Shown one piece after another: positions 1 through 64,000 of a stretch of 64,000 nt of DNA. The translations under genes and the position numbers were made by a program. Source of the DNA: Deltaproteobacteria bacterium RIFCSPHIGHO2_02_FULL_40_28 (lineage in GTDB: Bacteria > UBA10199 > 2-12-FULL-40-28); NCBI GenBank assembly GCA_001798135.1, contig MGRJ01000023.1, positions 62,001-126,000 on the forward strand. The letters are read 5' to 3'. Position 1 is the stretch's first letter. The number at the start of each line of letters is the position of its first letter. The notes below the pieces were generated by a model. It had not been told where the DNA came from, did no database searches, and was given only the letters and a program-made list of their open reading frames with translations.

Positions 1-105
1 CCCATTTTTGCAGTCTTTGATAAAATGATTAAGGGACTCATGGTGGCCGATGCCATTGCCATTTTAGGGGGATTAAATGTGGTAGTAGGGGAGTTGGATC
101 GATAA
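1..105 (+). CDS. nuoD: NADH-quinone oxidoreductase subunit D, C-terminal end only
   Basis: The open frame from base 1 to the TAA at 103-105 encodes the last 34 residues of a protein ending ADAIAILGGLNVVVGELDR. NuoD/NuoCD proteins characteristically end in an Asp/Glu-x-Asp-Arg of this kind after a similar helix. NuoD is the 49-kDa-type subunit that helps form the quinone site in the peripheral arm of complex I. Its stop overlaps the nuoE start by one base (TAATG), so the two are probably translationally coupled. The call rests on this short tail and on position immediately before nuoE; a fused nuoCD cannot be excluded because the rest lies outside the window. Confidence 0.85.
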   Translation, partial: PIFAVFDKMIKGLMVADAIAILGGLNVVVGELDR

Positions 106-578
106 TGTTGTTTCAATTTAATGCACAAAATCAAAAAAAGTTTGAGGAACTTCTCTCACACTATCCTACTAAGGTTGCAGCGCTTTTACCAACGCTTTGG
201 TTGGTGCAAGAACAAGAAGGAAATATTTCTTTTGAAGCGATGGAAGTTGTGGCCAATCTTTTAGATGTTTCTCCTGCTCATGTTTATAGTGTGGCTACTT
301 TTTACACCATGTATCATTTAAAACCTGTTGGGAAACATCATCTTCAGGTATGTCGTACTTTGTCTTGTGCTTTGATGGGTTCAGAAAATCTACTTGAGCA
401 TTTCAAAAACAAGTTAAAAATTAATGAAGGAGAAGTAACTCCTGATGGACGTTTTTCACTGTGTGCAGTGGAATGTTTGGCCAGTTGTGGCACTGCGCCT
501 GCCATGATGGTGAATGAAACATACCATGAGAATTTAAATGTACAAAAAGTGGATCAGATTTTGAAAGAGTTAAAGTAG
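105..578 (+). CDS. nuoE: NADH-quinone oxidoreductase subunit E (24 kDa, [2Fe-2S])
   Basis: This 157-residue thioredoxin-fold subunit carries the N1a [2Fe-2S] cluster in the NADH-oxidising module of complex I. The four ligand cysteines are visible as C83-x4-C88 (VCRTLSC) and C120-x3-C124 (CAVEC), the family pattern. Length is normal for NuoE. The start ATG overlaps the nuoD stop by one base. The TAG stop codon is contributed by the first bases of a perfect 28-bp palindrome at 575-602, so the natural C-terminus may have been changed by insertion of that element; the extra residues, if any, are few. It sits in the nuo operon directly before nuoF. Confidence 0.97.
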   Translation: MLFQFNAQNQKKFEELLSHYPTKVAALLPTLWLVQEQEGNISFEAMEVVANLLDVSPAHVYSVATFYTMYHLKPVGKHHLQVCRTLSCALMGSENLLEHFKNKLKINEGEVTPDGRFSLCAVECLASCGTAPAMMVNETYHENLNVQKVDQILKELK

Positions 579-602
579 GGGCACGGCGCGCCGTGCCCCT
601 AC
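575..602. repeat. REP-like palindromic element at the nuoE 3' end
   Basis: A perfect 28-bp palindrome has arms GTAGGGGCACGGCG and CGCCGTGCCCCTAC with no loop. The bases TAG at 576-578 are the nuoE stop codon. The outer ten bases of each arm (GTAGGGGCAC / GTGCCCCTAC) recur exactly at 11969-11996, so this is a dispersed family and not just a terminator. There is no following T-run, and nuoF begins only 20 bp later, so it more likely acts as an RNA hairpin within the operon transcript or is a passive mobile remnant. Confidence 0.85.
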
Positions 603-621
603 GGGAAACTAAAATTTAAAA

Positions 622-1914
622 ATGAATGCTCCTAAGAAACAATTAGTTCTTACCAACCGCGTGGGTATCCCCGATTCTCACACCCTGGCTGTTTATCAAA
701 AAACGGGGGGCTATTCAAAAGCCCTATCAAAAACTTTTTCACAAACTCCAGATGGGGTTATTGAAGAAGTAAAAAATTCAGGGCTGAGAGGGCGTGGAGG
801 AGCTGGATTTGCCTGTGGCATGAAATGGAGTTTTGTTCCTAAAAATACAGGAAAACCCACCTATCTTTGTGTAAATGCCGATGAATCCGAGCCCGGAACT
901 TTTAAAGATCGCCTTCTTTTAGAAAAAGATCCTCATCAACTCATCGAAGGAATTATTATCGCCTGCTATGCCATTAACTGTCATACGGCCTACATTTATA
1001 TTCGTGGTGAATTCGATTTATCTTACAAACGCATCCACAAAGCCATTGAAGAAGCCTATGCCCAAGGCATTTTAGGAAAAAATGTTCTGGGGAAAAATTA
1101 TGCCTTGAATGTTTATATTCATCGTGGAGCTGGCGCTTATATTTGTGGTGAAGAAACAGCTCTTTTAGAATCCATTGAAGAAGGAAAAGGGCAACCCCGC
1201 ATTAAACCTCCTTTCCCTGCTGTGGTTGGTTTATTTGGGTGCCCCACCATTATCAACAATGTTGAAACTCTTTCGGCGCTTCCCTTTATTTTATCAGAAG
1301 GGGCCACTGCTTATAAAAAGTGGGGAACAGAAAAATCACCAGGTACCAAACTTTTTTCTGTTTCAGGCCATATTCAAAAGCCAGGCGTTTACGAATTGCC
1401 TCTGGGATATTCTTTGAAAAAATTAATTGAAGAAAATTGTGGAGGAATGACTGCTGGAAAAAAACTGAAGGCCGTTATTCCTGGGGGATCATCGGTTCCT
1501 ATTTTAACAGCCAAGGATGTAGAAACCATGATGTTAGATTACGAATCTGCCATTGCTCATGGATCTATGCTTGGTTCTGGCGGAGTGATTGTCATGAACG
1601 AAGATGTGGATATGGTTTGGGCTTTAAAAAATCTAACACGCTTTTATGCTCACGAGTCTTGTGGACAATGCACGCCTTGTCGTGAGGGAACAGGTTGGGT
1701 GGATAAAATTCTTTATCGTATGTTGCATGAAGGTGGCACCAATGAAGATTTAAATCTTTTAACTGACATAAGTCATAACATGATGGGAAAAACCATTTGT
1801 GTTTTAGCTGATGCAATGGCAATGCCCGTTTTAAGTTATATTAAAAAATTTCCTGATGATTTTAGAAATCACTTCAGGAGAACAGGAAGTTCTCCCAGGG
1901 CCAAGGTTATTTAA
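622..1914 (+). CDS. nuoF: NADH-quinone oxidoreductase subunit F (51 kDa, NADH/FMN)
   Basis: This 430-residue subunit binds NADH and FMN and carries the N3 [4Fe-4S] cluster, the electron entry point of complex I. Visible signatures are the glycine-rich LRGRGGAGFACGMKW near residue 55, the NADH/FMN segment NADESEPGTFKDR near 94, GAGAYICGEETALLESIE near 175, and ESCGQCTPCREG near 346 with three of the cluster cysteines; the fourth lies near residue 393 (KTICVLAD). Length is typical. It follows nuoE after the 575-602 palindrome and is separated from the nuoG start by one base. Nothing looks damaged. Confidence 0.98.
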   Translation: MNAPKKQLVLTNRVGIPDSHTLAVYQKTGGYSKALSKTFSQTPDGVIEEVKNSGLRGRGGAGFACGMKWSFVPKNTGKPTYLCVNADESEPGTFKDRLLLEKDPHQLIEGIIIACYAINCHTAYIYIRGEFDLSYKRIHKAIEEAYAQGILGKNVLGKNYALNVYIHRGAGAYICGEETALLESIEEGKGQPRIKPPFPAVVGLFGCPTIINNVETLSALPFILSEGATAYKKWGTEKSPGTKLFSVSGHIQKPGVYELPLGYSLKKLIEENCGGMTAGKKLKAVIPGGSSVPILTAKDVETMMLDYESAIAHGSMLGSGGVIVMNEDVDMVWALKNLTRFYAHESCGQCTPCREGTGWVDKILYRMLHEGGTNEDLNLLTDISHNMMGKTICVLADAMAMPVLSYIKKFPDDFRNHFRRTGSSPRAKVI

Positions 1915-1915
1915 T

Positions 1916-3343
1916 ATGGCAAAGATTAAGTTAAAAATTGATGATCGTGAAATAGAAGCCGAAGCAGGAACAACGGTTTTAGAGGCTGCAAAAGCTGTTG
2001 GTATTGAAATTCCCCATTATTGTTATCATCCTGGTCTTTCTATCGATGGTAATTGCCGTATGTGTTTGGTGGAGATAGAAAAAATCCCAAAGCCTGTTAT
2101 TAGTTGTCATACCCGTGTAGCGGAAGGCATGGTCGTTAAAACCCAAACAGAAAATGTTAAAAAAATGCGCAACTCTGTGATGGAGTTTTTACTTATTAAT
2201 CATCCACTTGATTGCCCTACTTGTGATCAGGCAGGTGAATGTCGTTTGCAAGATTACTACATGCAATACGATCGCATTGCTTCTCGTTTTGCCGAAGAAA
2301 AAGTTCATAAAAATAAAATGGTCGATTTAGGTGCTGGTGTTATGTTGGATCAAGAACGTTGTATTGCTTGCAGCAGATGTGTGCGTTTTTGTAACGAAGT
2401 TTCAAAAACGGGCGAACTTGTTTTAGCCAATCGGGGAGATCATGTTACCATTACAACTTTTCCAGGCAAAAAACTTTCAAATCCCTATGCAGGAAATGTG
2501 GTTGATATTTGTCCCGTAGGAGCTTTAACGAGCAATGAGTTTCGGTTTAAAAAACGGGTTTGGTTTTTATCTAAAACTGAATCTGTTTGTACTGGTTGCT
2601 CACGTGGTTGCGCTATTGAAATTCATTTTGAGGCTTCCAAGGTTTATCGTTTGATTCCACGGTTTAATCCTCAAGTAAATAGCTATTGGATGTGTGATGA
2701 AGGTCGTCATGGATTTCATTTTGTTAATGAAAATCGTATTTTAAAACCCACAAAAAATGGAGTTGAAATTTCAGCGAGTATGGCTATTTCCTATTTAGCA
2801 GGAGAAATTAAGAATCTTTCGCCTGCCTCTCTAGGCATTGTGGCTCATGCTACTTTGAGCAATGAAGTTTTAAGTATACTCAAAGAATTGGGAACAAGCT
2901 TAGGAACTCAAGTATTTTTTAGTCGAAATGAACCTCACAATCCATTGAGCGATCATTTTTTGATGACTAAAGATAAAAATCCTAATCAAATGGGTATTAA
3001 TCATATGGGTTTTAAACCCTTGTCTGAGTTAACCCAAGGTCAAAGCCTGATTGTCATCAATGGGCTATCAAAAAAAGATGGAGAGCTTGTCACTCAAAAG
3101 AAAGCCAAGGTGATAGCTCTTTTTTCTGCCAATGAATCAGAGCTTTCTAAAAATTGTTCTCTGGTTTTCCCCATTCCTACTTTTGCTGAACAAAATGGAC
3201 ATTTTACAAATGGAGATGGTTTAGTCCAAGCTTTCAAGGCAGCCTTTAAACCAAGAGGAGAATCCAAAGAGATTGGAGTTTATTTACATATGTTACTTGC
3301 GCAATTGGAGGACAAAAAACCTAGGGTTGCTTTTGGAATTTAA
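1916..3343 (+). CDS. nuoG: NADH-quinone oxidoreductase subunit G, short form
   Basis: This iron-sulfur subunit passes electrons from NuoF towards the quinone site. I start it at ATG 1916 (MAKIKLKIDD), one base after the nuoF stop; the frame stays open 60 bases further up but those codons overlap nuoF. It has the N-terminal ferredoxin-like [2Fe-2S] motif (CYHPGLSIDGNCRMC), the H-x3-C-x2-C type cluster region (HPLDCPTCDQAGEC), a ferredoxin-like segment (CIACSRCVRFC ... CPVGA) and CTGCSRGC, the N7-type cluster motif. At about 475 residues it is much shorter than usual NuoG (roughly 690-900): only part of the degenerate molybdopterin-oxidoreductase domain remains. The stop overlaps the nuoH start. 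Confidence 0.95.
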   Translation: MAKIKLKIDDREIEAEAGTTVLEAAKAVGIEIPHYCYHPGLSIDGNCRMCLVEIEKIPKPVISCHTRVAEGMVVKTQTENVKKMRNSVMEFLLINHPLDCPTCDQAGECRLQDYYMQYDRIASRFAEEKVHKNKMVDLGAGVMLDQERCIACSRCVRFCNEVSKTGELVLANRGDHVTITTFPGKKLSNPYAGNVVDICPVGALTSNEFRFKKRVWFLSKTESVCTGCSRGCAIEIHFEASKVYRLIPRFNPQVNSYWMCDEGRHGFHFVNENRILKPTKNGVEISASMAISYLAGEIKNLSPASLGIVAHATLSNEVLSILKELGTSLGTQVFFSRNEPHNPLSDHFLMTKDKNPNQMGINHMGFKPLSELTQGQSLIVINGLSKKDGELVTQKKAKVIALFSANESELSKNCSLVFPIPTFAEQNGHFTNGDGLVQAFKAAFKPRGESKEIGVYLHMLLAQLEDKKPRVAFGI

Positions 3344-4590
3344 TGGGTATTATTATTGCAAAAATTTTAATTCCTTTTCTCATCATTGTTAATTTAATTC
3401 CGCTTTTGATTTGGGTAGAAAGAAAAGGTTCGGCCTATATTCAAGATAGACGAGGGCCTAATCGTGCAAGTTTTTTTGGAATTCGGTTGGGTGGGCTTTT
3501 GCATGCATTAGCAGATGTTATTAAACTCATAACCAAAGAAGATATTATTCCCTCTCAGGTGAATAAACCTTTTTTTATTTTAGCACCTTTTATCACTCTT
3601 ACCATTGCATGTGTTACCTATGCGGTTATTCCATTTGCCGATCCCTTAATCATTGATGGTAAACTTTTTCCATTACAGGCCGCTAATTTGAACGTGGGAA
3701 TTTTGTATATTCTTTCTATGTCATCGCTGGGTGTGTTTGGTGTGATGCTAGCGGGATGGTCGTCCAACAATAAATATGCTCTTTTAGGTGGTTTGCGTTC
3801 TTCGGCCCAGATGTTTAGCTACGAAATTTCCATGGGGCTTTCCCTCATGAGTGTAGTGATGATTGGGGGTTCACTAGAACTCACAACAATTATTAATCAA
3901 CAAAGCCATTTTCCTTGGCAATGGAATTTTTTGAAGCAGCCTTTGGCTTGTCTTTTATTTATTGTTGCTACCTTTGCTGAAACTAATCGCAATCCATTTG
4001 ATCTTCCCGAAGGTGAATCTGAAATTGTAGCCGGGTATCATACAGAATACAGCTCCATGAAGTTTGCCATGTTTTTTATGGCCGAATATGCTCATATCAT
4101 CATTGCTTCGGCTCTTATTTCTTGTCTTTTTTTTGGAGGATGGCAATTTCCTTTTTTAAGCACTCATTTTTTGCGAGAACAAGCAGGAGAAGGAATTTTT
4201 ATTTTACTTTTGGCTCATGCTTTTCTTTTTGTACTGATTGGGATTTTTCTTTTATCAAAATTTAGCAAAGGCAAGTACGGGGATAAAAGAGATTATGAGG
4301 TTCTTGTTATTGGAGTTCCTTTTACTCTGTTAGGTTTGGGTCTTGGCTTCACAGCTCTTTTTATTGGGACAGGGGATTATGGTGTGATGGGGAGACAAAT
4401 TTTTGCGGCTTTGATGCAATTTGGAGCTCTCATGACTAAAATCTTATTTTTCTGTTGGCTCTTTATTTGGGTACGTTGGACTCTTCCTCGTTTTCGCTAT
4501 GATCAATTGATGCATTTGGGTTGGAAGGTCATGATTCCCTTATCGCTCGCTAATATTTTTATAACAGGTGTTGTTTTATTGTTTTTATAA
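3343..4590 (+). CDS. nuoH: NADH-quinone oxidoreductase subunit H
   Basis: This polytopic inner-membrane subunit links the peripheral and membrane arms of complex I and contributes to the quinone chamber. The diagnostic loop NRNPFDLPEGESEIVAGYHT near residue 214 is intact, as are WVERKGSAYIQDRRGPNR near residue 25 and SAQMFSYEISMGLSL near residue 156. At 415 residues it is longer than the usual 320-350, with extra hydrophobic segments in the C-terminal part. The start overlaps the nuoG stop by one base. The next gene is nuoJ after only three bases, so nuoI is absent from its usual place. Confidence 0.97.
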   Translation: MGIIIAKILIPFLIIVNLIPLLIWVERKGSAYIQDRRGPNRASFFGIRLGGLLHALADVIKLITKEDIIPSQVNKPFFILAPFITLTIACVTYAVIPFADPLIIDGKLFPLQAANLNVGILYILSMSSLGVFGVMLAGWSSNNKYALLGGLRSSAQMFSYEISMGLSLMSVVMIGGSLELTTIINQQSHFPWQWNFLKQPLACLLFIVATFAETNRNPFDLPEGESEIVAGYHTEYSSMKFAMFFMAEYAHIIIASALISCLFFGGWQFPFLSTHFLREQAGEGIFILLLAHAFLFVLIGIFLLSKFSKGKYGDKRDYEVLVIGVPFTLLGLGLGFTALFIGTGDYGVMGRQIFAALMQFGALMTKILFFCWLFIWVRWTLPRFRYDQLMHLGWKVMIPLSLANIFITGVVLLFL

Positions 4591-4593
4591 AAT

Positions 4594-5094
4594 ATGACTG
4601 AACTTCATTTTTTTTCTATTTTTGCATTGATTACGGTGGTGATGGCTCTTTTGATGATTTTGCAAAGAAATCCCGTTTCATCGGCGCTTTGTCTTGTGTT
4701 TTCTTTTTTTGGCTTAGCAGCTCTTTATGTGTTGGCAGATGCTGCTTTTGTTGGGACCTTGCAGATTTTAGTATATGCAGGGGCTATTATGGTTTTGTTT
4801 GTTTTTATCATTATGCTGCTTAATTTAAATCCAAAAGATTTGGAAGATGATCATATCACTCCCTTCAAAGTTTCTTTTTTAAGTGTAGGTTTGGTTGTTT
4901 TATTTTATCTGGCTTATCTTGTTTTAAAGCTGCCCTTAGAATCAAGTGCTGGAATAATGCCAGAAAATTTTGGTCAAGTAGAACCAGTAGCGCGCCTGAT
5001 GTTTCAAACTTATTTAATTCCCTTTGAGATCGCCTCAATTTTAATTTTGATTGCTATTGTTGGGGTGGTACTTTTAGCAAAGAGGAAATTTTAA
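4594..5094 (+). CDS. nuoJ: NADH-quinone oxidoreductase subunit J
   Basis: This 166-residue membrane subunit has about five hydrophobic helices. The segment AFVGTLQILVYAGAIMVLF near residue 50 matches the conserved third helix of NuoJ/ND6, which contains the pi-bulge implicated in coupling. Length is normal. It begins three bases after nuoH and ends immediately before the nuoK start, in standard J-K-L-M-N order. Confidence 0.95.
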   Translation: MTELHFFSIFALITVVMALLMILQRNPVSSALCLVFSFFGLAALYVLADAAFVGTLQILVYAGAIMVLFVFIIMLLNLNPKDLEDDHITPFKVSFLSVGLVVLFYLAYLVLKLPLESSAGIMPENFGQVEPVARLMFQTYLIPFEIASILILIAIVGVVLLAKRKF

Positions 5095-5397
5095 ATGATA
5101 ACAGTTCAACATTTTTTGGCTTTATCCGTTATTCTTTTTGGCTTGGGAGTTTTAGGGCTTGTTATTCGCAAGAACTTATTGATCATTTTTATGTGTATTG
5201 AACTCATGCTCAATGCCTCTAACTTGGCTCTTGTTGCCATGGCTCGCCATTTTGGAAAAATGGATGGGCATGTAATTGCATTTTTTGTGATGGCCATTGC
5301 AGCCAGTGAAGCAGCTCTTGGTTTAGCCATTGTTGTTACTTTGTTTCGCTCTCGTAAAACGATTCGTACGAGCGATTGGAGAATTTTAAGGGGTTAA
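5095..5397 (+). CDS. nuoK: NADH-quinone oxidoreductase subunit K
   Basis: This 100-residue subunit has three transmembrane helices. The helix FMCIELMLNASNLALV near residue 32 carries the conserved membrane glutamate needed for proton pumping in NuoK/ND4L; a second glutamate is in ASEAALGLAIV near residue 66. Length matches the family. It abuts nuoJ directly, and its TAA stop overlaps a possible nuoL start (TAATG). Confidence 0.96.
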   Translation: MITVQHFLALSVILFGLGVLGLVIRKNLLIIFMCIELMLNASNLALVAMARHFGKMDGHVIAFFVMAIAASEAALGLAIVVTLFRSRKTIRTSDWRILRG

Positions 5398-5399
5398 TG

Positions 5400-7352
5400 A
5401 TGGAATCCACATTTTTATCTTATCTTCCCTATTGTGTTGCAGGTTTCCCTTTGCTTGGGTTTGTGATCAATACTCTCGTGGCTCTTTTGTGGGCTAAAAA
5501 CCAAAAGCCAGGAAGCGAAGCTTTAGTTAAGTTGGTGGGGTGTTTATTTCCTATTTTGGCTTTTATTCTTTCGCTCATTTGTTTTTCCATTTTACGCAAT
5601 TCACCTGAGGGCATGGTTATTTCACCTCCAGCTCTTTTCCGTTGGATTGATACGGCTCTTTTAACTGTGGATTTTCGTTTTATGATTGATCCCTTAACGG
5701 CCACCATGATGCTTGTGGTAACGGGAGTGGGATCTCTCATTCATATTTATGCTACGGGCTACATGCATGGAGATCAAGGCTTTGCCAGGTTTTATGCTTA
5801 CTTAAATCTTTTTTTATTTTTCATGTTGCTTCTCATTATGGGCAATAATCTTTTGGTTCTTTTTGTAGGATGGGAAGGAGTGGGCTTATGTTCTTACTTG
5901 CTCATTGGTTTTTGGTTTACAGATGAAGAGAAAGCCAAGTGTGGCAAAAAAGCTTTTATTGTTAACCGCATTGGAGATTTTGGTTTTTTGTTAGGAATTT
6001 TTTTGGTTATGCATACCTTTCTATCGCAGAGCCAATCTTCTGATCTTAATTTTTTGGATTATTCTTTTATCGCTCAGCACAAGGATCTTTTTCTTTCAGA
6101 GGCTACTCTGATTGCTTTATGTTTTTTTGCTGGAGCTGCGGGAAAATCAGCCCAAATTCCACTTTATGTTTGGCTTCCTGATGCTATGGCAGGTCCAACT
6201 CCTGTTTCGGCCTTAATTCATGCAGCTACCATGGTGACAGCAGGCATTTTTATGATAGCCAGGCTTTATTTCCTTTACGAATTGGCGCCAGTAGCTCTTC
6301 AGGTTGTAGCCATTATCGGGCTTCTCACAGCTTTAATGGCTGCCAGTATTGCTCTCACACAAACTGATATCAAAAAAGTTTTGGCTTATTCTACTGTTTC
6401 GCAATTGGGTTATATGTTTTTAGCTCTTGGAGTTGGAGCTCCACAAGCTGCTATTTTTCATGTGGTCACTCATGCTTTTTTTAAGGCCTGCCTTTTTCTT
6501 TGTGCTGGCAGTGTTATTTATGCCTTGCATCACCAGCAAGATATTCGACACATGGGAGGATTGTTTAAAAAAATACCAGTTACCTCTCTTGCTTTTCTTG
6601 TATCTACTATTGCCATAGCGGGTATTCCGCCCTTAGCTGGCTTTTTTAGCAAGGATGAAATTTTATTTCATACTTTTACTCATGCCCCGCGAATTTTTTA
6701 CATCGTTGGTTTTTTAGTTTCGGGCCTTACTTCTTTTTACATGTTCAGACTTTTCACGCTGGTATTTTTAGGAAAGTATCGAGGACACCTGGAGCCGCAT
6801 TATTTACCCCTAGCCATGGATGCCCCCATTGCTATTTTGGCAGTTTTAGCCCTTGTTGGAGGATTTATCGGAGTGCCAGAGGTTTTAGGTGGAACCAATC
6901 GGATAAGTCATTGGCTTGCATTTCTTTCCACAGAAATACACGGAGAAGAAGTAGCACATCATGGTACCGAACTTATTTTAATGGGCATTTCCTCCGCATG
7001 GGCTTTAATAACAGCTTTTATGGCTTTTTCTTTGTATCTCAAAAATCCAGAATGGACCAAAACTTTGAAAGAAAAATGTCAGCAACTCTATAACCTTGTT
7101 TCTAGAAAATATTATGTGGATGAAATTTATGATGGGATTTTTGTTCGGCCCCTCGTGTGGTTATCTCACAAGTTTTTTTGGAAGGGAATGGATGAGGCCA
7201 TTATAGATGGAGTGATGGTACATGGTTTTGCAGATATTTCGCTAGTGGCTTCGCGTATTATTTCTAGGTTTCAGTCTGGATTTTTAGGGCACTATGTTGT
7301 TTTCTTTGTTTTGGGACTTATTGGAATTATGTTTTACTTGGCGGTTGGATAA
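5400..7352 (+). CDS. nuoL: NADH-quinone oxidoreductase subunit L
   Basis: This antiporter-like proton-pumping subunit of about 650 residues lies at the distal end of complex I. The signatures WEGVGLCSYLLIGFW near residue 157, the lysine-bearing GKSAQIPLYVWLPDAMAGPT near residue 250, and HAATMVTAGIFMIARLY just after are those of NuoL/ND5. Two adjacent ATG codons, 5397 and 5400, are possible starts. The GGGG at 5390-5393 is better spaced for 5400, while 5397 would overlap the nuoK stop. The hydrophilic region after residue 520 corresponds to the amphipathic lateral helix and final transmembrane segment of NuoL. Confidence 0.96.
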   Translation: MESTFLSYLPYCVAGFPLLGFVINTLVALLWAKNQKPGSEALVKLVGCLFPILAFILSLICFSILRNSPEGMVISPPALFRWIDTALLTVDFRFMIDPLTATMMLVVTGVGSLIHIYATGYMHGDQGFARFYAYLNLFLFFMLLLIMGNNLLVLFVGWEGVGLCSYLLIGFWFTDEEKAKCGKKAFIVNRIGDFGFLLGIFLVMHTFLSQSQSSDLNFLDYSFIAQHKDLFLSEATLIALCFFAGAAGKSAQIPLYVWLPDAMAGPTPVSALIHAATMVTAGIFMIARLYFLYELAPVALQVVAIIGLLTALMAASIALTQTDIKKVLAYSTVSQLGYMFLALGVGAPQAAIFHVVTHAFFKACLFLCAGSVIYALHHQQDIRHMGGLFKKIPVTSLAFLVSTIAIAGIPPLAGFFSKDEILFHTFTHAPRIFYIVGFLVSGLTSFYMFRLFTLVFLGKYRGHLEPHYLPLAMDAPIAILAVLALVGGFIGVPEVLGGTNRISHWLAFLSTEIHGEEVAHHGTELILMGISSAWALITAFMAFSLYLKNPEWTKTLKEKCQQLYNLVSRKYYVDEIYDGIFVRPLVWLSHKFFWKGMDEAIIDGVMVHGFADISLVASRIISRFQSGFLGHYVVFFVLGLIGIMFYLAVG

Positions 7353-8876
7353 ATGGAGTTGATCAATAATCACATTTTAACCATTTTGATTGCATTTCCC
7401 GTAGTGGTTTCTTTTGTTTTTTTAATTATCCCGCGTGAAGAAAAAAAACTGCTGATGTACTTAGCAGGCTTGTCTGCTTTGGTTGAATTTATTTTTTCGC
7501 TTCATCTTTATTTTTATTTTAAAAATACAGGTTCTTTTGAATTTATCGAGATTAAACCCTGGATTCTAACCTGGAAAATTAATTATTTTGTGGGTGTTGA
7601 TGGGGTAAGCCTGTTTTTGGTTTTATTAATCACTTTTCTGATGCCTTTGGTTTTATGGTCGGCTTGTTCTTCAATTAAGGTGAGGGTGAAAGAATTTGTA
7701 GTGAGCATGCTTATTTTAGAATCAAGCATGATTGGTGTTTTTTGTGCTCTCGATTTATTTTTGTTTTATGTTTTTTGGGAAGTGATGTTGGTTCCGATGT
7801 ATCTTTTGATTGGAGTATGGGGTGGAAAAAATCGCATTTATGCTACTATCAAGTTTTTTCTTTATACCATGGCTGGTTCGGTCTTGATGTTGGTGGCTAT
7901 TCTTTTTCTTTATTATCAAGGAGGAAATACCTTCAACCTAGTAGAACTTTACGAACACACATTAGGTTTTACGGCTCAATTGTGGTTATTTTTGGCTTTT
8001 GCATTAGCCTTTGCTATTAAAGTTCCGCTTTTTCCTTTTCATACTTGGCTTCCCGATGCTCACGTTGAAGCACCTACTTCAGGCAGTGTTATTTTGGCAG
8101 GCGTTCTTCTTAAAATGGGTACCTATGGTTTTTTCCGTTTTGCAATGCCTCTTTTTCCTGAAGCTTTTGATCTTTTAAAGCCTTACTTGGTTATCTTAGC
8201 GGTGATTGGCATTGTTTATGGAGCATTGGTGGCCATGGTGCAAACAGATATGAAGAAGCTTATTGCTTATTCTTCAGTTTCACACTTGGGTTTGGTGATG
8301 TTGGGTTTATTTTCGTTAAATCCTACCGGGATGCAGGGGGCACTTTATCAAATGCTCAACCATGGTATTTCTACAGGAGTGCTTTTTTTACTGGTGGGTG
8401 TGCTTTATGATCGAACTCACTCTCGAGAAATTAGTCTTTATGGCGGCATTGCTAAAGCAATGCCAATCTATGCCACCTTTTTTTTGTTGGCCACCATGGC
8501 TTCTATCGGATTGCCTTTAACCAATGGTTTTGTAGGTGAGTTTCTAACGCTAGCTGGCAGTTTCCAAACAATTCAAATTCCAACCATCATTGGAGCTACA
8601 GGTATTGTGTTGTCTGCTGTGTACATGCTTTGGCTAGTTGAGCGTGTGTTTTTTGGAAAATTAAAAACTCCAGGTGGCCAAACACTATTGGATATCACAA
8701 GACAAGAATTTTTGATTCTTCTTCCCTTTATCATTTTGATTTTTTGGATGGGTATTTATCCAAAACCATTTTTAAGTAAAATGAATCGTCCTATCGAAAA
8801 TTTACTCATCCAGTTGGCACCAGAGCAAACGGAGGAAGGGCCCGTTCAGATACATGAAGAAATTCATATGAGGTAG
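7353..8876 (+). CDS. nuoM: NADH-quinone oxidoreductase subunit M
   Basis: This 507-residue antiporter-like proton-pumping subunit shows YVFWEVMLVPMYLLIGVWGG near residue 136 with the conserved helix-5 glutamate, KVPLFPFHTWLPDAHVEAPT near residue 222 with the pumping lysine and histidine, and MKKLIAYSSVSHLGLVMLG near residue 300, all typical of NuoM/ND4. It starts directly after the nuoL stop. Length and order are normal. Confidence 0.97.
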   Translation: MELINNHILTILIAFPVVVSFVFLIIPREEKKLLMYLAGLSALVEFIFSLHLYFYFKNTGSFEFIEIKPWILTWKINYFVGVDGVSLFLVLLITFLMPLVLWSACSSIKVRVKEFVVSMLILESSMIGVFCALDLFLFYVFWEVMLVPMYLLIGVWGGKNRIYATIKFFLYTMAGSVLMLVAILFLYYQGGNTFNLVELYEHTLGFTAQLWLFLAFALAFAIKVPLFPFHTWLPDAHVEAPTSGSVILAGVLLKMGTYGFFRFAMPLFPEAFDLLKPYLVILAVIGIVYGALVAMVQTDMKKLIAYSSVSHLGLVMLGLFSLNPTGMQGALYQMLNHGISTGVLFLLVGVLYDRTHSREISLYGGIAKAMPIYATFFLLATMASIGLPLTNGFVGEFLTLAGSFQTIQIPTIIGATGIVLSAVYMLWLVERVFFGKLKTPGGQTLLDITRQEFLILLPFIILIFWMGIYPKPFLSKMNRPIENLLIQLAPEQTEEGPVQIHEEIHMR

Positions 8877-8882
8877 TCATTC

Positions 8883-10379
8883 ATGATGGATGTTTTGATT
8901 TACAAAAAAATATTTTTTTCGGGTTTGCCCATTTGGATTTTACTAGCAGGCGGGCTTATTGTTTTGTTGGTAGATGCTTTTATCAAAAACAATCGTGAAA
9001 TTGTTTTTTATCTTGGTCTTATTTCTTTTGCTGTGTCTATTGCTTTTGTTTTTAAACGCTGGGTGACTTCTGATTTTGTGCCTGTTGATTTTCTTACTTT
9101 TGATCGATTAAGTTATTTTTTTATTCTTTTAGTGATGCTTACTGGTTTTTTAAGCCTTTTAAATTCTCATGGATATTTAAAAAGTGGAATCAATGATGAT
9201 GACGAAGTGATTTTAACCACGATGCCAGCTGCTTTTGTCAGTTTGATTATTTTTTGTGTGGTTGGACAAATTTTTCTTTTTGCATCTGATCATCTCATTG
9301 TTAATTTTATAGGCTTAGAATGTCTTTCTTTAGGAACTTATGCCTTGGTAGGATCACGCAGACAAGATGCTCGTTCTAATGAAGCTGCTATTAAATATTA
9401 TGTAACAGGCAGTTTGGCCTCGGCAGTTATTCTTTATGGTATTGTTCTTTTGTATGCCTCTTATGGTACCCTTCGTTTGGATGAACTTGCTCAAATTAAA
9501 TCGGCATCTTCCTTGGGGCCTGTTTTTCCTCGTGTGGCCATGTCTCTTATTTTAGTTGGTTTCTTTTTTAAGGTTTCTTTGGTGCCCTTTCATTTTTGGA
9601 CTCCTGATGTTTATGAAGGAGCCCCCACACCCGTAACAGGTTTTATGACTTCGGCAGTTAAAATTGCCAGTTTTGCTTTTTTAATCAGACTTCTTAATTC
9701 CATCCATTTTTTTGGGGATCAAAAACTGGTTTCTATTTTAGCTTTTTTGGCAGGGCTCACCATGGTGATTGGAAATTTGGGAGCTTTAGTCCAGGATAAT
9801 TTAAAACGGATGTTGGCTTATTCTTCTATTGCCCATGCAGGCTATATTCTTTTGGGAATGGTTGCTTGTTATGAAGGGAGTGTTTTTAATGTTTCTTTGG
9901 CTATGCCTGTTTTATTTTACCTGCTCACCTATCTTTTTTCAGTATTAGGGGCTTTTGGTGTTTTATCAGTGATGATTTGGGATAAAAAAGAGGCTTGTCA
10001 ACTTTCAGATTTAACAGGCATGGGATATACAAGGCCTGTTTTATCTTTTGTCTTTTGTGTTTTTCTTTTTTCACTTTTAGGATTTCCACCAACAGCTGGT
10101 TTCTTGGGGAAATATTCACTTTTTAGTCTGGCTATTCAAAAGGGTTACTTAGGTTTGGCTATTTTAGGAATGGTGACCTCTGTTATTTCTGCAGCTTATT
10201 ATATCAGGCCATTAGTTTATCTCTATTTTAAGGGAGAGCCAGGCCGTGCTCCCATAACCTTAGTTACTTTTCCAGCCATGTTTGCCTTGGTTTTTTGTTT
10301 TTTAATGGTTTTATACCTGGGTTTAATTCCTACAACTTATCTCAAAATGGCCTTTGTAGCCTTGGGGATTCTTTCATAG
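8883..10379 (+). CDS. nuoN: NADH-quinone oxidoreductase subunit N
   Basis: This 498-residue antiporter-like subunit closes the operon. Evidence is KVSLVPFHFWTPDVYEGAPT near residue 228, LKRMLAYSSIAHAGYILLGM near 310, and the GLECLSLGTYALVG segment near 140 with the conserved glutamate. The start may be either of two tandem ATGs (8883 or 8886). It begins six bases after nuoM. A weak GGGG/CCCC hairpin at 10397-10410 follows, but it is too short to call a terminator. Confidence 0.97.
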   Translation: MMDVLIYKKIFFSGLPIWILLAGGLIVLLVDAFIKNNREIVFYLGLISFAVSIAFVFKRWVTSDFVPVDFLTFDRLSYFFILLVMLTGFLSLLNSHGYLKSGINDDDEVILTTMPAAFVSLIIFCVVGQIFLFASDHLIVNFIGLECLSLGTYALVGSRRQDARSNEAAIKYYVTGSLASAVILYGIVLLYASYGTLRLDELAQIKSASSLGPVFPRVAMSLILVGFFFKVSLVPFHFWTPDVYEGAPTPVTGFMTSAVKIASFAFLIRLLNSIHFFGDQKLVSILAFLAGLTMVIGNLGALVQDNLKRMLAYSSIAHAGYILLGMVACYEGSVFNVSLAMPVLFYLLTYLFSVLGAFGVLSVMIWDKKEACQLSDLTGMGYTRPVLSFVFCVFLFSLLGFPPTAGFLGKYSLFSLAIQKGYLGLAILGMVTSVISAAYYIRPLVYLYFKGEPGRAPITLVTFPAMFALVFCFLMVLYLGLIPTTYLKMAFVALGILS

Positions 10380-10484
10380 TTTTTCTTAAAATTTGAGGGG
10401 TTTTCTCCCCAGCTTGTTTTCAGGGCATGTTTTATCTTAAAAAAACATAATAAAATCAATAAGTTATTTAAATATCAAAAAAGC

Positions 10485-10522
10485 TTGTTTGGCATGGGCA
10501 TTGCAGTTTAAAATAGAGAGGG
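10485..10522 (+). promoter_or_regulatory. Candidate sigma-70 promoter and RBS for the 10527 lipoprotein
   Basis: TTGTTT at 10485-10490 and TAAAAT at 10509-10514 are 18 bp apart, and a strong AGAGAGG Shine-Dalgarno at 10516-10522 lies four bases before the ATG. The -35 match is only partial. If the transcript starts about seven bases after the -10, the Shine-Dalgarno would lie at the extreme 5' end, so the true promoter may be further upstream in this AT-rich stretch. Confidence 0.35.
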
Positions 10523-10526
10523 CGAT

Positions 10527-11048
10527 ATGAAAAAAATCAGTTTTATTTTAATTTTAATTCTAGGGCTTATTGGATGCAATGAATCGAGTGACACAGATGA
10601 TACTACGGCTGTATCAACAGGTGGGAGTACTTCTACTAGTTTGGTGTGTGAGGATGCTTCATTTTCAGATTATTTAGAATTTTGTTCATCCAGAAGTGTG
10701 CTTCGTATTTCTTACAGTTTTTTCCCGGACGGAACAGATTTTAATTTTACTAACCAAACAGCCGCCATTCCTTGTATTTCTGGGAGTGCTTCCAGTGATG
10801 TGAATATTCAGATCTCAGAACCCGAAGATGGTTCATCGTGCGAAGATACCGTTTTAAGTTTTACTGCAACAGATGAGTCTTTTACCTTAGAGGGTATTGT
10901 GGTTCCCATGAGTTCCGAATATACCAAGTTTGAATCAGACTACCAGTTAGTGATTACATCAGCAGGTTTTACACATTCAACTGATGATTCTCTTGTAAAT
11001 GCTGCGGGTGGTAAACTTGAAGATTTTATTACTGCTATTTCGAATTAA
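10527..11048 (+). CDS. Small secreted lipoprotein of unknown function
   Basis: This 173-residue protein begins with a signal sequence and a lipobox (ILGLIGC, lipidated Cys17), so it should be anchored to the outer or inner membrane from the periplasmic side. The mature part starts with an Asp/Ser/Thr-rich linker and contains further cysteines (near residues 33, 44, 84 and 97) that could form disulfides. I recognise no domain. It stands alone between the nuo operon and a toxin-antitoxin cassette with its own Shine-Dalgarno, so no functional link to either is suggested. Confidence 0.8.
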   Translation: MKKISFILILILGLIGCNESSDTDDTTAVSTGGSTSTSLVCEDASFSDYLEFCSSRSVLRISYSFFPDGTDFNFTNQTAAIPCISGSASSDVNIQISEPEDGSSCEDTVLSFTATDESFTLEGIVVPMSSEYTKFESDYQLVITSAGFTHSTDDSLVNAAGGKLEDFITAISN

Positions 11049-11054
11049 CTACTT

Positions 11055-11072
11055 TTGGTATTTGGTAGGGGC
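11055..11072. repeat. 18-bp direct repeat, left copy flanking brnTA
   Basis: The 18 bp TTGGTATTTGGTAGGGGC occur here and again at 11959-11976, bracketing the brnTA cassette with 904 bp between copies. The last eight bases are the start of the GTAGGGGC palindrome family; here the rest of that palindrome is missing, so this copy looks like a truncated element. Confidence 0.75.
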
Positions 11073-11241
11073 CCTTTCCATCAGCCTTTTCAAACGAATG
11101 GTGTAATCAAAAAACCCAGGTTGTTTTCTTTGGATGGTTTTATTCATCCCGCCTTATACCACATCCCATCCTCGAAATCTACATGAACGTCAAAACGGAT
11201 TGAGATGCAGATGAGAATGTTTAGAATAATGGAGGAAAAGA

Positions 11242-11271
11242 TTGACGTAACTCCAAATTGTAGCTACAATT
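11242..11271 (+). promoter_or_regulatory. brnTA promoter with overlapping palindromic operator
   Basis: TTGACG (11242-11247) and TACAAT (11265-11270) are separated by exactly 17 bp. A perfect 16-bp palindrome, AATTGTAG/CTACAATT (11256-11271), covers the -10 box. This is a suitable position for autorepression by BrnA, which is known to repress its own promoter. The -10 ends only six bases before the GTG start of brnT, so the transcript would begin at or next to the start codon. Confidence 0.7.
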
Positions 11272-11276
11272 AAGTT

Positions 11277-11555
11277 GTGATTTATGAGTGGGATAAAGCC
11301 AAACGGCTTAAAAATATTGCTAAGCATGAGCTTGATTTTGTGGATGCCGATTTAGTGTTTGAATCTTTAGAAAAAGTTACGGTTGAAGTAACACGGGCTA
11401 TAGATAAAGAAATCCGCTATGCTGATTTTGCTAAAGTAAAAGGAAAGATTCTAAAATTTGTTTATACTATGCGAAAAAAACGAATTCGATGTATTTCATT
11501 CCGAATAGCCAGTCAAAATGAAAGGAAGTGTTATGAAAAAGCCAAAAATAGTTAG
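11277..11555 (+). CDS. brnT: BrnT family ribonuclease toxin
   Basis: This 92-residue DUF497 protein is the toxin of a type II toxin-antitoxin pair; characterised BrnT is a RelE-like ribonuclease that halts translation. The family pattern is clear: an N-terminal YEWDKAKRLKNIAKHELDF, then YADF..VKGKILKFVYTMRKKRIRCISFRIASQNE and a C-terminal basic YEKA. The start is GTG at 11277, with no Shine-Dalgarno and a -10 box ending at 11270, which points to leaderless translation. The downstream antitoxin start lies inside its 3' end, the usual brnT-brnA order. Confidence 0.9.
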   Translation: MIYEWDKAKRLKNIAKHELDFVDADLVFESLEKVTVEVTRAIDKEIRYADFAKVKGKILKFVYTMRKKRIRCISFRIASQNERKCYEKAKNS

Positions 11556-11856
11556 ATACTCAAGTAAGGGACTTAAGAAATTACGTCAACTGGGGAAAAG
11601 TGCCACTAACTGGTCCCGAGTTATTGATATGGAGGATAAAAATATCGATTTTTCAGATTCACCAGAAATCCCCCCTGATGTTTTTATTCGATGTCTTGTG
11701 CAAAAAGGCTTGAGAACTACTAGATCTCAAAAATCTCAATTGACCCTTCGAATTGACGAAGATGTACTCAAATGGTTTAAGTCCCAAGGGCATGGATATC
11801 AAACACGGATTAATGCTCTTCTTAAGGCATATAAAGAGGCTCACCGGCCTGCTTAA
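11533..11856 (+). CDS. brnA: BrnA family antitoxin and repressor
   Basis: I start this 108-residue protein at ATG 11533, which has AAGGAAG five bases upstream; an in-frame ATG at 11518 is less well placed. BrnA neutralises BrnT and represses the operon. The C-terminal half carries the family signature LTLRIDEDVLKWFKSQGHGYQTRINALLKAY, a ribbon-helix-helix-like DNA-binding fold, and the N-terminal half (YSSKGLKKLRQLGKSATNW) matches the toxin-neutralising region. It overlaps the brnT end by 23 bp, implying coupled translation. Confidence 0.92.
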   Translation: MKKPKIVRYSSKGLKKLRQLGKSATNWSRVIDMEDKNIDFSDSPEIPPDVFIRCLVQKGLRTTRSQKSQLTLRIDEDVLKWFKSQGHGYQTRINALLKAYKEAHRPA

Positions 11857-11958
11857 AACTGCCGGGAGACACCGTTCCCTCAAATATGCCCCAGGGTTCA
11901 ACTTTTATGCCTCTACAGGCCTACCTTTGCGAAGCAAAGTCGGGAATTACTTTTTGTA

Positions 11959-11976
11959 TTGGTATTTGGTAGGGGC
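11959..11976. repeat. 18-bp direct repeat, right copy flanking brnTA
   Basis: This is the second exact copy of TTGGTATTTGGTAGGGGC (first at 11055-11072). Here it runs into a complete GTAGGGGCAC palindrome, so this copy adjoins an intact repeat element. Confidence 0.75.
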
Positions 11977-11996
11977 ACGGGGCAAAGTGCCCCTAC
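11969..11996. repeat. REP-like palindromic element downstream of brnTA
   Basis: Ten-base arms GTAGGGGCAC and GTGCCCCTAC are separated by an 8-base loop, 28 bp in total, the same overall length and arms as the nuoE-end element at 575-602. It lies between brnA and the convergent rhomboid gene and could also end transcription from either side. The 205 bp gap around it shows no coding potential. Confidence 0.85.
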
Positions 11997-12061
11997 TTTG
12001 TTGTATTCTCAAAAAACAATAACTTAAAAATGTAAGTGTTACAAACAAGGGCATAGGCTTC

Positions 12062-12931
12062 TTATCGTTTCTTTTTAAAAAAGGTTGCTTTGGAACTTAC
12101 ATACCCCCAAGCCATTCCAGTTGCAAGCCCTGCCCCATGAACGGTATTAGCCACAGGGCCCATAAGTCCGGTTAAACAAATTACAAACCAAACCAGCATC
12201 ATGATGACAATAGAGGGGTTAATCTTCATTCCATAAGCAGGGTCACACTTACCTCGAATCCAAAAAAAGCCTAAAAACCCATACACAACGCCTGAAAGCC
12301 CTCCAAAAGCAGGGCCGCTGACAAAGTATTGGGCTGTATTGGATATTCCAGCAATAACAAGCACTAAGGTTAAAAAGTAAATTGAACCATGGCGATTTTC
12401 AAGGGCTCCCCCCAAATCCTTGAGCCACAAGAGATTAAAGACAATATGAAGGAGTCCAAAATGAAGAAAAATAGGAGTAAACAGTCTCCAAATTTGGCCT
12501 GTCATAATTTCAGGAGGAAGAGAAATAACACCACTTTGGGGAACGTAGCGGCTGTAAAATAAAAATTCTACCAAATCAACACGATGGCCCAGTTGGCTGA
12601 CAAGGGCTATTCCAAAGGAGGCAATGGCCATGGTTAAGCCAATAGGTCCTAAATCAAGTAATTGTTTTCTTTTCCAAAGAAATAAAGTGTGTTTTTTTCT
12701 TTGAGGAAGTGGCCGTTTTATTTTTTGAGGAATGAAAACAGGTTGTGGTATCCCTTGTTTAAATTGATCCAAAAGATTTTGGGCGGTTTCAATTTCTGCC
12801 TCATTATAAATCCAAACAGGATAGCCTTCACTGGTTGGTTCACCAATATGATGCTCAATGCCCCTTTGCCCAAGCCAGGCACTAAAGCCAGCAGCCTCTT
12901 TAGCTTCTGGGATGATGGCAATTTTTCTCAT
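12062..12931 (-). CDS. Rhomboid family intramembrane serine protease (GlpG-like)
   Basis: This 289-residue membrane protease should cleave transmembrane substrates within the inner membrane. The catalytic serine lies in GGLSGVVYGFLG near residue 205, and the catalytic histidine in NTVHGAGLATGMAWG near residue 264, giving the Ser-His dyad. About six hydrophobic helices are present. The first 70 residues form a soluble domain (MRKIAIIPEAKEAAGFSAWL and VWIYNEAEIETAQNLL) resembling the cytoplasmic N-terminal domain of E. coli GlpG. It is the last gene of a minus-strand operon and overlaps the end of the aminotransferase gene by 4 bp (ATGA). Confidence 0.92.
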   Translation of the reverse strand: MRKIAIIPEAKEAAGFSAWLGQRGIEHHIGEPTSEGYPVWIYNEAEIETAQNLLDQFKQGIPQPVFIPQKIKRPLPQRKKHTLFLWKRKQLLDLGPIGLTMAIASFGIALVSQLGHRVDLVEFLFYSRYVPQSGVISLPPEIMTGQIWRLFTPIFLHFGLLHIVFNLLWLKDLGGALENRHGSIYFLTLVLVIAGISNTAQYFVSGPAFGGLSGVVYGFLGFFWIRGKCDPAYGMKINPSIVIMMLVWFVICLTGLMGPVANTVHGAGLATGMAWGYVSSKATFFKKKR

Positions 12932-14127
12932 GAGGTAAGTTTACCAGCAGCTCTTTGAATTCTTTTCAAGCCTTCCTCAATATTTTTTAAAGAAGAGGCA
13001 TAGGAAAGTCGCATGTAATCTTTGGCTCCAAAGCCTTCACCCGGGACCACAACTACTTTTTCATCTTGAAGTAAATAATTGGCAAAACTATCAGCTGACT
13101 CAATCAAACCATGCTGAGGTGTTTTTTTGCCGTAAAGTCCTTGAATGTTAGGAAAAACATAAAAGGCTCCTTGCGGCTTAAAACAACAAATTCCAGGTAT
13201 TGCATTAAGCCCATCGACAATCATATCACGGCGTTTCTCAAATTCTGAAACCATTTTAGCAATAAAATTTTGGGAGCCCTTAAAGGCTTCTACACAGGCT
13301 TTTTGAGTAATGGAGCAAACATTTGATGTAACCTGGCCTTGAACCTTAGCCATTGCCGCAATAATTTTTTCTGGTCCTGCTGCATAACCCATTCTCCAAC
13401 CCGTCATCGAATAAGCCTTGGAAGCCCCATTAACAATCAGAGTTAATTCTTTCATGGCAGGAGAAAGAGAAGCAATGCTTACATGTTTAAAGCCATTGTA
13501 GACAATTTTGTCATAAATTTCATCAGCAATGCAGAAAATTTTGTGTTTTTCTAAAACCTTGGCTAAATTTAAAAGTTCATCACGGCTATACGCTGTGCCT
13601 GTTGGGTTGGAAGGAGTGTTTAAAATAAAAGCTTTTGTTTTTTGAGTGATGGCTTTTTCTAATTGTTCTGGCAAAATTTTAAAATGAGTTTGATCTGTGG
13701 TTTCAACAAAAATAGGTTGTGCATCATTTAAAAGCACTTGATCTGGATAGCTTACCCAATAAGGTGCCGGAATAATTACTTCATCTCCTTCTTCAAAAAG
13801 AACCTGGGCAATATTGTAGAGGGAATGTTTGCCTCCATTAGAAATTAAAATTTCTTGTTTGGAATAATTGATTTCCAAATCTGTTTTGATTTTATGAATA
13901 ATTGCTTCTTTGAGTTCATCAATGCCACCAACAGCTGTATACTTTGTAAATCCATTTTTAATGGCATCAATGGCTGCTTGTTTGATGTTATCGGGTGTGT
14001 CAAAATCAGGTTCACCCGCCCCAAAACTAACAACGTCTATTCCTTGTGCCTTTAAGGTTGCAGCTTGTGCTGTAATAGCCAAGGTAGGAGATGGTTTGAT
14101 GCGTTGAACTCTTTTACTTAAATTCAT
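12928..14127 (-). CDS. Aspartate aminotransferase (class I/II, PLP)
   Basis: This 399-residue fold-type I aminotransferase probably interconverts aspartate and oxaloacetate with 2-oxoglutarate/glutamate. Visible features are AGEPDFDTPDNIK near residue 37, the substrate/PLP segment NTPSNPTGTAYSRDEL near 170, the cofactor aspartate in CIADEIYDKI near 200, and the Schiff-base lysine in NGASKAYSMTGWRMGYAAGP near 235. The sequence is of the bacterial AspAT Ib type (aatA/aspC-like); prephenate aminotransferase activity also occurs in this group and cannot be ruled out. It lies nine bases after coaD in the same operon. Confidence 0.93.
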   Translation of the reverse strand: MNLSKRVQRIKPSPTLAITAQAATLKAQGIDVVSFGAGEPDFDTPDNIKQAAIDAIKNGFTKYTAVGGIDELKEAIIHKIKTDLEINYSKQEILISNGGKHSLYNIAQVLFEEGDEVIIPAPYWVSYPDQVLLNDAQPIFVETTDQTHFKILPEQLEKAITQKTKAFILNTPSNPTGTAYSRDELLNLAKVLEKHKIFCIADEIYDKIVYNGFKHVSIASLSPAMKELTLIVNGASKAYSMTGWRMGYAAGPEKIIAAMAKVQGQVTSNVCSITQKACVEAFKGSQNFIAKMVSEFEKRRDMIVDGLNAIPGICCFKPQGAFYVFPNIQGLYGKKTPQHGLIESADSFANYLLQDEKVVVVPGEGFGAKDYMRLSYASSLKNIEEGLKRIQRAAGKLTS

Positions 14128-14136
14128 GATTTAAAA

Positions 14137-14640
14137 TTAATTTTTTTGAGTTAATTCAGTTTTTAATTTTTCACGGAGTTTTTTTTCTACAAAGGGGTGG
14201 ATCATGCTTTTTCCTGACCCACCAAAAGAAATCACTTCCTTGATAATAGAAGAAGAAATGTGAGAAAAGCGGCCTTCTGTCATCATAAAAATAGTTTCAA
14301 AACCAGGATAAAGTATGCGATTTGCCAAAGACATTTGTAATTCATATTCATAGTCTGAAACAGTACGTATGCCACGCAGGATGGTATTGATCTTTTTCTT
14401 TTTACAATAATCCACCAACAGGCCTTCGAAAGAATCGATTTCTACATTGGCATGTTTTTTAAGGAGCTCAGAGAGCATATTTACTCTTTCATTGGGATCA
14501 AAAATAGTTTTTTTAGAACGATTAATGGCTACCGCAACGGTAATATGGTCGAAAATTTCCAAACCTCTTTCGATGATATTAATATGACCATCAGTAGGAG
14601 GGTCAAAGGAACCTGGGCATATAACAGAGTGTTGTGTCAT
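14137..14640 (-). CDS. coaD: Phosphopantetheine adenylyltransferase
   Basis: This 167-residue enzyme catalyses the penultimate step of coenzyme A synthesis, adenylating 4'-phosphopantetheine. It shows the nucleotidyltransferase motif CPGSFDPPTDGHINII (T/HxGH) at residues 9-24, RGIRTVSDYEYELQMSLANR near 90, and the C-terminal HISSSIIKEV in place of the common ISSTxxR. Length is standard. It follows rsmD by eight bases, a conserved rsmD-coaD pairing in many bacteria. Confidence 0.97.
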   Translation of the reverse strand: MTQHSVICPGSFDPPTDGHINIIERGLEIFDHITVAVAINRSKKTIFDPNERVNMLSELLKKHANVEIDSFEGLLVDYCKKKKINTILRGIRTVSDYEYELQMSLANRILYPGFETIFMMTEGRFSHISSSIIKEVISFGGSGKSMIHPFVEKKLREKLKTELTQKN

Positions 14641-14648
14641 AGGATATT

Positions 14649-15200
14649 TTAAACCCTTTCAATTTTTTTCAAAAAACTCACCAAGGTTTGGCCATATTTT
14701 CTTTGATCCACAGTTTTAAAGCCTTGATAAGAAGGCACTTCCCGCGGCGAGTGTTCTATAATGATCGTACTTCCAGCGTCAACGAGATTATTGGAGGCTA
14801 AACCAGCTAGGCTTACATTAATTAAATTGCGATCGTAAGGGGGATCAATAAAAACTTCATCAAATTGGTTTATTTGTTTTTTAATTTGCCTTAAAACAGA
14901 TGGGATAAGCCCCTTTATAATTAAACATTGGGGCAAAAAATCAAGTTTTTGGGCATTAGTTTTTAAAATTTTGATCGATTGATCTAAGGTATCCACGAAA
15001 ACACATTGCCCCGCCCCACGGCTTAAGCCTTCAAAACCCAGACTTCCTGATCCTGCAAACAAATCGAGTAAGATATGATTTTCTATATCTCCTAAAATAT
15101 TAAAAATGGCTCCGCGAACCTTTTCTGTGGCCGGACGAACAAGAGCACTTTTAGGAAATTTAAGCAGGAGACCGCCCTTGGCCCCCGCAATGATTCTCAT
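14649..15200 (-). CDS. rsmD: 16S rRNA (guanine(966)-N2)-methyltransferase
   Basis: This 183-residue Rossmann-fold methyltransferase modifies G966 of 16S rRNA during 30S assembly. I start at the ATG at 15198-15200 (MRIIAGAKGG), which overlaps the upstream TGA as ATGA; a longer frame exists but lies inside the upstream gene. Family marks are RPATEKVRGAIFNIL, the SAM loop LLDLFAGSGSLGFEGLSRGA and the catalytic FIDPPYD (DPPY). It sits directly before coaD. Confidence 0.96.
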   Translation of the reverse strand: MRIIAGAKGGLLLKFPKSALVRPATEKVRGAIFNILGDIENHILLDLFAGSGSLGFEGLSRGAGQCVFVDTLDQSIKILKTNAQKLDFLPQCLIIKGLIPSVLRQIKKQINQFDEVFIDPPYDRNLINVSLAGLASNNLVDAGSTIIIEHSPREVPSYQGFKTVDQRKYGQTLVSFLKKIERV

Positions 15201-15553
15201 GGGGATAAGCGGCCTTGCAGAACAGAAGCTCCAAGACCAAAAAAGAGAAGTAAAAAGTAAAGTAAGGTGCCCAAACAAGAAAGAGCTGTACCTACAATTC
15301 CCAAAACCATTCCAATCTTTGCTAGGGTTCTGTTGGAAGAATGAATACGTCCAGCGTCTGCTGCTTTTATTTCAGCATGCCCCAAAAAAATGGCGGGGAT
15401 ACCCGTAAAAAAACCACAGCAAGACAAGGAAAGAATCCCCAAAATCAAGGATAACATAGAAGCTGTGCTGGTAGTGACTGGAGGATTAGAAGGGGTAGCA
15501 ACAGAGGGAGTGACAGCAGGGGAATTTTCGTTGTTTTCCATCAAAATATTCAT
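15197..15553 (-). CDS. DUF4190-type small membrane protein
   Basis: This 118-residue protein has a Pro/Thr/Ser-rich N-terminal tail of about 30 residues and two hydrophobic helices, with SLILGILSLSCCGFFTGIPAI and GHAEIKAADAGR between them, the pattern of DUF4190 proteins. No enzymatic residues are evident and its role is unknown; such proteins are often found as small inner-membrane proteins. The stop overlaps the rsmD start by 4 bp, so it heads the rsmD-coaD-aminotransferase-rhomboid operon. The start could also be the ATG four codons in. Confidence 0.75.
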   Translation of the reverse strand: MNILMENNENSPAVTPSVATPSNPPVTTSTASMLSLILGILSLSCCGFFTGIPAIFLGHAEIKAADAGRIHSSNRTLAKIGMVLGIVGTALSCLGTLLYFLLLFFGLGASVLQGRLSP

Positions 15554-15639
15554 ACCATATTTTCAAGCTTTGAGAAGTAGTTTAATTTTGTTTGACCTTA
15601 TTGCCCCATCTGCTAGATCCCCCTTTCCAAGGAGTATTT

Positions 15640-16509
15640 ATGGTACGAAGCATTTTAGGTGGCTTGTTTCTTTTCTTTTTCTGTTTTTCTTTTTCTGTTC
15701 AGGCCGAAAATACTTACATTTACCGTCAAAAAATTAATTGGGTTAAATTAGATAAAGCGGATCCCAAAGATGTACCCCTAGGCTCTCTTAAACACCCCTA
15801 TACAAGCGTTTCTACCGAGGAAATGGAGGCCATGCTGCTCTCCATCAAGATAGCAAAACGCTACGCTCTTAAAAAAACTGTAGAATCCGTGGATGTTTTT
15901 AATTCTTGGGAAGCCAGAAGATACGCTCCTTTTTTAGTTGAGGGCTTAGCCAAGGTTGATCCAGACCATGTAATTAACTTTGCACTGATTCATAAGCGTC
16001 CTGCTTTTATTCTCCAAAATGATTACATCACAATGGGAAATGTATGGGCCGATAGCGAAGGAATTCATTTTCAATTTACCAAACTTTTTGCCAAAATTTC
16101 TGGTGATTATGAAGCCTCAGCTCACACAGATAAAACTCTTCGAAAAGTTAAGTCTCAAAGATTAGCTCTAGAAGCAGGCCCGGGACAAAAACTTTCTTAT
16201 TATAGTGCTATGGAAGTTATTATGGATCCTGCGCATAATTTTATTTCGGAAGCCCAAGTAGAGTTAGCCAGAAGGCAAGCAGAAGAAGAAAGTCTTTTGC
16301 AAGGGAAGGCTGCAAAGAAGAAAAAAGGAAAGGCTGCTCGGGAGCTTGTTACAGAAGAAGAAAAACAAGAAGCAGCGGACGCAGGCGAAGCTAGTGGTTC
16401 TCAAGATGTAGCTGGTAGATTAAGAGAATTAGAAAAACTAAAAACTGATAAGTTAATTTCAGAACAAGAATATCAAAACCTGCGGAAGAAAATTCTGCAG
16501 GAAATTTAA
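15640..16509 (+). CDS. Secreted protein with SHOCT-like C-terminal segment
   Basis: I start this protein at ATG 15640, which has AAGGAG seven bases upstream, giving about 289 residues. A signal peptide (GGLFLFFFCFSFSVQAEN) predicts export with cleavage after VQA. The middle is an unrecognised alpha/beta domain. A charged, Lys/Glu/Ala-rich linker around residues 210-250 leads to a C-terminal LEKLKTDKLISEQEYQNLRKKIL, which resembles the SHOCT oligomerisation motif. Its 3' end overlaps the convergent peptidase gene by 4 bp. Function unknown. Confidence 0.8.
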   Translation: MVRSILGGLFLFFFCFSFSVQAENTYIYRQKINWVKLDKADPKDVPLGSLKHPYTSVSTEEMEAMLLSIKIAKRYALKKTVESVDVFNSWEARRYAPFLVEGLAKVDPDHVINFALIHKRPAFILQNDYITMGNVWADSEGIHFQFTKLFAKISGDYEASAHTDKTLRKVKSQRLALEAGPGQKLSYYSAMEVIMDPAHNFISEAQVELARRQAEEESLLQGKAAKKKKGKAARELVTEEEKQEAADAGEASGSQDVAGRLRELEKLKTDKLISEQEYQNLRKKILQEI

Positions 16510-17642
16510 TTTTTATCCACTTCAAAGATTTTTGGAAAGCGTGTGAGTTGCTCAAACCCTGTTTTTGTTACGTACACATCGTCTTCTAATCTTATTCCCC
16601 CATGTTTTTTATAATACAATCCAGGTTCGATGGTGATGACATTTCCTTTTTTAAGCAGGGATCCCCTGCCCGAGATAGAAGGAGCCTCATGGATATCAAG
16701 TCCTAGCCCATGCCCGGTAGAATGGATAAAACCCTCCATCCTGCCATGAACTTTGCCTGTTTTAAATCCGGAGTGTTCTAAATGCAAAGTTGCAGTTTTA
16801 TGAAGCAGGCTAGAATCAATGCCGGGCTTTATTTTTTTCATGGCCATTTCGTTAGCTTTTTTTACGGCGGCATACATTTTTTTGACCACATTGCTTGGTT
16901 TGCCTTTAACGAAAGTACGGGTGACATCGGCAAAATAACGTGAGTGTGAATCGCGTGGAAAAATATCAAAAATGATGGGTTGATGAGGAAAAATGGCGCC
17001 TGCCCCCTCATGATGAGGAAGGGAAGATTGTACCCCAGAGGATACAATAGTATGCTGGGCTACGCAGCCTGCTTCCATTAGTTCTGTATTGATGATTTTT
17101 TTTAAAAGTTCAGAAGTGACCACTTCTTTTCCATGATAAATCCGATTTTTTTTAATGGTGGATTTTTGTAAAAAAATCACAACTTTGGCGAGTACATTTT
17201 CTACTTTACGAATAACAGAAATAATTTGTTTTTTTTGAAGATCATTTTTAATCAATCGTTCTTGATAAAAAGGATCAGGCCCAATAATTAGTTTGTAACC
17301 CAACCCCGTTAAAGCTGCATAATAACGAGCGGAGAAAGTGGCCGGAACTTCAATTTTTTTAACCCCTCTTTTTTTAAATAAAAAATCAACAACCTTGGCA
17401 TAGGGTGGAAAATTTTCAGGATATTTTTTTTGAGAGATTTGTTTAGAAATGTGGGTGAGAGAAAAAAAATGATGCACGTTTGCAGTTAGTTTAGCTCGAT
17501 CGATTTCCAAATCAGATAAAACCAGTGATTTTTTACCACCCATTTCAAAAAAAATAACGGAATCTGGGACAATAAATTGAGTAGCATAGAAGAGGTTAGA
17601 ATCTTCCTCAGAGGAAGCAATGATCAATTTAGCTAAAGTCAT
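16506..17642 (-). CDS. M24 family metallopeptidase (Xaa-Pro peptidase)
   Basis: This 378-residue pita-bread-fold peptidase probably removes amino acids preceding proline in peptides. The two-domain layout is normal: a creatinase-like N-terminal domain to about residue 150, then the M24 domain with IFDIFPRDSHSRYFADVTRTF (metal aspartates), HSTGHGLGLDIHEAPSI (metal histidine), VITIEPGLYY and GIRLEDDVYVT (metal glutamates). All five metal ligands appear present. It follows the aldolase gene by 12 bp on the same strand. The exact substrate class (PepP/PepQ type) cannot be assigned. Confidence 0.92.
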   Translation of the reverse strand: MTLAKLIIASSEEDSNLFYATQFIVPDSVIFFEMGGKKSLVLSDLEIDRAKLTANVHHFFSLTHISKQISQKKYPENFPPYAKVVDFLFKKRGVKKIEVPATFSARYYAALTGLGYKLIIGPDPFYQERLIKNDLQKKQIISVIRKVENVLAKVVIFLQKSTIKKNRIYHGKEVVTSELLKKIINTELMEAGCVAQHTIVSSGVQSSLPHHEGAGAIFPHQPIIFDIFPRDSHSRYFADVTRTFVKGKPSNVVKKMYAAVKKANEMAMKKIKPGIDSSLLHKTATLHLEHSGFKTGKVHGRMEGFIHSTGHGLGLDIHEAPSISGRGSLLKKGNVITIEPGLYYKKHGGIRLEDDVYVTKTGFEQLTRFPKIFEVDKN

Positions 17643-17654
17643 GTGGGTTTCTTT

Positions 17655-18647
17655 TTAATTTTTCCAGGACTTGGCTCCACGATCAAGTATTTCATTTAAG
17701 GCTTTAATATTTTGAACCCCACGACCTTCAAGCCAATCTTCAAAAGCTTTGAGTCCCTTGGTTGCATAAATGGGAATGCCATCTTTCCATGTAGCTCTGC
17801 CACACAAAACCCCATTAAAATTAGTTTTTGCCTCAATGGCTAACTCTAAGCTTTCACGAAATTCCTCATCAGAAACACCAGCGGATAGATAAATATAGGG
17901 AAGTTTTGTAACCGCAACAGCTTCTCGGAAAAATCTTTTGGCTTCATCGATGGTATAGGCAGCCTCACCTTTGGCACACTTAGCTCCTTTAACAAATTGC
18001 ATATTTACAGGAATTTCTATTTTAAGAACATCCACCCCATACTTAGGTTTTGAAAATTCTTCTATGCTCTTTTTAACAATCATGGGTTTCTTTTTAGCAT
18101 ATTCGATTCCTTTTTGATCTTCGTTTCCAGTTGGATAACCCACAAATTCCAGGAAAAATGGAATTTGATGATACGCACATTCAGCCCCAATTCTTTCTAC
18201 CCAGGCATGTTTAATTTCATTAATTTTAGATTCTTCAAAGGGAGTATAGTACAAAAGAATTTTAACGGCATTGGCTCCCACCTCTACTGTTTTAGAGACT
18301 GTCCAAGTTGGAATTAAAAGGGGCACGCGTCCTGGAGTTGTTTGATCATACCCTGTAGCTTCATAGGAAAGAATTAAACCTGCATGTTTGGCTTTTTGTT
18401 TGGTGGCAGGAAGTCCAAATTCGGGATCTAACAGCACAGCTGAGGCATGAGGAGTTAACACCTTGGTAACAGCTGTCTTAAATTCTTCCATCATGTGCGG
18501 GCTAATTTCAGAAGAAGGGACCCCTTTTTTTTCTGCAATAGATTTTTTGAGAGAGCCTCTTTGGTCCATGGCTGCCGCGGCAATAATACCCTTTGGGGTT
18601 GAAAGTTTTTCTAAATGCTCACGTTTTTTACCAATTAATTGGGTCAT
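17655..18647 (-). CDS. LacD/DeoC-type class I aldolase (tagatose-bisphosphate aldolase family)
   Basis: This 330-residue TIM-barrel protein resembles LacD tagatose-1,6-bisphosphate aldolases: AAAAMDQRGSLKKSI near residue 25, LLDPEFGLPA near 72, VGANAVKILLYY near 122, VDVLKIEIPVN near 200 with the likely Schiff-base lysine, and YIYLSAGVSDEEF near 250. No other tagatose or galactose genes accompany it, so it may act as a general sugar-bisphosphate aldolase, possibly in glycolysis. It is the first gene of a two-gene minus-strand unit with the M24 peptidase. Confidence 0.85.
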   Translation of the reverse strand: MTQLIGKKREHLEKLSTPKGIIAAAAMDQRGSLKKSIAEKKGVPSSEISPHMMEEFKTAVTKVLTPHASAVLLDPEFGLPATKQKAKHAGLILSYEATGYDQTTPGRVPLLIPTWTVSKTVEVGANAVKILLYYTPFEESKINEIKHAWVERIGAECAYHQIPFFLEFVGYPTGNEDQKGIEYAKKKPMIVKKSIEEFSKPKYGVDVLKIEIPVNMQFVKGAKCAKGEAAYTIDEAKRFFREAVAVTKLPYIYLSAGVSDEEFRESLELAIEAKTNFNGVLCGRATWKDGIPIYATKGLKAFEDWLEGRGVQNIKALNEILDRGAKSWKN

Positions 18648-18706
18648 AAATGCTCCTTTATTACGATGGGATTACTTAAGAAAAAAAAGGGAGAAATGCA
18701 AGTGTC

Positions 18707-20236
18707 TCATTTTTTCTTGTAAATCACCACCCCTTCAATGCTTTGGAAGGGTTGGTAGTTCATGTTTAAATACCGCCATAAGTCGGGGTACAAACTTGGA
18801 GGAAATTTTTTGTAATCATGAAGATTGGCAGGAGAAGTATCCACAAAATAAGTGGGAGGATTTTTAAAATCTTCCCAAAAGTCATTCCAGGCTTCCGTGC
18901 GTACAAAGGGGGTAGTATCAAAATGAGGTGTACGAGAAAGTTCTGAACCAGGCATGCGCCCTGTTAAGAGGTCGGTCCAAAGAAAACGTGACATGCTGGA
19001 TCTTTCTGCATGAAAATAAATAGCTGTAGCAAAACCCCAAACAAAAAGAGTGTCTGTTTGATGAGTATGATTTTTAATCCATTCTCCAATTCTTTGTTGT
19101 TGAAAAAGTTGATCATCAGGAAAAAGTTGATCAATGGATTTGTAATTGGCTCTTACAGTCCAAAACAATACGGTAGGAATTACCATCAGGCTTATTACCC
19201 AGTTAAAAGCCTTAACTGAAGAAAAAGTTGTAATGACAAAACCAGCCAAAAGAGTGGCAGCAGGGAGTAGTTGAATAAAATAATGCCCATAAAATCGTCC
19301 CCCCGTAGCAATAGGGATAAAACTTAAAAAAAACCAAAGAACTACAAAGATGATTTCAGGTGGTTTTTTTTCTTTTCGAACCCGAATAAAAAAGAATCCA
19401 CATAAAATCCAAAGAAGGATGGTAGAAAGAAAAAACCCGCCACCCTTAGTTAGAAAATTTTTAAAGAAAAAAACGGTTTTTTTTCCTCCTTCAATGTAGT
19501 TTACACTTCCTTGAAGACTGTAATGAACATAGTCAGATAAAACTCCTGTCATTTTAAACCAAAGAATCATCAGAAAAACAGGAGCTATAAACCCCAATAA
19601 AAAAAACAGATATTTTCTTAAAAGCAGGGGCATTTTTTCTTTAAGAAGTACTACCAAAAAGAGAGCATGTAGAAAAACAATCACAATTTGAATGCCTGCC
19701 TGGTATTTAAACAGAAAGGCTACAGAAGCCAGGAAACCTGCTAAAAGAGAATAGAGTTTTTCTTTTTCTTTCAAACTTTTAAGCCAATAAAGAGAAGAAA
19801 AAACCAGTGGGGCTATCATAATAGATGTAATGCTTGTGGCTAAAAACTTTGGCACATAAGTTGTTGAAAAAACAATGTAGAATAAAGCTCCCCACATGCC
19901 CGCTTGAGAGTTTTTCATCGTAAGAGCAATGCGATAAATTCCAAAAGCTACCAAAAAAGAAATAAGCATGTGCATCACATGCACACCATTCATGTTGTAT
20001 TTCCCAAAAAGCATAAAACAAATTTTATAAAAATAATAAATGAGCGGTGGTTTGGTATCGACACTATCTTTGTAAGGGAGCCCTCCTTCCATTAAGGTAT
20101 GAGCAAAGCCAGCAAACTGAGATTCATCAACATCGAGAAAAGTATAAAAAAAACAAGGGAGATGAAGGAGAAAATTAAGAATGAAAAGAAGAATAAAAAA
20201 GTGTTTTGGTTTGGTAAAAAGCCAATCTGTTTTCAT
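18707..20236 (-). CDS. GT39/ArnT-like membrane glycosyltransferase
   Basis: This protein of about 509 residues has roughly ten transmembrane helices in the first 370 residues. The first periplasmic loop, DVDESQFAGFAHTLMEGG followed by PYKDSVDTKPPLIYYFYK, carries the acidic residues and KPPL motif typical of polyprenol-phosphate-sugar transferases of the ArnT/PMT superfamily. It would transfer a lipid-linked sugar to an envelope acceptor outside the inner membrane. I start at 20236, where ATGA overlaps the stop of the upstream serine hydrolase. The linkage with LD-carboxypeptidase and a penicillin-binding-like hydrolase suggests a cell envelope role. Substrate unknown. Confidence 0.85.
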   Translation of the reverse strand: MKTDWLFTKPKHFFILLFILNFLLHLPCFFYTFLDVDESQFAGFAHTLMEGGLPYKDSVDTKPPLIYYFYKICFMLFGKYNMNGVHVMHMLISFLVAFGIYRIALTMKNSQAGMWGALFYIVFSTTYVPKFLATSITSIMIAPLVFSSLYWLKSLKEKEKLYSLLAGFLASVAFLFKYQAGIQIVIVFLHALFLVVLLKEKMPLLLRKYLFFLLGFIAPVFLMILWFKMTGVLSDYVHYSLQGSVNYIEGGKKTVFFFKNFLTKGGGFFLSTILLWILCGFFFIRVRKEKKPPEIIFVVLWFFLSFIPIATGGRFYGHYFIQLLPAATLLAGFVITTFSSVKAFNWVISLMVIPTVLFWTVRANYKSIDQLFPDDQLFQQQRIGEWIKNHTHQTDTLFVWGFATAIYFHAERSSMSRFLWTDLLTGRMPGSELSRTPHFDTTPFVRTEAWNDFWEDFKNPPTYFVDTSPANLHDYKKFPPSLYPDLWRYLNMNYQPFQSIEGVVIYKKK

Positions 20237-21273
20237 GTAGAAATAAGTGTCTCCCAAATCAGGTTATGAATCATAGGTCTAAATATTTTAATATTTTCAT
20301 TTTGACGTGTAGGGCATACACGATTAGTCAAAAGAATGATTTTTAAATTTTGGATAGGATCCCACCAAAAAGAACAACCCGAGTAGCCTAAGTGTCCCAC
20401 AGAAATTGACGAAAAATATTTTCCTGAAGATGAATTTTTGCTGGGTGTATCAAAACCAAGTGTGAAAAACGGGAGGGAGAGATCCCTTGTTTTTGGTACC
20501 TCGAGATATTTTTTAGTAAGGTCATTTTTATTATCCAATGCATCTAAAAAAGTAAGGATATCTTTTGCAGTGGAAAAAAGGCCTGCATGTCCAGCCGCAC
20601 CTCCCAGGGCCCAAGCGTTTTCATCCATAACAACACCTTGAATTAATTGTTTTCTCCAGGAACATTTTTCTGTTGGGACGCATTGAGAAGGATTGGGAGA
20701 AAAAGAGGTATTTTTTAAGTTTAAGGGTTTTGCAATCTGTTCCAGGAAAATATCGTCCAAATTTTTTTGGTAAACTTTTTCTAAAACAAACCCAAGTAAC
20801 ATATATCCCAAATCGCTATAGATTATTTTTTTTTCTGGCGGGTATAGAAGAGGAATAGCAGCAAGTAAGGTTAAATATTTTTCTTTGTTTTCTTTTCGGT
20901 TAATTTTTTGTGTGGGATTAAAATTTTTATAGAAGGGTTTCCATGCAGGCAACCCTGAACTATGATTTAAAAGATGCATGAGCGTAATTTTTTGCCATTT
21001 TTTTTCAGGAAAAAAGGAAGCAAGTGAGTCTTTAATGTTAACCAGTTTTTGATCCCCGGCCCTCATAAACAGGACAGCCACAAAGGGTTTTGTTAATGAA
21101 GCAATATCAAATAAACTTTCTGGAGTTATTTTTTTATCCGGCGTTTCACTTGTTACAAACCCGTAAGTTTTTTCAAAGATGATTTTATTTTTAAATTGAA
21201 CCAAAAGTGATGCTCCTGGGAAAACATTGCCAATAGAGGCTATAAAGGCATCGTCAATGGAGGAGTGCGTCAT
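20233..21273 (-). CDS. Serine hydrolase of the class C beta-lactamase/penicillin-binding family
   Basis: This protein of about 346 residues has the catalytic S-x-x-K in FDIASLTKPFVAV near residue 75, the tyrosine motif IIYSDLGYMLLG near residue 150 and a late GHLGYSGCSFWWDP segment in place of the KTG box. The fold is that of esterase/beta-lactamase-like D-Ala-D-Ala peptidases (Pfam Beta-lactamase). No signal peptide is obvious, so it may be cytoplasmic. I start at ATG 21273, just after the LD-carboxypeptidase stop at 21275. Position between ldcA and a GT39-like gene suggests a peptidoglycan recycling or envelope role. Confidence 0.88.
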   Translation of the reverse strand: MTHSSIDDAFIASIGNVFPGASLLVQFKNKIIFEKTYGFVTSETPDKKITPESLFDIASLTKPFVAVLFMRAGDQKLVNIKDSLASFFPEKKWQKITLMHLLNHSSGLPAWKPFYKNFNPTQKINRKENKEKYLTLLAAIPLLYPPEKKIIYSDLGYMLLGFVLEKVYQKNLDDIFLEQIAKPLNLKNTSFSPNPSQCVPTEKCSWRKQLIQGVVMDENAWALGGAAGHAGLFSTAKDILTFLDALDNKNDLTKKYLEVPKTRDLSLPFFTLGFDTPSKNSSSGKYFSSISVGHLGYSGCSFWWDPIQNLKIILLTNRVCPTRQNENIKIFRPMIHNLIWETLIST

Positions 21274-21274
21274 A

Positions 21275-22183
21275 TTATTTTTCAAGACAAGGGGCTTCCA
21301 AAAATTCCAAGCATTTTTTATCTGCATCCAGGGAAACTTTTACTCCTAAGGGAATGGTGAGTTTAGTTTCTCCATGCCCGATAGGAAAATTATAAACAAT
21401 GGGTCCTTTAAAATGATGCAGAGCATTCTTAAATGCTTCTAGGTAAGCCAGTGTATCGGCCCCATTTACAAAATTACCAAAAACAATTCCTCTTACTTTT
21501 TTAAGCTTGTTGGCTAAAACAAGTTGGGTTAAAAGCCGGTCTACTGCATAGGGCTTTTCGTTGGTGTCTTCTAGAAATAAAATTTTATCATCAGTGTTTA
21601 TTTCGTAGGATGTTCCAAGAGAAGAACATACCAAACTTAAACACCCTCCAACAAGCACACCCTCTGTTTGTCCCGACTTAATAGTATGAGCTTGCCTTGA
21701 AATAAGCAGTTCTGGTTTTTGACTATTTGTTAATGCCGCATAAAGAGATTTTTGTGTTGCTTCATTGAGATTGATAGAAAGATCCTTGGCTACCACAGGC
21801 CCGTAAAAAGTAATCCACCCATATTTTTGATACAAATGAATTAAAAGCAGAGTAATATCCGAATAACCCAAAATAATTTTAGGTTTGGTTTGGAGTGAAC
21901 GATAATCAATTTGAGGCAAGATACGCAATAGCCCATAACCTCCTCTTGCAAAAAGGAGAGCCTTTACAGCAGGATTTTCGAGGTGGTCAAAAAGTTCATC
22001 AATGCGTCTTTCATCGGAGCCAGCCAGATAGAAATTTTTTTCGAAAATATCATCTCGATAAATGACTTTAAACCCCATATTCTGTAAAACAAGAACTCCT
22101 TTTAAAAATTCTTCGCGATCAAAAGGAGAGGAGGGGGCTGCAATGGCTATTGTATCGCCAGGTTTGAGAACACATGGTTTCAT
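21275..22183 (-). CDS. ldcA: Muramoyltetrapeptide LD-carboxypeptidase (S66 family)
   Basis: This protein of about 302 residues cleaves the terminal D-Ala from cytoplasmic murein tetrapeptides. The nucleophilic serine lies in IILGYSDITLLLIH near residue 106, preceded by FARGGYGLLRILPQID; the glutamate in ILFLEDTNEKPYAVDRLL near 200 and the histidine in FPIGHGETKLTIPLG near 273 complete the Ser-Glu-His triad. I start at ATG 22183; the longer frame begins with TTG and is unlikely. It is divergent from the pdh operon and heads a unit with the serine hydrolase and glycosyltransferase. Confidence 0.93.
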   Translation of the reverse strand: MKPCVLKPGDTIAIAAPSSPFDREEFLKGVLVLQNMGFKVIYRDDIFEKNFYLAGSDERRIDELFDHLENPAVKALLFARGGYGLLRILPQIDYRSLQTKPKIILGYSDITLLLIHLYQKYGWITFYGPVVAKDLSINLNEATQKSLYAALTNSQKPELLISRQAHTIKSGQTEGVLVGGCLSLVCSSLGTSYEINTDDKILFLEDTNEKPYAVDRLLTQLVLANKLKKVRGIVFGNFVNGADTLAYLEAFKNALHHFKGPIVYNFPIGHGETKLTIPLGVKVSLDADKKCLEFLEAPCLEK

Positions 22184-22251
22184 GAAGATTAAAATCAGAT
22201 TATTAAAATTACCTTTGCCAATCAATGGTTATCTTTTAAAATAACAAGAGG

Positions 22252-23235
22252 ATGGAGCAACTGACTAAAAAACAGCATTTAGAGCTTTACCGGTATTTAA
22301 GGCTAACCCGTGCCCTCGAAGATTGGATTTTCTATATTTGTGCCAATCAAAACCCACAAAAACCTCTGATTATTGGAAAGGGATATCTTTCAACAGGTCA
22401 GGAAGCAACCTCCATTGGAGCAGCCTATGCTTTGGAAAAAGAAGATTGGATTGCCCAATCTCATCGTGATTTTGGGGCACTTCTCATCCGTGGGTTAACC
22501 CCCAGAGAGCTTTTGTTGCAATATTTTAGTAAAGAAACAGGCCCTACCAAGGGAAGGGATGCCAATGTTCATTTAGGGCATACTGGGAAACATGTTTTAG
22601 GCTTTATTTCTCATATGGGAGCCATGGTTCCAGTGGCAAATGGAGTTGCTTTTGCCATGAAATACAAAAAGAAGAAAGCCTGTATCCTTGCTTTTTTTGG
22701 TGATGGGGCTTCTTCCCAGGGGATTGTTCATGAAGCCATGAATTATGCAGCGGTATTCAAACTCCCTGTAGTTTTTATTTGTAATAATAATCGTTGGGCT
22801 ATTTCCACTCCCTTAGAAGAACAAATGGCTATCAAAAATGTGGCAGATCGCGGGGCTAGTTATGGCATGCCAGGAGTGATTTGTGACGGCAATAAGGTGG
22901 AGGAAGTGTATCAAACTGTTTTAAAGGCCGTACGCCTTGCTAAAAAAGGGGGCGGACCAACTTTAGTGGAATGTAAAACCATGCGTATGTCTGGGCATGG
23001 AACCCATGATCGAGCTAAATATGTTTCTGATCAAGAAATTGCATCTTGGAAAAAGAAAGATCCCATCATGCATCATGAGAAATTATTAAAAAAACTAGGC
23101 TATGCAGATGAAGCTTATTTTAAAAAAATAATTGCAGAGGTTAAATCTGAAGTAGAAGAAGCCACCCAATGGGCTAAAAACCAAGCGGATCCCAGTATTC
23201 AAAACCAATTAGAAGATGTTTTTGCGAGGTCTTAG
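22252..23235 (+). CDS. pdhA: Pyruvate dehydrogenase E1 component, alpha subunit
   Basis: This 327-residue ThDP-dependent subunit decarboxylates pyruvate (or a related 2-oxo acid) together with the beta subunit. The ThDP/Mg motif is ILAFFGDGASSQGIVHEAMN...NN near residues 147-180, and the phosphorylation-loop region SGHGTHDRAKYVSDQE is near 248. The Shine-Dalgarno-like AAGAGG abuts the ATG with no spacer, which is unusual, but family alignment supports this start. The beta gene starts at the next base, so the two are co-expressed. Acetoin or branched-chain 2-oxoacid dehydrogenase is an alternative. Confidence 0.9.
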   Translation: MEQLTKKQHLELYRYLRLTRALEDWIFYICANQNPQKPLIIGKGYLSTGQEATSIGAAYALEKEDWIAQSHRDFGALLIRGLTPRELLLQYFSKETGPTKGRDANVHLGHTGKHVLGFISHMGAMVPVANGVAFAMKYKKKKACILAFFGDGASSQGIVHEAMNYAAVFKLPVVFICNNNRWAISTPLEEQMAIKNVADRGASYGMPGVICDGNKVEEVYQTVLKAVRLAKKGGGPTLVECKTMRMSGHGTHDRAKYVSDQEIASWKKKDPIMHHEKLLKKLGYADEAYFKKIIAEVKSEVEEATQWAKNQADPSIQNQLEDVFARS

Positions 23236-24213
23236 ATGAGTCGAAGTTTATACTATGCCGATGCTATTCGTGAAGCTTTAAGGCAATGCATGCAAGAAGA
23301 TGGTGATGTTTATATTTTTGGTGAGGATGTGGCTCTTTATGGTGGTGTTTTTGGAGTTACGAAAGATTTGTTTCATGAATTTGGTCCTAAAAGGGTACGT
23401 AATACTCCTCTTTCAGAGGGGGCAATTTTAGGTGAGGCTATTGGAGCTGCAGTGTATGGTTTAAGACCAGTCCCCGAAATTCAATTTTCAGATTTTTTAA
23501 CAACAGCCATGTCTCCTTTGGTGGATATTATGGCCACTTATCATTATCGGGTAGGCACAAAGCTGCCTATTACCATTCGTGCTCCATCAGGTGGTGCTCT
23601 TCGTATTGGACATTTTCATTCCAAATGTTTGGAAGCCTGGTTTGTACATACCCCTGGGCTTAAAGTGGTTGTTCCTTCTACAGCTTACGATGCCAAGGGT
23701 TTGTTAGTTTCTTCTATTCGAGATAATAATCCTGTTTTATTTTTAGAACAGAAAAAACTTTATCGTGAAATTAAAGATGAAGTTCCAGAAGAGATTTACG
23801 ATATTCCTTTAGGTCAGGCCATTATTAGAACCGAAGGTTCTCATATTACTTTGGTTACTTATGGAAGCCCTACTTACTTGGCGTTGAAAGCCGCAGCTCT
23901 ATTACAAAAGGAAGGAATTGAGTTAGAAGTGATTGATCTTCGAACTATCTATCCCTTCGACAAAGAAACACTCAAAAAGTCTTTTTCAAAAACAAATCGT
24001 GTGATTATTCTTCATGAGGCTGTCAAAATTGCTGGATTTGGGGCAGAGCTTGCTGCTTTTTTTGCTGAGGAATGTTTTGAATACATGGCTGCCCCCATTA
24101 TGAGGCTGGGAGCCTTGCATACCCCCATTCCTACCAATCCTGTTTTAGAAGATCACTACTTGCCTAGCTTGCAAGATATTCTTGATGCCGCTAGGGGTTT
24201 AATGAAATACTAA
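23236..24213 (+). CDS. pdhB: Pyruvate dehydrogenase E1 component, beta subunit
   Basis: This 325-residue partner of the alpha subunit has the transketolase-like pyrimidine domain (VYIFGEDVALYGGVFGVTKD, NTPLSEGAILGEAIGAA with the catalytic glutamate, and EIQFSDFLTTAMSPLVD) and the C-terminal transketolase domain (LEVIDLRTIYPFDKETLKKS). Length is standard. Its stop overlaps the E2 start by one base. The pair could act on pyruvate or on other 2-oxoacids; the sequence alone does not decide. Confidence 0.92.
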   Translation: MSRSLYYADAIREALRQCMQEDGDVYIFGEDVALYGGVFGVTKDLFHEFGPKRVRNTPLSEGAILGEAIGAAVYGLRPVPEIQFSDFLTTAMSPLVDIMATYHYRVGTKLPITIRAPSGGALRIGHFHSKCLEAWFVHTPGLKVVVPSTAYDAKGLLVSSIRDNNPVLFLEQKKLYREIKDEVPEEIYDIPLGQAIIRTEGSHITLVTYGSPTYLALKAAALLQKEGIELEVIDLRTIYPFDKETLKKSFSKTNRVIILHEAVKIAGFGAELAAFFAEECFEYMAAPIMRLGALHTPIPTNPVLEDHYLPSLQDILDAARGLMKY

Positions 24214-25235
24214 TGGCTATGAAAATCTATCTTACCATGCCTCAACCCGGTGAAACCATTATCGAAGGCACTCTTGTGCGTTGGTTAGTTTTAAGCGGGG
24301 CGGGAGTTAAAGAAGGAAAGCCTATTGTAGAGCTTGAAACCGAAAAAGCCTTGTTTGAATATGAGTCTCCCTTTGAAGGAGTGTTTATTGAAGCTTTGTA
24401 TCAGGCAGGTGAAGTTGTTGCCGTAGGTGAACCCATTGCAATTTTTGAAGTAAGTGATGCCAAGGCAAAAACTTATTTGATGTTAGGCATTGGTCGTGAA
24501 GTTGGAAAAGAAGAGATTAAAAAAGAAAAAATAAAAAAAGAGGCAAAAAAGATTTCACAGCCCACATCTTCTCAAGAAAACATAGTAACCTGTTCTCCTG
24601 TAAGGCTTCGTATTGCTGATAATATGGTGCTTTCCAAAAAGACCATTCCTCATGCTCATACCTCGGTATCAGTAGATGTAACCCGATTGGTTTCTTATCG
24701 CGAACAATTAAAAGCCAAAAAAGAAAAGGTTCCCAGTTTTGTTTCTTTGGTTTTTCCCTCTCTTAAAAAGGCCGTTGCTGCCCATCCTTTGGTTAATTCT
24801 TCACTGCGAGGAAAAGAAATTGTACTTCATCAAGAATTAAATCTGGGTATTGCTGTGGGAACAGAAAAAGGTTTGTTTGTTCCCGTTGTTTCTCATGCCC
24901 ACAATTTGGATCTTGATGCTTTTGATAACACCTTAAAAACACTGATTCAAAAGGCACATGATGGAAATTTAACCGTGGATGATTTAAGGGAAGCCACTTT
25001 TACTTTCAATAATTTTGGATCTTATGGAACAGATTGGGGAGTTCAAATTGTACTGCCACCTCAGGTGAGTATTTTAGGTATGGGGCGTATTTTAAAGCGC
25101 CCCTGGGTGGTGGGGGATGCCATTGTTCCTCGTTTTATTTGTGATTTAAGTATGGCCTTTGATCACCGTGTGATGGATGGGAGGGAAGCGGGCCTTTTTT
25201 TAACAGATTTAAGAAAATCTTTGGAAAATTTTTGA
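24213..25235 (+). CDS. pdhC: Dihydrolipoamide acyltransferase (E2), short form
   Basis: This 340-residue acyltransferase has an N-terminal lipoyl domain (residues 5-82) with the lipoylated lysine in ELETEKALFEYESPFEG, a charged Lys/Glu linker (about 95-120) and a catalytic domain from about 128 to the end. The catalytic histidine motif is FDHRVMDGREAG near residue 316. I see no peripheral-subunit-binding domain between the linker and the catalytic domain, where most E2 proteins bind E1 and E3. No E3 (lipoamide dehydrogenase) gene follows. It overlaps pdhB by one base. Confidence 0.9.
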   Translation: MAMKIYLTMPQPGETIIEGTLVRWLVLSGAGVKEGKPIVELETEKALFEYESPFEGVFIEALYQAGEVVAVGEPIAIFEVSDAKAKTYLMLGIGREVGKEEIKKEKIKKEAKKISQPTSSQENIVTCSPVRLRIADNMVLSKKTIPHAHTSVSVDVTRLVSYREQLKAKKEKVPSFVSLVFPSLKKAVAAHPLVNSSLRGKEIVLHQELNLGIAVGTEKGLFVPVVSHAHNLDLDAFDNTLKTLIQKAHDGNLTVDDLREATFTFNNFGSYGTDWGVQIVLPPQVSILGMGRILKRPWVVGDAIVPRFICDLSMAFDHRVMDGREAGLFLTDLRKSLENF

Positions 25236-25282
25236 GCCACCAGGAGATTATAAAAACTCCATTTGTTTGTGATCTTTTTTAA

Positions 25283-25297
25283 CCTGAAGCCTTCAGG
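25283..25297. repeat. Short inverted repeat between pdh operon and HEPN gene
   Basis: CCTGAAG and CTTCAGG are separated by one base just after a run of T (25273-25280), in the gap between the convergent E2 and HEPN genes. It may help terminate transcription of one or both, but the loop is too small for an ordinary terminator hairpin. Confidence 0.3.
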
Positions 25298-25299
25298 GA

Positions 25300-25704
25300 T
25301 TAGGGAATGTGTTTTTCGGCCCAGTTTTTAAAACGGGCAACCTTTTCGGCAAATTGCCGCGCCTCGCTTTCCTTGAAACGGCGTGGCTCATATTCGATTT
25401 CATGTTTTTGATTCAAAATATCTGCTAGTCGCGTAGCATTTTTTTTCCCATCGGACGTCGGATCAGCTTGGATCAATAACCGGACTGAATCTTGATGCAT
25501 TTTACTAGTGCTCCGTAACCCCAGGCGAAAGACGCAGAGGGCGTCATTGATGCTGATGGCTGCATGGACGCCATTTAAAAGAACGGCGTCCCACTCGCGA
25601 TCGCTCAAGCACGTATTCATCACATTAAAAAATTGATCAGATTTTTCCTGATACGATTTATAGTTGTTTTTTGAAACCGCTGTCGTCTTAACCGTTTTTG
25701 TCAT
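25300..25704 (-). CDS. HEPN-domain protein, partner of a nucleotidyltransferase
   Basis: This 134-residue helical protein has the look of a HEPN domain: NVMNTCLSDREWDAVLLNGVHAAISINDALC, then SVRLLIQADPTSDGK and a final helix ARQFAEKVARFKNWAEKHI. The RX4-6H ribonuclease motif of toxic HEPN proteins is not obvious. It overlaps the upstream MNT gene by 17 bp, the standard arrangement of MNT/HEPN toxin-antitoxin pairs, in which the nucleotidyltransferase AMPylates the HEPN toxin. Whether this HEPN is an active RNase cannot be told from sequence. Confidence 0.75.
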   Translation of the reverse strand: MTKTVKTTAVSKNNYKSYQEKSDQFFNVMNTCLSDREWDAVLLNGVHAAISINDALCVFRLGLRSTSKMHQDSVRLLIQADPTSDGKKNATRLADILNQKHEIEYEPRRFKESEARQFAEKVARFKNWAEKHIP

Positions 25705-26317
25705 GATAGTTTAAAATCTCCGTTATTGTAAGTCCAGCAATGCTTTTCCCCTCCTTAATGATGTTGCGAATGAGCGTTTTATGTTCTGGCTCCGGCTTTT
25801 GAAATTCCGAAATAAAAACTTGCCGAATGCTGGCGGTATTGCCATAATTCCGGTTAATCCATTCAATCATCGGAGCTGTTTGAGATATCAAACCCGGTTT
25901 GGCATTATCCTTGTAAATTAGCAGAAGATCGACATCACTTAAGGGGGCTTCATCGCCTCTGGCAATACTGCCATAGAGAATAATGGAGAGGGGTTTTCGA
26001 GGAAGCTGGTCCATGATGGTTTCCCCCAGCTTATTTAAAAGATTGGTTTCATAATCGATGAGATAATTGATGACATCTTGAATCAAGATATGGTGTTCGT
26101 TAAGGCGATAAAGATGCGCCCGGCCCACCACCGTTTGGGTTATGACCCCCAAAGCGACGAGGAAACGAACGACGCCATTGATTTTAAATGAAGATGTTTT
26201 GACCAAAACACCTAAGGTTCGCCCTGTAAGTCCCTCAGGATGCAACCGGAGTGTTTTAAAAACTCGGAGATGAATAGGATCGGTTAATAATTTTTCGATA
26301 ATATTGTTGAATATCAT
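25688..26317 (-). CDS. Winged-helix/nucleotidyltransferase (MNT) protein, antitoxin partner of HEPN
   Basis: This 209-residue protein joins an N-terminal winged helix (residues 1-75; TDPIHLRVFKTLRLHPEGLT...LGVLVKTSSFKINGVVRFL) to a minimal nucleotidyltransferase domain with the polymerase-beta signature LSIILYGSIARGDEAPLSDV followed by DLLLI near residue 105. The G-S and D-x-D residues for Mg-NTP binding are intact. Its winged helix could bind the operon promoter, which carries inverted repeats. It overlaps the HEPN gene. Confidence 0.85.
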   Translation of the reverse strand: MIFNNIIEKLLTDPIHLRVFKTLRLHPEGLTGRTLGVLVKTSSFKINGVVRFLVALGVITQTVVGRAHLYRLNEHHILIQDVINYLIDYETNLLNKLGETIMDQLPRKPLSIILYGSIARGDEAPLSDVDLLLIYKDNAKPGLISQTAPMIEWINRNYGNTASIRQVFISEFQKPEPEHKTLIRNIIKEGKSIAGLTITEILNYHDKNG

Positions 26318-26329
26318 TTTATACCATAT

Positions 26330-26381
26330 GAGATTTAAAAATCTCTAATGATATTTTAATATATCATGATAATCCTGTCAA
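26330..26381 (-). promoter_or_regulatory. Promoter and inverted repeats upstream of MNT/HEPN
   Basis: On the minus strand TTGACA (26381-26376) and TAAAAT (26358-26353) are 17 bp apart, a near-consensus sigma-70 promoter. Two inverted repeats overlap or follow it: TGATAT/ATATCA (26349-26366, across the -10) and GAGATTT-AA-AAATCTC (26330-26345, in the leader). These are candidate operators for the MNT protein's winged helix. Confidence 0.65.
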
Positions 26382-26397
26382 GGAAGTTGGCATCATT

Positions 26398-26850
26398 TTA
26401 CAGCCCTGATAAAATCAAAAGGATGCCGGTGAGGTTGAAGGCAAAATGGGCTATAATAGGTGCTACAAGCCCTTGGGAGCGCACCCGCCAGTAAGAAAAA
26501 AACATCCCAATCAAGAAATAAATAGGAGCTAAGTAAGGGTGCAGATGAAAGACTCCAAAAAAAAGATTGGGAACAATCCATGCTGTTTTTTCCCCCTTCT
26601 TTAAGCAAGCCCAGTGAAGAATTCCCCTAAAAAAAACTTCCTCATAAAGTGCTGGAAATAAACCTTGCAGGAAAATCCAGGAAGGATTGTCCCAAGATAA
26701 ACTCTTTTGTAATTCCAGGGTGTGCAAAGATTGAAACTGAGGAAACTTTTGGTTTAAAAGACCAACAAAAAAAGCTACCACTAGGGCAAGTAAGCTGGAT
26801 GTGAAAAAAGCAAGAAAAAGGACTGTTGAAAAAGGTTTTTTCTCTGTCAT
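26398..26850 (-). CDS. CPBP family intramembrane glutamic endopeptidase
   Basis: This 150-residue membrane protein carries the CPBP (Abi/CAAX) motifs: ALYEEVFFRGIL near residue 65 (EExxxR), FGVFHLHPYLA near 98 (FxxxH) and IIAHFAFNLTG near 132 (HxxxN/D). These residues form the active site of the Rce1-type protease family. Roughly four hydrophobic segments are present. It lies four bases after the hydrolase gene in the same direction. Substrates are unknown; the size is near the lower limit of the family. Confidence 0.88.
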   Translation of the reverse strand: MTEKKPFSTVLFLAFFTSSLLALVVAFFVGLLNQKFPQFQSLHTLELQKSLSWDNPSWIFLQGLFPALYEEVFFRGILHWACLKKGEKTAWIVPNLFFGVFHLHPYLAPIYFLIGMFFSYWRVRSQGLVAPIIAHFAFNLTGILLILSGL

Positions 26851-26854
26851 TCCT

Positions 26855-27784
26855 CTATTTTTTGCCCTTCAAAATGTGTTCTTTCAAAAATTTCTCCATC
26901 CTTAAATTAATGAGCTCTGGCTGTTCTACCAGGGCCACGTGTGAGCCTTTTTTAACAATGAAGAGTTCAGAATTAGGAATCAAATGATGCATTTTTTTAG
27001 AAAGCCAAACAGGTGTAAAAGTATCTTCTTCGCCACCTACAATGAGAGTTGGGATATTAATTTTTTTTACACTGTCTTCTGCTGTATGTTCTTGCATATT
27101 GCGCGTAAGATCAGAGAGAAAAACAGGATCTACATTAACAATGTGATCAATATATTGTTCCAGGATTTTTTTATCTACCAAGTAGGGTTTCATAATTTTT
27201 AATAAGCCTCCCATCTGAAACCAAAATGGGTTTTTAACTAAAATTTTTCCGATAAAATTAGAAAGTTGTGGAACAGCATGATTAAAAAGATAGATTAAAT
27301 CAAAAACGTAGCGTGAAAATGGAAAATTAAAAAGAGTATCCATTGGTCTTTCAAAAGTTCCAAAGCAAGGAATTAAAGCAATACATCGTTTAGGGTAATT
27401 ACCAAAAAATTCATAAACTATTTGGGTGCCCATGCTATGACCAACAAAAATAGCCCGTTTAATTTTTAAGGCATCCATTACTTTTTTTAAATCGAGAACA
27501 AGGGATTGAATTGTATGGTTTGTTTTAATGCGAGAAGCATCTGATTTTCCATGGCCCCGATAGTCCCATGTGATAACGCGGTAATGTTTTTTAAAATAAT
27601 CTTCAAGGTAGTTAAAATAAAAAGTTGAGCAACCCAAGCCATTACAACAAATAATAGGCAAACCCTGGCCCACCGATCGATACCAAATTCTTGTTCCATC
27701 AAAACTTTTGGCGTATCCTTCAATAGTTTGGGCTAATTCAGTTAGTTTTGTAATGCCAGAGCGGGTTAGACGTTTTTGGATCAT
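26855..27784 (-). CDS. Alpha/beta hydrolase
   Basis: This 309-residue protein has the alpha/beta hydrolase fold with the oxyanion region PIICCNGLGCSTFYFNYLED, the nucleophile elbow FVGHSMGTQIVYEF near residue 116, an acid residue in LIVGGEEDTFTPV near 250 and the histidine in VKKGSHVALVEQPE near 280. It could act as an esterase, lipase or related enzyme; the substrate is unknown. No signal peptide is seen. It is transcribed with the CPBP protease. Confidence 0.9.
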   Translation of the reverse strand: MIQKRLTRSGITKLTELAQTIEGYAKSFDGTRIWYRSVGQGLPIICCNGLGCSTFYFNYLEDYFKKHYRVITWDYRGHGKSDASRIKTNHTIQSLVLDLKKVMDALKIKRAIFVGHSMGTQIVYEFFGNYPKRCIALIPCFGTFERPMDTLFNFPFSRYVFDLIYLFNHAVPQLSNFIGKILVKNPFWFQMGGLLKIMKPYLVDKKILEQYIDHIVNVDPVFLSDLTRNMQEHTAEDSVKKINIPTLIVGGEEDTFTPVWLSKKMHHLIPNSELFIVKKGSHVALVEQPELINLRMEKFLKEHILKGKK

Positions 27785-27814
27785 AGGATATGAGGCACTA
27801 ACCCTTAGGCTTTA

Positions 27815-27833
27815 AAAAATCAAACAAATTGAG
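27815..27833. repeat. 19-bp direct repeat, copy downstream of vapC
   Basis: The 19 bp AAAAATCAAACAAATTGAG occur here and at 28613-28631, followed in both places by CTTAACC and a diverged (C)CTAGC. In the second location this sequence continues into the 3' end of the kinase gene. The 116-bp gap holding it (27785-27900) has no coding potential. Confidence 0.8.
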
Positions 27834-27900
27834 ACTTAACCAAGGGCTAGCCCACCTCGCCCCTTTGAAGGTGCTCAAACATGGCTTGCCAGAAAAGTGC

Positions 27901-28329
27901 TTAAAGGCGGATGCCGACAACGTCAAATTCAGAGGCCATGGCGGCGATGCCTAACTGGCGATCGTGGGTGAGGAAGGTTAATTTAGAATTGGTTTGTTGC
28001 CTCAAAAAAATGGCCGTTGCTAAATGAATGGCATCCAATGTTCCGACAACGGTAGGAAAATGTTCGGAAGCTTTTTCTAAAATCAAGGGATGCAATGGCA
28101 TGATTTGAATCAAGTCTAATACTTCGAGGAAAAAGATACGCTGGGAGGCTACTTCATCATCGGTCAATTCTCCACAAATTCTCATGCGATCGATGGCACG
28201 ATAAAATTCAACTTTTAGCAATCCACTAGAATATAGGTTTTCAATTTTTTTAAAATTTGTATAGGCATTGAGTGAGCCTAGGCTGTATCGCAGCAACACC
28301 GAACTATCAACGTAGGCTGATTTTATCAT
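27901..28329 (-). CDS. vapC: PIN-domain ribonuclease toxin (VapC-like)
   Basis: This 142-residue PIN domain has acidic catalytic residues in KSAYVDSSVLLRY near residue 8, SGLLKVEFYRAID near 40, GTLDAIHLATA near 96 and FLTHDRQLG near 121, so the metal-binding quartet seems complete. VapC toxins cleave tRNA or rRNA. The gene overlaps the upstream antitoxin by 4 bp (ATGA). Confidence 0.9.
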   Translation of the reverse strand: MIKSAYVDSSVLLRYSLGSLNAYTNFKKIENLYSSGLLKVEFYRAIDRMRICGELTDDEVASQRIFFLEVLDLIQIMPLHPLILEKASEHFPTVVGTLDAIHLATAIFLRQQTNSKLTFLTHDRQLGIAAMASEFDVVGIRL

Positions 28330-28586
28330 CCCCTTTCCTTACGGTTTTCAAGAAGAAACTTGACCGGATCTGTTTTGGTTTTGACATTGGGGCGTTTAAT
28401 TTTGGCTAAATTTTTCACAGGGCGTTTTGCTGGAAGAATGACTGGCAATCTTTCTTGAAAGAAAAAGGGGATAATTTTAGCAACCTCGGTGTTTCGATCG
28501 GTGACGATGATTTCTTCACCCTTTTGGGCGGCTCGCAAATAACGACTTAAATGAGCTTTGAGTTTGGCAATTTTTACTTTTGTCAT
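28326..28586 (-). CDS. vapB: Phd/YefM-type antitoxin of the VapBC pair
   Basis: I start this protein at ATG 28586 (MTKVKIAKLKAHLSRYLR), giving 86 residues; the longer frame would begin inside the promoter. The N-terminal Phd/YefM DNA-binding fold is visible as VKIAKLKAHLSRYLRAAQ and GEEIIVTDRNTEVAKIIPF; the C-terminal basic tail (KNLAKIKRP onwards) would wrap the toxin. No Shine-Dalgarno precedes the start, and a TCTAAT -10 box ends six bases before it. It overlaps vapC. Confidence 0.88.
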   Translation of the reverse strand: MTKVKIAKLKAHLSRYLRAAQKGEEIIVTDRNTEVAKIIPFFFQERLPVILPAKRPVKNLAKIKRPNVKTKTDPVKFLLENRKERG

Positions 28587-28590
28587 GACT

Positions 28591-28621
28591 ACATTAGACC
28601 ACATTAGGTCATAAAAATCAA
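28591..28621 (-). promoter_or_regulatory. vapBC promoter with tandem operator repeats
   Basis: On the minus strand TTGATT (28621-28616) and TCTAAT (28598-28593) are 17 bp apart. Two near-identical 10-bp units, ACATTAGRYC on the plus strand at 28591-28600 and 28601-28610, lie side by side across the -10; a GACC-N6-GGTC inverted repeat spans them. They are good candidates for antitoxin binding. The -35 lies in the 28613-28631 direct repeat. Confidence 0.55.
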
Positions 28622-28631
28622 ACAAATTGAG
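28613..28631. repeat. 19-bp direct repeat, copy at the kinase gene 3' end
   Basis: This is the second exact copy of AAAAATCAAACAAATTGAG (first at 27815-27833). The adjoining CTTAACCGGGGCCTAG contains the stop codon and last codons of the kinase gene, so this is probably the original chromosomal copy and the other a duplicate made when the VapBC segment was gained. Confidence 0.8.
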
Positions 28632-28632
28632 C

Positions 28633-31600
28633 TTAACCGGGGCCTAGCGTAGATAGGCTTGTTTCCTGACGTAGTGGTTTAATTACTTTATAGAAAAACC
28701 CCTGTGAGATGTCTAATTGCCTAATAGCCGCATAAGGGTGGTTATCGGCATGTACTAAGGCTGCCTGGAAAACAGTGGGGATATATTCTCGTAGGGTTTT
28801 GCCTGAGGTATAAACAAAGGGATCACTATAATAGGGGCTTTGATGGTCTTCGAGGCTAAAGTCTTTTAGTTTTTTGTAGAGGGTAGATGGCGAAATATCT
28901 AACATAGCTGCTGTGTTTCTTTTTTTGAAGCCATTGAGTTTAAAACACTTGGCAATGATGATGGTTTCATAAATTTCCCAGGTTTTAGAGGGATCAAAAA
29001 TATTTTGATTATCCAAAGGAATTTTCTTTTGGTTTCCGTCACTTGAAAAATTTTTCATTGTTGTTTGCATGTTTTGGAGAAGCCCGCTGTGTTGTGGAAT
29101 AGAATTAATATCGAGAACAGTATTACTTCTTAAGGCACAAGCGACATTGATGATGTTTTCGAGCTCGCGTACATTTCCTGGCCAATTATAATCATGTAAA
29201 AGACGCATGAGTTCGGGAGCTAATTTTAGTTTTTCGGTTATTTTATTTTCCTCACAATATTTAACAATGAAGTGTTCTGCCAAAAGTGCAATATCTTCTT
29301 TGCGTTCGTCAAGAGGAGGAATGGTAACCCTAATTTGGCAGAGACGGTAATAGAGATCTTCACGAAAGCCTCCCTTTTTAGTAAGCTCATCTAGGGGCTT
29401 ATGCGAGGCACTAATAATACGAACATCTACCTTGATGGTTTTGGTATCCCCAATACGTTGAACCTCCCCTTCTTGCAAAACACGTAAAAGTTTCACTTGA
29501 AGAGAGGGATCAAGGTCAGCTACCTCATCCAGGAAAAGAGTGCCCCCATGTGCTTCTTCAAATAATCCCTTTTTATCTTTATTGGCTCCAGTAAAGCTCC
29601 CTGCTTTATAGCCAAAGAGTTCACTTTCCATGAGGTTGGCAGGGATGGCTCCACAGTTTACAGCTACAAAACGTTTTTGTGATCTTTGAGCGTTATTAAA
29701 ATGCAAGGCTTTGGCAATAAGTTCTTTACCTGTGCCCGAGGGGCCTTGTAAAAAAACAGAGAGATTTGTATCCGTAATTTTATCGAGCATTTTAAAAATC
29801 TCATGCATGGGTTTGCTTTTGGCGATAATATGATCGTAAGAAAATTTGGTAAGAAAAACTGAAGTTTCACATTTGAGTCTTTCTTTCACCTCGCTGAGTT
29901 CGTCTGTTGTTTTTTGCAGGTCTTGTTCCAACTGATTTTTAATACTTCGATAGTTTTGAATCAGGCGTGCATTTTCGAGAGCTATGCCTACTTGATCACA
30001 ATAGGCGTTTAGGATGCAAAAATTAAGATTGTTAAAGGCATTCGATTTGAAACGATTATCCATATAAAGCACACCAATCACACGATTTCTTGATTTAAGT
30101 GGGAGGCAAATTACAGATTTTAAATCGTTTAAAACAGCTGATTCAGAAGAATTAAAACGACTATCATTAACAACATCTGATGCAATAACAGCCTCGCCCG
30201 TTTCAATCACTTTTCTTGCAGCTGTTGTAGAGATATTGGAGATATTCGAGTTTATTTCCTCATTGGTTGTGGCTTTAATGTCTAACCCACCTTCCTCATT
30301 GATTAAAAGCACTACTCCACTTTCTGATCCTGATAATTGCAGCGCATAGTTTAATACCATTTTAAGAAGATGATTTGGATCATGTTCTGAGTTTAAGAAT
30401 TGGTTGATTTTAAGAATATTCTCGAAATCAGAAAACGAGATTGTTTCTTGTTTTTCCATGGCCTTGCTATCCAAGAAACCAGTTTTGACCGACAAACCTT
30501 TTTTTTGGTCATCTTGCCAGACAATTTCTTGGAATTTTTTTAATTCATCGATTTCCAAGCCTTCCTTCGCTAAACTTTCTGCTTGGTTTAAGTTTTTGTT
30601 TCTCAGAGTTATATTTTGTGCACGATGATAAATTTTTGATTTTTCAAAACAAACCCAGAAAGCATAATTACTGAGGTGATTTTGATCTTTCATAATTTCA
30701 CCGGCACGTGTAAGGGCTTCTTCTCCCTTGGTTAGTTCATTCAATTCTCGGTAAGTTTCTGCAATTTCAATAAGAGCGTTAAACAGATAAATCCAGGTGT
30801 AAGTATTTTTGGTGGGGAGTCCTTCTAAAGTATTGATGGAATATACAAGGTAAGCATAAGAGTCGCGGAAATTTTTTTGCATTTTGTAGCTATTGCCTAT
30901 GTTTAAAGCGATGGTCCCGGCTGTTAAGTAATCTCCTAATTTGCGTGCAATGGCTAAGGCCCTATCGTACTCTTCAATGGCTTTGGCATAATCTTTATCA
31001 TAGAAATAAACGTTTCCAACTCCATTGTAAGAACGAAGCATGAGATCGAAGGCATTAATTTTTTTGGAGATAGTAAGACTTTTTTCGAAAGAACGAATGG
31101 CCCCTTCTTTAAAGTGAGAACGTTCTGGCCCTTTAATATTATGCATTTGTTTAAAAAATAAATCTCCCTGCACATAAGCACTACGAGCCACCAAGTAATT
31201 GGCGCCAATAGATTCAAAATAATTAGCATCTTTGGCTATTTGAATCGAGGCTTGTTCGTATTCTTTTTTGAGAATGAGTACATCAGCCAGCCAATTATTG
31301 GTTACATGTTTTTTTTCTTCGTCTGTGAACTTTTCATCCCATTTTTTGTAATTACTTTGATAAATTGCCAAGGCTTTATCAATGTCTCCAGACTTTAAGT
31401 GGACATGGGCCATATGATTTTGAATGAGCATGCGATGCACATAACTGTTAGGAACTTGATCAAGCCATGAAAGTGCTGTTTCGAGAAGTGTGAGAGCTTC
31501 GCTATAGTGATCAAGCTTGGCATAGAGGTCGCCTAGTTTTTCATAAACCTGCATGCGTTGATTCATCAGGGTTATCATGTCGGTTTTTTCGTCGTAGAAT

Positions 31601-33624
31601 TTTTTGAGATGTTCGTAATGAGTGAGGGCAGTTTTATGATCACGTGCCAACACCAAGCTTTCAGCTAATTTGTTTTCGATATCTACCTGAAGTGAAATTT
31701 CACATTTTAAGGTAAGCTCATAAGCCTTTTTGAGATTATTAACAGCTGCTTCATATTTATCTGCTTTGATTTGCAGTGCAGCTAATTGTTCTAAGGCCCC
31801 AATGGCCTTTCGTTCATCTTTTCCTTGCCCCACATGGTAGAGGTACTCTTCAAACACTCCGCTTTTGGTTTCTAGATAGGATGCAGCTTGATCATGCATC
31901 AATTTTTTTTCATCAGGTGTTAATGTTTCTTCGTAGATTACATCTCTTAAAAGAAGATTGCTAAACAAGTAATGTTGTTCTCTGTTGGTTCTCTCAATAA
32001 TGTCATCCCGTGTGAGATTTAAAATGGCAGCCTGAGGATGTGTGATACCCGAGATTTCTTTGAGCATGGAAAAAGCAATGGGGCGGTTAAATACAGACAT
32101 CCAACGAACAATATTTTTTTCGTTTGGACCAAGGCTTGAATATTTAATTTTTAAAAGTTCAGAAAGTGTTTTTGGGACTTTAATTTTTTCAAAATTAATT
32201 CCCAAATCTTCAAATGTAGTTTGAACCCAACGTCCAGAGGCATCCAGTAAAAGATTATTACCCAGTAAGGTTTTTAAAAGTTCGGTTACAAAAAGGGGGT
32301 TGCCATCAGTACGGTTAAAAATTTCTCGCACCAATCTTGTTGGGGGGTCAGCCAGGCCCGTTACCATGGCTAAATATTCGGTTAAGCCTTCAATTGTAAA
32401 ATTGTTGAGTGTAATTTTTTCACAACCACCAAGCCCCGGTGGAAAATCTTCTGTAGCCCAAACAATGAGGATTTTTTCTAAAACAGCTTGTTTTAAAATT
32501 TGATTAATTTCATCTAAAGCTGGATTTACTGCTTCATCAATCATCACAACATAGGGAGGGGTATGGGTGGTTTGATTAAATTGTTTCCAAAAAATAACAG
32601 GCACATTGTGCAGTTGTGAATAGTATTTAAATTCTGAAATGAGTCTTGATTTGCCTGTTCCGTTTTTTCCCTGGATAACCAAAAGGGAATTGGTGGATTG
32701 TTTTTGATCTGAAAAAGTTAAATCAAAAAGATTTCGAAATATTTCACTTTCTTTTTTGCGTTCTACCAACTTGCCTTTTTCGGGGAGGTAAGAAAGGCGG
32801 GTATCAATGGTTTCGATTTCATAATTTTTGTTGGCTAAAAAGTTGATGTCACGAATGGCAGATGAGGCTTCAGGGTAGCGATCGAGAGGATTTTTTTCTA
32901 AAAGTCTCAGGATAATTTTATCCCAATGTTTAGGAACCAGGGGGTTGATGGAAGAGGGAGCCTCTGGAGTAAAATGTTGCTGTTTGTCTAAACATTCGCG
33001 GATATCCTTGGAAGCGTAAGGATTGATTCTTGTAAAGGCTTTGTAGAGGAGCACACCAAAAGAATACAGGTCGGTTCTGCCATCCAAACTTCCACCCACA
33101 ACAACTTCTGGAGCCATGTAGGCGGGGGTTCCCACTTTTTTTCTTGGGGCTGCAAACGAGGCCAAACCAAAATCAATGAGTTTAGCCTGCAGTTCTCCGT
33201 TTTTTTCTTGAACCAGGATGTTTTGTGGTTTGATGTCCAAATGATATACACCACGACTATGAAGATAACCCAGGGATCTTAAAACCTGTACAGCAAGGTT
33301 TTCGATAACCTCCATGGGTTGTTTTTCTGTAACTTCGAAAAAATCTTTTCCTGTAATAATTTCGGAGGTGAAAAAATATTTTCCCAGACGGGAATCAAAT
33401 CCAAAATCGAGAATGCGGGCAATGCCTGGATGATTAAGTTCTGAAAGAATGGAGAATTCGCTTTTGAAATTAACAAGGGCTTCTTCGCGGGAAACATTAA
33501 GCTGAACGCGTTTTAAAAATTTTAACGCCTTGGGACCTTCGTCATCTTCCACGGCAACAACTTCGCCTGAAAGACCGCTGCCTAACGTTTTGATAATCCG
33601 ATACCGGTTATCAATAGCATCCAT
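28633..33624 (-). CDS. Ser/Thr kinase-ATPase-TPR-GAF-sigma54 activator fusion
   Basis: This single 1663-residue frame joins several signalling modules. Residues 1-265 are a Ser/Thr protein kinase (LGSGLSGEVVAVED; catalytic loop HLDIKPQNILVQ with Leu replacing Arg of HRD; LIDFGLAS; GTPAYMAPEV). Residues 290-560 are an STAND-like ATPase (Walker A IQGKNGTGKSRLI). Residues 600-1050 hold TPR repeats. A GAF domain covers about 1075-1225, then a short coiled coil. A sigma-54 AAA+ domain covers 1265-1505 (QGPSGTGKELIAKALH; GSFTGA in place of GAFTGA; LFLDEVADLD). A Fis-type helix-turn-helix (NTAAMLDISPSTLYKKLKDF) lies near 1580. It should activate RpoN promoters; targets unknown. Confidence 0.93.
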   Translation of the reverse strand: MDAIDNRYRIIKTLGSGLSGEVVAVEDDEGPKALKFLKRVQLNVSREEALVNFKSEFSILSELNHPGIARILDFGFDSRLGKYFFTSEIITGKDFFEVTEKQPMEVIENLAVQVLRSLGYLHSRGVYHLDIKPQNILVQEKNGELQAKLIDFGLASFAAPRKKVGTPAYMAPEVVVGGSLDGRTDLYSFGVLLYKAFTRINPYASKDIRECLDKQQHFTPEAPSSINPLVPKHWDKIILRLLEKNPLDRYPEASSAIRDINFLANKNYEIETIDTRLSYLPEKGKLVERKKESEIFRNLFDLTFSDQKQSTNSLLVIQGKNGTGKSRLISEFKYYSQLHNVPVIFWKQFNQTTHTPPYVVMIDEAVNPALDEINQILKQAVLEKILIVWATEDFPPGLGGCEKITLNNFTIEGLTEYLAMVTGLADPPTRLVREIFNRTDGNPLFVTELLKTLLGNNLLLDASGRWVQTTFEDLGINFEKIKVPKTLSELLKIKYSSLGPNEKNIVRWMSVFNRPIAFSMLKEISGITHPQAAILNLTRDDIIERTNREQHYLFSNLLLRDVIYEETLTPDEKKLMHDQAASYLETKSGVFEEYLYHVGQGKDERKAIGALEQLAALQIKADKYEAAVNNLKKAYELTLKCEISLQVDIENKLAESLVLARDHKTALTHYEHLKKFYDEKTDMITLMNQRMQVYEKLGDLYAKLDHYSEALTLLETALSWLDQVPNSYVHRMLIQNHMAHVHLKSGDIDKALAIYQSNYKKWDEKFTDEEKKHVTNNWLADVLILKKEYEQASIQIAKDANYFESIGANYLVARSAYVQGDLFFKQMHNIKGPERSHFKEGAIRSFEKSLTISKKINAFDLMLRSYNGVGNVYFYDKDYAKAIEEYDRALAIARKLGDYLTAGTIALNIGNSYKMQKNFRDSYAYLVYSINTLEGLPTKNTYTWIYLFNALIEIAETYRELNELTKGEEALTRAGEIMKDQNHLSNYAFWVCFEKSKIYHRAQNITLRNKNLNQAESLAKEGLEIDELKKFQEIVWQDDQKKGLSVKTGFLDSKAMEKQETISFSDFENILKINQFLNSEHDPNHLLKMVLNYALQLSGSESGVVLLINEEGGLDIKATTNEEINSNISNISTTAARKVIETGEAVIASDVVNDSRFNSSESAVLNDLKSVICLPLKSRNRVIGVLYMDNRFKSNAFNNLNFCILNAYCDQVGIALENARLIQNYRSIKNQLEQDLQKTTDELSEVKERLKCETSVFLTKFSYDHIIAKSKPMHEIFKMLDKITDTNLSVFLQGPSGTGKELIAKALHFNNAQRSQKRFVAVNCGAIPANLMESELFGYKAGSFTGANKDKKGLFEEAHGGTLFLDEVADLDPSLQVKLLRVLQEGEVQRIGDTKTIKVDVRIISASHKPLDELTKKGGFREDLYYRLCQIRVTIPPLDERKEDIALLAEHFIVKYCEENKITEKLKLAPELMRLLHDYNWPGNVRELENIINVACALRSNTVLDINSIPQHSGLLQNMQTTMKNFSSDGNQKKIPLDNQNIFDPSKTWEIYETIIIAKCFKLNGFKKRNTAAMLDISPSTLYKKLKDFSLEDHQSPYYSDPFVYTSGKTLREYIPTVFQAALVHADNHPYAAIRQLDISQGFFYKVIKPLRQETSLSTLGPG

Positions 33625-33709
33625 TGCTTAAGACTCCCCCCACCCGAAGTTAAAATTATAAACGATTTGGAAGTAAATGTGTATATAAAACAAACATATT
33701 TTTTTAACA

Positions 33710-33723
33710 GTCAAATATTTGAC
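33710..33723. repeat. Palindrome upstream of the kinase-activator gene
   Basis: GTCAAATATTTGAC is a perfect 14-bp palindrome centred about 92 bp before the kinase start, in a very AT-rich 170-bp gap. It could be an operator. I see no clear sigma-54 (-24/-12) promoter here. Confidence 0.4.
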
Positions 33724-33794
33724 TTATATAATAATAAATATAATAATATTAATAAGTTAAGAGATTTATCTTGAGTGAAAAAGAAGGAGGGTAT

Positions 33795-35030
33795 TTAAAA
33801 AGCAAGTTTATTTTGGATGCGATCGATGGCTTTTAATACTTGCTCTCTAAATCCAAAAGCTGAGAGGCGAAAATATCCTTCTCCATGGGGACCAAAACCT
33901 ACACCTGGTGTTCCTACAACATGGGTTTCATTTAAAAGTTTATCGAAAAAATTCCATGAGGAAATTCCATTTGGAGTTTTAAGCCAAATGTAGGGAGCAT
34001 TTTCACCACCATACAGGGGAAATCCTAATTTTGATAAACCGTGGCGAATGAGACGGGCATTTTCTAAAGTATAATCAATATTGGCTTTGACTTGTTTTTT
34101 ACCTTTGGCAGAATACACCGCTTCTGCTGCACGTTGAATAGGATAAGAAACCCCATTAAACTTTGTTGTGTGGCGCCTCTTCCAAAGAAAATTCAACGAA
34201 ACCCGGGATCCCTTGGTATCGGGCAGTTTAAGCTCTTGGGGTATCACTGTGTAGGCACATCGCATTCCTGTAAAACCAGCTGTTTTTGAAAAACTTCGAA
34301 ATTCAATGGCCACTTCCTTTGCACCTTTAATTTCATAAATGGAATGGGGAAGTTTGGAATCTGTAATAAAAGCTTCATAAGCTGCGTCAAAAAGGATGAT
34401 AGACCCATGGTATTTTGCATAGTCTACCCATTTTTGCAGCTCTGTGATGGGAAGCACCGAACCCGTGGGATTATTGGGTGAGCACAGATAGATTAAATCT
34501 ATTTTTGTTGATGGTATTCTTGGGCAAAAATTATTTTCAGGAGTTTGAGGCATGTACATAATGCCTGTATAGCAACCTTTTGCATCCATTTCTCCTGTGC
34601 GGCCCGACATCACATTGGTATCCACGTATACAGGGTACACAGGATCAGTAACAGCCACTGTGTTTTCCAGCCCGAAGATATCCAAAATATTTCCTGTGTC
34701 GCATTTAGATCCATCAGAAATAAAAATTTCACTCGGGTTCAAGTTAATACCCCGAGGTGCAAAATCGTTTTTTAAAATAGCATCAATGAGAAAGGGATAA
34801 CCCTGTTCGGGTCCGTAACCCCGAAAAGTTTTAGGCTTGGCCATTTCATCAAGAGCTTTTTGTGCTGCGGTAATAACAGCAGCAGGGAGTGGCAAAACCA
34901 CATCGCCAATTCCTAAACGAATAATATCGGCCTTTGGATTTTTTTCTTGAAAAGTTTTTACCCGTCTCCCAATTTCTGGGAACAAGTAACCAGCCTGCAG
35001 TTTTAAGTAATGGGTGTTGACTTGTGCCAT
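33795..35030 (-). CDS. dapL: LL-diaminopimelate aminotransferase
   Basis: This 411-residue PLP enzyme converts tetrahydrodipicolinate directly to LL-diaminopimelate for lysine and peptidoglycan synthesis, bypassing the succinylase and acetylase routes. I start at ATG 35030 ([20 protein letters not shown]), the usual DapL N-terminus. Other marks are [27 protein letters not shown], and the Schiff-base lysine in [20 protein letters not shown] near residue 270. It is divergent from folK, with only 37 bp between the start codons, so their promoters must overlap or lie within the other gene. Confidence 0.95.
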
Positions 35031-35067
35031 TTCTCTAGTGGTAGTAGATATGAAAAGAGAAATCAAT

Positions 35068-35604
35068 ATGCAAGAAGTGGATAGAAAAGAAATAGCCATC
35101 GGTATCGGATCTAATTTAGGTGACCCTCTGGCCCAAGTTAAAGAAGCTATTTTGCACTTAAAACAAATTTCACACCTAAAAATTTCTAAGGTTTCTTCTT
35201 TCTACCAAAGTAAGGCTTTAGTGCCCACAGGGTGTACTGACATTGTCCCCAACTACATTAATGCAGTTGCCATCGGCCAAACTTCACTTTATCCTCAGGC
35301 ACTTTTAGATAATCTTTTAAGTATTGAAAAACACATGGGGCGGTGTCGTCAAAAAAAATGGGAATCCCGTGTCATCGATCTTGATTTACTCTTGTATGGA
35401 ATGGAAATTTATGAAAGAAAGGGTTTGCAAATTCCTCATCCTGAAATGCTGGCAAGACGCTTTGTGTTAGAACCTCTAGCAGAAATTAAACCCGAGTGGA
35501 TTCATCCAAGGGTACATAAAACTATGAAAGAATTAGCGGGACAAATTTTTGGGAGTGGAGATATTTGTTTGATAGAGAGGAGTGAAAATGGAAATTTTTA
35601 TTGA
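35068..35604 (+). CDS. folK: HPPK (dihydropterin pyrophosphokinase)
   Basis: This protein of about 178 residues transfers pyrophosphate from ATP to 6-hydroxymethyl-dihydropterin in folate synthesis. It shows [18 protein letters not shown] near residue 10, [12 protein letters not shown] near 70 and the signature [16 protein letters not shown] near 102, where the family has RWGPRxIDLDLL. I start at ATG 35068, preceded by AAGAGA; ATG 35050 is possible. It overlaps the transaldolase start by 17 bp. Confidence 0.94.
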
Positions 35605-36232
35605 TTCAGCTGATATTAACGAAATTAAAGAAGCCTATGCCATGGGGGTTATTGATGGGGTAACCACCAACCCTTCGTTGGTAGCTAAAACAGGGCGTAA
35701 ATTTGAAGATGTAATCAAAGATATTATTGCCGTTGTTGATGGCCCTATTTCACTAGAAACTGTAACCCTGGAAGCTTCTAGCATTGTAGAAGAAGCTAAA
35801 AAACTGGCTGCCATTCATAAAAATGTAGTGGTTAAAATTCCTCTCATTGAAGAGGGCTTAAAGGCCATCAAGCTTTGTGCCCAAATGGGAATTAAAACTA
35901 ATTGTACTCTTTGTTTTTCAGCTAACCAAGCTTTGTTGGCTGCAAAAGCTGGGGCTACTTACATTAGTCCTTTCGTAGGGCGCTTGGATGATATTGGTCA
36001 AACAGGGATGGATTTAATTCGTGAGATTAAAACCATTTATACCAACTATGGACTTAAAACTAAAATTTTAGTGGCTTCTATTCGTAATCCCATTCACTTT
36101 AAAGATTCAGCTTTAATGGGAGCCGATGTTGCTACCTTGCCTTATCATGTTATTTTACAACTGGCCAAACACACCCTCACAGATGTGGGATTAAAAAAAT
36201 TTCTGGATGATTGGAAAAAAGTCCCGCGGTAG
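35588..36232 (+). CDS. tal: Transaldolase (TalC/fructose-6-phosphate aldolase subfamily)
   Basis: This 214-residue TIM barrel belongs to the short transaldolases. It carries [20 protein letters not shown] at the N-terminus, [12 protein letters not shown], the Schiff-base lysine in [16 protein letters not shown] near residue 84, and [17 protein letters not shown] use ATG 35588 with GAGAGGAG upstream; the GTG at 35582 overlaps that Shine-Dalgarno. The TAG stop is formed by the first bases of a palindromic element at 36229. It acts in the non-oxidative pentose phosphate pathway. Confidence 0.94.
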
Positions 36233-36273
36233 CATGGGCGCTGCTTGCTGCGCCCATGAGAAGCGACGCCTAC
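36229..36273. repeat. REP-like element providing stop codons to tal and mglA
   Basis: A 45-bp segment bounded by GTAG and CTAC contains arms CATGGGCGC and GCGCCCATG around an 8-base loop. The TAG at 36230-36232 is the tal stop, and the CTA at 36270-36272 is the mglA stop on the opposite strand. The hairpin may serve as a bidirectional terminator for the convergent genes. Its GTAG termini match the other palindromes in this window. Confidence 0.8.
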
Positions 36274-36851
36274 AAATCCTTCAAGGTCATCAGGACTTGT
36301 CTTACACACTCACGAAAAGCATCATGAACCCCACTGCCGGTGGTGGCAATGGTTTCAAAATCAGGCACATGAAAAATATTAATGGCTTTTCTGAGTTCGT
36401 CAATAGGTGGAATGTTAGGAAGATCTACTTTGTTTAACTGAATCACCATGGGAATTTCTTGCGGGGTATAACCCATTTCATGTAAGAGAACCTTTAATTC
36501 TTCCAGGCTGTTTAAGTTATCCTGGATACGATCAAGCTGGGCATCAGCTACAAAGATGATGCCATCTACTCCCTTTAAAAGAAGCCGACGCGAATCTTCG
36601 TAAAGAGGTTGTCCTGGAACCGTATATACCTGGAAGCGCGTTTTGTAGCCGCCGATTGAATCGGACTTTAAAGCCAAGAAATCAAAAAAAATGGTTCGTT
36701 CGGTTTTAGAGGCTTTAGTGACTTCTGATTTTTTTTTGGATTTAACCGAAGAATGCAGTTCTTGCAAAGTGGTGGTTTTTCCTGACTCTGCAGGCCCATA
36801 ATAAACGATTTTAAAATTGATTTCTTTTTTGGTGGAGTCAATAACAGCCAT
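36270..36851 (-). CDS. mglA: MglA-type small GTPase
   Basis: This 193-residue Ras-like GTPase has the P-loop YYGPAESGKTTTLQEL at residues 18-33, the switch region TVPGQPLYEDSRRLLLKGVDG and the guanine motif IQLNKVDLPN near residue 146. In Myxococcus, MglA sets cell polarity and drives gliding and twitching motility; close relatives are common in deltaproteobacteria and other phyla. No mglB (roadblock) partner is adjacent. It follows recR after 55 bp. The stop codon falls in the 36229-36273 palindromic element. Confidence 0.92.
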   Translation of the reverse strand: MAVIDSTKKEINFKIVYYGPAESGKTTTLQELHSSVKSKKKSEVTKASKTERTIFFDFLALKSDSIGGYKTRFQVYTVPGQPLYEDSRRLLLKGVDGIIFVADAQLDRIQDNLNSLEELKVLLHEMGYTPQEIPMVIQLNKVDLPNIPPIDELRKAINIFHVPDFETIATTGSGVHDAFRECVRQVLMTLKDL

Positions 36852-36906
36852 ATTAAAGATCTATGCTAAGGGGATAAACCCCCTCTGTCAATTGAGAAAA
36901 TAAAGA

Positions 36907-37497
36907 TTAAAAGTCCACTCGAGATTCCAAGGCACGGGCCAGGGTGAGTTGGTCGGTATATTCAATATTGCCACCCAAGGGAAGCCCCGAAGCAATGCGT
37001 GTAATTTTAAGCCCCATGGGTTTTAAAAGCCTGGAAAGATAGAGGGCTGTTGCATCACCACCTACATTGGGATTGGTTGCTAAAATGATTTCATGAATAC
37101 TTCCACCTTGCAAACGGGCTAAAAGTTCCCTAATTTTTAGCTGTTCTGGGCCAATGCCATCAATGGGAGATAAAACTCCATGGAGCACGTGATAGCAGCC
37201 TCTAAAGCTATGGGAACGCTCAATAGCTAAAAGATCGGGAGCTTCTTCCACAACACATATCATACTGCTATCTCTTTTAGGATCGAGGCAAATAGAGCAG
37301 AGGGGGCCATTACTTAAGTGTTGGCAGGTTTCACAAAAACGTATTTGAGTAATGGCCTCTAAAAGAGCTTGCGAGAGATTTTTAGCAAAATGCTCGGGCT
37401 GGCGAATAATGTGCAAGGCAAGTCTTAAGGCTGTTTTTTTCCCTACACTGGGGAGTTTGGCTAGCTCTTCTGTAAGGCGATCTAGGGGATTCATCAA
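36907..37497 (-). CDS. recR: Recombination mediator RecR
   Basis: This 196-residue protein helps load RecA at gaps. It has the helix-hairpin-helix LPSVGKKTALRLALHI near residue 15, a zinc motif C-x2-C...C-x2-C (CETCQHLSNGPLCSIC) near residue 54, a Toprim domain (ICVVEEAPDLLAIE) and a C-terminal GLPLGGNIEYTDQLTLARAL. It overlaps ybaB by 4 bp in the common dnaX-ybaB-recR order. Confidence 0.97.
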   Translation of the reverse strand: MMNPLDRLTEELAKLPSVGKKTALRLALHIIRQPEHFAKNLSQALLEAITQIRFCETCQHLSNGPLCSICLDPKRDSSMICVVEEAPDLLAIERSHSFRGCYHVLHGVLSPIDGIGPEQLKIRELLARLQGGSIHEIILATNPNVGGDATALYLSRLLKPMGLKITRIASGLPLGGNIEYTDQLTLARALESRVDF

Positions 37498-37814
37498 AAC
37501 AGTCCTGGAATTTTAAGGCCCATGTTGCCCATCAAAGATCCCATTTGGTCTTGGCTAGCTTCTGCTGCCTGTCTTGCTGCCTCATTTACTGCAGCAATCA
37601 CTAAATCTTGCAGCATATCGGCCTCATCTTTATTAATCACTTCGGGCTCAATTTTAAGGGCAACCAGTTCACTTTTTCCATTCACAGTGGCGGTAACCAT
37701 TCCTCCACCCGCTTGTGCACTAAAAGAGCGCTTTTCCAGCTCTGCTTGTTTTTCTTGCAGCTTTTTTTGAAGCTCACCCGCTTGTTTTAAAATTTGATTC
37801 ATTTTCATATTCAT
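37494..37814 (-). CDS. ybaB: YbaB/EbfC nucleoid-associated protein
   Basis: This 106-residue protein has a coiled-coil-forming N-terminus (QAGELQKKLQEKQAELEKR) and GGGMVTATVNGKSELVALKI, typical of YbaB/EbfC DNA-binding proteins. Three in-frame ATGs lie close together; the first (37814) has AAGGA upstream with good spacing. It sits between dnaX and recR. Confidence 0.95.
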   Translation of the reverse strand: MNMKMNQILKQAGELQKKLQEKQAELEKRSFSAQAGGGMVTATVNGKSELVALKIEPEVINKDEADMLQDLVIAAVNEAARQAAEASQDQMGSLMGNMGLKIPGLF

Positions 37815-37829
37815 ATTTTTTTCCTTACA

Positions 37830-37852
37830 GGGCGGGAAAACCCCGCCCCTAC
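37830..37852. repeat. REP-like palindromic element between dnaX and ybaB
   Basis: Seven-base arms GGGCGGG (37830-37836) and CCCGCCC (37842-37848) are followed by CTAC, so read on the minus strand it starts GTAGGGGCGGGG, like the other GTAG elements. It lies immediately after the dnaX stop and just before the ybaB Shine-Dalgarno, inside an operon, so a strong terminator role is unlikely. Confidence 0.75.
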
Positions 37853-39454
37853 TTAAGATTTAATCCGATTAATCTCGGTAATTTTAGCTCCCAGGACATT
37901 TTGAGTCATTTGAATCGCACTGCTTTCAACTGCTTTTTTACGAATTGCACCCATTTCTTTTTGTTCATCAGCCTCCCTCATTTCTAGGGCCGTAGGGTTT
38001 ATGGTATGTTCTGGGCTCTGGGGTTTAATTTTAATCACCATGTCTGATTTAAAATATTCTAACGCCATTTCATTAATGACAGCCATTTTATCTTTAATCA
38101 TTTCTAAATAAACCGAGCCTGCTTCAAATCCGATGATAATTGTGGGAGGATTAAATTCAATCAATCGCGCTCTTTCTAAAAAGGACCCAACCTGGGGTTT
38201 TTTTGTCAGTACAACTTGGGTAAATCGTTTCCAGCTTTGTATTTCTTCGTTGCCAGAGGGGGATGACAAAGTCGGGATTAAGGGAAGTAAAGTTGGAGAT
38301 GAAGTTTTGGCTGGCTGAGGATTTGAAGTTTGGTTTTTAAGTCTTTGAAGAATTTCGGAGACAGAAAGAAAATCTTCGGATTGAATCATTTTTATCACAG
38401 TAATTTCTAAAACCATTTTAGGATATTCACTGCGGGATAGTTCTTCTAATCCTTTAAGTAAAATTTGAAAAAGATGTACAAAACGAATGGTTGGATATTT
38501 TTTAGAAAGTGTTTCTGCTAGTTCTTTTTCTCCTGGTGAAAGATCAACAAAGGCAGCTCCCCCTTCTTTGATAAGAATAATATGACGTAAAAATTCTAAA
38601 ACTCCTTCTGCAAAAATTTTAAGATCAAATCCTTTTTCAAAAACCTGAGCGATACTTTGAAGACATTGAGTGGTATTTTTTTCTGTTAAAGCAGAAACGA
38701 TGCCACAAATTAAGGCTCTATCGGTTAATCCCAACATTTCACGTATTTTTTGGGGATTGGTTTCATTGCCACAAAAACTTAAAATTTGATCCAAAAGAGA
38801 AAGCGCATCACGCAGTGAACCATCGGCACACCCAGCAATCAAGGTTAAAGATTCTTCATCGAGGCTTAAATTTTCTTGAGACAGAATATTTTTTAAATGA
38901 CCTTTAAGTGTTGGAACAGAAATGCGTCTAAAATCGAAGCGCTGACAGCGTGAGAGAATGGTAATTGGAATTTTATGAGGCTCTGTAGTTGCAAAAATAA
39001 AAATGAGATGAGGAGGTGGTTCTTCCAAGATTTTAAGCAAGGCATTAAAGGCCGAGGTAGATAGCATGTGAACTTCATCGATAATGTAAATTTTGTATTT
39101 TCCACTTGAGGGAAGGTACTTGGCAGCTTCTCTTAACTCGCGAATATTATCCACGCTGGTATGAGAAGCCCCATCAATTTCTAAAACATTAAGTGAATTG
39201 GTTTGGGTAATGCCAATGCAGGCTTCGCAAGTTTGGCAAGGAGTTAAGGTTGGGCCTGCTGTACAATTGATGGATTTGGCAAAAATACGGGCGAGGGAAG
39301 TTTTTCCTACCCCTCTGGCTCCACAAAAAAGATAAGCTTGATGAAGACGATTTAAGGTAATGGCATTTTTTAACGTGGTAATCACCGCATCTTGGCCAAT
39401 GACTTGGTCAAAAAACTGGGGGCGATACTTACGTGCTAAAATTAAGTAGGACAT
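37853..39454 (-). CDS. dnaX: DNA polymerase III subunits gamma/tau
   Basis: This 533-residue clamp-loader ATPase shows LARKYRPQFFDQVIGQD, Walker A FCGARGVGKTSLARIFAKS near residue 43, a zinc module C-x8-C-x2-C-x2-C (CTAGPTLTPCQTCEAC) near 64, Walker B IIDEVHMLSTSAFNALLK near 125 and the sensor region FIFATTEPHKIPITILSRCQ. The C-terminal 180 residues are less conserved, as in other tau proteins. SRP RNA lies just upstream, and ybaB-recR follow. No frameshift motif for a separate gamma product was identified by eye. Confidence 0.97.
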   Translation of the reverse strand: MSYLILARKYRPQFFDQVIGQDAVITTLKNAITLNRLHQAYLFCGARGVGKTSLARIFAKSINCTAGPTLTPCQTCEACIGITQTNSLNVLEIDGASHTSVDNIRELREAAKYLPSSGKYKIYIIDEVHMLSTSAFNALLKILEEPPPHLIFIFATTEPHKIPITILSRCQRFDFRRISVPTLKGHLKNILSQENLSLDEESLTLIAGCADGSLRDALSLLDQILSFCGNETNPQKIREMLGLTDRALICGIVSALTEKNTTQCLQSIAQVFEKGFDLKIFAEGVLEFLRHIILIKEGGAAFVDLSPGEKELAETLSKKYPTIRFVHLFQILLKGLEELSRSEYPKMVLEITVIKMIQSEDFLSVSEILQRLKNQTSNPQPAKTSSPTLLPLIPTLSSPSGNEEIQSWKRFTQVVLTKKPQVGSFLERARLIEFNPPTIIIGFEAGSVYLEMIKDKMAVINEMALEYFKSDMVIKIKPQSPEHTINPTALEMREADEQKEMGAIRKKAVESSAIQMTQNVLGAKITEINRIKS

Positions 39455-39460
39455 AGAAAT

Positions 39461-39545
39461 AACCGTGCACTCCCCCCTTCTTACCGTTGCTTCCTTTCGG
39501 ACCTGGCGGGGTTAGGAAGAGTGGATGCACGGAAACCTAACCTAG
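39461..39545 (-). ncRNA. ffs: Signal recognition particle RNA (4.5S, small bacterial type)
   Basis: On the minus strand the conserved apical core CAGGTCCGAAAGGAAGCAAC (39493-39512) contains the Ffh-binding symmetric and asymmetric loops. Flanking sequences pair in a long hairpin closed by CCGTGCA (39463-39469) and TGCACGG (39526-39532). The RNA is immediately upstream of dnaX, a common arrangement. End points are approximate because pairing outside the closing helix is weak. Confidence 0.92.
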
Positions 39546-39660
39546 CTGACAAGGCAATCTAAGATCAATGGTAAATTTGAGGTTGATTGTTTTCTTGATG
39601 TCTGGGGGAATTCTCACTATACGATTACTTTTTTGGACGTTCAAACATGAAAGATCTTTA

Positions 39661-39860
39661 AGAGGATTCCAGGATTTCCTGCAGACAAGGAAGTTTGAGG
39701 AGGGAACCGGAAACGTATGTGGGTATACGTTGAGGATTCCCGACGAAAAACTGACGCAGTATGAGGAAATTTATGGGATCCGACATTGGAGAGGTGGCCG
39801 AGCGCCCGCTCCGAGGGTACCCACCCGAGGGGCAAAAAAAACAGAAGGCGTTTTTGCCTG
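39661..39860 (+). ncRNA. Candidate structured RNA between ffs and tRNA-Ser
   Basis: This non-coding stretch has three ordered hairpins: TTCCT/AGGAA (39676-39692); a compound stem GGGAA - internal loop - AACGTAT / ATACGTT - internal loop - TTCCC (39702-39741) with a symmetric 5x5 purine-rich internal loop; and GGCAAAAA/TTTTTGCC (39831-39858). It does not match tmRNA, RNase P or 6S RNA as far as I can tell. Open frames here on both strands look spurious. It may be an unrecognised RNA or decayed sequence; the strand is a guess. Confidence 0.35.
39788..39804 (+). repeat. Duplicate of the first 17 bases of tRNA-Ser
   Basis: GGAGAGGTGGCCGAGCG here is identical to the 5' end (acceptor strand and start of the D arm) of the tRNA-Ser at 39924. 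What follows (CCCGCTCCGAGGGTACCC) is not tRNA-like, so this is a truncated copy 136 bp upstream of the intact gene. Confidence 0.8.
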
Positions 39861-39923
39861 AAGCCGCAATTATTTTTTGCAGGCGGGATATTTGATAAAA
39901 GCATAAAGTTTTCATTTGATTAT

Positions 39924-40013
39924 GGAGAGGTGGCCGAGCGGCTGAAGGCGCACGCTTGGAAAGCGTGTTTACTTTAAACGGTAACGAGGGTTCGAATCCC
40001 TCCCTCTCCGCCA
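39924..40013 (+). tRNA. tRNA-Ser (anticodon GGA)
   Basis: The acceptor strands GGAGAGG (39924-39930) and CCTCTCC pair, the discriminator is G, and CCA is encoded at 40011-40013. The anticodon arm CACGC-TTGGAAA-GCGTG gives anticodon GGA, reading UCC and UCU. A long variable arm (class II) and a T loop GTTCGAATC are present, as expected for serine. Confidence 0.97.
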
Positions 40014-40040
40014 AGTAGGTATATTCCGGGCACATCCTTA

Positions 40041-40130
40041 ACAGTTTATACCTTTTTTAGAGCAGGTTACATTGAAGCCTGGGGAAGAGGTATTGACAAA
40101 ATTAATGAAGAATGTCGCAAACACGGCTAG
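40041..40130 (+). pseudogene. Remnant of an AlbA/RecG-like ATP-binding regulator gene
   Basis: The frame from 40041 to the TAG at 40128-40130 reads TVYTFFRAGYIEAWGRGIDK then INEECRKHG. This matches the well-conserved FxRAGxIExWGRGxxKI segment of the C-terminal ATPase-like domain in DUF4062/AlbA_2 helicase-like regulators. No start or remaining domains are present nearby, so it is a short fossil, probably left by loss or replacement at this tRNA-adjacent spot. Confidence 0.65.
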
Positions 40131-40173
40131 GCTTAGAACGTGCCCTTGCCCAATCAAACATCCCCCAGCGACG

Positions 40174-41355
40174 TTAAAAAAGCGCCGTTAAGGGAACACA
40201 ATGAAGTCCCTTGTTTGTTTGATGCCACAAATCTGACTGATAAAACAGGACGCCTTCAAAATTGGAATATTTTTTTTTGAGTGCCGCGAAGCTGTTAAGC
40301 ACTTTGTGTGTAGGATGGTCAGTTTCCTCGATAAAGATTCCAAGTTTTCTACCTGATTGATATTCAATAAAAAATGGAACATTCAATCCCCCTCGCGACT
40401 GTAAAGGGCTAAACTTTACCCCCAAGCGATGGGTATAATTTATCTGTGCCACAAGTTCATGATACACAAGATGGATCAGTCCATTTCTGTCAAGGGAGAC
40501 AGGCTTAAATGACAAATGCTGCGATAGACCACAGTCTTGAATAAAATAGGTCTTGCCATAAGATCGTATTAAAAACAGGTTTTCCATGGCCTGCAACAGA
40601 TTTTTGATGGTTGGGACAGAGCTTCCAACAAGTTGTGCCAGCACTGACATGTTTAAGCCCCGCCCTTCAAGAACGGCAATTTCCGATAAAATATGGCGGA
40701 GCTTAGAATAGGGAATCTGTACTTTTCTGACGAGCTGAATATCCCGAGCCAAAAGAGTTTCCAGGTGGTCTTCAAACATTTCCCTTCGGATTTTGGCATC
40801 ACGACGAAAACAGATTCCTGGCAATCCACCCGTTTCCAGATATTTCGTTAGCTCTGAATTTGTCACCCAACTTTTTTTCTTGAGCTGTTTAACCACCTCA
40901 TCAGCCTTGCTTTTTTCCATTTTGTCCACAAATGACGAGAGAGATCTTTGATGACATTCTGCCACTGTAAATGGCAACAGCTCAATCAGTGCAATTCTTC
41001 CGGTGAGTGACTCACGAATCTGTTTTCTGGAGGCAAAACGGACCGAACCGCTCATCAAAAAACGACCGGGGGTCTTTTTTCTGTCAACGACATATTTAAC
41101 AGCATCAAAAGCCATGGGTGATTTTTGAATCTCATCCAAAGCCAAGGGAAATTGGGCAACCTCCAGAAAGGACTGGGAATTAGCTTCGAAACGAAGCAAA
41201 AAACCCTGTTCATCAAAAGTGTGATATTCTTTGGCAAACCTCTGCAACAGCGTCGACTTGCCAACTTGTCTCATGCCTACAAGCCCCACACAAGGGGAAT
41301 AGGACATTTTTTTTGCAATTTCTGTTTCAACAAAACGGTTTCGTAAATGAGTCAT
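40174..41355 (-). CDS. AAA ATPase with DUF4143 domain (first copy)
   Basis: This 393-residue P-loop ATPase has Walker A GLVGMRQVGKSTLLQRF near residue 25, Walker B-like QFPLALDEIQKSPMAFDAVK near 70, the sensor/arginine region GRFLMSGSVRFASRK and GRIALIELLPFTVAE, and a C-terminal DUF4143 winged-helix/nuclease-like domain (ETLLARDIQLVRKV and the following helices; VKFSPLQSRGG). Such proteins are common, often horizontally acquired ATPases of unknown role, sometimes linked to toxin-antitoxin or defence functions. A related gene lies at 48918. A TTGACA lies 31-36 bp before the ATG, which has no Shine-Dalgarno. Confidence 0.88.
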   Translation of the reverse strand: MTHLRNRFVETEIAKKMSYSPCVGLVGMRQVGKSTLLQRFAKEYHTFDEQGFLLRFEANSQSFLEVAQFPLALDEIQKSPMAFDAVKYVVDRKKTPGRFLMSGSVRFASRKQIRESLTGRIALIELLPFTVAECHQRSLSSFVDKMEKSKADEVVKQLKKKSWVTNSELTKYLETGGLPGICFRRDAKIRREMFEDHLETLLARDIQLVRKVQIPYSKLRHILSEIAVLEGRGLNMSVLAQLVGSSVPTIKNLLQAMENLFLIRSYGKTYFIQDCGLSQHLSFKPVSLDRNGLIHLVYHELVAQINYTHRLGVKFSPLQSRGGLNVPFFIEYQSGRKLGIFIEETDHPTHKVLNSFAALKKKYSNFEGVLFYQSDLWHQTNKGLHCVPLTALF

Positions 41356-41362
41356 ATCCTAG

Positions 41363-41391
41363 AGAATGGATTATTTTTAAACATATGTCAA
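41363..41391 (-). promoter_or_regulatory. Candidate promoter of the first DUF4143 ATPase
   Basis: On the minus strand TTGACA (41391-41386) is followed 17 bp later by CATTCT (41368-41363), a poor -10. The start codon follows after seven bases. An inverted repeat CATATG motif at 41382-41387 and 41417-41422 flanks the -35. The weak -10 makes this a tentative call, supported by the similar layout in the other cassettes. Confidence 0.4.
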
Positions 41392-41484
41392 ATTTAAATC
41401 GAATATTTAAATAAAGCATATGTACAAAATGCTTCACGAACATCGACCTTGGTTCTGCTGAATCTTGGTTCTAACAAACTGCTT

Positions 41485-42702
41485 TTATTGAGGAGGAACG
41501 TTGTGGGCTAGTTTGTCTGTTAAAACCCATACCGCTGCTTTGGTCATTAGGGTAAAGATTAAAGCGCCCAGGGCAGTAACGCCAAGGCTTACCGCAATTT
41601 CTCCAAGGTTGGGCGAATATTCCACGATTTCACCCAATGGGGTTGGAATAAAACCAGGGAAAATAAGACCCATTCCTTTTTCAATCCAAATTCCCACAAT
41701 AGTAAGAACACAACAAGCAATGAGAATTTTGTTTTGTTTGCTCCATTTGGGAATAAGAATCAGGACAGTAGCTACACAGTTCATAAAAACTGCGCTCCAG
41801 ATCCATTTGGTCAACATATTATGGCCATCAAGACCAAAGAAGAGATACTGGGCCGATGCCGCATGCAGGGTATTGGGATAGATTTCTTTGAAAAACTCAC
41901 ACAAAAACAAGAAGAGATTGACCGGAAGAGTTACCATCATGACTTTTCTTAAATAATCAATAATGGAACTTTGAATTTTCAAAGTGGTGAAATGACTCAA
42001 GACCAGAAAGATAATGATTAACAAGGCGGGGCCCGAAGCAAAGGCGCTGATTAGAAAACGGGGAGCTAAGATGGAGGTGTTCCAGAAATAACGGGCCCCC
42101 AAACCTACAAGAAGAAAAGCTGTTACGGTGTGAATGCTGATGGCGAAAAAAATCGAAATCCAGGTGAGAGGAAGGTAAAAAATTTTCTTGGCCGGTTTTC
42201 CACGATATTTTTGATAGAGCAAATAACCAGGAATGTGCAAATTAAGAACAAGGTATACATTGAAGACAATAACATCCCAAGCCAAAAGAGAATTGGGGAT
42301 ATTCAACCGACCGATAACTGGAAGCAAATGCCAAAATCTTTCGGGATGTCCAATATCGGTAAAGATAAACAAGAGACACATCATAATGGCAATAAATGCC
42401 AAGAGTTCACCGATAATCACGACACTTTTCAGATCTTCCCTTTTAAAAATATAAGCTGGAAACACCAGAATAACGGCGGTGGCAGCAATACCAACAAAAA
42501 AAACAAAATTGGCAATGCCAATTCCCCAGCTTACTGCATCGCTCATGTTGGTGGTGATCAATCCATATTTAAGATGATGATAATAATTGAACGCGCCCCA
42601 TAATACAAAAGCCGTTAAGAAGAGGAGCCACAGACGATACCAAACGCTTCCCTTGAGAGAACATGCCACCATTCTTTGCCAATAGATTAAATAATTTTTC
42701 AT
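41485..42702 (-). CDS. NrfD/DsrP-type quinol-interacting membrane subunit
   Basis: This 405-residue inner-membrane protein has about ten hydrophobic helices and the NrfD-family segments TDIGHPERFWHLLPVIGRLN near residue 114 and SLLAWDVIVFNVYLVLNLHI near 137. NrfD proteins bind quinol at the periplasmic face and pass electrons to a partner iron-sulfur protein. It is the last gene in a three-gene unit after a multiheme cytochrome and a four-cluster ferredoxin. It resembles DsrP/ActC-like proteins most, but the exact subfamily cannot be set by eye. Confidence 0.9.
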   Translation of the reverse strand: MKNYLIYWQRMVACSLKGSVWYRLWLLFLTAFVLWGAFNYYHHLKYGLITTNMSDAVSWGIGIANFVFFVGIAATAVILVFPAYIFKREDLKSVVIIGELLAFIAIMMCLLFIFTDIGHPERFWHLLPVIGRLNIPNSLLAWDVIVFNVYLVLNLHIPGYLLYQKYRGKPAKKIFYLPLTWISIFFAISIHTVTAFLLVGLGARYFWNTSILAPRFLISAFASGPALLIIIFLVLSHFTTLKIQSSIIDYLRKVMMVTLPVNLFLFLCEFFKEIYPNTLHAASAQYLFFGLDGHNMLTKWIWSAVFMNCVATVLILIPKWSKQNKILIACCVLTIVGIWIEKGMGLIFPGFIPTPLGEIVEYSPNLGEIAVSLGVTALGALIFTLMTKAAVWVLTDKLAHNVPPQ

Positions 42703-42709
42703 GAGAACC

Positions 42710-43639
42710 TCAACTAAAAAAATAATAAAACCGCGGTAATGTGTTCAACTCCTCCTTAAGCACAAAAACTCTTTCATTTTTGATGATTTTAGCAACATCA
42801 CTTTCGGGGTCGAGAATATTGCCAAATTTTCTGGCCCCGGTGGGACAGGCTTCCAGGCACGCGGGTAGTTTGCCAACACGGGTTCGATGGAGACAAAAGG
42901 TGCATTTTTCAACCACTCCACGCGGACGAATTCGATTGCTCAAATATCCCTGATCGGGATTGATTTCATTTTCTGGAATTTCGGGGGTGCGAAAATTAAA
43001 ATGTCTGGCCTCATAAGGGCAGGCCGCCTGACAATAACGACACCCAATGCACCAGTCGTAATCAATAACCACGATTCCATCTTTTTCTTTCCAGGTGGCT
43101 GCAACAGGGCAAGCCTTAACGCAAGGGGGGTTGTCGCATTGATTGCATTGAACAGGGAGATAAAATTTCCCTTCTTTGGGCACAGGGCCTAAATAATGAG
43201 TGGTACCTTTTTCAAGATTAAAACCACCGTTCTCCATTTCTAATACCTTGATATAGGAAAACGAACGATCGGTGTTGTTTTCTTTTTGGCACGCTTCCAC
43301 ACATTTGCGGTTTCCGTTGCATTTGGAAAGATTTAAGCAGTAGACAAATTCAACCCCATCCATGGGACGATGGTCGGAAATTTTGACTTCAGTGTGGTGG
43401 CGTTCTAGAGTTTGTTTTTCGATGCGTTCAAAAATTCTTTTTTTATCTTCGGGAGTAAGTTCTTTATAATGCTTTTGCCAAAATTCGTCGAAGGACAAAG
43501 CATTGGCTGTTTTTTCTGGAGAAAACAAAGCCAAACCCAGCCCTGTGGCCAATCCTTTGAGAAAGGTGCGTCGCTCTATTTTTTCTTCAAGCTTTTTTTC
43601 CAGAAAAAGCTTGTTTCTTTTTGAACGATCTGTGGTCAT
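42710..43639 (-). CDS. Tat-exported 4x[4Fe-4S] electron transfer protein (DsrO/HmcB-like)
   Basis: This 309-residue protein starts with a twin-arginine signal (ERRTFLKGLATGLGLALF near residue 22), so it is folded before export to the periplasm. Four cysteine groups of the DMSO-reductase-B type follow: CNLSKCNGNRKCVEAC, CNQCDNPPCVKACPVAA, CIGCRYCQAACPYEA and CTFCLHRTRVGKLPAC with a final CPTGA. It would relay electrons between the NrfD subunit and the multiheme cytochrome. It overlaps the cytochrome stop by 4 bp and is followed by nrfD after seven bases. Confidence 0.93.
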   Translation of the reverse strand: MTTDRSKRNKLFLEKKLEEKIERRTFLKGLATGLGLALFSPEKTANALSFDEFWQKHYKELTPEDKKRIFERIEKQTLERHHTEVKISDHRPMDGVEFVYCLNLSKCNGNRKCVEACQKENNTDRSFSYIKVLEMENGGFNLEKGTTHYLGPVPKEGKFYLPVQCNQCDNPPCVKACPVAATWKEKDGIVVIDYDWCIGCRYCQAACPYEARHFNFRTPEIPENEINPDQGYLSNRIRPRGVVEKCTFCLHRTRVGKLPACLEACPTGARKFGNILDPESDVAKIIKNERVFVLKEELNTLPRFYYFFS

Positions 43640-44208
43640 GATTTTTTACTCCTGGTTGGTTCTGGAATTGGATCTACCTGTTTCATTTTTGGATCATGAG
43701 CATTATGACAAGAGGTACAGGAGTGTTGTTTTTTATTATTTAACCAGCCTCCAACGACTTTCCCATGAATATTGTTTTTCCAATCTTTCAAAGTTGGCCC
43801 ATGGCATTGCCCACAAAGTCGATAAGATTCGTTAAAGCTGATTTTTTCTTCCGATTGAAGAATAAGTTTGTTGTAATTTTTTGAAGCATGACAGTTATTG
43901 CACCAAAAGTTTGGGTCATCCTTTTTTTCTGGATGAAAGGTTGTGATACTTTCGTGGTCTTTATCTTTTGCCATTGGCCTGATTTTACTATTAAAAGATT
44001 CTTCACTGTCGTGACATTCGTCACAGCGATACATTTCTATTTTAGGCGTCCGTTTTATGATTTCATTTGGTAACTCTTCTTGAGAAGAAACCGTAGCTGG
44101 AGTATCTTCTTGGGCATGGAGAAAGGTGTTGAAAAATAGACAGCTTATAATAATAAGCACAATCATTAACATCGTGCATATTTTTATCATTTGCATGATT
44201 AATATCAT
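43636..44208 (-). CDS. Periplasmic tetraheme cytochrome c of the NrfD complex
   Basis: This 190-residue cytochrome has four CXXCH haem motifs (CDECH, CNNCH, CGQCH, CTSCH) after a signal or anchor helix (MLMIVLIIISCLFFNTFLHA). It probably accepts electrons from the iron-sulfur subunit. Several in-frame ATGs lie at the 5' end (44208, 44196, 44190); none has a strong Shine-Dalgarno. The promoter inferred from the FNR-like site at 44232-44245 would start transcription near 44197, which favours one of the internal starts. It heads the cytochrome-FeS-NrfD unit. Confidence 0.88.
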   Translation of the reverse strand: MILIMQMIKICTMLMIVLIIISCLFFNTFLHAQEDTPATVSSQEELPNEIIKRTPKIEMYRCDECHDSEESFNSKIRPMAKDKDHESITTFHPEKKDDPNFWCNNCHASKNYNKLILQSEEKISFNESYRLCGQCHGPTLKDWKNNIHGKVVGGWLNNKKQHSCTSCHNAHDPKMKQVDPIPEPTRSKKS

Positions 44209-44231
44209 AGAATGTAATTATTTTATTGTAC

Positions 44232-44245
44232 ATGATCTATATCAT
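44232..44245. promoter_or_regulatory. FNR/DNR-like operator between divergent cytochrome units
   Basis: ATGAT-CTAT-ATCAT is a perfect TGAT-N4-ATCA site of the CRP/FNR family. Read on the minus strand it is identical over 15 bases to the site at 57634-57648. Its centre (44238.5) lies about 41.5 bp before likely start points on both sides; a TATGAT -10 at 44209-44204 serves the minus-strand unit. FNR-class activators act from -41.5, so one site may control both units. Confidence 0.65.
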
Positions 44246-44295
44246 GGATGCTTTAATGAAAATATTGTTTAACTTAAAACATGGAGAAGAAACTT

Positions 44296-44694
44296 ATGAA
44301 GTGCTTACGGATGGTAAAAGTTGTGATTGTTATTTTATTAACGGGTTTGTTTTTTATTTCTCAGGCCTATGCAGATGGCAAAAAAATATTTTTGGATAAC
44401 AAATGCAACAAGTGCCACACCTTTAAAAAATTAGGCATCGAGAAACTTCCCAAAAAAGCCCTGGCTGCAGAGGATGATGGGGAAGAAGCCGACGAAGAGG
44501 TGCTTGATAAAGCCGGGAAAAAAATCGAACCCAAGGATATGTTGGATGCTGTTGTGGCATCCAAAAAAGCCAAACTTGATATTGGCAAGTGGTTGAAAAA
44601 AGAGGCCACCATAGAAGATCGTAAGCACAAGAAGAAATTTCAAGGAACAGAAGGAGATCTTAAAATACTGGTTGATTGGCTTAATACTTTTTAG
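44296..44694 (+). CDS. Small monoheme cytochrome c
   Basis: I start this protein at ATG 44296, which has GGAGAAG six bases upstream; the ATG at 44281 overlaps that signal. The 132-residue product has a signal peptide (VIVILLTGLFFISQAYA) and one CNKCH haem site near residue 30. A long Lys/Glu/Asp-rich insert follows, and the final ILVDWLNTF resembles the last helix of class I cytochromes. No clear distal Met is seen, so the sixth ligand may be His or Lys. It is first in the plus-strand electron-transfer set. Confidence 0.82.
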   Translation: MKCLRMVKVVIVILLTGLFFISQAYADGKKIFLDNKCNKCHTFKKLGIEKLPKKALAAEDDGEEADEEVLDKAGKKIEPKDMLDAVVASKKAKLDIGKWLKKEATIEDRKHKKKFQGTEGDLKILVDWLNTF

Positions 44695-44752
44695 GATGTT
44701 GTTGTTAAGTGGTATGTGAACGCAGAAAGTGAAGTAGGGTTTGGGGGTGTGT

Positions 44753-46162
44753 GTGGTAACGGTAAGAAAAATAAGTTGTTTGGTTTTTTTTAGCATGCTG
44801 GTTTGGTTTGGTGGTGTGTTAGCAAAAGAGGTTCCTGCGAAAGCAGTTCCTGCTCAAGAAACCATAGCCACGGTAGAAAAAACAAGCTCAACCAAAACAA
44901 ACAAATTTTTTAATCTTTTTAGTGGCTCCTTCCTTAATCGCTATCGTTTGCGTTCTACTGGTGGTGTTAGTGATCACGATGCAGACACGCTTCTTACCCT
45001 CAATATTGGGGACTCATCCTATCAAAAAGTAACAGGGGCCTTACAGACGGGGTATCATTTTGAATTAAACGGGGATCAGGGCGCTCCTCTTAATAGTATA
45101 TATGATACGTTTGATAGCCGGGCGGTAGGCCGCTTCTATTATGGATATGCCAATATCCAAAAGGTAGGTTTATTTGAACAGGCGCGTGTTGGTCGTCAAT
45201 ACAAATATGATTTTGAGTCTTTGTATTTTGATGGAGTGTCGGTTGAGTCTAACCCTTATTACGGTATCCGTTTAAGTACCTATGCCGGTATTCCTGTTCA
45301 TTTGTTCGAAAACCAGTTTGGTTGGAATGAAGGGGATTGGCTTGTTGGTTCAGCTTTAAGCTGGACTCCTATCAAGCAAATCAGGGTCCGTTTTGATCAG
45401 GTTCATTTAAAGGATAATGCCGCTGCTTTTCGCATGAGCCAAGCAGATCAGGAAGATGATTTATTTGGAGGAACGTTGTGGGTTGATATCCTTAAAAACT
45501 GGGATGCTGCAGCTCGCTTTACTTCGTTTTCAGATCAAACCCGCGATTTAACTTTGGAGTCAAAATTGCGCTTTGCTAAGCAGGATTTGCGAATTGGGAT
45601 GAAGGTATTTAGGCTTTTAGAGGGGTATGATATTCGTGTACCTGAACTGGATACTTATTCTATTGCTGGAACTTATAAACCGTTTACTGAGTATGCCATT
45701 AACGCCACTAAAGGTTTAGGGAAACATTTTTTTTTAGATGGTGGTTTTAATTGGCGCAAACTGGATGATTCTCAAACTGCCAGTGCTTTTAACCATGGTT
45801 ACAAACGAGGGTTTTTGTCTGTCACTTCCTCAGATATCCCCGTAAAAAATTTAAGCCTAACAGCCACAGGGGATTACTATCATGGGGAAGATAATGATCT
45901 TAGCGATAATTATTTTGGTGGATCCTTTTCTGCCCTACAAAGTTTTTTTAAGAAGCGTTTGATTTTAAGTGGTGGCACAGCCTACTATCTTTATCGATTT
46001 AATTTTGCAACTGGCAGTGAGTCAAATGATGTGCAAACTTATTTTGCAAAAGTGGAAGGAAAGCTAACAAAAGAGTTGAAGGCAAAAACTAGTTATGAGT
46101 TTGAACATAATGACATCAATAGTTTTCATACGTTTAATCTTGGTTTAATATGGGATTTTTAA
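44753..46162 (+). CDS. Outer-membrane beta-barrel protein of the first electron conduit
   Basis: This protein of about 469 residues has a signal peptide (ISCLVFFSMLVWFGGVLAKE) and alternating hydrophobic strands with aromatic girdles through to a C-terminal FNLGLIWDF, typical of an outer-membrane barrel ending in Phe. The start is uncertain: GTG 44753 or GTG 44747, with a TTG at 44741. It lies between a monoheme and a nonaheme cytochrome, the place of MtrB/PioB-type porins in porin-cytochrome conduits. It lacks the N-terminal CxxC of MtrB. The role as conduit sheath is inferred from context. Confidence 0.8.
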   Translation: MVTVRKISCLVFFSMLVWFGGVLAKEVPAKAVPAQETIATVEKTSSTKTNKFFNLFSGSFLNRYRLRSTGGVSDHDADTLLTLNIGDSSYQKVTGALQTGYHFELNGDQGAPLNSIYDTFDSRAVGRFYYGYANIQKVGLFEQARVGRQYKYDFESLYFDGVSVESNPYYGIRLSTYAGIPVHLFENQFGWNEGDWLVGSALSWTPIKQIRVRFDQVHLKDNAAAFRMSQADQEDDLFGGTLWVDILKNWDAAARFTSFSDQTRDLTLESKLRFAKQDLRIGMKVFRLLEGYDIRVPELDTYSIAGTYKPFTEYAINATKGLGKHFFLDGGFNWRKLDDSQTASAFNHGYKRGFLSVTSSDIPVKNLSLTATGDYYHGEDNDLSDNYFGGSFSALQSFFKKRLILSGGTAYYLYRFNFATGSESNDVQTYFAKVEGKLTKELKAKTSYEFEHNDINSFHTFNLGLIWDF

Positions 46163-46163
46163 A

Positions 46164-46865
46164 ATGAATCACACACGAATCATCATCATGTTGTTGGTAA
46201 TTATATTAACTCCTTTTTTGCTTGCCAACCAGAGTTGCGAACGCTCAACTACATGGGGAGAAAAGTATTTTACTAAATGGGAATCAGACCATGTGGATAT
46301 CGACAAAGACACCAAGTGTATTGATTGCCATGATGATATTAAAAACACGAAAGTAAAACCATTAAATCATGATGCTACCTGGAAGCGCGAGCATGGAAAA
46401 TTTGAGTCGCAGAGGTATGGTTTTAAAAACGAAAATGTTTGCTCCCTTTGTCACACGGAAGCCCAATGCACCAAATGTCATCAACAAGAAGCTCCCCAGC
46501 AACATACTGAATTCTGGAAGCAAAGAGGGCATGGGGTTTTTGTAGGGCTTGATAGGTCTAGTTGTATGACTTGTCATAACGATGCCCAATTTTGCGAACG
46601 TTGCCATCGTCTTACGGAACCAAGAAGCCATACCGCAGGTTGGGGTGCCACGACAAATCGGCATTGCAATAGTTGCCACTTCCCATTGACAGCTGCTGGA
46701 GGGCAACAATGTGCGGTATGTCATGCAGGTACGCCATCTCACAATAGTACACCATCTCAACCTAGTGATGCTTTACATGTTACAGGCGCTAATTGTGCGG
46801 GTTGTCATACCTCTCTGCGCCATCCGGATAATGGTATGGCTTGTACGATTTGCCATACACAATGA
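46164..46865 (+). CDS. Nonaheme periplasmic cytochrome c
   Basis: This 233-residue protein has nine CXXCH motifs (CIDCH, CSLCH, CTKCH, CMTCH, CERCH, CNSCH, CAVCH, CAGCH, CTICH) after an N-terminal hydrophobic segment (IIIMLLVIILTPFLLANQSC). A non-standard lipobox-like NQSC is present, so export by signal peptide or lipidation are both possible. Haem density (one per 26 residues) is that of electron-wire proteins like MtrA, though the sequence is not clearly MtrA. It starts one base after the barrel gene. Confidence 0.92.
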   Translation: MNHTRIIIMLLVIILTPFLLANQSCERSTTWGEKYFTKWESDHVDIDKDTKCIDCHDDIKNTKVKPLNHDATWKREHGKFESQRYGFKNENVCSLCHTEAQCTKCHQQEAPQQHTEFWKQRGHGVFVGLDRSSCMTCHNDAQFCERCHRLTEPRSHTAGWGATTNRHCNSCHFPLTAAGGQQCAVCHAGTPSHNSTPSQPSDALHVTGANCAGCHTSLRHPDNGMACTICHTQ

Positions 46866-46905
46866 GTTTTGATGAAAACGGAATGAATAAATATATGGAG
46901 TTATT

Positions 46906-48825
46906 ATGATCATTAAAAAACACGTCAGTATTATTATCGGGTTTCTATTTTTCTCTAGTCTCTTGTTAGCTTGTGGAGGCAGTGTCGATTTAAGCGACAG
47001 TGTAAGTGAAAATGAAAGGAGTCAATCCGCAGGCCTCTATGGAACTGTTACTGATAACGCAGGAGCCGCTATAGAAAGCGCCACTGTGATTTTGATTCCA
47101 GCAGATGATATCAACACAGCGAGGCTGGATATTGCCGATTTTTCACCTGATGCCACTGATGATGAACCTTTGGAGGATCTTGTAAACGATACGACAAAGT
47201 CTTACCAAACGACAACAACCGATGTAAATGGTGACTACAGTTTTGCTTCTGTTACTGAGGACAGCTATTTTATTTATGTAAAACCTGCAGATACCGACAC
47301 AAGCCATTTGCCCGGTGGAAGTCTTTGCCGTATCTCACGGCAATTGACCAACACAGGGTTGAACTTTGACATTGAGATATCCACAAATCCCTCTGCAGCA
47401 GCCACTTACGTGGGTTCCTCAACCTGTTTAACCTGTCACTCGGACAAAACAACTATTTACAAAACTGGACATTTCAACAGTTTGCATGTTCCCGCCTCTG
47501 ATAGCGACATGCAGGATGTCTCGGCATTCGATGACTTTAATGACGCGCTCGACAAGTTTAATGGGACCACAACTGTATATTTCTATGACTATGATTCGAC
47601 CCGCGGGTTTGATAAATATAAAACAGCCGAAACTAGTTCTGGTACGGTTAGCTTTCGCATTCGCCTGCTCAAAACTGGTGATACGTATCAAATGGAATTT
47701 ACCAACGTCAAAAATGCATCCGATCCCAATAATGGAATAGTTTATGATGTTGACTTAGCCTACGGCGGTGCTGTTTATAAGCAACGATACCTTACTCGGC
47801 TTGCCGTATCGCACGCCGTGCTGCCCCTGCAATATCAACAAGAGGGCAGTGAATCAAACTCTCCGCGTACCCGTAAGGTCTGGCGGGATTACCATGGTAG
47901 CTACTGGTATAACGAAACCACCCAGCTCTTTACAACTCCGGCTAATAGCAAGTCCTTTGATAATAACTGCGCTGGGTGTCATTTCACTGGTTATAGCTTA
48001 GGAGGTGATAGCACTAACGGATATGCAGCGACTGCAGTCAGCGACACAGATGGCACCTACGACTTTGATGCTGATGGTGATCTTGATGAAATCAATACAG
48101 GTTGTGAGGTGTGTCATGGCCCCGGTTCCGAGCATGTGGCTAGTGGTGGTGCGACGGTAGCTCTTGGTTTGCTCACACCAGAACGTGAGTCGATTGTTTG
48201 TGGTCAATGTCATAGTCGCCCCAAAGGTGCTTTGGGAACCGATGTTCCAGATAACGCTGATGGGGATATGATGCGCCCCGGTAATTCACGTAGCTACTTT
48301 TTGGAAAACCACACCAACGGCACTCAGTACGACACATCTTCCAGTGATCTTTACACGGACGTGGATCAAAGCTCGAAGTCCCATCACCAACAATACACTG
48401 ATTTTATCCGCTCCTCGCTCTACAAAAACAACGAGCAATTGGTGACATGTTCGAATTGTCATAACATGCATGGGACGGATAATTTCCGTAGCTTAACAGC
48501 CACCACAAGCGATGATGCCCTCTGTACCGATTGTCATCCTGACAAAACCACAGTTACGGAGCATACAGAAGATAAGCTTGGAACCTCAACAGATATGGGT
48601 GCGGTATGCATTGATTGTCATATGAATAAGATTGCCAAAACGGGTGCTGGTCGTCAGGGTAATGGCAGTTATTGGGAAAATGATGTGACCTCACATCTTT
48701 TTTCTGTGGCACGCAAGACAACGTCTATTGTTGCGGGTCAGACGGTTAGCGATAGTCTGATGTCTATCCCGTATACAAACAGCTGTACCAGTGCTTGTCA
48801 CGACTCAGATCTTTCGGATGACTGA
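46906..48825 (+). CDS. Multiheme cytochrome lipoprotein with carboxypeptidase-regulatory-like domain
   Basis: This 639-residue lipoprotein (lipobox LLLAC, Cys23) has a CarboxypepD_reg-like Ig domain at about 40-130 (LYGTVTDNAGAAIESATVIL; TTDVNGDYSFASV), then a multiheme region with seven CXXCH sites (CLTCH, CAGCH, CEVCH, CGQCH, CSNCH, CTDCH, CIDCH) and a final CTSACH of CX3CH type. The segments STCLTCHSDKTT...HF and CEVCHGPGSEH resemble cytochrome c554-like domains. As a surface lipoprotein it may be the outermost, substrate-facing part of the first conduit. Start has GGAG upstream. Confidence 0.9.
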   Translation: MIIKKHVSIIIGFLFFSSLLLACGGSVDLSDSVSENERSQSAGLYGTVTDNAGAAIESATVILIPADDINTARLDIADFSPDATDDEPLEDLVNDTTKSYQTTTTDVNGDYSFASVTEDSYFIYVKPADTDTSHLPGGSLCRISRQLTNTGLNFDIEISTNPSAAATYVGSSTCLTCHSDKTTIYKTGHFNSLHVPASDSDMQDVSAFDDFNDALDKFNGTTTVYFYDYDSTRGFDKYKTAETSSGTVSFRIRLLKTGDTYQMEFTNVKNASDPNNGIVYDVDLAYGGAVYKQRYLTRLAVSHAVLPLQYQQEGSESNSPRTRKVWRDYHGSYWYNETTQLFTTPANSKSFDNNCAGCHFTGYSLGGDSTNGYAATAVSDTDGTYDFDADGDLDEINTGCEVCHGPGSEHVASGGATVALGLLTPERESIVCGQCHSRPKGALGTDVPDNADGDMMRPGNSRSYFLENHTNGTQYDTSSSDLYTDVDQSSKSHHQQYTDFIRSSLYKNNEQLVTCSNCHNMHGTDNFRSLTATTSDDALCTDCHPDKTTVTEHTEDKLGTSTDMGAVCIDCHMNKIAKTGAGRQGNGSYWENDVTSHLFSVARKTTSIVAGQTVSDSLMSIPYTNSCTSACHDSDLSDD

Positions 48826-48862
48826 TCATAGCCTATGAGTAGAACTGGTGTCATGACATGTG

Positions 48863-48907
48863 CAAATTGTAAATCAGATTGACAATTTGTGTAATTTCGC
48901 CTATCCT
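48863..48907 (+). promoter_or_regulatory. Promoter and operator of the second DUF4143 ATPase
   Basis: TTGACA (48879-48884) and TATCCT (48902-48907) are 17 bp apart. An inverted repeat CAAATTGT (48863-48870) / ACAATTTG (48882-48889) overlaps the -35 and could be an operator. The start codon at 48918 follows the -10 by only ten bases. Confidence 0.6.
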
Positions 48908-48917
48908 GTCTCTTGCA

Positions 48918-50081
48918 ATGATTCCAAGGGAGCTACAGCATCAGATTTTACGGGCATCGAAAAAATACCCTTTGGTGGGGATTTTGGGTCCGCGGCAGTC
49001 GGGAAAGACAACCTTGGCCCAGATGGCCTTTCCTAAAAAAACCTACATTTCTTTTGAAAATCCTCAAATACGGTCCTTTGCAACCCATGATCCCCAAGGT
49101 TTTTTCAAACAATATGCCAAGGGAGCAATCTTGGATGAAATCCAGAGGGTTCCTTCCCTCTTTTCTTATCTACAAACGATCGTGGATGAGAGAAAAAGCA
49201 AGGGGATGTTTATCCTGACGGGGTCACAGAATTTCGTTTTGATGGAGAACGTGACTCAATCGCTAGCTGGCCGTATTTCACTTCATAAATTGCTTCCGCT
49301 TTCTTTGACAGAACTTAAAAAAGGTGTGGGCAAAATTCCCCAATTGAATGACCTCCTTTTTTCAGGGGGTTATCCGCGTATTTACGACCAATCTTTGCAA
49401 CCGACTGACTGGCTTCAAAATTATGTAGAAACCTACCTGGAACGCGATGTCCGTTCCCTCAAAAATGTTGGGAATCTTTCCTCATTTCAGAAATTTATCC
49501 GGATGTGCGCTGCTCGCTCGGGTCAACTGCTTAATCTCTCCGAACTGGGCAATGATTGTGGAATCACACATAATACCGCCAAAGCCTGGCTTTCGGTTCT
49601 TGAGGCAAGTTTTCTCGTTTTTCAGCTTGCCCCACATTATCGCAATTTCAATAAACGGCTTAAAAAATCGCCCAAACTCTATTTTTATGATACTGGCCTT
49701 CTTTGTTATCTGCTGGGGATTACCAAGCCGCAAGAACTTGTTATTCATTCACAGCGAGGTGCCATTTTTGAAACATTTGTTTTAAGTGAACTGATCAAGC
49801 AGAGGCTCAATCACGGAATTCCTCTGAATTTTTATTTTTGGCAAGAACAACGGAAACGGGAAATTGACTGCTTGATCGAACGGGGCGAAAAATTAACTCC
49901 GGTGGAAATTAAATCAGGTCAAACAATTGCCGATGATTATTTTGATCACCTCCGCTATTGGCAGAAAATGGCGGGACGTTTTGCATCCAAGGCCTATCTT
50001 GTTTATGCTGGAGATGTCCGTCAAAAAAGGGTTGATGTTGAGGTGATCCCCTGGACTGCGCTTGATGAAATTTCTTTGTAA
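48918..50081 (+). CDS. AAA ATPase with DUF4143 domain (second copy)
   Basis: This protein of about 387 residues starts at ATG 48918 (MIPRELQHQIL). It has Walker A GILGPRQSGKTTLAQM near residue 21, Walker B-like GAILDEIQRVPSLFSYLQ, the sensor segment GMFILTGSQNFVLMENVTQ and GRISLHKLLPLSLTEL, and a DUF4143 region (ETYLERDVRSLKNVGNLSSF; FWQEQRKREIDCLIERGEKL with nuclease-like E-x-D). It is a distant relative of the ATPase at 40174. Its position between the two cytochrome sets, with its own promoter, suggests a mobile or accessory gene. Confidence 0.9.
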   Translation: MIPRELQHQILRASKKYPLVGILGPRQSGKTTLAQMAFPKKTYISFENPQIRSFATHDPQGFFKQYAKGAILDEIQRVPSLFSYLQTIVDERKSKGMFILTGSQNFVLMENVTQSLAGRISLHKLLPLSLTELKKGVGKIPQLNDLLFSGGYPRIYDQSLQPTDWLQNYVETYLERDVRSLKNVGNLSSFQKFIRMCAARSGQLLNLSELGNDCGITHNTAKAWLSVLEASFLVFQLAPHYRNFNKRLKKSPKLYFYDTGLLCYLLGITKPQELVIHSQRGAIFETFVLSELIKQRLNHGIPLNFYFWQEQRKREIDCLIERGEKLTPVEIKSGQTIADDYFDHLRYWQKMAGRFASKAYLVYAGDVRQKRVDVEVIPWTALDEISL

Positions 50082-50174
50082 CATTCCCTCTGGATAAAAA
50101 ATAAAACTCAAATTCCCTTTTAGAGGGTAGAGACTTATGGGGCAAGGAGGTCATTACAAAGTAGGTCATTAACA

Positions 50175-50204
50175 TTGACAATGCTTACCCTGTAAGCATA
50201 TAAT
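50175..50204 (+). promoter_or_regulatory. AbiE-type cassette promoter and operator
   Basis: Consensus TTGACA (50175-50180) and TATAAT (50199-50204) lie 18 bp apart. A perfect 8-bp inverted repeat ATGCTTAC-CCT-GTAAGCAT (50181-50199) fills the spacer. AbiEi antitoxins are known to bind inverted repeats in their own promoter. The start codon at 50212 follows the -10 by seven bases. Confidence 0.75.
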
Positions 50205-50211
50205 ATTTGGT

Positions 50212-50604
50212 ATGAAATATTTACCAAAGACAGCCCAAGTCATTTTTAAGAAATGGGGAAAGCAAGGAGGGAATGCTCGGAACAAAAGGCTTTCCCCAAG
50301 CCAACGGCACTCTATTGCTTCTCACGCAGCTTTAGTGCGTTGGAGAAAGAACAGCGTTGTTCCCCCAATGCCAAGCGTTCGTTTATCCAGCCTTTCTTGG
50401 AAAAACCCCGTCTATCTTGAAGAAGTTCTTGCCGAAGGAAGCCTCTCCGATTGGAGACAGCTTTATCAACAAATTGTTAACTATCCCTTTGGTGAAGTGG
50501 CGGAAGCCTTAGAGCGAGTTGTTAATTCCGTAACTATCTATGGGGCAACAAGGCTTTGGAAGGGTCTTTTGGCTTGTTTGCAGGGGGCGGCGCCAGGTGC
50601 CTAA
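50212..50604 (+). CDS. Putative antitoxin of an AbiE-like pair
   Basis: This 130-residue protein is basic at its N-terminus (FKKWGKQGGNARNKRLSP, HAALVRWRKN), which could be DNA-binding, and has helical segments after. It does not match the classical AbiEi length (about 190) and I do not recognise the family. Position directly before, and overlapping, an AbiEii-type nucleotidyltransferase, and a palindromic operator at its promoter, suggest an antitoxin and repressor. No Shine-Dalgarno is seen, and it should be translated from a leaderless mRNA. Confidence 0.65.
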   Translation: MKYLPKTAQVIFKKWGKQGGNARNKRLSPSQRHSIASHAALVRWRKNSVVPPMPSVRLSSLSWKNPVYLEEVLAEGSLSDWRQLYQQIVNYPFGEVAEALERVVNSVTIYGATRLWKGLLACLQGAAPGA

Positions 50605-51301
50605 AAAACTAAAAAAACCAACTCAAAAGAAAACAGCAACACAAGCGGAAGAATGGGAACATCTTCTCTCAGCACAAATGATGTTTCAATCTCACTTTCC
50701 CGAATGCGTTTTGGTGGGAGGTACAGCTGCGGCTATTCACGTGGGGCATCGAATCTCCCTGGATGCTGATTATACTCACTCTCGACTTAAAGAACGATTT
50801 AGTGAGATCCTTACAAGGGTAGAGGCTGAGGCGGGGTGGCGTACCAAAAGACTGGAACCACCAGTCTTGATTCTTGGAAATTTTCAGGGGGTTCGTACGG
50901 GTATTCGTCAATTGATTCGTTTAAAGCCATTAGAAACGATGATGGTTCGTGGTTTGAAGATTCCCACGCCGGAGGAGATTTTGAGAATAAAGGCCTATCT
51001 TATCGTCAAACGAAATGCGACACGAGATTATATCGATTTTATTGCGCTCTTTGACCATTTAGGAACCGAACATGCTTTTATTGCACTCTCAACACTTGAT
51101 TCTTGTTATCCCCAGGATGATGATCAATCTATGAGCCAACAACTGGCTTTACAGTTGGCTGAGCCAAAACCGTGGGATCTTTTTCAGACCGATTTAAGTT
51201 CTTACCGAAATCTTCAGGAGCCTTACACTAACTGGAAAGAAATTCAAAAACGTGTTTTTGCTGCTTCTCAAAAGATAATCACTGCACACTGTAGGGTTTG
51301 A
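50597..51301 (+). CDS. AbiEii/MenT-type nucleotidyltransferase toxin
   Basis: I start this 234-residue protein at GTG 50597, with AGGGGGCGG upstream and 8 bp overlap with the preceding gene. The nucleotidyltransferase signature is LVGGTAAAIHVGHRISLDAD near residue 39 (GG-T/S and D-x-D-type acidic residues), as in AbiEii toxins, which modify tRNA or stall translation by nucleotide transfer. A later IPTPEEILRIKAYLIVKRNA with TRDYIDFIAL is typical of the family. A small hairpin AGAGG-GCG-CCTCT lies just after the stop. Confidence 0.85.
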   Translation: MPKKLKKPTQKKTATQAEEWEHLLSAQMMFQSHFPECVLVGGTAAAIHVGHRISLDADYTHSRLKERFSEILTRVEAEAGWRTKRLEPPVLILGNFQGVRTGIRQLIRLKPLETMMVRGLKIPTPEEILRIKAYLIVKRNATRDYIDFIALFDHLGTEHAFIALSTLDSCYPQDDDQSMSQQLALQLAEPKPWDLFQTDLSSYRNLQEPYTNWKEIQKRVFAASQKIITAHCRV

Positions 51302-51358
51302 GAGGGCGCCTCTAAAAACCACCCATCTCCATGGCTCACCATTATTTATTTAGTTTTT

Positions 51359-52015
51359 CTAGGATTTTGCTCTCTTGGACAACTGACGTTTCATCAAATA
51401 AAGAAAAACAACAAGCACAACCAAGAAAAGAAAAAGAGCCACCACTTTTTGTGGAGATTGTTTCAAGCTTCCAGAAGCCGTTTTTTTCGCCGGGGAAGCT
51501 TGCCCCGCTGGCATTCCTGACATGCCCTGAGAAGCTGCTTGTTGCTCCATCTGTGCATTAATAATTTCCTCTGGAACCAGATAGGGAGAGCCTTCCCCTA
51601 CACGAAAATCAACATTAATAGCATCCTTACCCTTTTCCAGTTTTAAACCATTGATGACAAAAAGTTGCCCCTCATGGTAAAAACCAAGGGCATATTCAAA
51701 GGCAGGATCCTTGAAAATATTTTTGAAAATAAAATGGCCTTTTTCATCTGTGTGTTTGTTTAATGACAACAGTTCGTCGTTTTGCCTGTAAACCTTGATC
51801 ATCACTTCATGATTTGGAAGAAATTTTTTTTCGCCGGTAGAATCTATTGCAAACAAATCACCTTCCAACCGTCCCATCTCCATTCCCGGCATCACACTAT
51901 GCATATCTTTGCCTGGTATGGGTGTAGACCCAACCTGTCCTTGGGCTTTTACCCCAAAAGATACACACAGTAATAACAAAACCAGGCCGGTTACAAATTT
52001 TTGATGAGACATCAC
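51359..52015 (-). CDS. Periplasmic protein with C-terminal membrane anchor, ccm-linked
   Basis: This 218-residue protein has a signal peptide (FVTGLVLLLLCVSFGVKAQ), a Met/Gly-rich segment (MHSVMPGMEMGRLEGDLF), a beta-rich domain resembling CarboxypepD_reg/transthyretin-like folds (VMIKVYRQNDELL...HTDEKGHFIFKNIF), a second Met-Ser-Gly-rich linker and a C-terminal transmembrane helix (VVALFLFLVVLVVFLYLMKR). It lies directly after the ccm genes on the same strand, overlapping the CcmI-like gene by 4 bp. Function not known; a role in cytochrome maturation or metal delivery is only an inference. Confidence 0.7.
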   Translation of the reverse strand: MMSHQKFVTGLVLLLLCVSFGVKAQGQVGSTPIPGKDMHSVMPGMEMGRLEGDLFAIDSTGEKKFLPNHEVMIKVYRQNDELLSLNKHTDEKGHFIFKNIFKDPAFEYALGFYHEGQLFVINGLKLEKGKDAINVDFRVGEGSPYLVPEEIINAQMEQQAASQGMSGMPAGQASPAKKTASGSLKQSPQKVVALFLFLVVLVVFLYLMKRQLSKRAKS

Positions 52016-52296
52016 AATTGTCCTTTCTGTTGGTTGTCTATTTGTTTTAGCAATGTGGCACCTTCATTCATTGCCTCGTTTTCCATTTCTTTAAAATCCT
52101 CTTCTGAAACCTTATTTAAAGCACGATCCAATTTTAAATCCTTGAGGCCAGCTATCACATTGGCTTTGCGAAGAGCCAAATCTTCCTGGAAGGTCGATAA
52201 TGATATTTCGTCTGTGTCATTTTTGGCAAGAGGTGAAAACAGAAACCAGAGCCCTGCTCCAAAAATAATCATGATGGCAATAATTTCAATCGTCAT
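52012..52296 (-). CDS. CcmI-like small membrane protein
   Basis: This 94-residue protein has one N-terminal transmembrane helix (IEIIAIMIIFGAGLWFLF) and a helical domain AGLKDLKLDRALNKVSEEDF, the pattern of the N-terminal part of CcmI/CycH-type proteins that present apocytochrome to the haem ligation complex. The TPR part of classical CcmI is missing. It overlaps the CcmF-CcmH gene by 11 bp and the downstream gene by 4 bp. Confidence 0.75.
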   Translation of the reverse strand: MTIEIIAIMIIFGAGLWFLFSPLAKNDTDEISLSTFQEDLALRKANVIAGLKDLKLDRALNKVSEEDFKEMENEAMNEGATLLKQIDNQQKGQL

Positions 52297-54817
52297 TTTT
52301 GTCTGCCTCCTCTTTGAAAAGCTTATAATATGGATCCTGTACTTCTGTTGCCACTTTTTTTGTCAAAGGGCTTTCTTCCCTGTTTTTTCTCCACTTGTAA
52401 ATCAGGCAAAAACCACCCAAAAAGGAAGCCACCAAAGCCAGGGTTGGCAATATAAAACCAATTTCAAAAAAACCACTTCGTGGAGGCTCCATCAGAATAT
52501 GCAAGCCATATTTGCTGGTAAAAGCTGCCATGATGTCGTTATCCGTTTTTCCTTCATTCAGCATGGACAAAATTTTTCCACGCTCATTTTTTGCGTAATC
52601 GCAGGTGCAGGTTCTGAGTGCCATGCGCACACAACCCTTACAAGCACATTTTAATTTTTCAGAAATGCTTTTTTGTTTTTCAATCAATGGATCGGTTTTA
52701 TTGACAGCAAAAGGGTCTTCTCCTGTTTCGAGATGCTTAAAGGAAGCCGTGTTTGCTGGAGGATTGGATACATCTTCCGCCCTGGCTGTTGAAAATCCTC
52801 CGGTCAGATGAAAAAGAATGCTTGTGAGGAGCAACGTTTTTAATCCACCTTTAAAAATCTTTTTTTGTCCCGGAGTTCCCTTGGGAATAATGACGATAAG
52901 GCTGGACACCAAAATGACAATTCCACCAATCCATAAAAAACTAATCAGCGGGTTGATGGTGGCCCTAAAATCAGCCCTGCCGGTTTTTGTGTTTAAATTG
53001 GCAAGAACAAGGTAAACATCCCTGAATGGCGCATGAAAAATAGCAGCTTCTGTTGTGGGTTGCTCGCTTGATTTGTAAAAAAACCGGGCCGGCTTTAACT
53101 CCACAATCTTTTTCTCGTTTTTAAAAACATCCACCCTGGCTACCAGGGCATCCTTGTTTTCGTCCGAATTGACCACGGGTTCTTGATATACAAAATGGTA
53201 CTCACCCAAGGTGAATTTATTTCCAGGATTTAATGAAAAATCAGCCTCATTTTTGAACAGGGTTCCTGCAATGCCAACGAAAATCATGAGAACCCCAAGG
53301 TGTACAAGGTATCCTCCGTAACGTCTGTTATTGTTGGTTATCAGATCCACCATGGCCACCATCAAGGGAAGTTTTTTCTGTTTTTTGATCACAGTGATCC
53401 CACGATGAAATTCAAGATAAATAACCCCTACAACAAATCCAATAAGTGTTGCTGAAAGAATGGCATACCAATATCCACCAGAAATCGGGAAAAACACACA
53501 ACCGGATAAAATCCCAAAAAGAAGGGGACCTAAAAGGTTAGATTTGAGATTGGTCCAGCTGCCTTTTTTCCATGAAACCATGGGACCAAAGCCCATGAGG
53601 AAAATCAAAATCAGGCCAATGGGAGCCATCATCTTGTTGAAAAAAGAAGGCCCAACAGTAATGCGCTGCCCTGTTATCCACTCCGAAAGAGAGGGAAACA
53701 TGGTTGCCCACATCACACAAAAAGCCCCCACCACCAAAATAATATTGTTAAGGACAAAGGCACTTTCCTTGGAAAAATAAGACTGGAGTATGTTTGCTGA
53801 TTGAAGCTGCGTCCGCCGCGTAACAATCAACCATGTTGATACCGCTATGGCAAACAAAATAAAGGCCAAAAAATAAGGCCCCAGGCTAGAACCTGAAAAG
53901 GCATGCACCGATTCTACAACACCACTACGAGTGAGGAAAGTTCCAAAAAGAGTCAGGATAAAGGTGAGGCAAATGAGGGAAATATTCCATACAGCAAACA
54001 TGCCCCTCCTTTTTTGGATGAGCACAGAGTGAAAATAAGCCGTGGCTGTTAACCAAGGCATGAAACTGGCATTTTCAACAGGATCCCAAGCCCAAAATCC
54101 TCCCCATCCCAACTCCACGTAAGCCCAGGCCGCTCCTAAAAGATTTCCCATGGTTAGAAAAAACCAGGCTACAAAGGTCCATCTCCTGGAGTCTTCAATC
54201 CAAACAGAATCCAGCCGTCTGGTTACCAAAGCAGCAATGGCAAAGGCAAAAGGCACTGAAAAACCCGTAAACCCCAAGTACAAAGAAGGGGGATGAATAA
54301 CCATGGCAATGTTTTGCAGCAACGGATTCAAACCCTTCCCATCCAACGGAATGGCCCCTTCAACAGGAGTAAAAGGATTATTGGCAAACACAATCAGGGC
54401 CAAAAAGAAGAGCACAATCGTCATCATGACTGCATTGATGTAAGGCATCCAGTCGGGATTTTTTTTCATGTTCTGAAAAAGAACAATCACCGAATAAAGA
54501 GAAACCAACCAAACCCAAAATAATATAGAACCATCCAAACCAGCCCAAAGCCCGGCAAATTTAAAAAAGAGAGGGAGTGTGATGTTGGAATAATGTGCAA
54601 CATACACAATACTAAAATCATTTGTAACAAAGGCTAATATCAGAAAACACACAGACAATGTAAGAAGAGCAAAGGTAAAAATAGTAGCCCTTTGCCCTAT
54701 TTTTACAAGAGCAGATTTTTGCCACCAATAACCCCCAAGATAAAAAAGGATGCTTAAAAGTGTTGAAGGAAAAGCCAATGCTAAGGTGTAGCTTCCCAAA
54801 ATAGATAATGAAATCAA
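52286..54817 (-). CDS. ccmF: Cytochrome c haem lyase: CcmF fused to CcmH
   Basis: This 843-residue protein carries CcmF (about 1-640) with many transmembrane helices and the haem-handling WWD-like motif VELGWGGFWAWDPVENASF near residue 238. After a loop with ARAEDVSNPP, a CcmH-type region follows (about 690-843): EKLKCACKGCVRMALRTCTC, DIMAAFTSKYGLHILMEPP and a final transmembrane helix. In CcmH the usual motif is LRCxxC; here it is a cysteine-rich variant. The two proteins normally are separate, and together ligate haem to apocytochromes. It is divergent from the cytochrome c gene at 54983. Other ccm genes are not in the window. Confidence 0.9.
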   Translation of the reverse strand: MISLSILGSYTLALAFPSTLLSILFYLGGYWWQKSALVKIGQRATIFTFALLTLSVCFLILAFVTNDFSIVYVAHYSNITLPLFFKFAGLWAGLDGSILFWVWLVSLYSVIVLFQNMKKNPDWMPYINAVMMTIVLFFLALIVFANNPFTPVEGAIPLDGKGLNPLLQNIAMVIHPPSLYLGFTGFSVPFAFAIAALVTRRLDSVWIEDSRRWTFVAWFFLTMGNLLGAAWAYVELGWGGFWAWDPVENASFMPWLTATAYFHSVLIQKRRGMFAVWNISLICLTFILTLFGTFLTRSGVVESVHAFSGSSLGPYFLAFILFAIAVSTWLIVTRRTQLQSANILQSYFSKESAFVLNNIILVVGAFCVMWATMFPSLSEWITGQRITVGPSFFNKMMAPIGLILIFLMGFGPMVSWKKGSWTNLKSNLLGPLLFGILSGCVFFPISGGYWYAILSATLIGFVVGVIYLEFHRGITVIKKQKKLPLMVAMVDLITNNNRRYGGYLVHLGVLMIFVGIAGTLFKNEADFSLNPGNKFTLGEYHFVYQEPVVNSDENKDALVARVDVFKNEKKIVELKPARFFYKSSEQPTTEAAIFHAPFRDVYLVLANLNTKTGRADFRATINPLISFLWIGGIVILVSSLIVIIPKGTPGQKKIFKGGLKTLLLTSILFHLTGGFSTARAEDVSNPPANTASFKHLETGEDPFAVNKTDPLIEKQKSISEKLKCACKGCVRMALRTCTCDYAKNERGKILSMLNEGKTDNDIMAAFTSKYGLHILMEPPRSGFFEIGFILPTLALVASFLGGFCLIYKWRKNREESPLTKKVATEVQDPYYKLFKEEADKNDD

Positions 54818-54982
54818 GTGTTAACTCCTTATTGTAAGTGTCATTAATAGAATATCATCCATACTGAATAAGGGTGGGTATTACAACCTGAAAAATAAAA
54901 AAATAAAAAAAGATACTGGAAAAAGAAATTGCATTTGTACTATAGCATTGCAACTTTAACTTTATAAAAAAAGGAGAACTTA

Positions 54983-55321
54983 ATGAAATATGTTTTGATG
55001 TTTACTTTTTTGTTTTCCATTGTGGCTGTGAACAATGTGTATGCAGCAGCAGATACTGCTGCGGGTAAGGCCAAGTTTGATATGCTTTGTGCTGGATGCC
55101 ATGGCGCAGGAGGCGCAGGAGATGGCCCTGCTGGCCCCAGCCTGAAGCCGCCGCCCGCCAATCTTACAAAAACCAAACTGGATGATGCTGGTTTGACAAA
55201 AATCATTACTGAAGGTGGACCTGCCGTAGGTAGATCTCCTACCATGGCAGCTTTTGGTTCTTCATTGAAGGCCGATGAAATAGCCGATGTTGTTGCCTAC
55301 ATTAGAACCTTGAAAAAATAA
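54983..55321 (+). CDS. Class I monoheme cytochrome c
   Basis: This 112-residue periplasmic cytochrome has a signal peptide (MFTFLFSIVAVNNVYA), a haem motif CAGCH near residue 36 (MLCAGCHGAGGAGDGPAGP), a likely axial methionine in RSPTMAAFGSSL and the C-terminal helix EIADVVAYIRTLKK. It is a soluble electron carrier, and starts the second electron-transfer set. AAAGGAG lies seven bases before the ATG. The 165-bp gap upstream, shared with ccmF, has no recognisable FNR site. Confidence 0.94.
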   Translation: MKYVLMFTFLFSIVAVNNVYAAADTAAGKAKFDMLCAGCHGAGGAGDGPAGPSLKPPPANLTKTKLDDAGLTKIITEGGPAVGRSPTMAAFGSSLKADEIADVVAYIRTLKK

Positions 55322-55335
55322 AAAGGGCGGCAATT

Positions 55336-55370
55336 GGGTCTGTTGAAAAACGTAGTTTTTCAACAGACCC
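55336..55370. terminator. Strong hairpin between cytochrome c and the fused porin gene
   Basis: Perfect 15-bp arms, GGGTCTGTTGAAAAA and its complement, surround a 5-base CGTAG loop, starting 14 bp after the stop of the cytochrome gene and ending 11 bp before the next start. The U-rich half of the arm could act as a rho-independent terminator or attenuator, making more of the monoheme cytochrome than of the downstream proteins. It may also be a mobile palindromic element. Confidence 0.6.
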
Positions 55371-55380
55371 ACAAGGTGTA

Positions 55381-57039
55381 ATGTTTTTTTTAAAAACGAA
55401 AATTTCAAAAAAAGTTTATGTTTTTTCTTTTTTGGTTTTTATTTGTCTGGTTATCAACCTCGTTTTTTTTGGAGATGCATTAAGTCAAACCCCTCCCCCA
55501 CCATCAGCCAAAATTCATGCTCCCGATTGGATCGTTAAGCATGGCAAGGAATTTGTAAAAAACAGGGATTTTTGTAAGGCCTGTCACGCCCCTGATCTCA
55601 CTGGAGGATTTACCGGCATTAAGTGTGATTTGTGCCATCTCCTGCCAGCCCATCCCCCTGACTGGAAGGAAATTCACGGCGATAAATTTCTGGAAAACCA
55701 GAGTCAGTGTACCCTGTGCCATGGGCGGGATCCTTTTTCTGGAAAAAAACAGCCATTCACCATGAACTGCACCCGCTGTCATGCTGTAAATGCCGATATT
55801 GGTCGGTGGCAGGCAGAATCCCAAACCTCTCAAATGTATCTTAGTTTTCTGCAAACAGCTCAAGTACGTGAGGATCGTTTTTCAAAAACGGAAACTGCTA
55901 CTAACAATTATGCGGGCTTTCATCTGAGTGAGCGAAGCAAGCAAATAACTGCTTCTAGTCAGGTTCGTTTTACACGGGAGTGGCTGGATGAAAAAGAAAA
56001 TAATCTGGATATCTATGAGGCCTATCTGGAGAAAGATAACCTTTTAAAAAATCATCTTGATGTAAAAGTGGGTCGACGGGGTTTTGGATCCAATGTGGAT
56101 TATTTTCTCATGGATGGAATGGATCTTACTATCAAGCCTGCCAAGTTTTTTAATGTAATGGCTTATGCCGGTATTCCCCGTTACATCGAACAAGAAGATA
56201 TCGATGGTAACCTTGGCTTTGTGTCTGGTTTAAGTTTGAGAATGAAGGAATATAAATACACCAAGGCCAAAATTGATTTTACTTATCAAAAAAAGGATTT
56301 TTCAGCAGGTGGTTTAAACCTGAACGACAAAATGTATGCGGCAGCCTCGTTATCCAAGGGCATTTCCATTTTTAAGCTTTATGGACTTGGCGAGTACGAC
56401 CTGACAGAAACTCTTCCAACCGCTCTCACGGCCGGAACCGAAATTTATCCTTTTGTCAAAAAGATCAGCTTTCTTTTGGAAGGCAGTTATTTCAATGAAA
56501 GCCGCAACGACAATTTTGACAGTATCTTCACCATTTTTTCGGAAGGGGCTCTTTGGCAGGGGCGCAGTGGATTTGCGGTGAATGTCATAAAAAATCTCTC
56601 TCTTTCGGATTATTTTTCTTTTCAGCGCTATGAGGTTTTGCCCAGCTTATCCAAAAATGGCTACAACAATAGCATGGGTGCCAGTTACCTCTTTAAAAAA
56701 ATAAAACTTGAAACAGCTCTGAACTACAATTTTTATAAAAGCTATGGCGGAACCTTGCACGGGTTTTCACTTTCACTTTACGAAGACTGGACACGTGATT
56801 TTTATACTAGAGCCTTTGTCGATTTCATTACTTATACCAAGGTGACCAACAATGATGACAAGGCGTTTGATGCCCTGCTTGAGGTTGGATATCAATTGCG
56901 GAGAGGGTTGAGGTTGGCGGCAGTTGCAGAATATGTGAACAACAATGTTCGGGAAACAGATTTAAAAGGAACCATTAAACTCAACTATCTATTTGACACC
57001 AAGTTTCTGGAATTTGAAAAACAAAAAGAAAAAAAATGA
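55381..57039 (+). CDS. Tetraheme cytochrome-outer membrane porin fusion
   Basis: This 552-residue protein has a long signal region (VYVFSFLVFICLVINLVFFG), then a haem domain with four CXXCH motifs (CKACH near 65, CDLCH near 80, CTLCH near 106, CTRCH near 125), and from about residue 150 to the end alternating beta-strands with aromatic girdles like an outer-membrane barrel (AYLEKDN..LDVKVGRRGFGSN; MAYAGIPRYIEQEDIDG; final LNYLFDTKFLEFEK). Haem domain and barrel are in one frame without interruption. It resembles the design of Cyc2, which has one haem, but here with four. It could carry electrons across the outer membrane on its own. Confidence 0.88.
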   Translation: MFFLKTKISKKVYVFSFLVFICLVINLVFFGDALSQTPPPPSAKIHAPDWIVKHGKEFVKNRDFCKACHAPDLTGGFTGIKCDLCHLLPAHPPDWKEIHGDKFLENQSQCTLCHGRDPFSGKKQPFTMNCTRCHAVNADIGRWQAESQTSQMYLSFLQTAQVREDRFSKTETATNNYAGFHLSERSKQITASSQVRFTREWLDEKENNLDIYEAYLEKDNLLKNHLDVKVGRRGFGSNVDYFLMDGMDLTIKPAKFFNVMAYAGIPRYIEQEDIDGNLGFVSGLSLRMKEYKYTKAKIDFTYQKKDFSAGGLNLNDKMYAAASLSKGISIFKLYGLGEYDLTETLPTALTAGTEIYPFVKKISFLLEGSYFNESRNDNFDSIFTIFSEGALWQGRSGFAVNVIKNLSLSDYFSFQRYEVLPSLSKNGYNNSMGASYLFKKIKLETALNYNFYKSYGGTLHGFSLSLYEDWTRDFYTRAFVDFITYTKVTNNDDKAFDALLEVGYQLRRGLRLAAVAEYVNNNVRETDLKGTIKLNYLFDTKFLEFEKQKEKK

Positions 57040-57599
57040 GAAAAATCTTTCTAAAATATTTTATTTTTCTGGGATTGGGCCTTGTTACTATACTTGGTGC
57101 AGAAGCCCGATGGGAACCAAAACAGGTTAATATACCGCTTGATCTCTACAACCATACCAAACATTTTGCCCGTTTTGCCCAGTATGCCATTGCGTGCACC
57201 ATGTGCCACAAAACGCCGGATTCCTTTAACCGCGAAAAAGTCGACCATATGGGATGCCATTTTTGTCATAACAATGATCAATCCCCAGCTCCCGCAGCCG
57301 CCCGATTTAAATGTATCACCTGTCATAAAGATCTTTTCCAGGTTAAACCAGATAACCACCAGTTAAACTGGATAGACAGACATCAAACTGTTGCCAAACA
57401 GGACAAGGATTATTGTTTTAAATGTCACAAAACTTTCTTTTGTACCGACTGTCATCAAAAAAGAGATTTTGAAAATCAAAGAATGCATACCAGTAATTTT
57501 CGCTACTACCATTCCATTGTGGCCAGAAGTAATCCACGCACCTGCAGTAATTGCCATCAAATGAATTTTTGCAAGGATTGTCATTCTGACAGTGACTAG
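57036..57599 (+). CDS. Heptaheme periplasmic cytochrome c
   Basis: This 187-residue protein has a signal peptide (YFIFLGLGLVTILGAEA) and seven CXXCH motifs (CTMCH, CHFCH, CITCH, CFKCH, CTDCH, CSNCH, CKDCH), with several extra histidines for bis-His ligation (IPLDLYNHTKHFARFA). The spacing resembles cytochrome c7/c3-type modules. It overlaps the fused porin gene by 4 bp (ATGA), so the two are co-translated and may work together, the heptaheme protein feeding the conduit from the periplasm. Confidence 0.92.
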   Translation: MRKIFLKYFIFLGLGLVTILGAEARWEPKQVNIPLDLYNHTKHFARFAQYAIACTMCHKTPDSFNREKVDHMGCHFCHNNDQSPAPAAARFKCITCHKDLFQVKPDNHQLNWIDRHQTVAKQDKDYCFKCHKTFFCTDCHQKRDFENQRMHTSNFRYYHSIVARSNPRTCSNCHQMNFCKDCHSDSD

Positions 57600-57633
57600 T
57601 AACTATATGAATCATTGGCGGTAAATGGGAAAA

Positions 57634-57676
57634 ATGATATAGATCATGGCAACTTTGTCTATTATTGGCCGATAAT
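57634..57676 (+). promoter_or_regulatory. FNR/DNR-like site and -10 box for the 21-haem lipoprotein
   Basis: ATGAT-ATAG-ATCAT (57634-57647) is a perfect TGAT-N4-ATCA site. A GATAAT -10 box at 57671-57676 would start transcription near 57682-57683, placing the site centre at about -42, the class II activation position. The Shine-Dalgarno GGAAGGA at 57684-57690 then lies at the 5' end of the mRNA. The same 15 bases occur inverted at 44231-44245. Confidence 0.7.
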
Positions 57677-57693
57677 ATTCATTGGAAGGAAGA

Positions 57694-60087
57694 ATGCATA
57701 TAAATCATATCGTTTTATATTTTTTTATTTCATTTGTTTCATTTATTATTGGCTGTTCTGGCGGAGGCACATCTGATTCTGCCTCGAATGAGTTTGCTTC
57801 TGTTGATTTAAGTGTTGGCGAGCATGCTGTTTTTCCCCATCCCGATCGTTGGGCTGATTCCACTTATTCAGGTTTTCATGGCTACTGGCTCAAGGCTAAT
57901 GGTTTTAATGTGATTGATACCACCTGCGTGCGTTGTCACGACAAAGAATCAACCATATCCAGCGCTAATGCCGGTGGAGGCCCTCCCGGATGCAAATCCT
58001 GTCACACTGTTTTTCCACATGTTACAGGCTGGCGAAATGGTGTGGATGAGGGCGGACATGGAAAGTATGTGTTGTCTCTCAGGGAGGCGGATGCATCTGT
58101 GACTGGGACAGAGGAGTGTCAACAATGTCATGGTGATGATCTCAATGGCGGTATAACGGGTGTTTCCTGTAATCAGTGTCACACCGTGTATCCCCACGGA
58201 GATGCCACCGCCTGGGCTTTAAAAACAAATCATGGGCAAGCAGCATTGGAAAACGGGTTTGATGTTTGCCAACGATGTCATGGAGATGATTTTGAAGGGG
58301 GCGATACCGGAATTCGCTGCCGCAGTTGTCATGAAGGAGTATTTCCCCATGGAGTTGATGTAATGCCTGAGGGGGGCATTGATGTTGAGGTTGCGGAGGA
58401 TGGTAGTAATGACTATGTGTTATCCGATGATGATATGATAACCAGTGCTGCAACCGGTGCAGACTACGAAAATATTTACGACAGCGAATGGAGAGAAAAA
58501 ATAAATCATGGTCGAACGACTATCCAGCTTGGTTACGATGTGTGCCGCGGATGCCATGGAAGCGACTTAACCGGTGGGGATGTGGGGGTGAGCTGTTACC
58601 AATGCCATTCCTTTGCTCCCCATGTTGATGGCTGGGCCGAACCAGACGTGCATGGTGTGACAGCAAAAGGAAATGGAAAAGAACTGTGCACGGGATGTCA
58701 TGGTGAGGATCTTTCTGGAGAAGATACAGGCACGGCTTGTAACAAGTGCCATATCATTTATCCCCATACGAAAGGAAAAAATGCCACAGCAGCCATTGCT
58801 GATATGCCTACTGGGACAGAGTGGAGCGACATTGAAAACCACGGTTACTACGCCCTCAACAATGGAACAACCCTGTGTGCCGGCCAATGTCATGGTTCTG
58901 ACCTGGAAGGAGGCCTTTCTGGGGTTGCTTGTACAACTGCTTGTCATGCCGTACCCGCGCCACACGATGCAGCCACCCTCCCCAGTTGGGCTGATTCTAC
59001 CTATCGAAAAAATGCGGGCGAAGCCATTGATACAGACCATCCCTTCCATGGAGACTATGCCGAAGGGGCCGCTAAAAGCACTTGCATGGGTTGTCATGGC
59101 AATGACTTAACCGGCGGAGATGCCGGGGTTAGCTGTTTTCAATGCCATGTCTACGCGCCTCATCAAGACTCTGATGGTTTGCCTGATCACCTGAAGGTGT
59201 TAAACGATGCAGTTGATAGCAATGGAGACGGCACCTTTGACCGAATTTGGGATACCGACGGTGATGCTGATGATGTGTGGGTTGCTGATGCCACTGGTTC
59301 AAACGGAAAAGACATTGTCCATGCCGCCATTGCTGTGTCTCTCATGCGCCAGGGCAATATCTCTGAATGCACCCGTTGTCATGGCGAAAACTTTGATCGT
59401 GAAGTGGGAGGCATTAAATGCACTAACTGCCATGAAAATGGAGTGACTCATACAAGTGCTTCCATGACGATTGAAGGTACAACCTATACTGGCGGCTGGG
59501 GGCCCAATATTGGCGGTGGCTCCAACCATGGTACTTATTTTTCAACTTACTTCACAGCCAATGATTCGGACGCCTTTTGTTGGGACTGCCATGGATCACC
59601 CATCGTATTTACAGATTCAAGTACCACAGGAACTTATTTTAATGCTTGCAACAACTGCCATGGGGTTTCAGGCCGATCGTCCGATCAAACCCAAGCAAGT
59701 TTGGCTGAACAAACGTTCTGCTATTCATGCCATCTGTATCCACATCTTGCTCTTGAGACAGAATCCTTAGACAGTGCAGGAGACCCTGTTATTAATAGGC
59801 CCGCCTGGGGACCCAACAATTATGCCAAGAATGGAAATGAAAACGGATTTTATTGGAGCCATGTTTATACGATTACACGCTGGGCCAACACTGTTGATGA
59901 ATCGGGAAATTACTATGCTGACGAACCAACAGACCCCCGTTCTCCCGGCTCCACTGCATCTGCTGTAATTGCCAATACCTGCGGTGGCGGTACAGAAAAT
60001 AAATGCCATTACGATGGGTATAGGGCACCACGAAACAATCTAACCAATTATGGACTTTGTCGGGGTTATTGCCATGTAGACTGGTAA
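57694..60087 (+). CDS. Giant multiheme lipoprotein cytochrome with repeated two-haem modules
   Basis: I start at ATG 57694 with GGAAGGA upstream (the longer frame begins with TTG), giving 797 residues. The lipobox IIGC (Cys21) predicts a lipoprotein. There are 17 CXXCH sites, three CX3CH (CAGQCH, CTTACH, CRGYCH) and one CX7CH (CGGGTENKCH), so up to 21 haems. Most come in a repeated module of about 60-75 residues, C-x2-CHGxDLxGGxxGVSCxQCHxxxPH. No match to OmcA/MtrC families is evident. As a surface lipoprotein it may form an extended electron wire. Confidence 0.92.
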   Translation: MHINHIVLYFFISFVSFIIGCSGGGTSDSASNEFASVDLSVGEHAVFPHPDRWADSTYSGFHGYWLKANGFNVIDTTCVRCHDKESTISSANAGGGPPGCKSCHTVFPHVTGWRNGVDEGGHGKYVLSLREADASVTGTEECQQCHGDDLNGGITGVSCNQCHTVYPHGDATAWALKTNHGQAALENGFDVCQRCHGDDFEGGDTGIRCRSCHEGVFPHGVDVMPEGGIDVEVAEDGSNDYVLSDDDMITSAATGADYENIYDSEWREKINHGRTTIQLGYDVCRGCHGSDLTGGDVGVSCYQCHSFAPHVDGWAEPDVHGVTAKGNGKELCTGCHGEDLSGEDTGTACNKCHIIYPHTKGKNATAAIADMPTGTEWSDIENHGYYALNNGTTLCAGQCHGSDLEGGLSGVACTTACHAVPAPHDAATLPSWADSTYRKNAGEAIDTDHPFHGDYAEGAAKSTCMGCHGNDLTGGDAGVSCFQCHVYAPHQDSDGLPDHLKVLNDAVDSNGDGTFDRIWDTDGDADDVWVADATGSNGKDIVHAAIAVSLMRQGNISECTRCHGENFDREVGGIKCTNCHENGVTHTSASMTIEGTTYTGGWGPNIGGGSNHGTYFSTYFTANDSDAFCWDCHGSPIVFTDSSTTGTYFNACNNCHGVSGRSSDQTQASLAEQTFCYSCHLYPHLALETESLDSAGDPVINRPAWGPNNYAKNGNENGFYWSHVYTITRWANTVDESGNYYADEPTDPRSPGSTASAVIANTCGGGTENKCHYDGYRAPRNNLTNYGLCRGYCHVDW

Positions 60088-60121
60088 GACGTGAGGGCCA
60101 TGGCTCTCATGGAGCAAATTT

Positions 60122-63100
60122 ATGCTGGAATGTGTGAACAAAAAATTAATGGTGCACACAGTAGTTGTTTTACTGAGCCTTGGGCTTTGCCCTGTGCTTT
60201 CGTGGGCCCGAAGCATGGATTATCTCAACAAAGATCAGGTTAATTCCACACTCGATGTCTCCATTATCTCACTCGAAGATATCGATGTAGGCCCTTCGTT
60301 TCCAAGCATGGGATCTCATGCAATAGCCCTAGATCGTAACGGGTATCCACACATCGTTTATGGGGGCGATAATCTTTATCACACCTACTACGATGGTGCC
60401 ACTTGGAACACAGAAACCGTGGATAGCGAAAATGGCACCGGTGAAGAAGCCACCATCGCCATTGATTCCAGCGGGGCTACGGATGTAATTCATGTTATCT
60501 ATACCGATTCAGTTAATGCGGATCTTAAATATGCTACCAATGCTACAGGAAGCTGGGTGATTACTGCAAGCATTGACACATTAGAAGGCACCTCTCTTTC
60601 AATGGCCCTTGATTCCTCTGGTTATGTTCATGCCACCTACCAGGTTGCCTCTGCTTATCTAACCCATCTTACCAACAGAAGTGGAAGCTGGGTCGATGTA
60701 AACATCGATAGTGGAAGTAATGGAACAGGATCACCTAACAATATTGTCATTGACTCTTCGGATAACCTGCACGTGATTTATTACGAAGCGCGAGGCAGCG
60801 GTAATTATGGTATCAGCTACGCCACCAAGGCTGCGTCTGGAAGTAGCTGGACTGTTACCGAGTTAAGCTCGGTCTGGCCTGCCTATACCTGGCCTTCGGT
60901 TGCACTTGATACAAGTCAAAATTTGCATATGGTCTATAAAAATGGCAGCACGGGGGGGCTTGATTATCAGACTAAACCTAGCGGTTCTTCCACTTGGGGG
61001 GCTGTTACGACAGTTCTTTCCTCTGGGGTGGATGAATATGTCAATCTAGTCGCGGATGCCTCAAACAATCTGTATGTGAGTTTCTACAATTCAACTGACG
61101 ACGACTTAAAATACGTCCATTACGATAATTCAGGAGGAATGGGTTGGGATGCAAGCGCCACAACACTTGATTCTAGTGGAGATGTGGGTTCTTACAACGC
61201 AATTGTAGCTTCTGGGGGAACGGCTCATATCAGCTATTACGATGCAACCAATGGGGCTTTAAAATACACGACGGGGAGTGGTTCTTCTTGGAGTACAAGC
61301 ACCCTAGCCAATTCGGAAGATCTTGGTCGGTATTCCTCGATGGTTCTTGATTCTGCCGGCAATATCCATGTGGCCTACTATGAGGCCGATCAAGCTAATC
61401 TTAAGTATGCTACCAATACTAGCGGGAGCTGGGTGGCCGAAACAGTGGATAGTACGGGGGATGTAGGCATGTATGCCTCCTTGGGCATTGATACTCGCGG
61501 TTATCTGCATATTGCTTATTATGATGCCACCAATACCAGTCTTAAATACGCCACCAATAGTAGTGGTGCGTGGGTTTCTAGCACCCTAGACAATAGCACG
61601 AACATCACTGGTGAAATAAGCACCTTGATTTTGGATGCTGCCAACGCGGTTCATATTTTTCATTACTGGAGCTACACCGATTCGGGCACAGGTCTTGGCA
61701 CCACCGATTTCATGCATATCACCAATGCCAGCGGAGCCTGGGTTTCAGAAACCGTGGCCAGTAGGGCCTTTACTGTGGATTCCCTGGCCTTTGTCGAACA
61801 GGGAGATGTTGATGTTTTCATCGATTCCTCCGGATATTTTCAGGTTACTTTTTCGGATATCAGTTCTACTGAAGGGTATTACACCTATTACGCCACTAAC
61901 ATGAGCGGAACCTGGGTTTCCGATGATCCGGATACCTGTGCCGAAAGCGATGAGATCTTCAATGAAATTTTTCAAGACTCCAATGGAGACATTCATATTT
62001 TCTTTGTTAGTGCACAGCTCAACTACACCACCAATATCCCAGGATGGTGGTCTTGTTCCAAGCTGGCAAATCCTTCACCAGTTGATGCCTACTATCCGTC
62101 GGCTCTCATTGATGATCAGGATTATTTGTATGTTGCGTATCAAGAAACTGATGATGATGAACTGCAGTTTTTAACTTCAATTAGCATGGATGCCAACTAC
62201 GACTGGAACAAGGCTGTTTTGGTTGATAGTGATGTTACACATGTTTCTTTGCAACAAGATGCTATTGGATATTTTCATGCCACTTTTTACGATGTGGCCA
62301 ATCAAGATCACAAATATGTCAAGTTTACCATTGATGCCGATGCAGATGGATCTGAAAATATCGATGATTGCGATGATGGTGTTGCAACAACCTACCCAGG
62401 AGCTACAGAAATATGTGGAGACTCGGTAGATAACGATTGTGATGGTACAACTGATGAACAAGATTCTGGTAGTACCCCTATTACCTGGTACGCCGATGGC
62501 GACCGAGATGGTTATGGTACAACATCCCTCACAACCGAGGCCTGTTCGGAACCCACCGGTTATTCTACTGAGAGTTCAGATTGCAATGATAACGATAGCG
62601 CCATCAGCCCCGATGTAGCTGAGGTATGTGTTGATGGTATCGATAACGATTGCGATGACAATATCGACGAGGGATGCGTTGGCGAAAGTAACTACGATGA
62701 CGATGGGGATGGCTATTCTGAAAATGCCGGTGACTGCGATGATGCCGATAGTAGCATCAACCCAGGAGCTACTGAAATTTGCGATGGTGTTGACAACGAC
62801 TGCGATCGTGACCTGGATGATGGCGATGTTGATGTGGTTGGTGCCTCCATCTGGTATCCCAATTTTGATGGGGATGCATATGGGGCTAGTGGCACCTCCA
62901 TCGCGGCCTGCAGTCAGCCCAACATGTATTTGTCTGTTGGAGGGGATTGTAATGACAACAATTCTGCCATCTATCCAGGTGCGGACGAAGTTTGTGGGGA
63001 CAGTATTGATAATAATTGTGATGATAATGTGGATGAAGAAACAGCCTCTTTTTCCATCATTTCTTGGTATCCGGATGGTGATGAAGATGGTTACGGGAGT

Positions 63101-63340
63101 GCCGATGTGGTTACAGAGACAGAAGTGTTAACAAGCTGTAGCCAGCCTGCTGCCAATTATGTTGCTGACAATTCAGACTGTAATGATTCCAATCCGGATA
63201 TTAGTGCGGATGCTGCTGAAATTTGCAGTGACCAAATCGACAATAACTGTGACGGTGCAATTGATGAAGCCAGTTGCGCTAGAAATAGTGAGTGGAATCT
63301 GGATGCTGATTCTGGTGCGGGATGTTCTCTTAGAAGGTAA
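60122..63340 (+). CDS. Secreted repeat protein with beta-propeller-like and MopE-type metal-binding repeats
   Basis: This 1072-residue protein has a signal peptide (VVVLLSLGLCPVLSWA). Residues about 50-740 contain roughly a dozen repeats of about 50-60 residues with the pattern A-x-D-SxGxxHxxYYDAxNxxLKYATNxSGSW, probably forming beta-propellers. From about 740 to 1050, five MopE-type motifs follow: DCDDGVATTYPGATEICGDS, DCNDNDSAISPDVAEVC, DCDDADSSINPGATEICDG, DCNDNNSAIYPGADEVCGD and DCNDSNPDISADAAEIC, each with N(D/N)CD afterwards. In Methylococcus, MopE binds copper. The frame ends abruptly in a short ARNSEW tail. It follows the lipoprotein after 34 bp. Confidence 0.88.
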   Translation: MLECVNKKLMVHTVVVLLSLGLCPVLSWARSMDYLNKDQVNSTLDVSIISLEDIDVGPSFPSMGSHAIALDRNGYPHIVYGGDNLYHTYYDGATWNTETVDSENGTGEEATIAIDSSGATDVIHVIYTDSVNADLKYATNATGSWVITASIDTLEGTSLSMALDSSGYVHATYQVASAYLTHLTNRSGSWVDVNIDSGSNGTGSPNNIVIDSSDNLHVIYYEARGSGNYGISYATKAASGSSWTVTELSSVWPAYTWPSVALDTSQNLHMVYKNGSTGGLDYQTKPSGSSTWGAVTTVLSSGVDEYVNLVADASNNLYVSFYNSTDDDLKYVHYDNSGGMGWDASATTLDSSGDVGSYNAIVASGGTAHISYYDATNGALKYTTGSGSSWSTSTLANSEDLGRYSSMVLDSAGNIHVAYYEADQANLKYATNTSGSWVAETVDSTGDVGMYASLGIDTRGYLHIAYYDATNTSLKYATNSSGAWVSSTLDNSTNITGEISTLILDAANAVHIFHYWSYTDSGTGLGTTDFMHITNASGAWVSETVASRAFTVDSLAFVEQGDVDVFIDSSGYFQVTFSDISSTEGYYTYYATNMSGTWVSDDPDTCAESDEIFNEIFQDSNGDIHIFFVSAQLNYTTNIPGWWSCSKLANPSPVDAYYPSALIDDQDYLYVAYQETDDDELQFLTSISMDANYDWNKAVLVDSDVTHVSLQQDAIGYFHATFYDVANQDHKYVKFTIDADADGSENIDDCDDGVATTYPGATEICGDSVDNDCDGTTDEQDSGSTPITWYADGDRDGYGTTSLTTEACSEPTGYSTESSDCNDNDSAISPDVAEVCVDGIDNDCDDNIDEGCVGESNYDDDGDGYSENAGDCDDADSSINPGATEICDGVDNDCDRDLDDGDVDVVGASIWYPNFDGDAYGASGTSIAACSQPNMYLSVGGDCNDNNSAIYPGADEVCGDSIDNNCDDNVDEETASFSIISWYPDGDEDGYGSADVVTETEVLTSCSQPAANYVADNSDCNDSNPDISADAAEICSDQIDNNCDGAIDEASCARNSEWNLDADSGAGCSLRR

Positions 63341-63345
63341 ACTTT

Positions 63346-64000
63346 ATGCAACTTTCAAAATCCTTGAAACTTCTGACTGGCCTTGGTTTTTTTGTGTTGT
63401 TGTTTTCACCTGTGGCCCACGGTGCTGATATTGCCGTGGATAATACCTTGGATGTTCTTGATGGCACTGACAGTAGTTGCTCACTTCGCGAAGCGATCAT
63501 CAATGCCAACAATGATACCGCCACTTACACGGATTGCACAGCGGGTTCAGGCACAGATACTATCATTCTCCCTGCGGGAACATATTCCTTAAGCATGTCA
63601 GGGATCGACGAAGAATACGCTGCGACTGGCGACCTGGACATCCGCTCCAGTATGACGATTCAGGGGGCTGGCTCTGGTTCAACAATTATCGACGGCGGTG
63701 GTTCCTCAGGAACCCTGCAAGATAGAATTTTTGACATCGTCTCTGGAGGGCTTACTATTAATTTCGAAGATTTAACCATCCAAAATGCCTATTTTACATC
63801 CTCTAATTACTGTGGCTCTTCTTCTTCAGTTGGAGGAGCTGGCATCTGCAATCATGATAAAAACAACACTGTTACCCTGACTGATTCTGTTGTTCAAAAC
63901 AACACGATTAGCACTGGTGCATGGATTTATGGGGCGGGTATCCTTTTTAGTTCTTCATCCACTTCTGCCTCTCTTACTCTCACCAATACTGTAGTTACGG
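63346..64000 (+). CDS. Secreted CSLREA/parallel beta-helix protein, 3' end outside the window
   Basis: An open frame from ATG 63346 (Shine-Dalgarno GAAGG upstream) runs off the end of the window with 218 codons. It has a signal peptide (GLGFFVLLFSPVAHGAD), a CSLREA domain (SSCSLREAIINANND near residue 45; TIILPAGTYSLSMSG) and then Ser/Thr/Gly-rich beta-strand repeats (FEDLTIQNAYF; TLTDSVVQNNTIS) of a right-handed parallel beta-helix. Such proteins are usually exported surface or adhesin-like proteins. It follows the MopE-repeat protein by five bases and is probably co-transcribed. Confidence 0.88.
   Translation, partial: MQLSKSLKLLTGLGFFVLLFSPVAHGADIAVDNTLDVLDGTDSSCSLREAIINANNDTATYTDCTAGSGTDTIILPAGTYSLSMSGIDEEYAATGDLDIRSSMTIQGAGSGSTIIDGGGSSGTLQDRIFDIVSGGLTINFEDLTIQNAYFTSSNYCGSSSSVGGAGICNHDKNNTVTLTDSVVQNNTISTGAWIYGAGILFSSSSTSASLTLTNTVVT

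Follow-up and report, generated by a model that had tools for sequence, protein, structure and literature searches.

A tetrahaem cytochrome and a predicted 22-strand outer-membrane barrel encoded as one chain in an uncultured deltaproteobacterium

In the well-characterised multihaem electron conduits, barrel and cytochromes are distinct proteins, which have to be made and matched. A reading frame of Deltaproteobacteria bacterium RIFCSPHIGHO2_02_FULL_40_28 appears to encode both parts together. The window considered here is a stretch of 64,000 nucleotides (contig MGRJ01000023.1, positions 62,001 to 126,000), and all positions below are counted from its first letter unless a genome or locus is named. 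The question raised by this locus is whether several haems and a barrel are truly carried by one polypeptide and, if so, whether such a protein represents a distinct class of transmembrane conduit, as a preliminary description had proposed.

The gene at 55381-57039 is a single ATG-to-TGA frame with no internal stops. Its four CXXCH motifs start at residues 65, 82, 110, and 130, all ahead of the first strand (residue 151); at least one CXXCH occurred in 42 of 20,000 shuffles that preserved the composition of the protein. The preliminary reading of one frame with four CXXCH motifs followed by about 400 barrel-like residues is borne out by a product of 552 residues with 22 predicted strands (Table 1). 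Residues 37-149 contain exactly eight histidines: the proximal ligands 69, 86, 114, and 134, and four others (46, 54, 91, and 99) that form two H-x3-W-x3-H pairs (46/54 and 91/99). Because the tetrahaem segment holds these four extra histidines, each of the four haems can have a distal histidine, and the number would be enough for bis-His ligation throughout. The tetrahaem domain is homologous to the dihaem repeats of the lipoprotein encoded at 57682-60087 (38% identity, E 7e-11), and the same dihaem repeat also builds the multihaem lipoproteins of related genomes.

Table 1. Positions of the fused gene, its domains, and the associated genes.
Feature	Position	Strand	Remarks
Monohaem class I cytochrome c	54983..55321	+	112 aa; signal peptide; PF00034 6e-15; one CXXCH
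Fused tetrahaem cytochrome / 22-strand outer-membrane barrel	55381..57039	+	552 aa
Signal peptide region, residues ~1-36	55381..55488	+	no lipobox; cleavage site judged by eye
Tetrahaem domain, residues 46-149	55516..55827	+	two dihaem repeats, H-x3-W-x3-HG ... CXXCH ... CXXCH
Barrel domain, residues 150-552	55828..57036	+	22 predicted strands; lacks a separate signal peptide
Heptahaem cytochrome	57036..57599	+	187 aa; 7 CXXCH; 4-base overlap with fused gene
Multihaem lipoprotein	57682..60087	+	lipobox FIIGC; dihaem repeats; 17 CXXCH + 3 CX3CH
MopE-like metal-binding-repeat protein	60122..63340	+	PF11617 1.3e-48; next gene, same direction
Second MopE-like protein	63346..64000	+	930 aa; start only in window, extends beyond its end
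Dihaem lipoprotein of the window's genome	G000:C23:128170-128448		2.2 kb beyond window end, after two same-direction MopE-like genes

The C-terminal part of the chain is probably a closed barrel, although the TM-scores are moderate. An AlphaFold2 model of the full chain, made from 40 aligned sequences of the window and the loci, folds residues 151-541 into 22 antiparallel strands (mean pLDDT 79, pTM 0.68). Most barrel blocks exceed pLDDT 85, and the tetrahaem part, modelled without haems, is of low confidence (blocks mostly 45-80). The barrel modelled alone from 25 sequences again has 22 strands (mean pLDDT 87.1, pTM 0.75). In Foldseek searches of the PDB, all 50 of the matches listed are outer-membrane barrels, including usher barrels (FimD/PapC), Occ/OprD, MOMP, AlgE, and maltoporin; the best TMq among them reaches 0.43 with the full chain as query; with the barrel alone it is 0.58, to a FimD usher. 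Sequence comparison places the barrel in no named family: the Pfam and NCBIfam search with the barrel part matched none, and PDB sequence searches with the barrel gave no informative match. The MtrB/PioB family in particular was rejected, since its model PF11854 matches neither the fused protein, nor its relatives, nor anything else in the whole genome; this is the outcome of the MtrB/PioB profile check that the preliminary description had suggested.

The fused gene lies among other cytochrome genes, as had been described. The downstream heptahaem cytochrome, correctly recognised at the outset, has a signal region without a lipobox; it aligns with 15 relatives at 32-43% identity and is a conserved partner of the barrel. 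The lipoprotein that follows it is likely to be a cell-surface cytochrome. It had been credited with about 21 haems; it is indeed a multihaem lipoprotein, with 17 canonical motifs and 20 at most. The monohaem cytochrome encoded upstream is likely a periplasmic shuttle. Between it and the fused gene lies a long, near-perfect hairpin (55335-55371; fold z-score -5.8) without a T-run, whose 14-base arm has no other occurrence in the genome. Divergent from the conduit operon, a haem lyase with NrfE/CcmF- and NrfF/CcmH-like parts is encoded as one 843-residue frame (52286-54817, minus strand). Both MopE-like proteins (60122-64000; locus L124, 8847-11639) end in GCSL[RV]R, which recalls a C-terminal sorting tag.

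Elsewhere in the window, a tetrahaem cytochrome, a monohaem cytochrome, an unfused barrel, a nonahaem cytochrome, and a heptahaem lipoprotein form a second conduit-like cluster (43636-48825). Its barrel (44741-46162) is distantly related to the fused one (hhalign E 9e-5), and beside it lies a DsrO/DsrP-like inner-membrane module (41485-43645), a possible quinone-to-cytochrome link.

A first contig scan with the fused protein as query gave no match. By a profile search, the barrel is present in 20 of the 46 genomes of the class, and the dihaem lipoprotein occurs in the identical 20. The named relatives are groundwater "Deltaproteobacteria" MAGs of a lineage that we take to be candidate phylum UBA10199; a literature search for cytochromes of UBA10199 found none. 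One relative, G001, of the same order and a different family, is the genome to which the contig of MAG Modern_marine.mb.68 belongs, judged by identical hits and identical contig sequence; it carries the same fusion as one 725-residue frame with twelve CXXCH motifs and six histidine pairs, matching twelve haems. No fusion was seen in the other 18 barrel-bearing genomes of the class (longest frame 477 residues), two of which (G009 and G041) have the barrel in pieces at contig ends and could still hold one. Where the locus is intact and unfused, the barrel stands alone and has a signal peptide of its own; its gene most often follows directly on one for a multihaem lipoprotein (11-28 CXXCH) and directly precedes those for the heptahaem cytochrome and a dihaem lipoprotein of about 100 residues. 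A wider search of 385 genomes found homologues of the barrel in 44. Of the places it listed, only those in the window's genome and G001 have a frame of fusion length, and the distant barrels listed from other phyla are all separate proteins; phylum and class searches around three distant relatives (a few genomes each) gave no further fusion. A search of about 390 genomes thus gives two known fused examples. Replacement of the dihaem lipoprotein by the fused haems was considered and dropped, as the lipoprotein gene is absent beside both fused genes yet found in both genomes. In G001 that gene (L125, G001:C1, 575-844) contains a single in-frame TGA at a site where its relatives encode an amino acid, the mark of either a recent pseudogene or a sequencing error.

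By its predicted products, the gene set (barrel, heptahaem cytochrome, surface multihaem lipoprotein, dihaem lipoprotein, and periplasmic monohaem cytochrome) is a porin-cytochrome conduit set. The Pcc systems of Geobacter (OmbB-OmaB-OmcB; Ext) likewise co-encode a barrel, a periplasmic multihaem cytochrome, and a multihaem lipoprotein (PMC4245776, PMC6148476), and Pcc barrels have a reported 18-22 strands (PMC4245776). With 22 predicted strands, an adjoining heptahaem cytochrome of periplasmic type, and a multihaem lipoprotein with a lipobox, the locus resembles them in gene set and strand number. In contrast to Pcc, the fused barrel has N-terminal haems of its own: barrel and cytochromes are separate proteins in the other relatives, but not in the window or at the second fused locus (L037). 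The MtrCAB, MtoAB, and PioAB systems also combine a barrel sheath with a periplasmic multihaem wire (and a surface multihaem cytochrome), but as separate chains with a 26-strand MtrB (PMC7198977) and a decahaem partner. The OetABI system of syntrophic sulfate reducers comprises a periplasmic cytochrome, an outer-membrane barrel, and a surface cytochrome lipoprotein (PMC10553843); it is alike in its parts, and its three proteins are separate.

Closest among published proteins is GM18_3465 of Geobacter sp. M18, predicted to be porin-like with 10 haems and 21 strands and encoded near a pcc cluster (PMC4245776). It too is one chain combining a porin-like part with several haem motifs; these lie in loops between strands, whereas those of the fused protein are all in one N-terminal domain of dihaem repeats. 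The premise of the preliminary description, that known conduits are either separate proteins or the one-haem Cyc2, therefore nearly holds, GM18_3465 (2014) being the exception. In the literature searched, GM18_3465 is mentioned only in PMC4245776 and the other fusions found are single-haem and Cyc2-type; as this literature includes few subscription journals, precedent elsewhere is possible.

From the fusion, its recurrence, the ligand count, and the gene partners, we infer where the haems lie and what the protein does: it is probably a porin-cytochrome conduit barrel with a covalent N-terminal multihaem arm. A single N-terminal signal peptide would export the chain, haems would be attached in the periplasm, and the predicted C-terminal 22-strand barrel would insert into the outer membrane. 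By analogy with MtrAB, the heptahaem cytochrome is most likely the wire in or at the barrel lumen. It is assigned to the lumen, and the fused haems to a periplasmic arm, because the heptahaem cytochrome is the constant partner in fused and unfused genomes, while fused haems number four to twelve in two genomes and were seen in none of the eighteen others. Barrels with an even number of strands usually have a periplasmic N-terminus, and for this reason the tetrahaem domain (the twelve-haem domain in G001) most likely begins on the periplasmic side. Keffer et al. argue likewise for Cyc2 (PMC8406198). The fused haems, tethered to the barrel, would collect electrons or extend the path between carriers in the periplasm (e.g., the upstream-encoded monohaem cytochrome) and the wire in the lumen. 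The 17-20-haem lipoprotein and the dihaem lipoprotein would exchange electrons with the cell exterior, be it in mineral reduction or in electron uptake.

The fused haems could instead fill the lumen as the transmembrane wire, with the heptahaem cytochrome docked on the periplasmic side and the lipoprotein outside; this is a less likely alternative. A 22-strand barrel is large, and its nearest structural matches include the usher barrels FimD/PapC. Lumen insertion was proposed by Shi (2014) for the multihaem porin-like GM18_3465 (PMC4245776), and the single-haem domain of Cyc2 has been modelled as plugging the mouth of the barrel (PMC8406198). However, in eighteen relatives this barrel carries no fused haems, so that another cytochrome must fill the lumen there; the twelve haems of G001 are probably too many for a lumen shared with the heptahaem cytochrome. 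As the haem number differs (four versus twelve) while the barrel is conserved (49% identity), the arm is not a plug of fixed length, which argues that at least part of the fused haem domain lies outside the lumen. It is also unlikely that the two proteins form a one-piece conduit family in which a barrel with an expandable haem wire (four to twelve haems, in dihaem repeats) conducts across the outer membrane alone.

The fused protein has its parts in the same order as Cyc2 and Cyt572 of iron oxidisers (a signal peptide, then an N-terminal haem domain, then an outer-membrane barrel at the C-terminus; PMC8406198), and it might accordingly be read as a Cyc2-like iron oxidase with extra haems, whose N-terminal haems would oxidise soluble Fe(II) that has entered the barrel. 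This reading is highly improbable. Cyc2 has one haem, 16 strands, and no comparable multihaem partner genes; the fused proteins have four or twelve haems and, in the window, 22 strands, the heptahaem and multihaem lipoprotein partners are retained, and the haem domain is homologous to the repeats of the surface lipoprotein. The Cyc2 motif AXPXFAR[Q/K][T/Y], found upstream of its single CXXCH, is absent.

Although in relatives a multihaem lipoprotein gene abuts or overlaps the barrel gene that follows it, and one lost stop or indel would join them, an assembly or sequencing artefact is the least credible explanation and was rejected, because the same one-frame fusion recurs, at 46% identity and with a different haem number, in an independent MAG from a different family, and in neither genome does the barrel half have its own signal peptide. 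Each fused chain has a single N-terminal signal peptide (judged by eye), and the alignment of the two crosses the haem/barrel junction unbroken, in one frame in G001; the frameshift between the halves that had been named as grounds for abandoning the idea is therefore not there. In a tree of 25 barrels the two fused ones form one clade with support of 100/100, so a single fusion event is enough. As far as sequence can tell, the fusion is real and recurring, and a single origin suffices. At loci L041, L046, and L051 the lipoprotein and barrel genes share a few bases, an arrangement in which a single stop loss would yield such a fusion; the fusion may have arisen by stop loss between these two genes.

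As first described, one chain carries several haems together with a predicted barrel, and its operon encodes further multihaem cytochromes. To speak of a distinct class goes too far, as the same barrel occurs unfused in relatives with the same partner genes, which makes the fusion a derived variant of a porin-cytochrome system. It is a rarely reported one-piece multihaem/barrel variant of outer-membrane electron conduits. A natural chain with several haems covalently held on a large barrel, and variable in haem number, is a ready-made template for engineered conduits, and it allows the direct question of whether haems tethered in this way supply the wire in the lumen or take its place. To an uncultured groundwater and marine lineage it adds a conserved conduit composed of a barrel, a heptahaem cytochrome, a dihaem lipoprotein, and a large multihaem lipoprotein.
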